In this document: one piece after another, positions 1 to 31,981 of the stretch
How positions within the stretch are numbered: the stretch's first letter is position 1
Layout of the letters: each line of letters opens with the position of its first letter
From: a virus
IMG/VR virus record: IMGVR_UViG_3300042889_000529
Span: 1 to 31,981 of that record
DNA length: 31,981 nucleotides
Reading direction: 5' to 3' (one strand)
The notes under the pieces: generated by a model
What the model was told of the DNA's origin: nothing
Database searches by the model: none
The model's input: the letters and a program-made list of their open reading frames with translations, nothing else
Made by a program: the position numbers and the translations under genes

Positions 1-240
1 CCTAAGGTAGTGCATTTACACTGCTTTCCGCCAGCACATAGTCAAAATAGTCTCCATTGTTTTAAAGTTGGAGTAACTAACAGTGTTCCATTATGGGATT
101 TATGCAAAGATATACCACAAGCCAGTGCAAGAAATCACTTTACCGCAGAACAAAACATTAAAATTGCACACGCTATAAATAATACGTTAGTAGCTTATCC
201 GCAAGCCAGCGGCTGGGTTAATATTAACCTAATAGGATAA
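1..240 (+). CDS. SGNH-hydrolase-like protein, C-terminal fragment (5' end outside window)
   Basis: The frame is open from base 1, so the gene begins upstream; about 79 C-terminal residues are visible. The segment SARNHFTAEQNIKIAHAI matches in pattern the C-terminal parts of the two SGNH-like proteins at 2534 and 3274 (SRSNHF..FNNVKFAEAI and VRHNHLS..NNCKLAEAL). In those the Asn-His pair sits where the catalytic His of the SGNH family is expected. I infer this is a fourth member of the local SGNH family. No nucleophile block is visible because the N-terminus is missing, so activity cannot be judged. Confidence 0.6.
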   Translation, partial: PKVVHLHCFPPAHSQNSLHCFKVGVTNSVPLWDLCKDIPQASARNHFTAEQNIKIAHAINNTLVAYPQASGWVNINLIG

Positions 241-243
241 ACA

Positions 244-345
244 ATGTTTAATTGGATTAAAAACTTCGTATATGAGTGGAAGGCTAATCGCCGTTACAAG
301 AAACGCATTAAAGAAATGCGTAAGCGTGACCCATTTATATATTGA
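244..345 (+). CDS. Small basic protein, 33 aa
   Basis: ATG at 244 follows the upstream stop by three bases, with AGGATAA just ahead as a weak ribosome site. The product is short, aromatic at the N-terminus (MFNWIKNF) and strongly basic in the second half (RRYKKRIKEMRKRDP), ending in PFIY. Short proteins ending in a similar KRDPFIY pattern are, from memory, found in cyanophage-like genomes, but no function is known to me. The tight fit between two genes supports it being real. It could bind nucleic acid, which is only a guess from its charge. Confidence 0.5.
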   Translation: MFNWIKNFVYEWKANRRYKKRIKEMRKRDPFIY

Positions 346-348
346 TGT

Positions 349-1080
349 ATGAAAAATAAAATTATTATCGTTGGTGACAGCTATACATTTGGCCACGGGT
401 GCAGCGACCGTATTCACTATTATGATAAACAGTCTGAGACGTGGATTGGAGACCAAGCAATTAATGTAAAGGGTCCAAGCCAGCACTGCTGGGCCAGTCT
501 GGCCGCTCGTGACTTTTCCAAGTATGAATTTATTAATTTGAGCGCCCCTGGCAACTCAAATGATAATATCTTTAAGGGCCTTGCTGATACTGTGGACTTA
601 AACACCGAATTAGTGATGTTTGCAGGAAGTTTTTCTAATCGTATGTTAATTAAAGAGCATGGTTCTGAATCCGTATTTCCCTGGATAGTGGGTATGAATT
701 GGTTACCAAGTGAACCTACACAGCCCAAGAGTTATTTTACTGCCAAAGAGTCTTTTATTAAACATCTTTACATTGACTCAATGGGCAACAACTATACAGT
801 TATGGCCATTATGTCAGCATGGGCCGCTTCAATATTATATCAGTCCAAGTTTGTGTGGTCTATTCCCGGACATGAGCCAACACTGGTTGATAAACAGTTA
901 ACGACAGTTCATATGCAAAGTTTGCAGTTCCTGTCCATTGCTAGATACCCATTCAATGACAAATTTAATATACAAGATGAAAGCGTATACCTGGCAGCTG
1001 ATGGACATATAAATGATTACGGGCATAATTTATATTACGAAACTGAAATAAAACCGTTGCTAACAAGATTGCTGTCATGA
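349..1080 (+). CDS. SGNH/GDSL-family hydrolase-like protein, 243 aa
   Basis: The N-terminus MKNKIIIVGDSYTFGHG is a beta strand followed by the family's block I GDS motif, with Ser11 as candidate nucleophile. Near the C-terminus ADGHINDYGH (Asp218, His220) resembles the block V Asp-His pair, although the spacing is one residue shorter than the usual DxxH. Family members are esterases, lipases or acyl transferases, often acting on O-acetyl groups of glycans. No signal peptide is visible, so the protein is probably cytoplasmic or virion-borne. Its stop overlaps the start of the carbamoyltransferase by four bases (ATGA), so the two are probably translationally coupled and may decorate the same substrate. 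The substrate cannot be read from sequence. Confidence 0.8.
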   Translation: MKNKIIIVGDSYTFGHGCSDRIHYYDKQSETWIGDQAINVKGPSQHCWASLAARDFSKYEFINLSAPGNSNDNIFKGLADTVDLNTELVMFAGSFSNRMLIKEHGSESVFPWIVGMNWLPSEPTQPKSYFTAKESFIKHLYIDSMGNNYTVMAIMSAWAASILYQSKFVWSIPGHEPTLVDKQLTTVHMQSLQFLSIARYPFNDKFNIQDESVYLAADGHINDYGHNLYYETEIKPLLTRLLS

Positions 1081-2534
1081 TACTTGGAATTACAGCGCAG
1101 AATCACGACGCCAGTTTAGCATTGATCGACGGTGAACGAATTGTATGGGCTGCACACGCAGAACGCTACAGCAGAGTTAAAAATGATCCGTTATTAAATC
1201 TGGACATGCTGGCAGATATGCGACTGTACGGCGAACCAACTGAACTAGTATGGTTTGAAAAGCCCGTACAAAAAGATTTGCGTAGATTAATTTCGGGGCA
1301 ACGTCCTTGGCATGTTAGTCCTCGAGATCAATTACGAGCAGTGGGATTAGATCACTTGCCCATTGACTATGTAGGCCATCATCAAAGTCATGCTGCCGCA
1401 GGATACTATACAAGTGGATTTAAAGATGCAGCAATCTTAGTAGTAGACGCAATTGGTGAGTGGGACACAGTTAGTATTTGGCATGCTGAAGGCGCCAATA
1501 TGAAGCGCAAGTGGTCAAAGAAGTATCCCAACAGCGTAGGATTGTTTTACACTGCAATGACACAGTGGCTGGGATTAAAACCCAATGAAGAAGAATACAT
1601 TCTCATGGGCATGGCTGCATACGGACAGCCTCGACATGTAGAAGAACTATTAGAAACGTTCTTTACCAAGTGGGCGCCACCCGACTTTAAATTAAAGCAC
1701 AATCTACATCGTGGTTGTGCCTGGTGGACACCAAAAGACTCTACTGCAACTAAATTTGACATTGCTGCCAGCGTACAATGTATAATCGAAATGTACTTAA
1801 TGGAAACAATTGATTGGATGGCTGACAAAATTGATTCAGATAATTTAGTCTTTATGGGCGGCGTTGCATTAAATTGTGTAGCAAATGCATTAATTGCACG
1901 AGAAAACTTTTTTAATAATTTCTGGATTATGCCTAATCCTGGCGATAGTGGCAGTGCAATTGGTGCAGTTGCAGCACATACCCGACGTCATTTAAAATGG
2001 GAAACAATCTATTTGGGCACTGATATCAAGCAAGATGTTGATATCAAATCAATTGTAAAAGAACTCGAAAATGGCCGTGTTGTAGCAGTAGCCAATGGTC
2101 GTGCAGAGTTTGGTCCACGTTCATTGGGCAATCGCAGCTTACTATGCGACCCAAGAGGTGCAGATGCCAAGCCACGTATGAACACTATTAAAAAGCGTGA
2201 ACAGTTCCGTCCATTTGCGCCAGCTATATTAGCAGAACATGCAGACATATACTTTGACATGCCTGTTGCTGAAAGTCCTTATATGCAGTTTGTTGCAGAA
2301 TGCAGAACACCAGACGCATTGCCAGGTATTTGTCATGTTGACAACTCTAGTAGAGTACAAACTGTCACTGAGCAAGATAACCCTGTATTCCGCAGTATAT
2401 TAGAAGCATGGGAAACTGCAACAGGTTGCCCTATATTAATGAACACCAGTTTAAATATTCGCGGCGAACCATTGGTAAATACCTGGGAAGACGCGATGCG
2501 TTTTCAAATGTTAAATCATGTCAAAGTATATTAG
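1077..2534 (+). CDS. O-carbamoyltransferase, NodU/CmcH/TobZ family, 485 aa
   Basis: The full-length family architecture is visible. The N-terminal Kae1-like ATPase-fold domain has GITAQNHDAS at 4-13, HHQSH at 101-105 and the DAIGEWD strand near 124. GGVALNCVAN at 261-270 and PGDSGSAIGA near 288 are further family blocks. The C-terminal domain contains FGPRSLGNRS near 345, the FRPFAPAIL block and MNTSLNIRGEP near 455. These enzymes use carbamoyl phosphate and ATP to carbamoylate hydroxyl groups of sugars or antibiotics. Members occur in many large phages, where the acceptor is mostly unknown. Here the gene lies among SGNH-type enzymes, which suggests glycan or nucleotide-sugar decoration. The motif His and Asp residues are intact, so it is probably active. 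Confidence 0.93.
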   Translation: MILGITAQNHDASLALIDGERIVWAAHAERYSRVKNDPLLNLDMLADMRLYGEPTELVWFEKPVQKDLRRLISGQRPWHVSPRDQLRAVGLDHLPIDYVGHHQSHAAAGYYTSGFKDAAILVVDAIGEWDTVSIWHAEGANMKRKWSKKYPNSVGLFYTAMTQWLGLKPNEEEYILMGMAAYGQPRHVEELLETFFTKWAPPDFKLKHNLHRGCAWWTPKDSTATKFDIAASVQCIIEMYLMETIDWMADKIDSDNLVFMGGVALNCVANALIARENFFNNFWIMPNPGDSGSAIGAVAAHTRRHLKWETIYLGTDIKQDVDIKSIVKELENGRVVAVANGRAEFGPRSLGNRSLLCDPRGADAKPRMNTIKKREQFRPFAPAILAEHADIYFDMPVAESPYMQFVAECRTPDALPGICHVDNSSRVQTVTEQDNPVFRSILEAWETATGCPILMNTSLNIRGEPLVNTWEDAMRFQMLNHVKVY

Positions 2535-3259
2535 TGTCAAACTTCAACAAGTTATTAATAATAGGCGATAGTTTTTGCCAACATCGAGACAAGGACACTG
2601 ACTGGCCAATGCACCTGGAAAAGTTGCTCGAGTGTGAAGTATTGGGGGCCGGTCACTCCGGGTGTTCCTGGTGGTCTAGTAGAAATTATCTCAATGACTA
2701 TAAACTGGATCGGTCAACAACAATCTTACTTGTAGTACACACTGAAAGTATTAGAATTCCCAATGACTATAATTATCCAGTTAATCCGGGCATTGCATTT
2801 ACCACTGCTGGCTCAGCCGGCGACAGCTTAAAAGACAACCCCGAAATCAGGCAAGTTGCATCCGACTTTTATACTAGCAAATTATTTTCTACGGCATTTT
2901 ACCAATGGGCCCAGGATTCCTGGATCAATGAATTAGATTCAAGCAAAGACTTTTATGCTACACTGCACATCCCTGCTTTCAACCTGGTTAACTTAACTGG
3001 TGTTAAAAACGGTGTAGTAATAATACCAGGTGGCACATTTGCCTCTTTGAGAGATATTAGCAACGCCGAAGTAGGGAATACGACCTGGGCGGGCCCGGAT
3101 TCTAGAAGCAATCACTTTAAGGACTTTAACAATGTTAAATTTGCAGAAGCGATAGCTGACACTATTAAAAATTTATCACCAGGTGCTGCTGGTCACTATA
3201 CTTTTAACAATATGTCAGAATGGGATCTGACTCCTGTGAAATTTACCCGACCAATTTAG
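2534..3259 (+). CDS. SGNH-hydrolase-like protein, 241 aa, GTG start
   Basis: I chose GTG at 2534, which shares one base with the previous TAG. The product then starts (M)SNFNKLLIIGDSFC, aligning with the start of the next paralogue. An ATG further upstream at 2408 would lie inside the carbamoyltransferase gene. The GDSFC block places Ser13 as candidate nucleophile. The C-terminal SRSNHFKDFNNVKFAEAI carries the Asn-His pair shared with the neighbours. A Trp-rich segment (GCSWWSS) follows block I and is matched by GRGWWAC in the next gene, marking a distinct subfamily. The protein ends with an extra beta-rich tail containing MSEWDL. Substrate unknown. Confidence 0.75.
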   Translation: MSNFNKLLIIGDSFCQHRDKDTDWPMHLEKLLECEVLGAGHSGCSWWSSRNYLNDYKLDRSTTILLVVHTESIRIPNDYNYPVNPGIAFTTAGSAGDSLKDNPEIRQVASDFYTSKLFSTAFYQWAQDSWINELDSSKDFYATLHIPAFNLVNLTGVKNGVVIIPGGTFASLRDISNAEVGNTTWAGPDSRSNHFKDFNNVKFAEAIADTIKNLSPGAAGHYTFNNMSEWDLTPVKFTRPI

Positions 3260-3273
3260 ATTAGGATATATTA

Positions 3274-4029
3274 ATGTTTAAAAAATTAGTTATAATTGGC
3301 GATAGTTTCTGTGCGGACCGCCTACTAGAAACTGATTGGCCATTGAGACTTGCAAATATGTTCAAAGTCCCATTGAGCGGTAAAGGTTTAAGGGGCCGCG
3401 GCTGGTGGGCGTGCCGAGACTGGATTCAGAAAAATACAAACAGCTTAGATCAAAACACAGTGTTAATCATTTGTCATACTTCTTACCAAAGATTACCGCA
3501 TAGAACACATTTACCAATCAATGCAGGAGTTTTGCACACAGAAGTATCAAGCCAGAAAAATGATCTATTACAATTTGATCCCGAAGGTGAACTTCATCGA
3601 CTGGTAAAAGAATTCTATCAATCTGACTTGTATGTTGACGAATTTTATAATTGGGCCTGGCAAGCATGGCTAGCAGAAGTTAACAAACTTGCCACTAAAG
3701 TTAATAAAATTATTCATTTACCGGGGCCATGTGTAATGCCCAGCTTCGAAAATCCGTATAGAAATAGTATTGTTGTTGAACCAACTGCCAAGTACAAAGG
3801 CCTTATGGAATTATCAAAAAAAGAATTACGCATTCCAGAAGTACTAGGGTCAGATGTCAGACACAACCATCTCAGTACGCACAATAATTGCAAACTGGCA
3901 GAAGCACTTTATACTATAATTGCTGCACCGCCAGCAGTAAACAATGACACTGTTCATTTTTCCAATTTTAACGAATGGTCTTTTAAAGGTGATGAGTTTG
4001 TTATAAGAGACCATTCATTGAACGTATAA
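3274..4029 (+). CDS. SGNH-hydrolase-like protein, 251 aa, paralogue of the preceding gene
   Basis: MFKKLVIIGDSFC at the N-terminus gives a GDS block with Ser11 as candidate nucleophile. VRHNHLSTHNNCKLAEAL near the C-terminus has the shared Asn-His and helix pattern. The tail FSNFNEWSFKGDEFVI parallels FNNMSEWDLTPVKFTR of the preceding protein, so the two arose by tandem duplication and then diverged widely. AGGA about 12 bases before the ATG is a plausible ribosome site. It closes the SGNH/carbamoyltransferase group; the nuclease that follows is separated by a short gap. Confidence 0.75.
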   Translation: MFKKLVIIGDSFCADRLLETDWPLRLANMFKVPLSGKGLRGRGWWACRDWIQKNTNSLDQNTVLIICHTSYQRLPHRTHLPINAGVLHTEVSSQKNDLLQFDPEGELHRLVKEFYQSDLYVDEFYNWAWQAWLAEVNKLATKVNKIIHLPGPCVMPSFENPYRNSIVVEPTAKYKGLMELSKKELRIPEVLGSDVRHNHLSTHNNCKLAEALYTIIAAPPAVNNDTVHFSNFNEWSFKGDEFVIRDHSLNV

Positions 4030-4037
4030 ATAACAAT

Positions 4038-4484
4038 ATGAAAAAACTACTAATTTTAATCACAGTAATGACATTGTGTGTGAGTGCTTTTGCACAAAAG
4101 AAAACTCCCGAAATGAAGGTATACGACTTTGCTGTTACTCGCGTCATTGACGGTGATACAGTTGAATTTGCGGCACCATTTCTACCATTGCCACTTAAAC
4201 CCAAATTGGCAGTGCGAGTATTTGGCGTTGATACCCCGGAAAAGGGATTCAGAGCCAAGTGTGAGTCAGAAGCTAAACGTGGAGAAGCTGCCAGTGCTTT
4301 CACAAAGAAAGTTATTACTGAAAGTAAAACGGCTCGAATTGCGATCATTGACTGGGACAAATTCGGTGGCCGTGTCCTTGGAGATATCATTTTAGACAAC
4401 AACGTAAGTCTACGTGCTTTATTAATACAAAATGGCTTTGCCCGTGAATACTACGGCGACGCAAAACAAAGCTGGTGTAATTAA
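4038..4484 (+). CDS. Exported staphylococcal-nuclease-like (SNase) protein, 148 aa
   Basis: Residues 1-19 (MKKLLILITVMTLCVSAFA) are a typical Sec signal peptide with an AFA cleavage site, so the mature enzyme should act in the periplasm or outside the cell. The SNase fold follows: VIDGDTVEF, then RVFGVDTPE with the Arg and Asp expected near the calcium site, an acidic GEAASAF helix, DKFGGRVLGDI supplying the second catalytic Arg region, and LIQNGFAREYYG. All the main SNase signatures are present, so it is probably an active calcium-dependent nuclease. A phage could use it to degrade competing or host DNA during entry or lysis; that role is inference. Confidence 0.87.
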   Translation: MKKLLILITVMTLCVSAFAQKKTPEMKVYDFAVTRVIDGDTVEFAAPFLPLPLKPKLAVRVFGVDTPEKGFRAKCESEAKRGEAASAFTKKVITESKTARIAIIDWDKFGGRVLGDIILDNNVSLRALLIQNGFAREYYGDAKQSWCN

Positions 4485-4566
4485 TCAAATTTTGGTAGTA
4501 ATATCCCTACTTATCTAAGACATTAACATAGTACATAAGTAAAATTGCCTTTAACGGCACCGCTAG

Positions 4567-4595
4567 ACAGGGCACATTGGTTGCCCTGTTTTCTT
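4567..4595 (+). terminator. Rho-independent terminator after the SNase gene
   Basis: A perfect 8-bp stem ACAGGGCA / TGCCCTGT with a 7-base loop is followed by TTTTCTT. The T tract runs into the -35 box of the next promoter, so upstream transcription is cut off and restarted at the same place. Confidence 0.85.
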
Positions 4596-4622
4596 GACAA
4601 CGTATAAGTATTTTGCTATAAT
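4594..4622 (+). promoter_or_regulatory. Perfect sigma-70 promoter, leaderless configuration
   Basis: TTGACA (4594-4599), a 17-bp spacer and TATAAT (4617-4622) match both consensus boxes exactly. Only six bases separate the -10 box from the ATG at 4629. Transcription would therefore start at or within a base or two of the start codon, giving a leaderless mRNA. Confidence 0.88.
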
Positions 4623-4628
4623 AATAAG

Positions 4629-5147
4629 ATGAAAGTTATTAATGTTATTGCTGGCCCAGGTGTAGGTAAAAGCACTCTAGCGTCAGGCTTATATCATGAA
4701 GCCAAACGTAGAGGGTGGAATGTAGAATTGGTTACGGAAGTGGCCAAGGACCTAGTTTGGGAAGGTAGGCAATGTGCATTGAGCAATCAGGCCTATGTAT
4801 TTGGACGTCAAGTTCAACGTATACATAGATTAGCGGGGCAAGTCGATTATGTAATAACTGACAGCCCTTTCTTATTAAGTGCCATCTATGCACCGGATGA
4901 TTATCCAAGTGCATGGGAGGAGGTAGTAGTAGAACTTTGGAAACGTTACGATAACAGCGTGGCATTTTTGGAGCGCGGCCCTTGGTTTACAGAAACGGGT
5001 CGTGTGCATAATCTTCAAGCGAGTTTGGAGATCGATCAGAGGATTGCGGTGCTCTTGGACAAGCATAACATAACCCACACTCAGGTTAGTTATGGATACC
5101 AGAGCCCAGGTGAAGTCTTAGACAGTATTTTATTGTCAAAGGCCTGA
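4629..5147 (+). CDS. P-loop NTPase / NadR-like AAA_28 kinase-type protein, 172 aa
   Basis: GPGVGKST at residues 9-16 is a Walker A motif directly after the first beta strand. DYVITDSPFLLS near the middle looks like the Walker-B-like DSP strand of small nucleoside or NMN-type kinases. The size and layout fit the AAA_28 (NadR C-terminal-like) group, which phosphorylates nucleosides or nicotinamide riboside. In a phage it may serve nucleotide or NAD supply, or tRNA or protein modification. No ribosome site can lie upstream of the ATG if transcription begins at the predicted point, so initiation on a leaderless message is expected. The exact substrate is not determined. Confidence 0.8.
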   Translation: MKVINVIAGPGVGKSTLASGLYHEAKRRGWNVELVTEVAKDLVWEGRQCALSNQAYVFGRQVQRIHRLAGQVDYVITDSPFLLSAIYAPDDYPSAWEEVVVELWKRYDNSVAFLERGPWFTETGRVHNLQASLEIDQRIAVLLDKHNITHTQVSYGYQSPGEVLDSILLSKA

Positions 5148-5179
5148 CTGGAGGTAATCCCAATGAAAGGAGATGTAAT

Positions 5180-5872
5180 ATGCATGTAACCTTGAATAGC
5201 AACTTGGGCATGACAAAACAAACTATTGAGCGTTTGTTTATTAAAGCAATTTTAATTGCTTTGATTTTTATAGTGGTTTTTACAGCAGTGTTTGATAGTC
5301 GACGTTTTGTTATGTCATCTATGTTCAAAGATACTGAAATGGAAACAGTAAGTGATTGGGTAATTAAGCAATTTCATACAGGCAAAAAAGAAACGTTAGA
5401 GGAAAGATTGAAACGGTTGATACGATTCAATTTGGAATCAACCGGCGGGATAAAAGCTGCACTAGCAGATACATCAGTGAAATGCCTGGCCGAAAATGTC
5501 TATTATGAAAGTCGTGGAGAACCTTTAGAAGGACAATTGGCAGTTGCTCATGTGACAATGACACGTCTGAATGAAGGCTATGCACGTTCGTTATGTGGCG
5601 TAGTGAAGCAACGTAATCCTAACGGTTGTCAATTCGAATGGGTGTGCAGATCAGACCTGACCCAGCCAGGAGGACATGCCTGGACCCAAGCAGTCGGAGT
5701 TGCACTTGTAACACTAAACGAAGGCAAAAGAATTGGAGATCCGACCAATGGTGCAAGCCACTTTCACGCTACACATATTGATTGGCAACCAAATTGGAAA
5801 CGAGTAAATAACTCAGTGCGCCAAATTGGCAATCATATTTTTTATAGAGTGAAACCACAGGAACAAAAATGA
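5180..5872 (+). CDS. SleB-type cell wall hydrolase with N-terminal membrane anchor (probable endolysin), 230 aa
   Basis: AAAGGAG eight to fourteen bases before ATG 5180 supports this start; ATG at 5210 is an alternative. Residues 20-38 (LFIKAILIALIFIVVFTAV) form one membrane helix followed by basic DSRR, as in signal-anchor or signal-arrest-release lysis enzymes. The catalytic domain begins near 100: CLAENVYYESRGE with Glu105 as candidate catalytic acid, then LAVAHVTMTR and, further on, CGVVKQ, CQFEWVC and ASHFHAT. This is the Hydrolase_2 (SleB/CwlJ) pattern that cleaves peptidoglycan. I infer that it performs host lysis from the periplasm. No holin was recognised beside it, consistent with, but not proof of, a self-exporting anchor. 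Confidence 0.88.
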   Translation: MHVTLNSNLGMTKQTIERLFIKAILIALIFIVVFTAVFDSRRFVMSSMFKDTEMETVSDWVIKQFHTGKKETLEERLKRLIRFNLESTGGIKAALADTSVKCLAENVYYESRGEPLEGQLAVAHVTMTRLNEGYARSLCGVVKQRNPNGCQFEWVCRSDLTQPGGHAWTQAVGVALVTLNEGKRIGDPTNGASHFHATHIDWQPNWKRVNNSVRQIGNHIFYRVKPQEQK

Positions 5873-6213
5873 GAAAATTATACGCAGCAAGATTGTTAGA
5901 AGTACGTAATACAGATACACTGGACGTAGAACTAGATCTTGGCTTCAATGTGTACACACGCCAGAAGATCAAACTGTTTGGCGTTTCTAGTGCAGGCAAA
6001 GATTCAGATGTAAAGCTGGTACTAACCGAGCTTTGTAAGAATGGCTTTATAGTAGAACCTATTATAACCAAACGTGCAAAGCTAGGTCGCGTACTAGGAT
6101 GGGCATACATTGCCGATTCAGCTGGGGAACCTGGACTGAATCTTAATCAAGCATTAGTTGAACAAGGCCTAGCAACCTCCTTCCAAGCGCCCGAAGAAGA
6201 AGAGGAAGAATAA
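5869..6213 (+). CDS. Degenerate SNase-fold protein with polyglutamate tail, 114 aa
   Basis: The gene overlaps the cell wall hydrolase by ATGA. The order of elements follows the SNase fold: RNTDTLDVELDLG, then KIKLFGVSSAGK, KRAKLGRVLGWAYI and LNQALVEQGLA. Compared with the nuclease at 4038, the catalytic block RVFGVDTPE has become KLFGVSSAG, so the Arg, Asp and Glu positions are changed, while GRVLG is kept. The protein ends in EEEEEE. It has no signal peptide. It is probably not a nuclease but a binding or structural derivative of the fold, a reading based only on the lost residues. Confidence 0.7.
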   Translation: MRKLYAARLLEVRNTDTLDVELDLGFNVYTRQKIKLFGVSSAGKDSDVKLVLTELCKNGFIVEPIITKRAKLGRVLGWAYIADSAGEPGLNLNQALVEQGLATSFQAPEEEEEE

Positions 6214-6947
6214 TGTACGAGCCTGGCTTGACCGCCCGTAAGATTGCCACCTTTGATTCTGCAATTTTTGACGCATATCGACAGTGGGAAACTACTTGGG
6301 ACTGGGATCCAGTTAATCAGCCGACGAGGTACATCAGGGGCGATGGCACACATTTAATCTACCTGCCAGTTAACGAATTACGATCTAAGACCTTTTCATC
6401 ATTGATGGTTGGATATCCAAATGAAATTTGGGCAATGTGGGAAACTTTACTCAAGCCACATTGTGAGTATCTAGCAAGCCAAACTGGTATAGACGATCCT
6501 ATCGTCGTGCAGGCAGACATTGCACGTATGAAGCCGAGAACTGGCAACACCGTAATGCACACCGACACACGTTTTAATCAACGCTATGCAAGACGATATA
6601 ATATTGCTATCAGTACTAATACAGATTGTTGGCTGTACCACTACAGTTATGATTTAAATAGCGATGGGAAACGGGATCATATCAACGAAGGCGAACTATG
6701 GGAATTAAACAATAAAATTATCCATACCGCTGTCAATGCTGGCGATACTTGGAGAACACATTTAGTAATTGACGTGATGCCAAGAAACTATTATAATAAA
6801 ATGTGTGAGCTTTATAATCCATATGCAAAGGTACCAAACCCGCAGGGCAAGAATACAACTTTTGATTATGATATTGCAGGCAACTTAATACACAAACCTC
6901 TATTTGAGGACCTACCACACTGCTTTCCAGCAAGGACACACATATAA
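6213..6947 (+). CDS. Aspartyl/asparaginyl beta-hydroxylase-like Fe(II)/2-oxoglutarate oxygenase, 244 aa
   Basis: MHTDTRFNQRYARRYNIAIS supplies the HxD iron motif (His116, Asp118). GELWELNNKIIHTAVNAG gives the distal His171. WRTHLVIDV carries Arg181, ten residues after that His, as in the AspH family where it binds 2-oxoglutarate. All metal and cosubstrate residues are present, so it is probably active. Family members hydroxylate protein side chains or free amino acids. The start overlaps the previous stop in TAATG and the stop overlaps the next start, so it is co-translated with the SNase-fold protein and the membrane protein. Substrate unknown. Confidence 0.88.
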   Translation: MYEPGLTARKIATFDSAIFDAYRQWETTWDWDPVNQPTRYIRGDGTHLIYLPVNELRSKTFSSLMVGYPNEIWAMWETLLKPHCEYLASQTGIDDPIVVQADIARMKPRTGNTVMHTDTRFNQRYARRYNIAISTNTDCWLYHYSYDLNSDGKRDHINEGELWELNNKIIHTAVNAGDTWRTHLVIDVMPRNYYNKMCELYNPYAKVPNPQGKNTTFDYDIAGNLIHKPLFEDLPHCFPARTHI

Positions 6948-8236
6948 TGAAATACACATTTACAGATAAGCTAATAGCATATCTAGCTTTATTGAGCGGA
7001 CTAAGCATCAGTGCAGTTGCCATTTACTACAGCGTAGCAGGTCTTGTTAGTATCTTTTCAGCCGCTGTAATTCCTATTGTTGTTATGGGCGTTACATTAG
7101 AAATTAGTAAGTTGATTGCTACCATGTGGTTAAAAATCAATTGGACTCGTGCGCCAATGTTTATCAAAGCCTACATGTCTGCGGCTATTGTAATCCTAAT
7201 GATTATCACCAGCATGGGCATCTTTGGCTTCTTATCCAAAGCACACAGTGATCAAAGTTTAGTGAGTGGAGATGTACAGAGTAAGATCTCGGTGTATGAT
7301 GAAAAAATTAAAACAGCAAAGGATAATATAGATGCAAACCGCAAAGCACTTAAACAAATGGATGAAGCAGTCGACCAAGTTATGGGCCGCAGTAGTGATG
7401 AAAAAGGTGCCGATAAAGCAGTTTCGCTACGTAGAGGTCAAGCTAAAGAGCGTGCTCGTTTACTATCCGACATCACCGCCGAGCAGAGAACAGTTGCACA
7501 GCTTAATGAAGCTCGGGCACCCATTGCAGCAGAGGTACGAAAAGTTGAAGCAGAAGTTGGCCCAATCAAATATATCGCAGCCTTCATCTACGGAGATAAC
7601 CCAGATGCCAACGTATTAGAAAAGGCAGTAACATGGGTGATCATTATTATCGTTGCAGTATTTGACCCGCTTGCAGTTATCTTATTGTTGGCAAGTCAGT
7701 ACAGCTTTCAATGGTTTAGAAAACCCACAGATGACGAACCAGTTGCAGAAGAACAACCCAAAGACGATTTTAAATTCTTAGCTGAATATAAAGAAACACT
7801 TAAAGGTAAACCTGCGGATTACGATTTCTTTACGGGTCTGCACGGAACACCTCCGCCATATCCATTGAGCGATGCTGAAATTGAAGAAGTTACTAAAGCA
7901 TTTGAAGAAGCTAAAAAGAAAGTACATGTTGAAGATATTGCAGAACAGAACGTTTCTCATCCTTATGATGTGCCGCCAGCAGCTGGAGTGACACTGCTCC
8001 CATTGATCCCAACATTTAATGAGTTAAGCAAAGAAGATGTTGCACGATTGGAAGCTGGCCAAGATTTAGACTTTGCACCTCCAGGCACGCCCGGTGAAGC
8101 GTGGTCTGCTCCAAACGAACAGCAGGCCACTGACAATTCAGATAAAATACATATAGCAAGTAAAGAAGATATTGCTAAACAAATGCGTAGCAGTGGATGG
8201 TTCCACGCTGTATTTCCTAAAAAAGATAACACATAA
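6947..8236 (+). CDS. Polytopic coiled-coil membrane protein, 429 aa
   Basis: Three or four membrane helices are visible: two in residues 8-65, one near 72-97 (IVILMIITSMGIFGF) and one near 229-250 (WVIIIIVAVFDPLAVILLL). Between the third and fourth lies a charged stretch of about 100 residues (near 110-210) with heptad-like spacing, predicted to be coiled coil. The C-terminal 180 residues are soluble, acidic and Pro-rich. The last helix with an FDPLA motif after a coiled coil resembles conserved membrane proteins of cyanophage-type genomes, whose role is unknown to me. It could act in the host inner membrane, for example in exclusion or lysis timing; this is speculation. Confidence 0.8.
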   Translation: MKYTFTDKLIAYLALLSGLSISAVAIYYSVAGLVSIFSAAVIPIVVMGVTLEISKLIATMWLKINWTRAPMFIKAYMSAAIVILMIITSMGIFGFLSKAHSDQSLVSGDVQSKISVYDEKIKTAKDNIDANRKALKQMDEAVDQVMGRSSDEKGADKAVSLRRGQAKERARLLSDITAEQRTVAQLNEARAPIAAEVRKVEAEVGPIKYIAAFIYGDNPDANVLEKAVTWVIIIIVAVFDPLAVILLLASQYSFQWFRKPTDDEPVAEEQPKDDFKFLAEYKETLKGKPADYDFFTGLHGTPPPYPLSDAEIEEVTKAFEEAKKKVHVEDIAEQNVSHPYDVPPAAGVTLLPLIPTFNELSKEDVARLEAGQDLDFAPPGTPGEAWSAPNEQQATDNSDKIHIASKEDIAKQMRSSGWFHAVFPKKDNT

Positions 8237-8247
8237 GAAAGATTATT

Positions 8248-8670
8248 TTGAGTGATTCAAACGTTTACATTGTAAGTCCCCCAACTTTACACATGCCCAG
8301 TGGCGGCCTGGCATTTTGCTTAATCAGTAATGACCCAGTCTGGCAAGACTCAATTATTAATTATTTAGAAACAAACATTCAAAATCAACTAACGTTTTAT
8401 GCAACTGAAACTAGCACCAAGGATCCCAAAGCATGGGTGTGGTATTGGCATGTAGTTGACAACTGTGGTATGATCTTTGTTGATCTTGCCAGTTGCACCG
8501 AGCATGAAGTTAGAATGGCAATGGCAATGTCTAAATTAGACCAGCCAGTTATATTTCATGTCAAACCTGGCAACGATGAATTTATTGCATTGCTTAACGC
8601 AGTAAGCATTCCTTCGTTTGAAGACATGGATCATCTGGCAGCATTATTGGAGAATGGCATTGGCGGATAA
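8248..8670 (+). CDS. Hypothetical protein, 140 aa, TTG start
   Basis: The only start fitting the upstream gene end is TTG at 8248, preceded by AAGAAAG at a suitable distance. The product begins [20 protein letters not shown], then alternates strands and helices ([27 protein letters not shown]) in the way of a small Rossmann-like domain. I do not recognise a family. The end overlaps the clpX start by 17 bases, so it is co-transcribed with clpX. No signal peptide or membrane helix is present. Confidence 0.7.
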
Positions 8671-9880
8671 ATCACCATCATTGAGTTGCAGTTTTTGCAA
8701 CAAACATCGAGATGCAGTTAAGGCATTAATTGCAGGTGATAAAGCATATATTTGTGATGAGTGTATACAATTATGTTTAACAGCAATGTCCGTGGCGCCC
8801 GCTGCCTCATTTAATGATAGTTCAACACCATCACAAATTAAAACATATCTTGATAGATTTGTCATTGGACAAGATCTTGCCAAGCGTAGTTTAAGTGTAG
8901 CGGTACGCAATCACTACAAACGATTAAGTCAAGGCGAAAATGATCTTATTAAGAAATCCAATGTGCTGCTAATTGGGCCAACTGGTTCAGGCAAAACATT
9001 GTTAGCAAAGAAACTTGCAGAAATGCTTAATGTTCCCTTTGCAATGGCCGACGCTACTACACTAACTGAAAGTGGTTACGTAGGTGATGACGTAGAAAGT
9101 GTTATACATCGCTTACTACAAAGTGCCAATGGTGATATTAAAAAAGCTGAACAAGGTATTGTTTACATTGACGAGATTGATAAGAAGGGTCGCAAAAGCG
9201 AAAGCTCTAGTATCACTCGCGATGTGTCGGGCGAAGGTGTACAGCAAGCACTACTAAAACTTATCGAAGGTACCGAATGCCGTGTTCCCCAAGGTGGCGG
9301 TCGTAAGCATCCTGGCACCGAAACTAATGTAGTAAACACAAAGAATATTTTGTTTATTCTGGGCGGGGCATTTGTTGGCCTCGACGAGCAGGTAAAGAAA
9401 CGTATGACTGGTGGAGCACGTATTGGCTTTGGTGCTGAAATTGGTGCTGCTGACGTTAATACTGATCAATGGCTCGCTGAAGTAGAACCAGAAGATTTTG
9501 TCAAGTTTGGTATGATTCCAGAGTTTATGGGACGTATCCCAGTTATTGCTGCTCTTGACACACTGACTCCAGAAGACCTAGTGCGAATCATGCGTGAACC
9601 CGATGACAGTATTGAAAAAGAATATCAAGCAATTTTTGCGCTAGATAAAGTAGAGATTGAATTTACAGCAGATGCTTGTACTAGCATTGCTAATCTAAGT
9701 ATAACTAAAAAGACCGGGGCTCGTGGCATTCGCAACATAATTGAGCAAATTCTATTAAATATCCAGTTTAATCTGCCTGAATTAGCGGCAGAAGGGTTAA
9801 GTAAAGTTATAATTACTGAACAGACTGTGGTAGACCATAATCCTGTTTTAATTTACAAAACTATAAAGAACGTTGCATAA
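8654..9880 (+). CDS. clpX: ClpX, ATP-dependent Clp protease unfoldase subunit, 408 aa
   Basis: I chose ATG 8654 because [15 protein letters not shown] then matches the usual short ClpX leader; a more upstream start would lie deep in the previous gene. The zinc domain has Cys12, Cys15, Cys34 and Cys37. The AAA+ core has Walker A GPTGSGKT (108-115), pore loop GYVGDD (141-146), Walker B VYIDEID (170-176), the RKH pore loop (217-219), the IGF loop (257-259) that docks into ClpP, and sensor 2 GARGIR near the C-terminus. Length is close to bacterial ClpX (about 424). Nothing essential is lost, so it should unfold substrates and pair with host ClpP. No clpP lies in the window. It probably redirects host proteolysis during infection. 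Confidence 0.97.
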
Positions 9881-9881
9881 T

Positions 9882-10151
9882 ATGAGCTTGGATAAGAGAC
9901 GCCCTACAAAGGGTACAACAGTAATCGTCAGAGATGATCAAGTAGAGAAAGCACTACGTAAGTTTAAAAAGAAGATTCAAGATAGCGGTAAGCTAGAAGA
10001 ACTTCGCGAACGCGAGTCATACGAAAAGCCAACTACTGCAAGACGGTTAGCAAAAAATAAAGCCGTGCGACGCCAGCAAAAACAAGTTGAGTCTGACGAG
10101 ATAGCTGGTAAACGTGTTCCGCGAGACGGTAAACTCAAGCGGATGTATTGA
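9882..10151 (+). CDS. rpsU: Ribosomal protein bS21 homologue, 89 aa
   Basis: The core RPTKGTTVIVRDDQVEKALR followed by FKKKIQDSGKLEELRERESY and EKPTTARRLAKNKAVRR is the bS21 pattern: a beta strand, two basic helices and the invariant YEKPT block. ATG 9882 is preferred over TTG 9873. Bacterial bS21 is about 70 residues; here about 20 extra residues follow (IAGKRVPRDGKLKRMY). bS21 sits at the platform of the 30S subunit near the anti-Shine-Dalgarno helix. Phage copies have been reported in aquatic phages and are thought to replace the host protein and favour phage messages. It follows clpX by one base. Confidence 0.92.
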   Translation: MSLDKRRPTKGTTVIVRDDQVEKALRKFKKKIQDSGKLEELRERESYEKPTTARRLAKNKAVRRQQKQVESDEIAGKRVPRDGKLKRMY

Positions 10152-10153
10152 AC

Positions 10154-10182
10154 TTGACAAATAGTTAGAATATAAATATAAT
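10154..10182 (+). promoter_or_regulatory. Perfect sigma-70 promoter for the hsp20-clpS group
   Basis: TTGACA (10154-10159), 17 bp and TATAAT (10177-10182). It starts three bases after the bS21 stop. The predicted start point near 10189 leaves a leader of about 80 bases before the Hsp20 ATG. Confidence 0.87.
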
Positions 10183-10188
10183 AGTATA

Positions 10189-10272
10189 TGTTAGTGCCAA
10201 GAGGGCTAACATTACACAGCAAGGTCCACGATGGACTTGCTATTAAACTCGCTTAATAAGGAGATTATTATG
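10189..10272 (+). promoter_or_regulatory. Structured 5' leader of hsp20, candidate RNA thermometer
   Basis: Three inverted repeats lie in the leader: GTTAG/CTAAC (about 10189-10210); AGCAAGGTCCA/TGGACTTGCT (10218-10241, one bulged G); and TAATAA-GGAGA-TTATTA (10254-10270). The last puts the Shine-Dalgarno GGAG in a loop closed by an all-A/U stem that includes the A of the start codon. Small heat-shock genes in proteobacteria often carry heat-labile leaders (ROSE-like). A functional thermometer here is inference. Confidence 0.45.
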
Positions 10273-10704
10273 ACTAATCTAACTCTGACCCCGTACCACA
10301 AAATTGGTGTTGGTTTTGATCGAATGTTCCACGAACTAGATCGACTAATGCAACTTGGCAGCAATGCAGCCAATGGTGGTTATCCCCCTTTCAACCTAGA
10401 AAAAACTGGTGACTCGCAATATCGTATTACGATTGCAGTTGCTGGTTTCAATGAGGACGAAATTGAATTATCACAAACAGAAAATGTTCTAATCGTCATT
10501 GGAGAAAAACATACTGCTGTCGACGATGAGTCAACATTCCTATATCGTGGTATTGCTAACCGTAGCTTCAAACGTGAATTTGTTTTAGCAGATCAAGTTG
10601 AAGTTAAGACCGCTGGTCTTAAAGATGGTATGTTGATCATTGAGTTGAAGCAACTGGTACCCGAAGAACATAAACCAAAAAAAATTCCCTTGTCCAAGGG
10701 ATAA
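10270..10704 (+). CDS. IbpA-type small heat shock protein (Hsp20), 144 aa
   Basis: ATG 10270 has AAGGAG seven bases upstream. The product MTNLTLTPYHKIGVGFDRMF, then NGGYPPFNLEK, YRITIAVAGF and LLIIELKQLVPEEHKPKKI-like blocks (here MLIIELKQLVPE) follow Escherichia coli IbpA/IbpB closely. It has a short N-terminal arm, an alpha-crystallin domain near residues 35-130 and a C-terminal Lys-Lys-Ile-Pro segment near the I-x-I anchor. Such proteins hold unfolding proteins in soluble complexes. Together with ClpX and ClpS it suggests the phage manages protein folding and turnover in the infected cell. Hsp20 genes also occur in cyanophages. Confidence 0.93.
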   Translation: MTNLTLTPYHKIGVGFDRMFHELDRLMQLGSNAANGGYPPFNLEKTGDSQYRITIAVAGFNEDEIELSQTENVLIVIGEKHTAVDDESTFLYRGIANRSFKREFVLADQVEVKTAGLKDGMLIIELKQLVPEEHKPKKIPLSKG

Positions 10705-10713
10705 TTTAACCTC

Positions 10714-10735
10714 AGCTGGGGCCTGTGCCCCAGCT
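10714..10735 (+). terminator. Strong GC-rich hairpin between hsp20 and clpS
   Basis: A perfect 9-bp stem AGCTGGGGC / GCCCCAGCT with a CTGT loop. No T tract follows (AAATATC), so it may be an mRNA-stabilising or partial attenuation hairpin rather than a full terminator. Confidence 0.55.
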
Positions 10736-10765
10736 AAATATCTTACATAACACGGACAGCTTAAA

Positions 10766-11071
10766 ATGACAGACACTGCAATTCAAACAATTAATAAAAC
10801 AGACCTCAACGTTAAAGAACCCGAACGATATAAGGTTGTCATCTTGAATGATAATTCTACTCCAATGGAATTTGTAATCGAGTTGCTTAAACTTATTTTT
10901 CATCTTAACCAGGAAGCAGCCGTCGCAGTTATGTTACAAGTTCACCAGCTTGGCAAGGGCACAGCAGGAATTTATACATACGAAGTTGCTGAACAAAAAG
11001 CAATGGAGTCCACTCAGATTGCACGTACCAATGGACATCCATTAGGAGTGTCAGTTGAACTTGCAGGATGA
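10766..11071 (+). CDS. clpS: ClpS, N-end rule adaptor for ClpAP, 101 aa
   Basis: Core blocks follow bacterial ClpS: YKVVILNDNSTPMEFVIELL, VMLQVHQLGKGTAGIYTYEV and ARTNGHPLGVSVE. The pocket residues that hold N-terminal Leu, Phe, Tyr or Trp of substrates are mostly present: Asn and Asp of the ND pair, Met of TPMEF, and His of VHQLG. The third residue of the usual NDD is Asn here. The N-terminal arm of about 20 residues, needed in bacteria for delivery to ClpA, is present but different. No clpA is in the window, so it should work with the host ClpA. It probably lies on the hsp20 transcript. Confidence 0.93.
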   Translation: MTDTAIQTINKTDLNVKEPERYKVVILNDNSTPMEFVIELLKLIFHLNQEAAVAVMLQVHQLGKGTAGIYTYEVAEQKAMESTQIARTNGHPLGVSVELAG

Positions 11072-11669
11072 TTTAGAAAATGTATTAATCATTGATATTG
11101 ATGATACGTGTGTCGACACGCTATCTTCTTTTATTAAATGGTTAGCTACTCTGGGCCGTCTCAAGAAAATTGAGATCGGACGAGTAATTGAAGATCGAGA
11201 AAATTTAGGCGATTGGTTGGGTATACCCAACGAATTGGTTGCATTATGGTTAAAAGAATTCAATGAATATTCATGGCAATGGGGCGCAATGCACCCGTGT
11301 CTACTAGCAGAAAAAGTTCTGCCAACGTTGGCAAATAATGGCTGGCACATCATTGGATACAGCAAGGCTACATCTGAACTAAGCAGAAGTGTATTGCGCA
11401 GAGCTAATTTAGAATTATTGTTTCCTGGTGTGTTCAAAGAATTGTTTGTTGTTAAGCGTGATGCAAATATATATTCAATGCTAAAAGAATATGATGATGC
11501 AATATGCGTTACTTCTACAATTTCGGGGGCACAAGCCTCTGCACAAGTAGGCCATGCAACATACCTTATGCAACATCCATGGAACAGCAACTTCTCGGGG
11601 TTGTCTGCTCGTAAATTCAAAAATTGGAAAAGCATTGAAGAAGTATTGTTAAAAATACCAGCAACATAA
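11055..11669 (+). CDS. HAD-superfamily phosphatase-like protein, 204 aa, TTG start
   Basis: TTG 11055 has AGGAG six bases upstream, inside the end of clpS, so the two overlap by 17 bases. LIIDIDDTC carries the HAD motif I DxDxT (Asp14, Asp16). GYSKAT near 98-103 fits motif II Ser, VVKRD near 136 supplies a Lys as motif III, and YDDAICVTST near 150 resembles motif IV. An all-helical cap appears inserted after motif I, as in the 5'(3')-deoxyribonucleotidase group. It may dephosphorylate nucleotides or a small metabolite; substrate not determined. Confidence 0.75.
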   Translation: MNLQDDLENVLIIDIDDTCVDTLSSFIKWLATLGRLKKIEIGRVIEDRENLGDWLGIPNELVALWLKEFNEYSWQWGAMHPCLLAEKVLPTLANNGWHIIGYSKATSELSRSVLRRANLELLFPGVFKELFVVKRDANIYSMLKEYDDAICVTSTISGAQASAQVGHATYLMQHPWNSNFSGLSARKFKNWKSIEEVLLKIPAT

Positions 11670-11683
11670 TCATTAACTAAACT

Positions 11684-12676
11684 ATGAGCATAGTACCACC
11701 ACATAAAATAACATGGGTAGAAGCAGATAAACAAACACTTCGTTTAACTGGGCAATACCAGCAACTTCCGCCGGGTACAAGTCCCAAAGAAGACTTAGAG
11801 TTTTGGGCTAACTTAGGAGATCAATCTCTTGCTGTTATGCTGTTAAATGGTAGCAAGCCATGGAACCATTATGCTAAAATTGGTAATCGAGTTGTTGAAG
11901 TACCAGCGCATATCGATCTTGGATTTTTAACACACATCAGCCCAGCCGCCTGGCCCGAGTTATCTTTCGTTGATCATAAGTGGACTCCTATACCCTGGGT
12001 GCCACTTGATATTCCTAAAATTGAACCCGATGATTGGGATCTGTTTTGGCAGCTATGGAATGAAAAAAATGCAGACATCACCCGCGGCAATCCTAAAGAA
12101 AGCCAATACTGGAAAGGACTGTGCTGCTGGTTAAATCCCGAAATTGATCATACTAAGTTCAACTACAGCAACACAGTAATTGATGATTGGTCTAAGCACT
12201 TCCCTAAAATGTTTGAACAGATTTTTAATTGCTTACCTTTTTACAGCATTGAGAAAGTTGTGCTATGGTCAAACATTAATGAAGTCAATCCACACTTTGA
12301 CCCAGATGCTGTTATATATCCGTTCCCCGATAGTTTACGTATCATGCTGTGGAACACCAATGATCAACCAACGTTTTATGTAAACAAGTGGCCTAAGAGA
12401 ACATCTGACTTTAATCCGCCGTCGGTCAAAGTTCGCACTGGCGGCTCGGGGTATGGTATTAAATCAGCTCGTGTCCCGCAAGAAGATAGGATGTATGTTA
12501 ACATTCCCACAGACACAAATACATTTGTCTTTAATAATGGTGCATTCTTGCATGGCGCAGATTTAGCTAAGCCAAAGATTATCATGGCCGTTAAAGGCAG
12601 ACCAGACATATACAAGTGGCTTCGAGCATTAGAAACAAGTTATGAAAAGTATAAGGACCAAATACCAAAATGTTAA
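11684..12676 (+). CDS. Fe(II)/2-oxoglutarate oxygenase-like protein, 330 aa
   Basis: The C-terminal half shows a jelly-roll oxygenase pattern: NPHFDPDAV gives HxD (His204, Asp206), FNNGAFLHGADLAKPKI gives distal His290 with Lys297 or Arg306 as possible cosubstrate anchor, and SLRIMLWNT lies between as a core strand. The N-terminal 190 residues are of unknown type and Trp-rich. I could not match it to a named family by eye; the aspartyl hydroxylase group is closest. It begins 15 bases after the HAD gene and overlaps the next gene by seven bases, so it forms a pair with another Fe/2OG protein. Confidence 0.65.
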   Translation: MSIVPPHKITWVEADKQTLRLTGQYQQLPPGTSPKEDLEFWANLGDQSLAVMLLNGSKPWNHYAKIGNRVVEVPAHIDLGFLTHISPAAWPELSFVDHKWTPIPWVPLDIPKIEPDDWDLFWQLWNEKNADITRGNPKESQYWKGLCCWLNPEIDHTKFNYSNTVIDDWSKHFPKMFEQIFNCLPFYSIEKVVLWSNINEVNPHFDPDAVIYPFPDSLRIMLWNTNDQPTFYVNKWPKRTSDFNPPSVKVRTGGSGYGIKSARVPQEDRMYVNIPTDTNTFVFNNGAFLHGADLAKPKIIMAVKGRPDIYKWLRALETSYEKYKDQIPKC

Positions 12677-13593
12677 TAGTTGAACGCAATACATTACCAC
12701 TGGATAAAACAGTGTCTGCAAGTCTAGATCGACTTGCATTTTTTAGAAAAAGTCCTTTGCAAAGTCAAGAGAAGCGTAGCATAGTTAAACTTGACCTGGC
12801 AGGAATTGATTTCTCACAGGTATTGGTATCAACACTTGAAACACTAGAGTTGTACGGCAATTACAATTATAGATTAGGGGTCAGTGACAACGGAACAGAT
12901 CGAGTAGATCCCGGATACGCAGGCATCGGGTTGACATACAATCCTGATCACAGTGAACGCAATGATTGCAATGTTCATCAGCAGGTACAGGGGAACTTTA
13001 AACCTGCCAAGGAACGAGAAAATCCATTTAGTGTATTAACACCCGAAGAAGGTAGAAAATATGCGACTAAAAATTCTCATTATGACACCTACGGGTTATG
13101 CTATAGAACTCCTGCAAGCAAGCACGGCTATTTAGGTCAGTTCCTAGACACATGCAGCCGTACAATGGTGCGTTCAGCAGTACGCATTATTAACTCTGAA
13201 GCAACTGGACCAGCAAATGTTAACGGTGAAAAGCGAGCCGGCGTAACTTGGCATCGCGACGAGTCAATGTTTGAAAACTTACGTGTTAATATTCCACTTA
13301 TAACTAACCCAAACTTTGTCTTAGAGCAAGAAGGAACTCCGCCTGTACATTTAGCAGCTGGAAGTGCTTACAGCTGGGACACTAACATTTTACACAGGGC
13401 TTACGCACTAGAGCAAACAGCAGAACCATTTAGTCGTATACATCTGATGTTGGGGTTTAGTTGCTGGTGGGACTTCAATGAAGAAACAGGCAAGTGGAGC
13501 CAAAATGAATTTTTTGGTAAGAAACACCCTAAAGACATGCTAATTGATGGAGATGTTATACCCGGACTCAAATTAGATTTAGACTTTAGTTAA
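12670..13593 (+). CDS. Aspartyl-hydroxylase-like Fe(II)/2-oxoglutarate oxygenase, 307 aa
   Basis: GVTWHRDESMFENLRVNIPL supplies HxD (His195, Asp197). LAAGSAYSWDTNILHRAY supplies distal His242, and FSRIHLMLGF carries Arg256 in the RxHL context seen in the AspH family. The family residues are complete. The first 180 residues are a separate, less recognisable part. The last 50 (WWDFNEETGKW onward) form an extra tail. The ATG lies inside the end of the previous gene (ATGTTAA), implying coupled translation and perhaps a complex or sequential reaction. Substrate unknown. Confidence 0.8.
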   Translation: MLIVERNTLPLDKTVSASLDRLAFFRKSPLQSQEKRSIVKLDLAGIDFSQVLVSTLETLELYGNYNYRLGVSDNGTDRVDPGYAGIGLTYNPDHSERNDCNVHQQVQGNFKPAKERENPFSVLTPEEGRKYATKNSHYDTYGLCYRTPASKHGYLGQFLDTCSRTMVRSAVRIINSEATGPANVNGEKRAGVTWHRDESMFENLRVNIPLITNPNFVLEQEGTPPVHLAAGSAYSWDTNILHRAYALEQTAEPFSRIHLMLGFSCWWDFNEETGKWSQNEFFGKKHPKDMLIDGDVIPGLKLDLDFS

Positions 13594-13606
13594 CATAGCA
13601 TATAAT
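13578..13606 (+). promoter_or_regulatory. Candidate promoter for the SprT-like gene
   Basis: TATAAT at 13601-13606 with a poor -35 (TTTAGA, 13578-13583) at 17-bp spacing. The leader to the GTG at 13679 contains the dyad TACTAA-GTA-TTAGTA (13643-13657) and a strong AGGAGG (13664-13669). Confidence 0.4.
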
Positions 13607-13678
13607 GCGTAGCAGATAGGTAGTTTAAGTATGGTTATAGTTTACTAAGTATTAGTACTTGCTAGGAGGTACACTGCC

Positions 13679-14110
13679 GTGGTAAATGACAAGATTGCAA
13701 AAACCAAACTGTTTAGGATGGTTCAAAGTTTTGACGAGCATGATGCTAAGTTTAGACCTACTATAGCTGATTGTAGGGAAGCATTTAGAAACATTAATCG
13801 CAATGTGTTCAACAACGAACTTAAAATGCCCAATTTTAGACTAGTGTATACTCGAGCATTTTGGGGAGAGTGCCAGGGCTTGTCAGATGATAATACACAA
13901 GTTAAGATGAAAATTAACAAAAGCTTCTTAAGCAAACGTCTATTCATCAATACACTTGCACATGAGATGGTGCATCAATGGGAATGGCTTGTCAATGAAA
14001 ACATGACGCACGGACCAGAGTTTTTCCAATGGCGGCCGCCACTGGCAAAATATAACATTACACTCAGCAGAAGTTATAGAATCAAACACTACCGTTTAGA
14101 CAAAGTTTAA
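13679..14110 (+). CDS. SprT-like zinc metalloprotease, 143 aa, GTG start
   Basis: GTG 13679 is set by AGGAGG nine bases upstream. LAHEMVHQWEW holds the HExxH zinc motif (His95, Glu96, His99) and THGPEF the third ligand His111, the layout of the SprT/Spartan domain. The N-terminal FRNINRNVFNNELKMP is the typical helix and NELP-like start of the domain. A C-terminal zinc ribbon seen in some relatives is absent, so this is the minimal domain. Spartan proteases cut DNA-protein crosslinks; phage SprT proteins are widespread but little studied. The intact motif suggests activity. Confidence 0.85.
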   Translation: MVNDKIAKTKLFRMVQSFDEHDAKFRPTIADCREAFRNINRNVFNNELKMPNFRLVYTRAFWGECQGLSDDNTQVKMKINKSFLSKRLFINTLAHEMVHQWEWLVNENMTHGPEFFQWRPPLAKYNITLSRSYRIKHYRLDKV

Positions 14111-14147
14111 TCCAATACACATTTGAGTAAACACGGTTATCAATTCA

Positions 14148-14909
14148 ATGATAACTATCTACATGAATGTATTCAATCAACACAATCCTAATGCAGTACA
14201 AGGTGCTGGTGTTAGCGGTAGCCGCCAAGGAATAGGCAATGTCAATCCTGCTATCCTTGCTGCTGAAATGGCATTAAGTCAAATTGGAAATTTTGAACCA
14301 CTTGATTATAAACTTGACACGGCAGGCATTGAAAATGTTATTGCCAGCAAGTATAGCAATGATTGGGTAGATTATTTGCCGCGCACTGATCGCCCAAACA
14401 ATCGTAGATCAATGACATTGACAACGATTCCTGGTTGGGATCATCGTCAAGCCCCAAGTATTCCAGAGGCAACAAATGCATTAGGTCGCACTCCCAAAGA
14501 AACAGAATTCTGTGTGCCTACACAGTTATATCATGATTGCAATCAGTCCAGCCCAGGGCTGATAAGCCTTAAAGATTTCTTAGATGAATGGCAACCACTT
14601 GGTCGATCCTTCATTATCAATTCAGGAATTGGCGGGTACTTTGTCCCGCATCGCGATCACCCAGGAATGCCAAGGCCATGCTTTCGTCTTGTGGCATTCC
14701 TAAAGAACTGTGGTCCATATGAATATGACTGGCTAATGGATAATCACAGCAAGGCAAACATTGAAATTGGAAGAGTGTATTATGTAAACACTCGTCTGAC
14801 TCATAGGACAATTAGCTGGACGCCCGAGTCCTGGCACCTAATTTTAAATGTACCATTTACAACAGAGAATGTAGATCGCGTATTGAAGCACTTACAGCAC
14901 AGGCATTAA
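14148..14909 (+). CDS. Fe(II)/2-oxoglutarate oxygenase-like protein, 253 aa
   Basis: GGYFVPHRDHPG gives HxD (His168, Asp170); IEIGRVYYVNTRLTHRTISW gives distal His219; SWHLILNVPF is the following core strand. In the AspH pattern an Arg normally stands ten residues after the distal His; here that place is Trp229, so cosubstrate binding may differ or another residue may serve. The Gly-rich N-terminus (GAGVSGSRQGIG) is unusual. The start has no clear ribosome site; ATG at 14163 is an alternative. It shares one base with the QueC-like gene (TAATG), pairing the two. Confidence 0.72.
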   Translation: MITIYMNVFNQHNPNAVQGAGVSGSRQGIGNVNPAILAAEMALSQIGNFEPLDYKLDTAGIENVIASKYSNDWVDYLPRTDRPNNRRSMTLTTIPGWDHRQAPSIPEATNALGRTPKETEFCVPTQLYHDCNQSSPGLISLKDFLDEWQPLGRSFIINSGIGGYFVPHRDHPGMPRPCFRLVAFLKNCGPYEYDWLMDNHSKANIEIGRVYYVNTRLTHRTISWTPESWHLILNVPFTTENVDRVLKHLQHRH

Positions 14910-15547
14910 TGATAGTATACACAGGCCCCAATGGCGACAAACGTCAAATTGAAATTAAATTTCCCGAAGGTAAGAAACGCATTGGCGTAATGTTAAGTGG
15001 TGGTGCTGATTCGGCTATCCTACTTTATTTGCTGGCGTTAGAACGTAAGATGGCAGGAAGCAATCAGGAGATTGTCGCATTTACTGTTGCAAGGCCAGAT
15101 GGAGCTTGGAACTATGTTGAGGCAATTGTTAATAAGATTAATGCAATGCTTGCCATTGATTTATCAGCACCAATTCAAGTCGGTGATGCTACGCTGCATC
15201 ATAGTGAGCAAGGTCGTAGCGGGGAACTCGAGGCCCGCAGCAAATATAAGATTGATCATTTTTATTATGGTAGCCAGCAGCATCCACCAAAAGAGCTGAT
15301 CACCTTGCCCGGCGAATATCCCAATCGTCCAGATAAGATTGAACTGTCTGGTACTACAATTCCGTTTGCATTAGTTGACAAGCGACATACATTAGGATTG
15401 TATGAAGTATTCCAAGCGTGGCCTTTAATTGAACTTACCCATTCATGTACCGCACTGACAGAAGGCAGATGCGGGGAATGTTATAACTGCAAAGAACGCG
15501 AATGGGCGTTGGCTGCATTAGATGTCATTGATCCGGGGTCAATGTAG
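14909..15547 (+). CDS. QueC-like PP-loop ATP pyrophosphatase, 212 aa
   Basis: IGVMLSGGADSAILLYLL contains the PP-loop SGGxDS (residues 30-35), which binds ATP and adenylates a substrate. The C-terminus has Cys180, Cys188, Cys191 and Cys194 (C-x7-C-x2-C-x2-C), the zinc site found in QueC, the 7-cyano-7-deazaguanine synthase. The middle part differs from standard QueC, with no clear DYGQ block, so the substrate may be another carboxylate or base. QueD, QueE and FolE homologues are absent here. The gene is co-translated with an Fe/2OG-like protein and ends 23 bases into the convergent radical SAM gene. Confidence 0.72.
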   Translation: MIVYTGPNGDKRQIEIKFPEGKKRIGVMLSGGADSAILLYLLALERKMAGSNQEIVAFTVARPDGAWNYVEAIVNKINAMLAIDLSAPIQVGDATLHHSEQGRSGELEARSKYKIDHFYYGSQQHPPKELITLPGEYPNRPDKIELSGTTIPFALVDKRHTLGLYEVFQAWPLIELTHSCTALTEGRCGECYNCKEREWALAALDVIDPGSM

Positions 15548-16478
15548 GGGCACGTTTGTTTATTGTTATTCCGCTGGCCGCTTTGCAATAAAGTTGTGGG
15601 CATGTTATATCTTTTTCACGTAGTGCAAACGTGTCAATCTCACCTAGTCTTTTAATGTGGCAAACTGCGTAAACACTTCCGTCAAAGCTGACACGGATAC
15701 CATCTCGGCCAGCACTGCATGACCAGCCCGTGAAACTATTCTGTCCAGCATTTATTAGATCAAATGCATTTAAGTTAGTTTTTGAACCGTCGTCGTAAAT
15801 TGCGTATACTCGTTTTCTTCCGTCCTTACCTGCAATTCGACTTTGTTCTACTTTGATAAAGTCAAGTTGCCCTTGGTAGTAATTATCAAAAGGCTTTCCA
15901 CTTGTTGGACCATTTGAATGATCAGTTAGAATCTTTGCGTTAATGCGATTATGCAGCGTAGCGTCCAATGAATTTTTTACATTGATAACCCAATCCCAGT
16001 TATCTGGATCGCACATTAAATTAAACACTAAATCAACATCGTTCTCGAGTAAAAACAGTCCCAATTCGTTTATCTTTTCAAGTTTACTAAATTCTGGGTG
16101 CAGGGAAATTGTCACTTTGTCAGGTAAGGATTTCATATCTCGCCACCAAGCAGCACTGCGACTGCCATTGGTGACAACTTCAATTGAGCCGCTGCCTGAC
16201 ATACGTTCAATGATTGTTTTAAATTTTGGGTGCAGTGTGGGTTCGCCGCCTGAAATGGTCATATTTAAAAATCTGCCATTTAAGTGCTTGGTCAGTACAT
16301 TCTCAATGAAAGTGTCAATTTGACTATCAGTTGGAAACCCAGGTTGTTCCCCGCGAGCATAAGTTCCAACATGCAGATTATCTGGACAATAGCTGCATTT
16401 AAAGTTGCACATGTCTGTTAGGGTCCAATACACGTATAGTGTGTCTGTGCCGCGCACAATTTCAGTTAATTTTTTCAT
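15525..16478 (-). CDS. Radical SAM enzyme with C-terminal auxiliary Cys region, 317 aa
   Basis: TDMCNFKCSYC gives the CxxxCxxC cluster motif (Cys24, Cys28, Cys31) that binds the SAM-cleaving 4Fe-4S cluster. MTISGGEPTLHP is the GGE motif for SAM binding, and EVVTNGSRS and VTISLHPEF are later barrel strands. Past the barrel, GWSCSAGRDGIRVSF, VCHIKRLG and CPQLYCK hold further Cys residues spaced like a SPASM/twitch auxiliary cluster. Such enzymes often modify peptides or complex small molecules. It is the last gene of the minus-strand operon, overlapping its paralogue by ATGA. Substrate unknown. Confidence 0.86.
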   Translation of the reverse strand: MKKLTEIVRGTDTLYVYWTLTDMCNFKCSYCPDNLHVGTYARGEQPGFPTDSQIDTFIENVLTKHLNGRFLNMTISGGEPTLHPKFKTIIERMSGSGSIEVVTNGSRSAAWWRDMKSLPDKVTISLHPEFSKLEKINELGLFLLENDVDLVFNLMCDPDNWDWVINVKNSLDATLHNRINAKILTDHSNGPTSGKPFDNYYQGQLDFIKVEQSRIAGKDGRKRVYAIYDDGSKTNLNAFDLINAGQNSFTGWSCSAGRDGIRVSFDGSVYAVCHIKRLGEIDTFALREKDITCPQLYCKAASGITINKRAPTLTPDQ

Positions 16479-17416
16479 AGTTGTGGAGATATTTTTGTTA
16501 TTGCAAGATCACCGGGGCATTTGCAGTATGGTACACGACACGTCAACATATCAGTAATTGGTTTAAAATCTTTTATGTGGCCTAAATTCTCAGCCTGGCA
16601 GATACCAGCCCACACTGTGCCGTTTGGAGTAACTTTGAAGCCATCTCGTCCTGCACTGCACGACCACCCTTTGAACTGGTGTTGATTATTATTGATAACT
16701 TCAAACTGCCGTAAAGCTGTAACAGACCCATCGTCATAAGTGACTCGGCTTATTAAATGTGGGGTCGCTTTGCGTTTCGTTGATTGAGTTTTCTTAATAA
16801 ACTCTAATTGTTCCGGGGCATATTCGTAAAGTTGCCCTGAGGTATAGCCAGCATCAAAGTTATGTCTGGTCAATATCTTTGCGTCTATTAGTTGATGCAA
16901 AGTTGAATCTAATGTGGATTGCACACTAGTGACCCAGTCCCAATTAGCAGGATCTGCTACAAGATTGAAACGTACATCAACACCTGCAGAATCTAAATAG
17001 AGTGCAAGCTCGTTTATTTTTTCTAAATTTGTAAACTCTTGGTGCAGAGAAATTATAACTTTATTTGGCAATGTAGGTAAATTCTTCCACCAGGCCAATG
17101 GTCTACTTCCATTAGTGATTGTTTCTAAAGTTGAACCTGGAAACTCTGCAACAGCTGATAAAATAGTTTCATACATTGGGTGGGTTGTTGGTTCGCCTCC
17201 AGTTAAACAAACCGTTAGTAGTTTATCTTTGGAATAAGTTCGCAGCGAAGCCAGAAACAGTTGAATATCAACGTCACTGGGAAAGTCTTTGCTTTTTTGA
17301 TAGTGGCCTTCGTGCAGTGTTGGGCAGCAATAACTACATTCAAAGTTGCAATAGTCTGTCAGTAGCCAATACAAATACACATAGTTGTCGCGGCGAATTT
17401 CAATAATTTTTTTCAT
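16475..17416 (-). CDS. Radical SAM enzyme, paralogue of the neighbouring one, 313 aa
   Basis: TDYCNFECSYC gives Cys23, Cys27 and Cys30; CLTGGEPTTHP and ETITNGSRP match the neighbour at 15525 block for block. The C-terminal GWSCSAGRDGFKVTP, GICQAENLG and CRVPYCKCPGD again supply auxiliary Cys residues, with one extra Cys here. The two proteins share length and order throughout, so they arose by duplication. Keeping both suggests a heterodimer or two successive reactions. It overlaps the oxygenase-like gene upstream and the paralogue downstream by four bases each. Confidence 0.86.
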   Translation of the reverse strand: MKKIIEIRRDNYVYLYWLLTDYCNFECSYCCPTLHEGHYQKSKDFPSDVDIQLFLASLRTYSKDKLLTVCLTGGEPTTHPMYETILSAVAEFPGSTLETITNGSRPLAWWKNLPTLPNKVIISLHQEFTNLEKINELALYLDSAGVDVRFNLVADPANWDWVTSVQSTLDSTLHQLIDAKILTRHNFDAGYTSGQLYEYAPEQLEFIKKTQSTKRKATPHLISRVTYDDGSVTALRQFEVINNNQHQFKGWSCSAGRDGFKVTPNGTVWAGICQAENLGHIKDFKPITDMLTCRVPYCKCPGDLAITKISPQL

Positions 17417-18078
17417 AGTGCTGAAGTAAATATACTTAGCCCCAATTTCTTCGCTATGCCTTGCCGTGGAAATGCACTGCTAACATGCAATCTATTACGA
17501 GGAAAAGTAATAGGGACTCCAGGAATCCATTGAAAACTCTTATCAACTGATAATCCAACGAAGTTGCTGGGATTCAGATGAGGGCATTGGTCTATTAGAA
17601 TACCATCTATTGTTTCCTCATCGTCGCAATTTCCAACTTCTCTATAGTCCTTGACAACTATATTGTATTCGTTTGGTTCGTCGGGGCTACCGCGTAAAAA
17701 GAATGCTGCATCTCCAGCCCAAGTTTGATTTAAGATTAATAATCTAACATTGTCGTAGTTAGGCACGCAATTGGGTTTTGCTTCCATTGCCAATGGAAAC
17801 ACAAATGTTTGCAGCACTTTTTCAGGTCCATCTTTGCCAGTGTCGGCATGTACGCGATATCCGGTGTTAGTTTCAAAAAAGTTGCCGCCTGTTGCAGCCC
17901 AAGTTCCACTGCCCAATACATTATCTATTATAGGCTTTACAATTTCCAATGCTGGCCCTATATCTAATGCAAATGCACGCCCTGGGTATTCTTTGTATTC
18001 GCTATTCAACTTGAAACACGAAATCAGTGCAAGTCGCTGCTCGTTTGTTAATGGAGGTAATGGTTGTGGGTTAATCAT
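17413..18078 (-). CDS. Fe(II)/2-oxoglutarate oxygenase-like protein, 221 aa
   Basis: GGNFFETNTGYRVHADTGKD gives HxD (His77, Asp79). The distal His is His198 in FPRNRLHVSSAF, followed by Lys210 and Lys211 (IAKKLGLSIF) as candidate 2-oxoglutarate anchor. The pattern of phytanoyl or prolyl-hydroxylase-like proteins fits best (strand, HxD, long insert, distal His before a basic residue). It lies second in the four-gene minus-strand unit, with ATGA overlaps on both sides. It may hydroxylate the product or the substrate of the radical SAM enzymes. Confidence 0.72.
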   Translation of the reverse strand: MINPQPLPPLTNEQRLALISCFKLNSEYKEYPGRAFALDIGPALEIVKPIIDNVLGSGTWAATGGNFFETNTGYRVHADTGKDGPEKVLQTFVFPLAMEAKPNCVPNYDNVRLLILNQTWAGDAAFFLRGSPDEPNEYNIVVKDYREVGNCDDEETIDGILIDQCPHLNPSNFVGLSVDKSFQWIPGVPITFPRNRLHVSSAFPRQGIAKKLGLSIFTSAL

Positions 18079-18899
18079 AATTTAAATTCTGCATCAATAT
18101 CTGCAAGTACTTCAGCTGACAATTTTATAAACTGAGATTGAAAATTCGATTCAATGTGATGTAGATTTCTAGACGTTGGTATTGTGATAACATCGTCTCT
18201 TTGGACGATCCAGGCCAGGGCCAGCTGAGTTGGGTCATAACCATGCTTGTTTGCAATACCAGTATATACTGGGTTCGTCAATAAGTTGTTTCTTTTATCA
18301 TTCAATGGACTATATGCCATTGTGGTGATATTGTGTTCTCTCTGCCAATCTAAATAGTATCGTTCAGGGTCCCTAGCAGCGATTGAATAGTGTGTTTGAT
18401 TAGTCACAACCGAATCGGTTATGCCCATTGACTTTTCTGTCTGCTGCCATTCTAATAGATATCGTTTATTGAAATTGCTTACACCGTAATTTTTAATCAG
18501 CTGCTGATCTTTGAGTTTAACAAATGCTTCGATAATGGGTTCAAATGCCAATTCCTTTGGATCTCTCCAGTGCAGCAAATATGTATCAATGTAATCACAC
18601 CGCATTCTGCTTATACTGTTGACACAGGCATTCACAATACTGCTCACTGAGTTTGCGTTTTTAGGCAATACTTTAGAAACAATATGCAGTGCATTTCTGT
18701 TTTTATTTTCAGATAATACTTCGCCGATAATCAATTCTGATTTACCGTCGCCATACTGTTCAGCAGTATCCAATACTGTATATCCAACTTCAATTGCATA
18801 ATGTACTGCATCTTTTCCGCGACGCCATTCCTCAGCACGCATATTAGGGGCTAAATTGCCTGTACCAAACCCCATTTTTGCGTTAAAATGATTTTTCAT
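18075..18899 (-). CDS. Aldo/keto reductase, 274 aa
   Basis: ATG at 18899 is used; the frame extends nine codons further to a TTG, which is less likely. The catalytic tetrad is visible: Asp44 and Tyr49 in VLDTAEQYGDGKSE, Lys76 in IVSKVLPK, and His110 in YLLHWRD. IKNYGVSNF, QTHYSIAAR, AYSPL and ITIPTSRN are the other family blocks, the last lining the NADPH site. All needed residues are kept. The enzyme reduces a carbonyl group with NADPH. It is the first gene of the minus-strand unit, so it probably supplies or finishes a step in the same pathway as the radical SAM enzymes. No clear minus-strand promoter was seen. Confidence 0.92.
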   Translation of the reverse strand: MKNHFNAKMGFGTGNLAPNMRAEEWRRGKDAVHYAIEVGYTVLDTAEQYGDGKSELIIGEVLSENKNRNALHIVSKVLPKNANSVSSIVNACVNSISRMRCDYIDTYLLHWRDPKELAFEPIIEAFVKLKDQQLIKNYGVSNFNKRYLLEWQQTEKSMGITDSVVTNQTHYSIAARDPERYYLDWQREHNITTMAYSPLNDKRNNLLTNPVYTGIANKHGYDPTQLALAWIVQRDDVITIPTSRNLHHIESNFQSQFIKLSAEVLADIDAEFKL

Positions 18900-18947
18900 A
18901 GTAGTACTTATGTTGCAAAAATACAACGGAAAAATACTGCAAACCGG

Positions 18948-18976
18948 TTGACAATTGGGCCAGGGCGCAGTATAAT
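18948..18976 (+). promoter_or_regulatory. Perfect sigma-70 promoter opening the small-gene region
   Basis: TTGACA (18948-18953), 17 bp and TATAAT (18971-18976), preceded by CCGG and followed by TAACACTTAAACAGCAA, which is nearly repeated after the promoter at 19255. ATG follows 30 bases after the -10 box. Confidence 0.88.
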
Positions 18977-19006
18977 TAACACTTAAACAGCAAACGGGAG
19001 ACCCAA

Positions 19007-19237
19007 ATGATTACACTCAAACAAGTCCAAAGCATTTTTAAACAACACAACCGATCAGCTCTGACTCGAAAAGGTTTTAAAAACGAACGGATTGTGACCA
19101 GCTATGTAAGCAGTAGAGAGTCAGCAACCGATTTGATTAGAGATTTAGAGCAGGCTGCAGGGCCGGAAAACATAGATGTTGATCGCTCAGACAAGGACGG
19201 CATCATTGCAGTTTCTGTGCGATGCATCCTGGCGTAA
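19007..19237 (+). CDS. Hypothetical early protein, 76 aa
   Basis: The first gene behind a consensus promoter, with GGGAGA as ribosome site about ten bases before ATG. The N-terminal half is basic (KQVQSIFKQHNRSALTRKGF), the second half has ATDLIRDLEQAAGPENIDV and a final beta strand DGIIAVSVRCIL, suggesting a small alpha/beta fold. I recognise no family. Its separate strong promoter suggests high early expression, as for phage host-takeover proteins. Confidence 0.75.
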   Translation: MITLKQVQSIFKQHNRSALTRKGFKNERIVTSYVSSRESATDLIRDLEQAAGPENIDVDRSDKDGIIAVSVRCILA

Positions 19238-19254
19238 TTTTTCAGACAAAACGG

Positions 19255-19283
19255 TTGACCTTTATTCACCGAAATGCTATAAT
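19255..19283 (+). promoter_or_regulatory. Sigma-70 promoter for the tandem small-gene array
   Basis: TTGACC (19255-19260), 17 bp and TATAAT (19278-19283), preceded by ACGG and followed by TAACACTTAAACGGCAA, nearly identical to the region after the promoter at 18948. ATG is again 30 bases after the -10 box, with AGGAGA as ribosome site. Confidence 0.86.
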
Positions 19284-19313
19284 TAACACTTAAACGGCAA
19301 CAAGGAGAGCAGC

Positions 19314-19520
19314 ATGAATATGAGCTACTGCATGTTTCAAAATACCGCAATTGATCTGCGTCACTGTGTGGAGGCCATGGATGCAGCAGACACCATAGAG
19401 GAACTGGATCTGAGCCGTGACGAAAAACGCAGCTACGACCTCATGCGAGAATACTGCGAAAACTTTTTGAACATTGCTGAACGACTGGATCATGCCGAAG
19501 CCTTGGGAGTCGAAGAATGA
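19314..19520 (+). CDS. Hypothetical protein, 68 aa, first gene of the array
   Basis: A Cys- and Asp/Glu-rich small helical protein (DLRHCVEAMDAADTIEELDL) without the array's FAELIV core. It still ends in LGVEE, encoded by GGAGTCGAAGAATGA, the array junction. The C-terminus therefore matches unrelated genes downstream only at the junction. Function unknown. Confidence 0.72.
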   Translation: MNMSYCMFQNTAIDLRHCVEAMDAADTIEELDLSRDEKRSYDLMREYCENFLNIAERLDHAEALGVEE

Positions 19521-19780
19521 ACGAACATCTAATCAGGAAAATCGCAAATCAATCATCAACCTATGCCGAGGATACGGTTGAATATTATGGCGGCATTGCC
19601 GCTGACGGTCTGACTTGGGATTCTAAGATTCTCAAGTCCCGAGACTTGAAGTTCGCCGAATTGATTGTGCGGGAATGTGCTGATTTTATTGATGCACACA
19701 AACGGGTTGACGAATACGGTCTAGCATGTGATATAGTATATGGTGAAGATTTGATGAAACATTTAGGATTTGGAAAATGA
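19517..19780 (+). CDS. FAELIV-family small protein, 87 aa
   Basis: Family layout: MNEHLIRKIANQS start, variable middle, LKFAELIVRECADFI near residue 45, and an ending LMKHLGFGK in place of KQHFGVEE. The end therefore lacks the standard junction, although GGATTTGGAAAATGA still gives a weaker coupling signal for the next gene. Function unknown. Confidence 0.75.
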   Translation: MNEHLIRKIANQSSTYAEDTVEYYGGIAADGLTWDSKILKSRDLKFAELIVRECADFIDAHKRVDEYGLACDIVYGEDLMKHLGFGK

Positions 19781-20121
19781 ACACACGAATTCGAGAACTA
19801 CTGAAACAGGCAACTAAAACAGTTGATCCCGAAAACCGTGTATGGGTGTTTTCTAAGGTTGACCAAGCAAAGTTCGCCGAACTGATTGTGGCTGAATGTT
19901 TGGCCCAGGTTGCTAAGGTGGATGACATGTTGGAAGATGAGCCTGCACAACATGCGGCAGTGGCCTGGGTGGCCTCGTCGATTGCAGACCATTTTGGAGT
20001 TGCAAAACCACAGTCAGACTGGGATCAAGAAGCAGCTGAATTTATTGCGGCAGAGGATAAAAAGGTTGCCAGCAGATACGGATATGTCCCAAAACTACAT
20101 CCCTCAGAATGGAAAGACTAA
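19777..20121 (+). CDS. FAELIV-family protein with C-terminal extension, 114 aa
   Basis: MNTRIRELLKQATK starts as in the family; AKFAELIVAECLAQVA is the core; SIADHFGVAK matches the usual ending but the frame reads on for about 35 residues (PQSDWDQEAAEFI to HPSEWKD). The usual stop has been replaced, so this member carries an extra acidic/aromatic tail and loses the standard junction before the next start. Confidence 0.75.
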   Translation: MNTRIRELLKQATKTVDPENRVWVFSKVDQAKFAELIVAECLAQVAKVDDMLEDEPAQHAAVAWVASSIADHFGVAKPQSDWDQEAAEFIAAEDKKVASRYGYVPKLHPSEWKD

Positions 20122-20388
20122 ATGAACACACGAATTAAAGAACTACATAATCAGGCTTGTAGATTTGATATGGAACATTACCCAAATGCTATTCCAGATG
20201 GAGAAAGAATCCAGCAAAAGTTCGCCGAGTTGATTGTGACGGAATGCTTGCGGCAGGTTGAAGAACAATACAAGCCTGTGTTGGAAGATGAAGTCATGAT
20301 GAAGGACACGCATTGGGGTGGATATGTCCAATGCGGTGTTGATAGTTATGTGGCCATTAGAGAACATTTTTTTGGAGTTGAAGAATGA
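20122..20388 (+). CDS. FAELIV-family small protein, 88 aa
   Basis: MNTRIKELHNQACRF, a 20-residue variable loop, QQKFAELIVTECLRQVEEQY, a second variable part and IREHFFGVEE. Its start is nearly identical at the DNA level to that of the preceding gene (ATGAACACACGAATT), suggesting recent duplication of this part. The start follows TAA directly, without the junction. Confidence 0.77.
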   Translation: MNTRIKELHNQACRFDMEHYPNAIPDGERIQQKFAELIVTECLRQVEEQYKPVLEDEVMMKDTHWGGYVQCGVDSYVAIREHFFGVEE

Positions 20389-20591
20389 ACCTACGAATTC
20401 GAGAGTTGGCTGAACAATGCTGGGACAAGCGTCCAGAAGACCAACTACATTTTGACAACGAAAAATTCGCCGAGTTGATTGTTAAGAAATGTATGGATGT
20501 TGCCAAGTATCACACACCCGACACAGAAGAATGTGAATATACATGGTTGATCCATGACAAGATTGAAGAATATTTCGGAGTAGAAGAATGA
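20385..20591 (+). CDS. FAELIV-family small protein, shortest member, 68 aa
   Basis: MNLRIRELAEQCW, a short loop, NEKFAELIVKKCMDVAKYH, then IEEYFGVEE. Both flanking parts are reduced, so it shows the minimal family: N-terminal helix, core helix, terminal helix. Confidence 0.76.
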   Translation: MNLRIRELAEQCWDKRPEDQLHFDNEKFAELIVKKCMDVAKYHTPDTEECEYTWLIHDKIEEYFGVEE

Positions 20592-20752
20592 AAAAATTTA
20601 CTGATGTTTTGGAAGAGTATTTGTATGAGCGTGATCGCCAGAACAGTAACTATTATGATAACCGCTACATCGGCGAAAGAACCCAAGGGCGATATCATAT
20701 GGAAGACTTGGCAAAAGAATTGAACAAAATGATTCACGGAGTTAAAGAATGA
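20588..20752 (+). CDS. Small charged protein, 54 aa, unrelated to the array family
   Basis: MKKFTDVLEEYLYERDRQNS, then YYDNRYIGERTQGRYHMED and LAKELNKMIHGVKE. I recall this YIGERTQGR-type sequence from other phage small proteins, without known function. It lies between two FAELIV genes and still has GGAG and ATGA at both ends, with ending Gly-Val-Lys-Glu, as if inserted as a cassette. Confidence 0.68.
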   Translation: MKKFTDVLEEYLYERDRQNSNYYDNRYIGERTQGRYHMEDLAKELNKMIHGVKE

Positions 20753-21009
20753 ACAAACGACTTCGAGCTCTTGCTGAAAAAGCAAACATTGAGTTTACCT
20801 ATGACCCAACAGAGACACCTATCAGAGCATTTGCCGAGTGTTGGGAAGATGATCTTGAAAAGTTCGCTGACATGATTGTGAAGGAATGTATCGCTCAATG
20901 TGAAAGCCAGAACACAGTCATTACCACAGATATAGGCACAGAAGCGTGGGGAGAAATTTCTGATGCGGTAGAGCAGATTAAACGACATTTTTACGGAGTT
21001 GCAGAATGA
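20749..21009 (+). CDS. FAELIV-family small protein, 86 aa
   Basis: MNKRLRALAEKANIEFTYD starts the gene; LEKFADMIVKECIAQCES is the core, with Asp-Met replacing Glu-Leu as in the member at 22173; VEQIKRHFYGVAE ends it. GGAGTTGCAGAATGA is the junction to the next gene. Confidence 0.77.
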   Translation: MNKRLRALAEKANIEFTYDPTETPIRAFAECWEDDLEKFADMIVKECIAQCESQNTVITTDIGTEAWGEISDAVEQIKRHFYGVAE

Positions 21010-21239
21010 ACCAACGAGTTAAAGCGTTATACGATCAAAGTCTCATCCGTGAGCACGGCACAGATTACGAAGGTAATCCCATACTAAAAATAACAATAGA
21101 TCAACAAAAATTCGCCGAGTTGATTGTGCAGGAATGTGTTGCTATTGCTAATAGACAGTTTAGTGCGGCAACGGGATTAGATGACCGTGACTGTTTGACT
21201 GCTCAACAGATGAAACAACATTTTGGAGTTGGACTATGA
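21006..21239 (+). CDS. FAELIV-family small protein, 77 aa
   Basis: MNQRVKALYDQSLIREHG, QQKFAELIVQECVAIANRQF and MKQHFGVGL. The end has changed from Val-Glu-Glu to Val-Gly-Leu, but the nucleotides GGAG and ATGA are kept (GGAGTTGGACTATGA). This is a case where the ribosome site is preserved while the amino acids are not. Confidence 0.77.
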   Translation: MNQRVKALYDQSLIREHGTDYEGNPILKITIDQQKFAELIVQECVAIANRQFSAATGLDDRDCLTAQQMKQHFGVGL

Positions 21240-21355
21240 CACAGAACGATTGGGTATTACTAATGTGTCTAGCAATTGGATGGCTACAGGGTCTGTATAT
21301 TGGATGGTTACTGTGGCGTAGACCACAATTGAAATATCACGGAGTTGAAGAATGA
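21236..21355 (+). CDS. Single-pass membrane miniprotein, 39 aa
   Basis: MTQNDWVLLMCLAIGWLQGL with YIGWLLWRRP is one Trp-rich hydrophobic helix of about 22 residues followed by Arg-Arg, favouring a cytoplasmic C-terminus. The tail HGVEE is the array junction. Not related to its neighbours. Too short for a functional call; phage miniproteins of this kind can act on host membranes. Confidence 0.6.
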   Translation: MTQNDWVLLMCLAIGWLQGLYIGWLLWRRPQLKYHGVEE

Positions 21356-21567
21356 ACGAACGATTAAAAGAACTTTATACACAAGTCTGTATGGAACAGA
21401 AGCTTCCCTTTACCGTTGAGCATAATAATGCGGTTATGTTGGATGCGTTTGCCAACAAGTTCGCCAAGTTGATTGTGCTGGAATGTTCCAGCATTTGCTA
21501 CAAGGCATTAGAAAATGGTGATGAGGCTGCTAGCCTTTTGATGAACACATTCGGAGTTGAAGAATGA
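21352..21567 (+). CDS. FAELIV-family small protein, 71 aa
   Basis: MNERLKELYTQVCMEQK, FANKFAKLIVLECSSICYKA and MNTFGVEE. The core Glu is Lys here (FAKLIV). A perfect junction stands at both ends. Confidence 0.76.
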   Translation: MNERLKELYTQVCMEQKLPFTVEHNNAVMLDAFANKFAKLIVLECSSICYKALENGDEAASLLMNTFGVEE

Positions 21568-21857
21568 ACGAACGAATTCGAAAACTTTCTGAACAGGCTC
21601 ATCATAGTACAAGGGATGCATTGATTCATCTCGAACGGGTACATAACAGAACATATGACCTCAATGAAAGTGCAGTAATATACAATGAAAAGTTCGCCCA
21701 GTTGATTGTGCGAGAATGTCTCAGAGAATTGCAATATACGGTTCTTGACACACAGGAATTGCGCCGGGACAAAAGTACAGATTATCAAGTAGGTTGGGAA
21801 GATGGTATGTTTGATGCCGGGGAAATGATTAAACAACATTTCGGAGTTGAAGAATGA
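21564..21857 (+). CDS. FAELIV-family small protein, 97 aa
   Basis: MNERIRKLSEQAHHSTRDA, NEKFAQLIVRECLRELQYTV, a long second variable part containing YQVGWEDGMFDAGEMI, and KQHFGVEE. It is the longest regular member. The YQVGWEDGMFDA segment is a plausible extra helix not seen in the others. Confidence 0.77.
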   Translation: MNERIRKLSEQAHHSTRDALIHLERVHNRTYDLNESAVIYNEKFAQLIVRECLRELQYTVLDTQELRRDKSTDYQVGWEDGMFDAGEMIKQHFGVEE

Positions 21858-22060
21858 GGATAGAAACAATAACAACAGATCATGAATTTCAATTTTGGGT
21901 TATTGCCGAATATGAACCGGGCAAGCGAGTTACCAAAGATATGATAACTTTTGATACTAACCGACCGGATGTTCATGTAAACAAGTATGGCGTGGTACTA
22001 TTCCGTGATAATGATACAGCACTGAGGTTGTTGAAAAAAGATTTCGGAGTTGAAGAATGA
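21854..22060 (+). CDS. Hypothetical protein, 68 aa, unrelated to the array family
   Basis: MRIETITTDHEFQFWVIAEY, then beta-rich DVHVNKYGVVLFRDNDTALR and LLKKDFGVEE. It lacks the FAELIV core and seems to be a small beta/alpha domain. Only its end matches the neighbours, through the junction. Confidence 0.7.
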   Translation: MRIETITTDHEFQFWVIAEYEPGKRVTKDMITFDTNRPDVHVNKYGVVLFRDNDTALRLLKKDFGVEE

Positions 22061-22176
22061 TTAACGATATTTTCCTTTGGATGATGACGCTGCCACAGGT
22101 TTGGCTACAGGTCATGTGGGTAGGCAGTATTGTTATGCCAATTGTGATAGCAGGCGTTTTTAGGATCATCCAATGA
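22057..22176 (+). CDS. Membrane miniprotein, 39 aa
   Basis: MINDIFLWMMTLPQVWLQVM followed by VGSIVMPIVIAGVFRIIQ: hydrophobic almost throughout, fitting one or two membrane segments. It starts at a perfect junction but ends in CAATGA without GGAG, so the following gene lacks the usual ribosome site. No function assigned. Confidence 0.55.
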   Translation: MINDIFLWMMTLPQVWLQVMWVGSIVMPIVIAGVFRIIQ

Positions 22177-22409
22177 ACGAACGAATTCAAGAACTTGCGG
22201 TTGAGGCCGGAATGTATGTAGACCTTAACGGTAGTCCGTGGCCGCGAGCCATGTCAGCCGAAGAATGTGAAGCAGCCTATAAAAAGTTCGCCGACATGAT
22301 TGTTAGAGAATGTTGCCATGTCATGGAATCTTTACCTTCATCGACATATCATGTTGGTCGATCCAGAATGTCAGAAGAAATTAAACAACATTTCGGAGTT
22401 GAAGAATGA
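22173..22409 (+). CDS. FAELIV-family small protein, 78 aa
   Basis: MNERIQELAVEAGMYVDLNG, KKFADMIVRECCHVMESL and EEIKQHFGVEE. The Asp-Met core variant and the Pro-rich loop (GSPWPRAMSAEE) distinguish it. A perfect junction follows. Confidence 0.77.
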   Translation: MNERIQELAVEAGMYVDLNGSPWPRAMSAEECEAAYKKFADMIVRECCHVMESLPSSTYHVGRSRMSEEIKQHFGVEE

Positions 22410-22624
22410 ACACTCCAATTGTACCAGATAATAAATTCAAGTTTTGGGCGGATCCTAGATTTGAAATACTGGCCGAAGTTGACAAATTGTTAAACGGCAG
22501 CAAGATTTGGGGCGGTATGGAATGGGTCTATCATCCCATCCATCCTGTGAAATATCAGCCTGTTGCTGACAGGGTTCGTCTAGCATTGGAAGCGTTAAAA
22601 GCAGAATATGGAATTGAAGAATGA
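22406..22624 (+). CDS. Hypothetical protein, 72 aa, unrelated to the array family
   Basis: MNTPIVPDNKFKFWADPRFE, then LNGSKIWGGMEWVYHPIHP and LEALKAEYGIEE. KFKFWAD recalls FQFWVIAEY of the gene at 21854, hinting at a second small family. It ends in Gly-Ile-Glu-Glu with GGAATTGAAGAATGA, a junction variant in which the ribosome site has weakened to GGAA. Confidence 0.68.
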   Translation: MNTPIVPDNKFKFWADPRFEILAEVDKLLNGSKIWGGMEWVYHPIHPVKYQPVADRVRLALEALKAEYGIEE

Positions 22625-22791
22625 TTACACTGTTTATTTGGACTGTGGTCGGCTACGCTGGTATGAACCATAGCACCAGTACTAAAATGGACTGGCGGGC
22701 TTTGGCTCAATTTGAAACAGTCACGCTCTGTGAGGAGGCTGTGCGATCCATGAACCTACAGGACAGGCACCGTTGCCTGAAGACTAAATGA
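22621..22791 (+). CDS. Small exported or membrane-anchored protein, 56 aa
   Basis: MITLFIWTVVGYAGMNHSTS is a short hydrophobic, signal-like start. FETVTLCEEAVRSMNLQDRH and CLKTK follow, with two Cys that could pair. The pattern LCxxA...C-x-K-T-K recalls small periplasmic phage proteins. It ends in AAATGA, overlapping the next start. Confidence 0.58.
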   Translation: MITLFIWTVVGYAGMNHSTSTKMDWRALAQFETVTLCEEAVRSMNLQDRHRCLKTK

Positions 22792-22919
22792 ACGAACATG
22801 ATAGAAAACTACTTAATAGTTATTTCTTTGTCAATGGTGTAATCGCTGTAATTATAGTTATTGGTGCGGCACTGGCAATGTTGATAATCACAGCGTATAC
22901 CCTTTGGAATATGACATGA
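22788..22919 (+). CDS. Single-pass membrane miniprotein, 43 aa
   Basis: MNEHDRKLLNSYFFVNGVIA and VIIVIGAALAMLIITAYTLW: a short charged start and a membrane helix of about 25 residues. The first four codons copy the family start (ATGAACGAA), though the rest is unrelated. It overlaps the next gene by ATGA. Confidence 0.58.
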   Translation: MNEHDRKLLNSYFFVNGVIAVIIVIGAALAMLIITAYTLWNMT

Positions 22920-23146
22920 ACGAACGAATTAAACAACTTGCTGAGCAGGCTACTACTATTGTAGAAATGGTTAGCTCATATGGTTATATGAGCAGTTATG
23001 CTAACTTTGACCGAGAAAAGTTTGCCGAACTGATTGTTCGGGAATGCCTGGATCAATGCTATAATCGTGGTATGAACTCTGAATTGTATTCTGGACAGTT
23101 GAAAGCCGCAGCATATATTGAAGAACATTTTGGAGTTGAAGAATGA
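22916..23146 (+). CDS. FAELIV-family small protein, last member, 76 aa
   Basis: ATG 22916 gives the standard start MNERIKQLAEQATTIV and the ATGA overlap; an ATG four codons earlier is less likely. REKFAELIVRECLDQCYNRG is the core and YIEEHFGVEE the end. A perfect junction leads into the larger, unrelated gene at 23143. Confidence 0.77.
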   Translation: MNERIKQLAEQATTIVEMVSSYGYMSSYANFDREKFAELIVRECLDQCYNRGMNSELYSGQLKAAAYIEEHFGVEE

Positions 23147-23838
23147 CTCCTGCTGAACGAAAAGCCATTCTCAAAGATAAAAAACTACCAATTCGCATCG
23201 CCTGGGCGCTGGTGGCCTTTGCTGATCGACTCAATAAGGGTGCTTATATCAAGTTTCCAGAATGCGATGCAGAAACTGGCAATGTGACTCAACGCCCAAA
23301 TCGCGAACTTATCTCAGATCAAATCACATTAGGGCTATGCGGTCTAACCGAAGCTGATTACACACTTGGAGATAAATTTGCCGAGCATTTTCAAGGTTTG
23401 ATATTTGATGCACTCGGCGGTAAGTCAACTGAGTTTGATCAAAAAATTATCAACTTAATATCAGAATCTGACATTGAATATCAATCAATGGCATTTTTGG
23501 CATGCATGGGTGCTAGATATCATCGTGACACTGTCAAAGAATACAAAAATGAAATGATGTTTAAACTTGGGTCGACAAGTCAACATCAAGGCACCATTGG
23601 AGAGCATCTAAGATTAAATGTCACTGTGCTGTCAAAGTATGAAGGTAAAGCATTTCCTGGCTCGGTTGTGCGGGCCACTGACGGCACCAATTTATATTTT
23701 TGGTCGTCGAGTAAAATGATTGACATGTGGCCAGATTCGCCTGAGCAGTTTCCCATTGTGGGAGTGGTCAAAGCACACGGGATCGATCGTGACAATTACA
23801 CAGAAACCAGACTGACTCGAGTTAAGATCACACTGTGA
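23143..23838 (+). CDS. Phage protein with probable OB-like C-terminal domain, 231 aa
   Basis: The N-terminal part (about 1-140) is helical: MTPAERKAILKDKKLPIRIA, DKFAEHFQGLIFDALGG. The C-terminal part, from HLRLNVTVLSKYEG, alternates beta strands (GSVVRATDGTNLYFWSS, VGVVKAHGIDRDNYTETRLT) in a pattern I associate with oligonucleotide-binding folds in phage proteins. It could be a DNA- or RNA-binding accessory protein. This is a low-level inference; no catalytic motif is seen. It is coupled to the array by the junction. Confidence 0.7.
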   Translation: MTPAERKAILKDKKLPIRIAWALVAFADRLNKGAYIKFPECDAETGNVTQRPNRELISDQITLGLCGLTEADYTLGDKFAEHFQGLIFDALGGKSTEFDQKIINLISESDIEYQSMAFLACMGARYHRDTVKEYKNEMMFKLGSTSQHQGTIGEHLRLNVTVLSKYEGKAFPGSVVRATDGTNLYFWSSSKMIDMWPDSPEQFPIVGVVKAHGIDRDNYTETRLTRVKITL

Positions 23839-23878
23839 ATTTTATCAAGCATAACTAACTTATGCTTAAGGAAAATAA

Positions 23879-24463
23879 ATGACCGCTGCCACTGGATTTG
23901 CTGAAATGTTTGAATGGGAAGACGGCAACCCAATGAACGAAGATCGCGGCGGCCGAACTGTTGTGCTAGTTGGCGACAAAATTAGAATAGCAACTGATAC
24001 CGATATCCCAATTGGAGTTATTGGCGGAGACAACACTGCCATAGCAGCAATTAGCAATGCTAGTCCAATGGAATGGCATGGAAAACATTTACGCGATCCG
24101 CTTAATCGGTTGCTATGGGAGCCGCAATCGATGGTAGAGTGGACTGACAACGGATATCGACACTGGTACGAAGCTGATCGTGTTCCCGAAGGCATCACTG
24201 TGCCCGAAATTGCCACTTACTATCACGACATATGGAATGGTCATAAACTACAACGAGAAATCCTCAGTGAGGAATTTAAAAATCCTAACAAAACTATTGA
24301 TCCATACTTGCCCAGATGGGAAAGATCAAATTGGGGTATTGTGGTACTACTAGGTCGTGTTATGATCATTGAAAGCAGCGTGTGCAATTTAAATTGGAAA
24401 AAGTTAAAAACAGTATCAGGTACAGTTGGCGGCGAATCTGTGTCAGAGTGGTTAATACACTAA
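23879..24463 (+). CDS. Peptidase G2-type autoproteolytic chaperone domain, stand-alone, 194 aa
   Basis: MFEWEDGNPMNEDRGGRTVV and GDKIRIATDTDIPIGVIGG, then EWHGKHLRDPLNRLLWE, are the signature blocks of the peptidase G2 intramolecular chaperone domain found at the C-termini of phage tail and fibre proteins. The end, from NWGIVVLLGRVMIIES to SVSEWLIH, is also typical. Normally the domain follows a fibre or pre-neck appendage sequence and cuts itself off. Here only about ten residues stand before it, so it is a free domain, perhaps acting in trans or left over from recombination. Confidence 0.78.
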   Translation: MTAATGFAEMFEWEDGNPMNEDRGGRTVVLVGDKIRIATDTDIPIGVIGGDNTAIAAISNASPMEWHGKHLRDPLNRLLWEPQSMVEWTDNGYRHWYEADRVPEGITVPEIATYYHDIWNGHKLQREILSEEFKNPNKTIDPYLPRWERSNWGIVVLLGRVMIIESSVCNLNWKKLKTVSGTVGGESVSEWLIH

Positions 24464-24474
24464 GAGAAAGAAAA

Positions 24475-24714
24475 ATGACAAAATTAAATGAACACGCGAC
24501 AACAATTTTGATAGGTGGCCTAAAGGAAATGCTTGTCAATAGAAAATATATTTACGTCAGTACTTCAAACCCAAAATTCTCACATTTAGAAGATGCAGGC
24601 AAAGAGTTCGTTATAAGTCTAGTAGACACATTGTTGCCACTGCTAGTCGAAGCTAAGGCAGCACAAGCAAAGTTTGATGCAGAAGAACTAATGCTTAAAA
24701 AGTTGTCTGAATAA
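24475..24714 (+). CDS. Hypothetical helical protein, 79 aa
   Basis: ATG 24475 follows AGAGAAAG. MTKLNEHATTILIGGLKEML, KEFVISLVDTLLPLLVEAKA and AEELMLKKLSE indicate a mostly helical protein with an amphipathic C-terminus. No family recognised. It precedes the TauD-like gene by seven bases. Confidence 0.68.
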   Translation: MTKLNEHATTILIGGLKEMLVNRKYIYVSTSNPKFSHLEDAGKEFVISLVDTLLPLLVEAKAAQAKFDAEELMLKKLSE

Positions 24715-24721
24715 ATACAGT

Positions 24722-25570
24722 ATGCAAATACGAAATATATACGACAATTGGGGAACTGAGTTTACGGACATGAGTGATCTGTTTACTCAAAATACAAACG
24801 AACTAAGACAATTATTGTACAAGCGCAAGATGCTGGTGTTTCATGCACCAGCCTGGACACCGTGGCAGTTTACAGAGTTTTGCGCTTTGTGGGGACGGCC
24901 CTGGTCTGCTGTTGACTATTCGGTGAGCAGAGAAGTATGGCGCCATGCCACCAATCCAATTACACAGGAAAAACGCTTTTACACTGAGATCAGCAATAAG
25001 CTCAGTGCCCGCTTAAATGATTACGAAATGCCATGGCATGCTGATATTGCAAATCGAGTCAATGGCGAACTAAGTTTCCCGCACCGCGTTATCTATATGA
25101 AGACTGTGCCAAATCCAGCAGCTGGTTTTACAATCTGGCTTGATATGGAAGAAGCATATCCGCAGCTACCAGCTGGACTACGTAAACGTTGGGAAGCAGT
25201 CACAGTGGTACAACAAAACTGGCATTGGCCCGGCAAAGACATAATTGAATACCCTTCGATGAAAGTGCATCCAATTACCAAAAAGTTGAGCCCACGCTGC
25301 AACTTCCATGGGGTGCCAGATTCTTGGATTATTGATTTGAAACGTGATGGCTACAGCATTGGCACAGGTCTAGTAGAAGAACTAATGGAAGCTATGATGG
25401 AAGTTCCTAACAGTGTATATGAGCATCGATGGGCACCAAACGACATTGTGCTCTACGACAATACTCCAAGTGTGCATCGCAGAACGAATCCTAAACTGGC
25501 ACCTGGCCAAATTAGATCAATGTGGCGGGCCAACATTGATCATGATAAGGCAATTGCTGCAACGTTTTAG
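24722..25570 (+). CDS. TauD/TfdA-family Fe(II)/2-oxoglutarate dioxygenase, 282 aa
   Basis: MPWHADIANR gives HxD (His106, Asp108); LYDNTPSVHRRTNPKL gives distal His252; GQIRSMWRANID supplies Arg265 or Arg269 for 2-oxoglutarate. The N-terminal KRKMLVFHAPAWTPWQF is the usual TauD strand and helix before the core. Length agrees with TauD (about 283). Relatives oxidise taurine, alpha-ketoglutarate-dependent herbicides or amino-acid derivatives. It is convergent with the HNH gene, overlapping by four bases. A second TauD-like gene lies at 27444, too different for a recent copy. Confidence 0.87.
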   Translation: MQIRNIYDNWGTEFTDMSDLFTQNTNELRQLLYKRKMLVFHAPAWTPWQFTEFCALWGRPWSAVDYSVSREVWRHATNPITQEKRFYTEISNKLSARLNDYEMPWHADIANRVNGELSFPHRVIYMKTVPNPAAGFTIWLDMEEAYPQLPAGLRKRWEAVTVVQQNWHWPGKDIIEYPSMKVHPITKKLSPRCNFHGVPDSWIIDLKRDGYSIGTGLVEELMEAMMEVPNSVYEHRWAPNDIVLYDNTPSVHRRTNPKLAPGQIRSMWRANIDHDKAIAATF

Positions 25571-26130
25571 GCTTCTAGCTCGCTATCCCAATATAGATAA
25601 TCTCTCCAGGATTCATGCAAATTTGCATGCTTGCGAGGGATTTTTTTACCTCTAGCATACAAATCCCATGCACTTGGAGGAACAGGTTTTCTCAGAAGCT
25701 GCATATGAGACTCGTGCAATAGCTTTGAACCTTTACGGTGATTGCATGGGCCGCATGCTGCAACCACGTTAGTCCATGAACTAACACCGCCAGCTGCACG
25801 TGGCAACACATGGTCAAAGGTCAAATGCTTTGTTTCAAATTCCTTTGCGCAGTACTGGCAAGTAAATTCGTCGCGTAGGTAAACATTGTATCTGCTAAAA
25901 GTAGGTACTTGATCACGCTTGACATAGTCTTTAAGGGCAACCACACTGGGTAGGCGCCAAATTTCAGTAGCACTATGGATATCAATGTCGTACTCTGCAA
26001 CCACATTGACACGCCCGGAAATGACTGCTTTGATAGCATCTTGCCAGGTGATCGTGCTTAATGGGTTCATTTGCACTGGTTGAAAGTCTGCGTTGAGCAG
26101 AAGGGCTGGGTATTGTCCGTCTAAGATCAT
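25567..26130 (-). CDS. HNH endonuclease family protein, 187 aa
   Basis: ATG 26130 gives MILDGQYPALLLNADFQPV, the normal start of this family; the frame also runs back to a GTG at 26163. FTCQYCAKEF and CGPCNHRKGSK are the two Cys pairs of the zinc site and LTFDHVLPRAAGG holds the catalytic Asp-His. WQDAIKAV and LPSVVALKDYV are conserved helices of the N-terminal part. This type occurs in many bacteria and phages, often near DNA-packaging or repair genes; its target is not established. It is the only plus-flanked minus gene in this half, with its own control region. Confidence 0.88.
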   Translation of the reverse strand: MILDGQYPALLLNADFQPVQMNPLSTITWQDAIKAVISGRVNVVAEYDIDIHSATEIWRLPSVVALKDYVKRDQVPTFSRYNVYLRDEFTCQYCAKEFETKHLTFDHVLPRAAGGVSSWTNVVAACGPCNHRKGSKLLHESHMQLLRKPVPPSAWDLYARGKKIPRKHANLHESWRDYLYWDSELEA

Positions 26131-26149
26131 ATTAATTACTCTGATTACA

Positions 26150-26163
26150 GTGATACTTATCAC
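26150..26163 (-). promoter_or_regulatory. Palindromic operator-like site upstream of the HNH gene
   Basis: GTGATA-CT-TATCAC is a perfect 6-bp inverted repeat with a 2-bp centre. It would cover the start of transcription from the candidate minus-strand promoter at 26170-26198. This is a typical place for a repressor site; the binding protein is unknown. Confidence 0.4.
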
Positions 26164-26169
26164 TTTGCT

Positions 26170-26198
26170 ATTGTACTGTAAAATGCGAAAGTAAACAA
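26170..26198 (-). promoter_or_regulatory. Candidate promoter of the HNH gene
   Basis: Read on the minus strand: TTGTTT, 17 bp, TACAAT. The -10 box is good, the -35 box weak. It stands back to back with the plus-strand promoter at 26221. Confidence 0.42.
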
Positions 26199-26220
26199 GT
26201 GATTTTGCTAAAAATAACAG

Positions 26221-26249
26221 TTGACACCCTGGTAAAACACTGTTATAAT
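26221..26249 (+). promoter_or_regulatory. Perfect sigma-70 promoter for the gene group from 26278
   Basis: TTGACA (26221-26226), 17 bp and TATAAT (26244-26249). It is followed by ACTTAAACAGGAAACAA, a variant of the conserved leader behind the promoters at 18948 and 19255. Confidence 0.88.
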
Positions 26250-26277
26250 ATAGGAACTTAAACAGGAAACAACTCTA

Positions 26278-26667
26278 ATGACTATGCATCTTTGTGGGCC
26301 AGCACTGACTACAACTGGCAAGCGAAAAGGTAAGAAAAAGTTTGCCAGTGCGGCCCAGGCTCAAGCTGCCCGCGAACTCGACGCATCTTGGAAAGAGCTT
26401 TGTAAACGACAAGGCGTCGAAGAAGAAGAACGCAAGCGTAACCGAGCAATGAAAGCTGAACCTTTGGTTTATTCGTTGTCTGTGCCAGCAGATCGCAATA
26501 ACGCACACATTAAAAGTTTGAATAGTGGGGCAGGGGTTGCAGTCCTTAAGCCAGTTCCTGTTTACACAGGAGATAAAATGATTGGCATCGGCCAACTACA
26601 CAAGTCAAATGCAGTGCCTGTATTTCGAGAAGAAGATATTAAAGATATTGCAAGGATGCGGCGATGA
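26278..26667 (+). CDS. Conserved phage protein, 129 aa
   Basis: The N-terminus is basic (TGKRKGKKKFASAAQAQAAR) with a charged helix KELCKRQGVEEEERKRNRAM. The C-terminal half is extended (YSLSVPADRNNAHIKSLNSG) and ends MIGIGQLHKSNAVPVFREED. I recognise the GIGQLHKSNAVPVF block from many tailed phages, but no function is attached to it. It is first behind a consensus promoter and probably made early. Confidence 0.8.
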   Translation: MTMHLCGPALTTTGKRKGKKKFASAAQAQAARELDASWKELCKRQGVEEEERKRNRAMKAEPLVYSLSVPADRNNAHIKSLNSGAGVAVLKPVPVYTGDKMIGIGQLHKSNAVPVFREEDIKDIARMRR

Positions 26668-26801
26668 CCCCGCAAGCACAAGAACTATCAGATAGAATTA
26701 CAGAGTACCTATTCACCGGCGGCCTTTTTAATCCGGAACTTATGGAACATGAAAAGGTAAGAAATTTATTGATTGAAATTAGGAAGTTTTTAAATGAGTA
26801 A
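26664..26801 (+). CDS. Small conserved phage protein, 45 aa
   Basis: MTPQAQELSDRITEYLFTGG, then LFNPELMEHEKVRNLLIEIR: two helices with an acidic centre. It overlaps the previous gene by ATGA and the next by eight bases. The FTGGLFNPELMEH pattern is familiar from other phage small proteins; function unknown. Confidence 0.7.
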   Translation: MTPQAQELSDRITEYLFTGGLFNPELMEHEKVRNLLIEIRKFLNE

Positions 26802-26946
26802 TCTTTGGTTTAATATTCGCTTTGGTACACGGCATTTCCAGTTTTCAAGAGACTGGGAAATTACGTTTCGTGTTAATCCCCATTGGATTGAAAATCCTCC
26901 TTCTACGTGGTTTGAAGTTTATTGTGTGTTTGGAAAACATCTATGA
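26794..26946 (+). CDS. Small aromatic-rich protein, 50 aa
   Basis: MSNLWFNIRFGTRHFQFSRD, WEITFRVNPHWIEN and PPSTWFEVYCVFGKHL: strongly beta-type with many Trp and Phe. The start lies inside the end of the previous gene with TTAGGAAG upstream; the stop overlaps the next ATG. Unknown function. Confidence 0.66.
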   Translation: MSNLWFNIRFGTRHFQFSRDWEITFRVNPHWIENPPSTWFEVYCVFGKHL

Positions 26947-27158
26947 TCGACGAAAGCCATTTGCCCGTAGCAGAACAAAGTTTAGTCTTTCGACTGCGCA
27001 AGCGAGCCGAGATTCGTAGACAAATTCCCAGTAGACAGTCAGTACTGGAAAATAAACCAGATCGAATTGCTACTTTGCTAGACGAAGCAGCTGATGAGAT
27101 TGAAAAATTACAAACAACTGTGGCAGCATTGGTTTCGCAAAGATTGGATGAATTATGA
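26943..27158 (+). CDS. Small coiled-coil protein, 71 aa
   Basis: ATG 26943 makes the usual ATGA overlap. SLVFRLRKRAEIRRQIPSRQ is basic, and DRIATLLDEAADEIEKLQTT a leucine-heptad helix likely to dimerise. The PDRIATLLDEAADEIEKL pattern recurs in phage genomes as small uncharacterised proteins. It overlaps the lipoprotein gene by four bases. Confidence 0.7.
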   Translation: MIDESHLPVAEQSLVFRLRKRAEIRRQIPSRQSVLENKPDRIATLLDEAADEIEKLQTTVAALVSQRLDEL

Positions 27159-27454
27159 AAAAACTTTTAATTGTCGGCGTTGTCAGCGCAGTATTTTTAC
27201 TCAGTGGATGTGCAAGTCGCCACGTAGGCCCAGCTATTGTCGGCGGGGCAATCGGATACGCAATTGGTCAAAATGCCAATCAGCCAAGGCCAATGACCCA
27301 GACAACAGTAGTTATTGTGCAAGAGCATTCGCCTTGCGATAAGTACACACTATACAACGAACGACAGGCATGCCAGCGAGGCATTAATCAGCGCATAGCA
27401 GAAGAAAATCGTCGTCGTGAAAATGAGGCATACAAGCAAGGATATGGTAGATAA
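27155..27454 (+). CDS. Lipoprotein with glycine-zipper-like segment, 99 aa
   Basis: MKKLLIVGVVSAVFLLSGCA is a lipoprotein signal with the lipobox LSGC, so Cys19 should be lipidated after export. VGPAIVGGAIGYAIGQNANQ is a Gly-x-x-x-Gly-rich hydrophobic stretch, as in glycine-zipper outer-membrane lipoproteins. The rest is charged and contains two Cys (SPCDKY, QACQRG). It probably sits in the periplasm, attached to a membrane. Phage lipoproteins act as outer spanins or in blocking superinfection; either is possible. Confidence 0.76.
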   Translation: MKKLLIVGVVSAVFLLSGCASRHVGPAIVGGAIGYAIGQNANQPRPMTQTTVVIVQEHSPCDKYTLYNERQACQRGINQRIAEENRRRENEAYKQGYGR

Positions 27455-28289
27455 TTTACAAGGCCGAGATCTGTTCCCAGAATGGGCAACTGAATATAGT
27501 TTGTCATTGGAAGAAATATTGTCTATTGACAGTGCAGATTGGCAGCAGGCTTTGGCCAATCGAGTGTTGTTGGTATTCAAAGGGCTTGGTACACAATTGA
27601 CTGATGCGCAGTATCATACATTTGGAACCAAGTTTGGACGTGTATGGGACAAAGACGACTACGAAAAAACTCCCGGTGATCAAACAATTCGTCATAGAGA
27701 AACTACACCAGTAAGTTATTTTCAAACTGCTGATAACTCATGGGGTGCTCGAGATATGAAATATCATAGTGATATGGCACATATGGATGCAGTGAGTTTT
27801 CCAGCTCGTGCATTGTATATGGTTCGAGGCACTAGCAATGGGTCTGGTGCAACATCCTGGCTGAACATGGAGTTGGCTTGGGAACATTTTACTGATTCCG
27901 AACGTGAGCAATATGATGGGGTAAATGTTATTCAACAGGACATGTACAACCCCGATACTAGAATGGAAACATTCCCGTTTCTTAAAACTAATCCATTAAC
28001 AGGAAAAGTTAGTCCACGTGTCAACTGCTATATTACTCCGGGCCAAAATAGAAAAGCCTGGATACATCATGTTGAAGTCAATGGTGCAGCACTGATTCGA
28101 TCCGGGCCATTCATTGAGAAAGTGTACGCAGAATGCGAAAGCAAACCAAATGCACTTTACACACACCATTGGGAAGATGGTGATATTTTGGTATACGACA
28201 ATTTTGGCACTGTACACAAGCGAAAACCCGTGACACTACAGCCCGGGGAACCAGATAGATTGCTTAAAAGATTGACATTTAACGTGTAA
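27444..28289 (+). CDS. TauD/TfdA-like Fe(II)/2-oxoglutarate dioxygenase, 281 aa
   Basis: ATG 27444 overlaps the lipoprotein end by 11 bases and has AAGGA close before it. MKYHSDMAHMD gives HxD (His108, Asp110); YDNFGTVHKRKPVTL gives distal His258; PDRLLKRLTFN supplies Arg272 or Arg276. VLLVFKGLGTQLTDAQYHTF is the TauD entry strand and helix. All core residues are present. Similar in layout to the protein at 24722 but diverged across most of its length. It ends the gene group that starts at 26278. Confidence 0.86.
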   Translation: MVDNLQGRDLFPEWATEYSLSLEEILSIDSADWQQALANRVLLVFKGLGTQLTDAQYHTFGTKFGRVWDKDDYEKTPGDQTIRHRETTPVSYFQTADNSWGARDMKYHSDMAHMDAVSFPARALYMVRGTSNGSGATSWLNMELAWEHFTDSEREQYDGVNVIQQDMYNPDTRMETFPFLKTNPLTGKVSPRVNCYITPGQNRKAWIHHVEVNGAALIRSGPFIEKVYAECESKPNALYTHHWEDGDILVYDNFGTVHKRKPVTLQPGEPDRLLKRLTFNV

Positions 28290-28304
28290 AATCGCTGATT
28301 TATC

Positions 28305-28336
28305 GGTATTTTAGGCAAAAAATGCTTCAAAATACC
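28305..28336. terminator. Inverted repeat after the TauD-like gene
   Basis: GGTATTTT / AAAATACC forms an 8-bp stem, with AGGC/GCTT extending it around an A-rich loop. The plus strand has A rather than T after the stem, so intrinsic termination is weak in that direction; read on the minus strand a T run precedes it. It may still end or pause transcription before the promoter at 28367. Confidence 0.4.
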
Positions 28337-28366
28337 TAAAAAAATGCTTAAAAGTGTTCAAAACGG

Positions 28367-28395
28367 TTGACAAATGGGTCAAACCGCAGTATAAT
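28367..28395 (+). promoter_or_regulatory. Perfect sigma-70 promoter, leaderless configuration
   Basis: TTGACA (28367-28372), 17 bp and TATAAT (28390-28395), preceded by ACGG as at 19255. The ATG at 28402 is six bases after the -10 box, the same distance as for the gene at 4629, so the mRNA should begin at or next to the start codon. Confidence 0.88.
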
Positions 28396-28401
28396 AAACA
28401 C

Positions 28402-28734
28402 ATGAACAGCAAAAACACTCCAGTACAACGCAAGCGCCGTACAGATCGCAACCATGCGATTTACGAACTGTTTTGCGAAGCGACTGGCGAAAGCTACATT
28501 GGTATCACTGTAGTTGATGGCACTGCACTGAGCTCTGTTCGTGGACGTTTTAACCGTCACCTTAGCCGCGCAAATACAGAAAGCAAGAACTGGAATCTCT
28601 GCGAAGCACTTCGCACTTATGGCCGCGAAGGCTTTACTCCCTACTTGCTGGAAGTGGTGCGCGGCAAGACGGCGGCTCATGCACGCGAGCGTGAATTGAT
28701 TGTAGTTATGCAACCTGCTCTTAATACTCTTTAA
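28402..28734 (+). CDS. GIY-YIG nuclease-domain protein, 110 aa
   Basis: AIYELFCEATGESYIGITV holds the paired motifs (Ile-Tyr at 20-21, Tyr-Ile-Gly at 32-34) of the GIY-YIG strands. VRGRFNRHL supplies the catalytic Arg region (Arg47, Arg49); RERELI gives Glu96 or Glu98 as metal ligand; and LNT at the end is the usual closing Asn. The basic start MNSKNTPVQRKRRTDR may bind DNA. There is no extra DNA-recognition domain, so it is a minimal enzyme, perhaps for degrading host DNA or as a homing-type element. The start is set by the promoter position. Confidence 0.8.
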   Translation: MNSKNTPVQRKRRTDRNHAIYELFCEATGESYIGITVVDGTALSSVRGRFNRHLSRANTESKNWNLCEALRTYGREGFTPYLLEVVRGKTAAHARERELIVVMQPALNTL

Positions 28735-28745
28735 AAGGAAACGCT

Positions 28746-28961
28746 ATGTCTGATTATGCTATGTTCTCTGAAGCTGGTAATGATGCAGTTGCTGCGGTTG
28801 TTCGTAGTGCCAAGATACTCAAATTGGATTGGCCTCAAGTTTACAATGAACTCTGCAGCCTGGCAGAACGTTTTCCCGAAGACTTTGGCGAAGCCACTGA
28901 TACTGCGGTGCGTGAATGTGTTTATGATGCTTGTGGTTTCAAATCTGCTTTTTACATCTAA
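28746..28961 (+). CDS. Hypothetical protein, 71 aa
   Basis: AAAAGGAAA ahead of ATG is a good ribosome site. MSDYAMFSEAGNDAVAAVVR, ILKLDWPQVYNELCSLAERF and FGEATDTAVRECVYDACGF form an all-helical acidic protein. No family recognised. It lies eleven bases after the GIY-YIG gene and probably shares its transcript. Confidence 0.72.
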   Translation: MSDYAMFSEAGNDAVAAVVRSAKILKLDWPQVYNELCSLAERFPEDFGEATDTAVRECVYDACGFKSAFYI

Positions 28962-28970
28962 GGAATCAAA

Positions 28971-29255
28971 ATGAAATCGACCCACACCATGTACATCTAC
29001 AAAGCAGACAAGCGTACCAAAAGCGGTGAGCGTCTGGTATCCACTACTGTTTGGCAACACCGTGATGCAGCAGAGATGCGCCGCGAAGTACGTGAACTGC
29101 AATACGAACTTTGGCCCGTGAGCAAAGGCTTCCGCATCGAGTTTCATGCCACTCTGAAGACTGTGAAGAACTTGATGACTGGTGCAGACGTTCAAATTGA
29201 TCGCGACACTCCGTGGTGCTGCAACCCGGCCAGTGAATCTTACTGGAGCAATTAA
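28971..29255 (+). CDS. Hypothetical protein, 94 aa
   Basis: A ribosome site AAGGA lies before ATG. MYIYKADKRTKSGERLVST, WQHRDAAEMRREVRELQYEL and FRIEFHATLKTVKNLMTG indicate strand, helix, strand with high charge, a compact alpha/beta domain. The end (DTPWCCNPASESYWSN) has a Cys pair. No function recognised. Confidence 0.72.
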   Translation: MKSTHTMYIYKADKRTKSGERLVSTTVWQHRDAAEMRREVRELQYELWPVSKGFRIEFHATLKTVKNLMTGADVQIDRDTPWCCNPASESYWSN

Positions 29256-29465
29256 ATGGATTGCAATAAAGAACATGGCAGTCCATACGACCGAGGTGCA
29301 GCAGATAGTTATTACGGTCGAGTTCAAACTCCGCATTGCGGCGGAGTTGGTGGTACCAGTGGTCCGCGTATTGGTGCAGGCTGGTTGACACCAGAAGAGA
29401 TTGCTGAATATCATGCAGGATATGCAGCCAATGAAAAGTCGGGTGAGAAAAAGGATTGGGATTAA
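29256..29465 (+). CDS. Small conserved protein with GSPYDRGAADSYY start, 69 aa
   Basis: MDCNKEHGSPYDRGAADSYY, then Gly-rich HCGGVGGTSGPRIGAGWL and LTPEEIAEYHAGYAANEKSG, ending KKDWD. The GSPYDRGxADSYY block and the acidic ending are, from memory, shared by small proteins of phages and proteobacteria, without assigned role. It starts immediately after the previous stop. Confidence 0.72.
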   Translation: MDCNKEHGSPYDRGAADSYYGRVQTPHCGGVGGTSGPRIGAGWLTPEEIAEYHAGYAANEKSGEKKDWD

Positions 29466-29501
29466 GGTCCCATTGATAGTTTAATTTTAACAAGGAATAT
29501 T

Positions 29502-29648
29502 ATGTTTGAACGTATGGAAATTCGTAAAGTGGCAAATGGTTTCGTGCTAACGGTTGATTCAGAAGAAGGCGAAAAGGACTATGTGTTCGACACGCAGCGT
29601 AAACTGTTCAAGTTCATCAAGGACATGATGGAAGCTGACAAGGCATGA
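29502..29648 (+). CDS. Small hypothetical protein, 48 aa
   Basis: AAGGAATATT precedes ATG. MFERMEIRKVANGFVLTVDS, then EEGEKDYVFDTQRKLFKFIK and DMMEADKA: a beta hairpin followed by a helix. The NGFVLTVD...EKDYVFDT pattern is common among phage small proteins. No function known. Confidence 0.7.
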   Translation: MFERMEIRKVANGFVLTVDSEEGEKDYVFDTQRKLFKFIKDMMEADKA

Positions 29649-29649
29649 T

Positions 29650-29967
29650 ATGGAAAAAGTAATTCGCGACGGGAAGGTAGCAGTACTGTATAGTCCAGGC
29701 TTTGGCGCAGGATGGAGCACTTGGAATAGCGAGCATGAAAGTATGCTGTATCATCCAATGCTGGTTGACACAGTACTGTCTAACGAAGCCAATTGGCTAG
29801 AGAACGCAGAAGCACTTGCATCTTTAATTTGGCCTGACGCATATCTTGGCGGCATCGGCGATCTAACAGTAGAATGGATTCCAGTGGGAACACTGTTCAA
29901 GATCACTGAATACGACGGTAGCGAAAGTATCGAGTACAAAGAAGCTGGTGGTTGGTTTGTTGCATGA
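29650..29967 (+). CDS. Conserved phage protein, 105 aa
   Basis: VAVLYSPGFGAGWSTWN is the most distinctive part, followed by MLYHPMLVDTVLS, LIWPDAYLGGIGDLTVEWIP and FKITEYDGSESI. I recognise this SPGFGAGWSTW-type sequence from phage and bacterial genomes as an uncharacterised family. Probably a soluble beta-rich protein. It overlaps the next gene by ATGA. Confidence 0.76.
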   Translation: MEKVIRDGKVAVLYSPGFGAGWSTWNSEHESMLYHPMLVDTVLSNEANWLENAEALASLIWPDAYLGGIGDLTVEWIPVGTLFKITEYDGSESIEYKEAGGWFVA

Positions 29968-30125
29968 TCAAAGAGTATCGTGTTGTTAATGCAACACACG
30001 ATGAGTTCCATCGTATTGTTGCCGACATGATAGCCAACGGCTGGCAACCACACGGTGGTGTTGCTATCGTTCGCGAGTATCTTACTCAACCCACTACCTA
30101 TTACTTTCAGGCGTTTGTTCGATAA
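29964..30125 (+). CDS. DUF1737-like protein, 53 aa
   Basis: MIKEYRVVNATHDEFHRIVA, DMIANGWQPHGGVAIVREYL and PTTYYFQAFVR fit the DUF1737 pattern: strand, helix, GWQPxGG turn, strand, YYQA strand. It is a small alpha/beta domain without known function. ATGA overlap upstream and TAATG overlap downstream place it within a translated series. Confidence 0.75.
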   Translation: MIKEYRVVNATHDEFHRIVADMIANGWQPHGGVAIVREYLTQPTTYYFQAFVR

Positions 30126-30433
30126 TGAGCTGCAAACAAAACATCACTGCAATTATATACGATCGTAAAGGTCGTATTATTAGCATTGGACGCAATAGTT
30201 ACCTTAAAACCCATCCGTTGCAGGCAAAGTATGCAAGACAAGTAGGCGCCCCGGATAAAATCTTCCTACATGCAGAAATCGAAGCACTGGTCAAACTTCG
30301 TGATTGGTCCAAAGCTGCTAAAATTTTAGTAACACGCTATTCAAAATCCGGTGAACCTATCTTGGCCAAACCTTGCAAGGTGTGCCAACATGCATTGAGT
30401 CTTGCCGGAATCACACAGATTGAGCATACATGA
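30125..30433 (+). CDS. Cytidine/dCMP deaminase-like zinc protein, 102 aa
   Basis: KIFLHAEIEAL gives the HAE motif (zinc ligand His49 and proton-shuttle Glu51), and KPCKVCQHAL the PCxxC ligands (Cys84, Cys87). AIIYDRKGRIISIGRNSY is the first hairpin. At 102 residues it is shorter than dCMP deaminases (about 150-190), but keeps the catalytic set. It may deaminate a free base, nucleotide or RNA; phage versions of this short type are uncharacterised as far as I know. Confidence 0.8.
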   Translation: MSCKQNITAIIYDRKGRIISIGRNSYLKTHPLQAKYARQVGAPDKIFLHAEIEALVKLRDWSKAAKILVTRYSKSGEPILAKPCKVCQHALSLAGITQIEHT

Positions 30434-30435
30434 CG

Positions 30436-30464
30436 TTGACTGTTTCCACCAATGGTTGTAAAAT
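30436..30464 (+). promoter_or_regulatory. Probable promoter of the LuxR-type regulator
   Basis: TTGACT (30436-30441), 17 bp and TAAAAT (30459-30464), each one base from consensus. A second TATAAT at 30466 lacks proper spacing. The leader of about 100 bases contains TAAGTATTAGTA (30546-30557) just before AGAGGA, the motif also seen before the SprT-like gene. Confidence 0.62.
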
Positions 30465-30569
30465 TTATAATGATTATCCCGGGGAAAACTAATACTGAAG
30501 CAGAATATAGTACTTGAGCAGTTGTAGTAATTGTGTTCTCCCTAGTAAGTATTAGTAGAGGACGCTATT

Positions 30570-31250
30570 ATGACAACACAAGTAATTTATTTTAACATTG
30601 ATACTAAGACAGAATTCACGCCTGCGCTGCTTGATTCGGCAGCTGAATTAACAGACAGCAAAATTGACATCTGCATGGATTGGGCTGAACTTGCCAATGC
30701 TATAGCCAACAACGAGTATAATACAAAGTTATTACTTGTACATATAAGTTTACTTGACAAACCAGGTACAACTTTAAATGAAGTTATTGATTCGTTAAAT
30801 TTAATTGCATCAATGATTGGCAATGGTATTAAACTAAGCACTGGGATAGTCATTGACAAGCTGTGTAGTCATAATATGATAACTTCATTGAAAAAGAGCC
30901 AGGTCAATGGCATTGTTCCTAGTCACTTGACATACGGATTTGACAAATGTTTTGAAACAATTAATGCTTTGTTGCGTGGTGAGCAGTCCTGGAATAGTTT
31001 GTACATTGAGCCCAGAGTAAAAGCCACAGTGCGCCACCCAGCTGATTACGGCATTCGGTTAACCTCTCGCCAGCACGACATAATGACTTTGGTATCCAAT
31101 CGTGGACTCAGCAATAAAAAGATTGCACAAGTTTTAAACATCAGTGAAAGCACAGTTAAGGTTCATATTAGTGCTATTTTAAAAGCATACGGAGTAAGAA
31201 ATCGGACTCAGTTGGCTCTAGCAGGCAGTGTGCAGGGTCTGCATGCATGA
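30570..31250 (+). CDS. LuxR/NarL-type transcription regulator with degenerate receiver, 226 aa
   Basis: The C-terminal RLTSRQHDIMTLVSNRGLSN then KKIAQVLNISESTVKVHISA and YGVRNRTQLAL is a clear LuxR-type helix-turn-helix (about 162-217). The N-terminal 140 residues have the strand/helix rhythm of a receiver domain, but the strand where the phosphorylated Asp should stand reads LLLVHISLLDKPG and has no Asp at the expected place. It is likely a phosphorylation-independent regulator of phage or host genes. It has its own promoter and leader. No partner kinase is visible. Confidence 0.85.
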   Translation: MTTQVIYFNIDTKTEFTPALLDSAAELTDSKIDICMDWAELANAIANNEYNTKLLLVHISLLDKPGTTLNEVIDSLNLIASMIGNGIKLSTGIVIDKLCSHNMITSLKKSQVNGIVPSHLTYGFDKCFETINALLRGEQSWNSLYIEPRVKATVRHPADYGIRLTSRQHDIMTLVSNRGLSNKKIAQVLNISESTVKVHISAILKAYGVRNRTQLALAGSVQGLHA

Positions 31251-31278
31251 TGTTTGTTAAAGTTTAGGTAATTTGCAG

Positions 31279-31302
31279 GTTGCAATTAATTATTAATGCA
31301 AC
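31279..31302 (+). other. Short hairpin between regulator genes
   Basis: GTTGCA / TGCAAC pairs across an A/T-only 12-base interior. No T tract follows; it lies 13 bases before the ATG at 31315, so it may affect translation. Low certainty. Confidence 0.3.
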
Positions 31303-31314
31303 TACAATCAAGCT

Positions 31315-31981
31315 ATGCAAAAAATACACGCTCCTGCTGACTTATTAAGAAGTACATCGTCAGACTTAGCTAATATAATACTACATTACCGTCCGGCCAA
31401 TATTGGACCGACGGCAGCCTGGCAGCTGACAGAAATTCCCAAGCACATACGAGAATCAATACTCAAAAAGACCGGCTGTATTTTGGTAGATTGTCACTCG
31501 ATTTCCGAATTGAATCAGATTCTGAGTACTAGGAATGTTGTAATTTTAGAGTTCTATTGGGAATGGGCAATAGATTTTGGTGTTACGCCATATGAATTTG
31601 TCGACATGTTAAAACAGTCAATTATCCAGTCCAACAGTGCGGCTAAATTAGCAGTTGTTATCCGACACTGGACACCATATAAGATTGCCAAAGCATTTAA
31701 AGATGCCGGAGTTGCCGGATTGACAACTCACGGAAGCTCGTGGAATCCTGAATCCAGGGCTATGTCATTAAATGAAATTTTATTAAATTTTCAATATTGG
31801 CCTGAAGATATTCTCAGAGACTTGCCAAAAGACGATGGTTTCCCAATTCAGATATACTTTGGAAGTCACTACGATCCATCGTTCAAACAGTCTGACGCAG
31901 CATCAACAGATTATATTACAAGGTTTTGCAACACCTGGAAAGATTTAACTGGTCTACTCAATGATAAACCCCAGCACATTG
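31315..31981 (+). CDS. Possible receiver-like protein, N-terminal part (3' end outside window)
   Basis: Open from ATG 31315 to the window edge, at least 222 residues. CILVDCHSISELNQIL, VVILEFYWEW, KLAVVIRHWTPYKIAKAFKD and AGVAGLTTHG follow the order of a receiver fold, with the same rhythm as the regulator just upstream (ICMDWAELANAI, LLLVHISLL, SLKKSQVNGIV). No phospho-acceptor Asp is evident at the strand-3 position (VVILEFYW). From about 175 a different segment begins (DDGFPIQIYFGSHYDPSFKQ), whose nature needs the missing end. Probably a diverged relative or partner of the upstream regulator. Confidence 0.55.
   Translation, partial: MQKIHAPADLLRSTSSDLANIILHYRPANIGPTAAWQLTEIPKHIRESILKKTGCILVDCHSISELNQILSTRNVVILEFYWEWAIDFGVTPYEFVDMLKQSIIQSNSAAKLAVVIRHWTPYKIAKAFKDAGVAGLTTHGSSWNPESRAMSLNEILLNFQYWPEDILRDLPKDDGFPIQIYFGSHYDPSFKQSDAASTDYITRFCNTWKDLTGLLNDKPQHI

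Follow-up and report, generated by a model that had tools for sequence, protein, structure and literature searches.

It has long been asked whether phage genomes become mosaic through homologous recombination at short boundary sequences or through illegitimate joining at random. In the boundary-sequence model, as outlined in PMC3233612, homologous recombination takes place at short conserved intergenic sequences (Susskind and Botstein 1978; Clark 2001, on HK620). Illegitimate recombination combined with selection is a main accepted model for many mosaic phages (PMC3233612). The PeMobiles and PeSLs of T4-type phages (Arbiol 2010; Comeau 2014) are summarized in PMC4503421 as intergenic repeats with an early promoter and a stem-loop. 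The nin region of lambdoid phages is described as tightly packed small genes with ATGA overlaps (Kroger and Hobom 1982, PMC8022706). The start-associated sequences (SAS) of cluster K mycobacteriophages are reported as 13-bp repeats lying 3-7 bp before the start codons of unrelated small genes (PMC3203893).

Layout of the array and its gene family

In the window (the whole stretch of viral DNA analysed, 31,981 nucleotides) very small phage genes form an operon-like array, which comprises ten diverged paralogs and unrelated passengers (Table 1). The phages that host such arrays are uncultivated and tailed, and carry tiny overlapping genes in a string. The paralogs share the motif MNERIxELAxQA...KFAELIVREC...HFGVEE and belong to a family without a name. 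Most junctions link family paralogs to each other, and passengers unrelated to the family end with the same tail. Beyond the junction, the gene start and KFAELIVREC are also repeated patches. Both patches, and the ten-paralog family found at most junctions, were left out of an earlier sequence-only reading of this DNA. The best two plus-strand promoters both lie 5' of the array. The leader of the one immediately before it, TATAATTAACACTTAAAC...AGGAG, is a repeated patch present in other phages too; a mismatch-tolerant script found 52 copies at 26 loci, and a fixed-pattern search gave none.

The family has a helix-strand-strand-helix-helix architecture, and is undescribed and widespread. An AlphaFold2 model of the tenth family gene has a pLDDT of 91 and places GVEE as coil past the last helix. 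No convincing relatives were found in Pfam, PHROGs or the PDB. A fold search matched only uncharacterised phage proteins, with no solved structure at E <0.001. Deposited phages gave no match by blastn and tblastn (one query was a hand-composed consensus-like sequence), and a relative was confirmed in none of the bacterial and archaeal genomes searched.

The sequence-only reading had stated that genes 20588, 21236, 21854 and 22406 have no similarity beyond the junction; none of the four has the family motif, and their ends are listed in Table 1. Passengers recur elsewhere in other settings. In L214 the homologue of gene 19314 forms an in-frame fusion with the C-terminal extension of gene 19777. 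Homologues of gene 20588 in L133, L080 and L171 have junctions on their borders, although a tblastn-confirmed search with this gene yielded no relative. Gene 21236 is common to L209 and L211 (93%). The L208 homologue of gene 21854 has a like body, with a junction on neither side and the end PNTRH. In L209 and L184 gene 22057 is preceded by a homologue of gene 22406, not of gene 21854. Gene 22406 itself is present in >20 viral contigs, where its neighbours vary and its 3' end carries the junction; its complete copies terminate in EYG[VI]xE with ATGA or EYGVE with TAATG, and once in EYGVES. The tail is found on ~49 protein clusters outside the family, and tail-less homologues exist for several of these. 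The models, and the homologues with and without the tail, suggest that a structurally free Gly-Val-Glu-Glu end could be grafted onto unrelated proteins.

Table 1. Features of the array and of the sequence just upstream (window coordinates)
Feature	Position	Strand	Remarks
Sigma-70-type promoter upstream of array	18948..18976	+	TTGACA-17-TATAAT, 12/12
Sigma-70-type promoter immediately before array	19255..19283	+	TTGACC-17-TATAAT, 11/12, TG extension
Passenger gene	19314..19520	+	no family motif; GVEE end at first junction
Junction 1	19506..19520	+	GGAGTCGAAGAATGA
Family gene 1	19517..19780	+	KFAELIV at 19649; ends GFGK
Junction-like match, optional in count	19766-19780	+	GGATTTGGAAAATGA
Family gene 2	19777..20121	+	KFAELIV at 19870; internal HFGVA patch and additional C-terminal part
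Family gene 3	20122..20388	+	
Mid-gene KFAELIV patch	20218..20247	+	one of ten; second class of putative crossover site
Other KFAELIV patches	starts 19649, 19870, 20463, 20860, 21108, 21457, 21690, 22284, 23018	+	
Junction	20374..20388	+	GGAGTTGAAGAATGA exact
Family gene 4	20385..20591	+	
Junction	20577..20591	+	GGAGTAGAAGAATGA
Passenger gene	20588..20752	+	no family motif; ends GVKE
Junction	20738..20752	+	GGAGTTAAAGAATGA
Family gene 5	20749..21009	+	
Junction	20995..21009	+	GGAGTTGCAGAATGA
Family gene 6	21006..21239	+	terminal GVGL; GGAG and ATGA retained
Junction	21225..21239	+	GGAGTTGGACTATGA
Passenger gene	21236..21355	+	no family motif; hydrophobic, 39 aa; ends GVEE
Junction	21341..21355	+	exact
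Family gene 7	21352..21567	+	
Junction	21553..21567	+	exact
Family gene 8	21564..21857	+	
Junction	21843..21857	+	exact
Passenger gene	21854..22060	+	no family motif; ends GVEE
Junction	22046..22060	+	exact
Passenger gene	22057..22176	+	MINDIFLWMM...
Family gene 9	22173..22409	+	
Junction	22395..22409	+	exact
Passenger gene	22406..22624	+	no family motif; window copy ends GIEE
Junction	22610..22624	+	GGAATTGAAGAATGA
Passenger gene	22621..22791	+	MITLFIWTVVGY...; other place in L211 gene order
Passenger gene	22788..22919	+	MNEHDRKLL...; L210 copy 97% identical, adjoins another gene
Family gene 10	22916..23146	+	
Junction	23132..23146	+	exact; next gene 23143-23838

Geometry and codon use of the junction

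The sequence GGAGTTGAAGAATGA occurs in the window seven times exactly, 12 times with <=1 mismatch and 14 times with <=3 mismatches, where shuffles average 1.06 matches and never exceed 4. All 14 matches are on the plus strand between 19506 and 23146, and every one is a gene junction. The thirteen junctions originally proposed are correct to within one, depending on whether the optional match in Table 1 is counted. Their geometry is as proposed, with GGAG, seven bases and ATG, and a 4 bp stop/start overlap (ATGA) that leaves no intergenic space. It bears out the idea that each cassette brings a ribosome site together with the start overlap, and on this geometry the array is probably translationally coupled. 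When loci were picked by the KFAELIV peptide and not by the junction, exact GGAGTTGAAGAATGA made up 33 of the 94 ATGA overlaps close to a family gene, compared with 7/221 elsewhere.

Given the ATGA overlap and GGA at −11, the GGA lies in frame, and the Gly of the tail is therefore forced by ribosome-site spacing. Unlike the Gly, the Val-Glu-Glu is not dictated by this spacing. The sequence-only reading held that selection acts on the DNA signal and not on the peptide, and proposed codon conservation at GVEE as a check. The codons are indeed frozen, but the KFAELIV patch, which has no ribosome-site role, is frozen equally. Freezing of the GVEE codons is therefore not specific to the ribosome signal, and we have rejected it as proof of selection on that signal. 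Third codon positions are frozen in the patches only, and patch codons are far from the usage of the gene bodies.

Selection on the ribosome site is better supported by the Gly codon and by the fixed distance to ATG in shortened peptides, as read from the sequences. The tail Gly codon is GGA in 60/61 coupled genes versus 6/11 uncoupled genes (Fisher p 1.8e-4, inflated by sequence kinship). Where the peptide stops short at FGVE, with TAATG or TGATG, the ATG is still at +11 from GGA. The peptide end varies between GVE, GVK, GVGL and GIEE while GGAG and the +11 ATG persist; the GVGL end reported for gene 21006 is present, with both signals intact. That part of the original claim has support, but the tail is more than a DNA signal, since ten of the genes are paralogs and the HF preceding it is conserved as peptide with more synonymous freedom (TTC/TTT).

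The latter feature would fit retention of the patches for the protein, with HFGVEE and KFAELIV as functional motifs (a tag or partner-binding tail, for example) and DNA identity secondary, as would the frequent retention of HFGV in uncoupled genes. Yet it is the peptide end that changes and the ribosome site and start that do not, the patch codons depart strongly from body usage, and the tail is carried by unrelated proteins and is coil in the model. We consider this explanation unlikely. An internal start at KFAELIV was also considered, and dropped as the Val codon there is variable (GTG/GTT).

Exchange of cassettes between phages

The sequence-only reading had predicted that related phages would gain and lose cassettes at junctions. 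Comparison with other phages bears this out: their cassettes are 85-99% identical to those of the window, stand in altered order, and are present or absent exactly at the junctions. The core genes of the same phages have merely 65-73% identity to the window, or are unmatched. Near-identical modules lie between unrelated flanks in L147, L210, L075 and L133. L147 shares the second half of gene 20122 (window 20217-20388) at 99.4% identity, between two unrelated flanks. In L210 5072-5963 five pieces of the window, 87-97% identical, follow one another in a new order, with switch points at base resolution in start, KFAELIV and junction patches. Clean joins are also seen. Gene 20122 is missing from L185 and L202, with a join at the 21-bp start patch; gene 20588 is missing from L185, with a 17-bp join at the junction; and several blocks are cleanly gained or lost in L070/L094 and L185/L214. 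Patch overlaps at these sites share 15-48 bp, often 15-25 bp.

These data bear on whether the array arose solely by vertical tandem duplication, its paralogs diverging under ordinary protein selection on the patches with no movement between phages. Ten of the genes are truly paralogous and their motifs are conserved, which speaks for this. It is contradicted by the identity of cassettes relative to core genes, by the differing gene orders and the base-level switches in L210, by the tail on unrelated passengers, and by the confinement of frozen third positions to patches, and is very unlikely.

In the window 45 of 48 block ends fall inside patches, which make up 43% of the array. For blocks of 85-95% identity across the data set, 83-87% of the ends lie inside patches, and for blocks of >=95% identity 80%, where 35% would be expected; breakpoints placed at random in simulation give 36%. 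Module boundaries therefore coincide with short conserved sequences, as boundary-sequence mosaicism predicts, although some 13-20% of the ends of high-identity blocks fall in sequence that is not a recognised patch, a point against it. The KFAELIV patch occurs exclusively in frame within open frames. As judged from the switch points there are at least two recombination patches, the junction and KFAELIV, with half genes exchanged and fused at the latter, and the internal HFGV patch likewise appears to serve as a crossover site. The proposal that genes are inserted or swapped through the junction thus holds for gain, loss, reordering and swapping, but the junction is not the sole crossover site.

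Breakage anywhere, with survivors being those recombinants that respect gene boundaries, is an accepted main model, as noted above, and would also produce breaks at junctions. Two indels outside patches (L124/L131 and L075/L148) have no shared overlap, in keeping with such illegitimate events. Against it, many block ends lie within genes at KFAELIV patches, which account for ~10% of array bases but ~1/3 of the ends, and most empty sites in arrays retain 15-48 bp of shared sequence. As the general explanation of the array it is decidedly improbable.

The sequences are all metagenomic contigs with repeated patches, and repeats of 20-45 bp could misjoin such contigs into assembly chimeras. However, a separate contig, L183, is identical to window 22295-25621 and spans three junctions, and the same joins recur in separate contigs (L066 and L060; L185 and L202). 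Chimeras are a very improbable source of the mosaicism.

In integrons, gene cassettes are the units exchanged within an array. A junction acting as a recombinase site would similarly give a cassette-like order with joins exact at the junction. But no tyrosine-recombinase domain (PF00589) was found in 12 records, some of them fragments, with a control positive in 14 genomes. Switch points vary among start, KFAELIV, HFGV and junction, in-frame positions within open frames are the only ones where KFAELIV patches occur, and the 15-bp junction sequence is asymmetric. Site-specific recombination is extremely unlikely.

We conclude that this is very likely a modular array of small genes, probably coupled, in which homologous recombination at short patches of coding DNA does the shuffling. 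The switch points come from sequence comparison, and homologous recombination is proposed from the shared tracts of 15-48 bp. The array genes carry short, near-identical coding stretches at the junction (...TTYGGAGTTGAAGAATGAACGAACGAATT...) and in mid-gene (AAGTTYGCCGAGTTGATTGT, encoding KFAELIV). By switching within these, phages appear to swap, gain and lose entire genes, halves of genes and blocks of several genes. Because the junction holds a ribosome site in the last codons of the upstream gene, seven bases before ATG, an arriving gene would supply the start signal of its neighbour. The likely agent would be a phage-encoded UvsX/RecA-like pathway. UvsX-like genes are present in G002, G007 and G009, though in only 3/12 records, many of them fragments; a search for ERF was negative, as was one for gp23 run without a positive control. 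The minimum homology for lambda Red or RecA is reported as ~30 bp (PMC2327257). The shared tracts of 15-25 bp at many clean indels are below this, which counts against the model.

The patches may further be selfish, self-propagating homology adaptors whose DNA identity is maintained by their own recombination, though we lean slightly against this. Modules with consensus ends could then enter other phages, and drifted ones could not. If true, it would account for both the freezing of KFAELIV and the GVEE tail on unrelated genes.

Comparison with known systems

The sequence-only reading knew of no description of such a junction, which was too strong; boundary-sequence exchange and ATGA-linked chains are both known from other phages. 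The array resembles the PeMobiles and PeSLs, as presented in PMC4503421, in having short repeats between small accessory genes with a proposed role in shuffling, and some of its relatives encode UvsX-like proteins. It differs from that account in that the repeat is coding, contains a ribosome site and stop/start overlap, and is joined by a mid-gene patch; there is no intergenic space at the junctions for a promoter and stem-loop. The array phages also have a repeated promoter leader, but it is not the main crossover site.

With the nin region as described the array shares ATGA overlaps between consecutive small genes, a likeness of organisation only. The part of PMC8022706 that describes nin does not mention a paralogous family, a mid-gene patch or a GVEE tail, and the array has all three. 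Like the SAS, the junction is a repeated ribosome-site sequence ahead of unrelated small genes. Its sequence differs from the GGGATAGGAGCCC-like 13-bp repeat, however, and is coding, and where the account of the SAS in PMC3203893 does not connect them with gene exchange, the GVEE junction is both a coding end and a putative crossover site. The array also differs from integrons in that exchange, half genes included, appears to occur at coding homology patches, with no integrase in the 12 records. As regards attC inverted repeats, the observations are the asymmetric 15-bp junction sequence and switch points that vary between patches.

In this array the boundaries are legible base by base, in coding DNA and across many related arrays, and both break position and codon usage are controlled for. 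It is a natural test bed for the question of how mosaicism arises, and a plausible way for phages to try small genes with expression unbroken, in which an undescribed family draws unrelated genes into its own operon. The best reading is that it represents boundary-sequence phage mosaicism in a new form. As in that model exchange is at short conserved sequences. What sets the array apart is a dual-coding boundary, a further boundary within genes, and a tail grafted onto unrelated proteins.

The junction and the genes that share it

The record is a viral contig of 31,981 bases. Its junction sequence, GGAGTTGAAGAATGA, is present in seven exact copies and in 14 copies when up to three mismatches are allowed, compared with 1.06 matches in shuffled sequence. 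This confirms the junction array proposed in the sequence-only reading. All 14 copies fall within 19506-23146, at gene junctions and on the + strand. Translation and alignment show that ten array genes are paralogs, which begin M-N-x-R-I, carry KFAELIVxEC midway and end HFGVEE. Genes 19314, 20588, 21236, 21854 and 22406 (named by start coordinate) have bodies unlike the family but the same tail, as had been claimed for the last four. GGA begins 11 bases upstream of the ATG, and with the ATGA overlap this spacing places GGA in the upstream frame, so that the junction Gly is forced. Unlike Gly, the Val-Glu-Glu is not forced by the spacing of the ribosome site.

Around 49 protein clusters outside the family, mostly single proteins, carry the tail at their end before an overlapping ATG, and several have tail-less homologues. 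The gene 21854 homologue in L208 (L numbers denote array-bearing loci of other phage contigs) has an alignable body but ends PNTRH, with the junction on neither side. In L125 an Rv2179c-like exoribonuclease has the ending YGVKR; elsewhere that ending is YGKKNQ or YGEKQSD. In each case the tail may have been either gained or lost. A GIY-YIG-like nuclease, which falls just below the Pfam cut-off, often occurs as a passenger; it ends ALNTFGVK at a TAATG junction, and its tail-less homologues end ALNTL or ALNTH. The nuclease could promote array recombination.

Features of the window and related loci
Feature	Location	Strand	Remarks
NolO-like carbamoyltransferase	1077-2534		
Hsp20	10231-10704		
QueC-like gene	14909-15547		adjoins radical-SAM-like pair
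Two adjacent radical-SAM-like genes	15525-17416	-	opposite to array; beside QueC-like gene
Repeated promoter leader	18948-19310		also in L017, L189, L211, L214 and others
Apparent further shared module	26943-27113		outside array; ~165 bases at 69-78% identity in many fetched loci (L155, L159, L161, L011, L066, L103, L130)
Sigma-factor-like gene	30570-31250		
GIY-YIG-like passenger	L080 8876-9208; L011 5081-5419; L066 11458-11946		

Exchange between phages

High-identity blocks between the window and other phages begin and end at two types of place: the KFAELIV patch, and the junction together with the next gene start. Window 20217-20388, which runs from KFAEL to the junction, is 99.4% identical to L147, with unrelated flanks. 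In 900 bases of L210, derived from the 111-kb contig G002, the window pieces 19777-20141, 20384-20482, 21457-21573, 22787-22954 and 21106-21239 are found at 87-97% identity, and base-level alignment places the switch points within shared patches at gene starts, at KFAELIV and at junctions. The core genes (window 4000-12000) have only 65-73% identity to the phage records G002, G008 and G010 over most of their length, and no match at all in other array phages, some of whose records are fragments. Pure vertical duplication of the array genes is contradicted.

Within the window 45 of 48 block ends fall in patches, which make up 43% of the array. Over all loci, where patches cover 34.5% of array bases, the fraction is 83-87% for blocks at 85-95% identity and 80% at ≥95%. 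In chimeras simulated with breakpoints placed at random, 35.7% of ends fell in patches, with a median error of 1 base, so BLAST does not draw ends into them. Illegitimate joining and site-specific recombination are both contradicted.

Genes 20122 and 20588 are missing from L185, where the empty sites keep the 21-bp shared start patch and 17 bp of the junction respectively; the latter is the gain or loss at junctions that had been predicted. Blocks of 206-1208 bases distinguish L070 from L094 and L185 from L214; most of these differences have 15-48 bp of shared sequence at KFAELIV or start patches, and one has ATGA only. In L214 an HFGV patch is the point of an in-frame fusion between the homologue of gene 19314 and the C-terminal part of gene 19777. 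More than 20 contigs carry passenger gene 22406, with many different genes after it; complete copies end EYG[VI]xE/ATGA or EYGVE/TAATG, and one EYGVES. In L184 its homologue precedes that of window gene 22057, an order unlike the window. The same joins are seen again in separate contigs, contradicting assembly error. Gain, loss and reordering thus bear out the junction as an exchange site, but not as the only one, since the KFAELIV patch also marks block ends.

Codon choice and the ribosome site

Loci were picked by peptide, and patch codons compared with gene bodies. Three stretches show codon choice far from body usage: codons 1-12 (Asn AAC 0.88 vs 0.32; Arg CGA 0.86 vs 0.21), KFAELIVREC (Glu GAG 0.94 vs 0.23; Ala GCC 0.80 vs 0.24) and the gene end (GGA 0.92 vs 0.22; GTT 0.94 vs 0.40). 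Immediately beyond them usage is body-like again. The mid-gene patch AAGTTYGCCGAGTTGATTGT, in family genes of L008-L064, is codon-frozen (Glu GAG 94% vs 23% in bodies) and has no known DNA role; the KFAELIV DNA pattern is found in frame, within open frames only. Because KFAELIV departs equally from body usage without a ribosome-site role, codon freezing alone is no proof of selection on the ribosome site. Two other observations do favor such selection. Of 61 genes with a coupled ATG, 60 retain GGA, vs 6 of the 11 genes that lack one (Fisher p = 1.8e-4, on counts from related sequences that are not independent), and where the peptide is one residue shorter (TAATG or TGATG) the ATG is still at +11.

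Distribution, mechanism and known systems

Similar arrays are widespread in IMG/VR, with 57 loci from a peptide search and at least 120 stretches from a junction-pattern search. None was found among 50,697 deposited phage records, and bacterial and archaeal genomes yielded no confirmed relative. L122 (IMGVR_UViG_2626541589_000001), an array-bearing contig whose record number differs in form from those of the metagenomes, is possibly an isolate or single-cell genome that could give a host. The family has no convincing relative in Pfam, PHROG or PDB. Its AlphaFold2 model is confident (pLDDT 91), with a helix-strand-strand-helix-helix fold in which GVEE is coil beyond the last helix; the only proteins that resemble it belong to uncultured phages and are uncharacterised.

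The sequences themselves show the shared patches, the exact switch points, the gain and loss of genes, the identity across phages and the spacing. Homologous recombination by phage enzymes would exchange array pieces; UvsX-like genes are present in 3 of 12 records, and the minimum homology in lambda is ~30 bp (PMC2327257). The array would be transcribed from two strong predicted promoters upstream, and its genes are probably translationally coupled. The NolO-like, Hsp20 and sigma-factor-like genes, with UvsX in relatives, suggest a T4-like myovirus.

The promoter leader (TTGACC...TGCTATAATTAACACTTAAACAGCAAACAGGAG) is present in 52 copies in 26 loci, ahead of small genes and several per phage, and resembles T4-type mobile promoter cassettes. 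Such cassettes (cited in PMC4503421) are among the nearest known things to the array, together with boundary-sequence recombination (PMC3233612), ATGA-linked nin genes (cited in PMC8022706) and start-associated sequences (PMC3203893). As far as the compared literature shows, what is new is the dual-coding junction as a crossover site, the mid-gene patch and the grafted tail, along with base-level evidence in an undescribed family.
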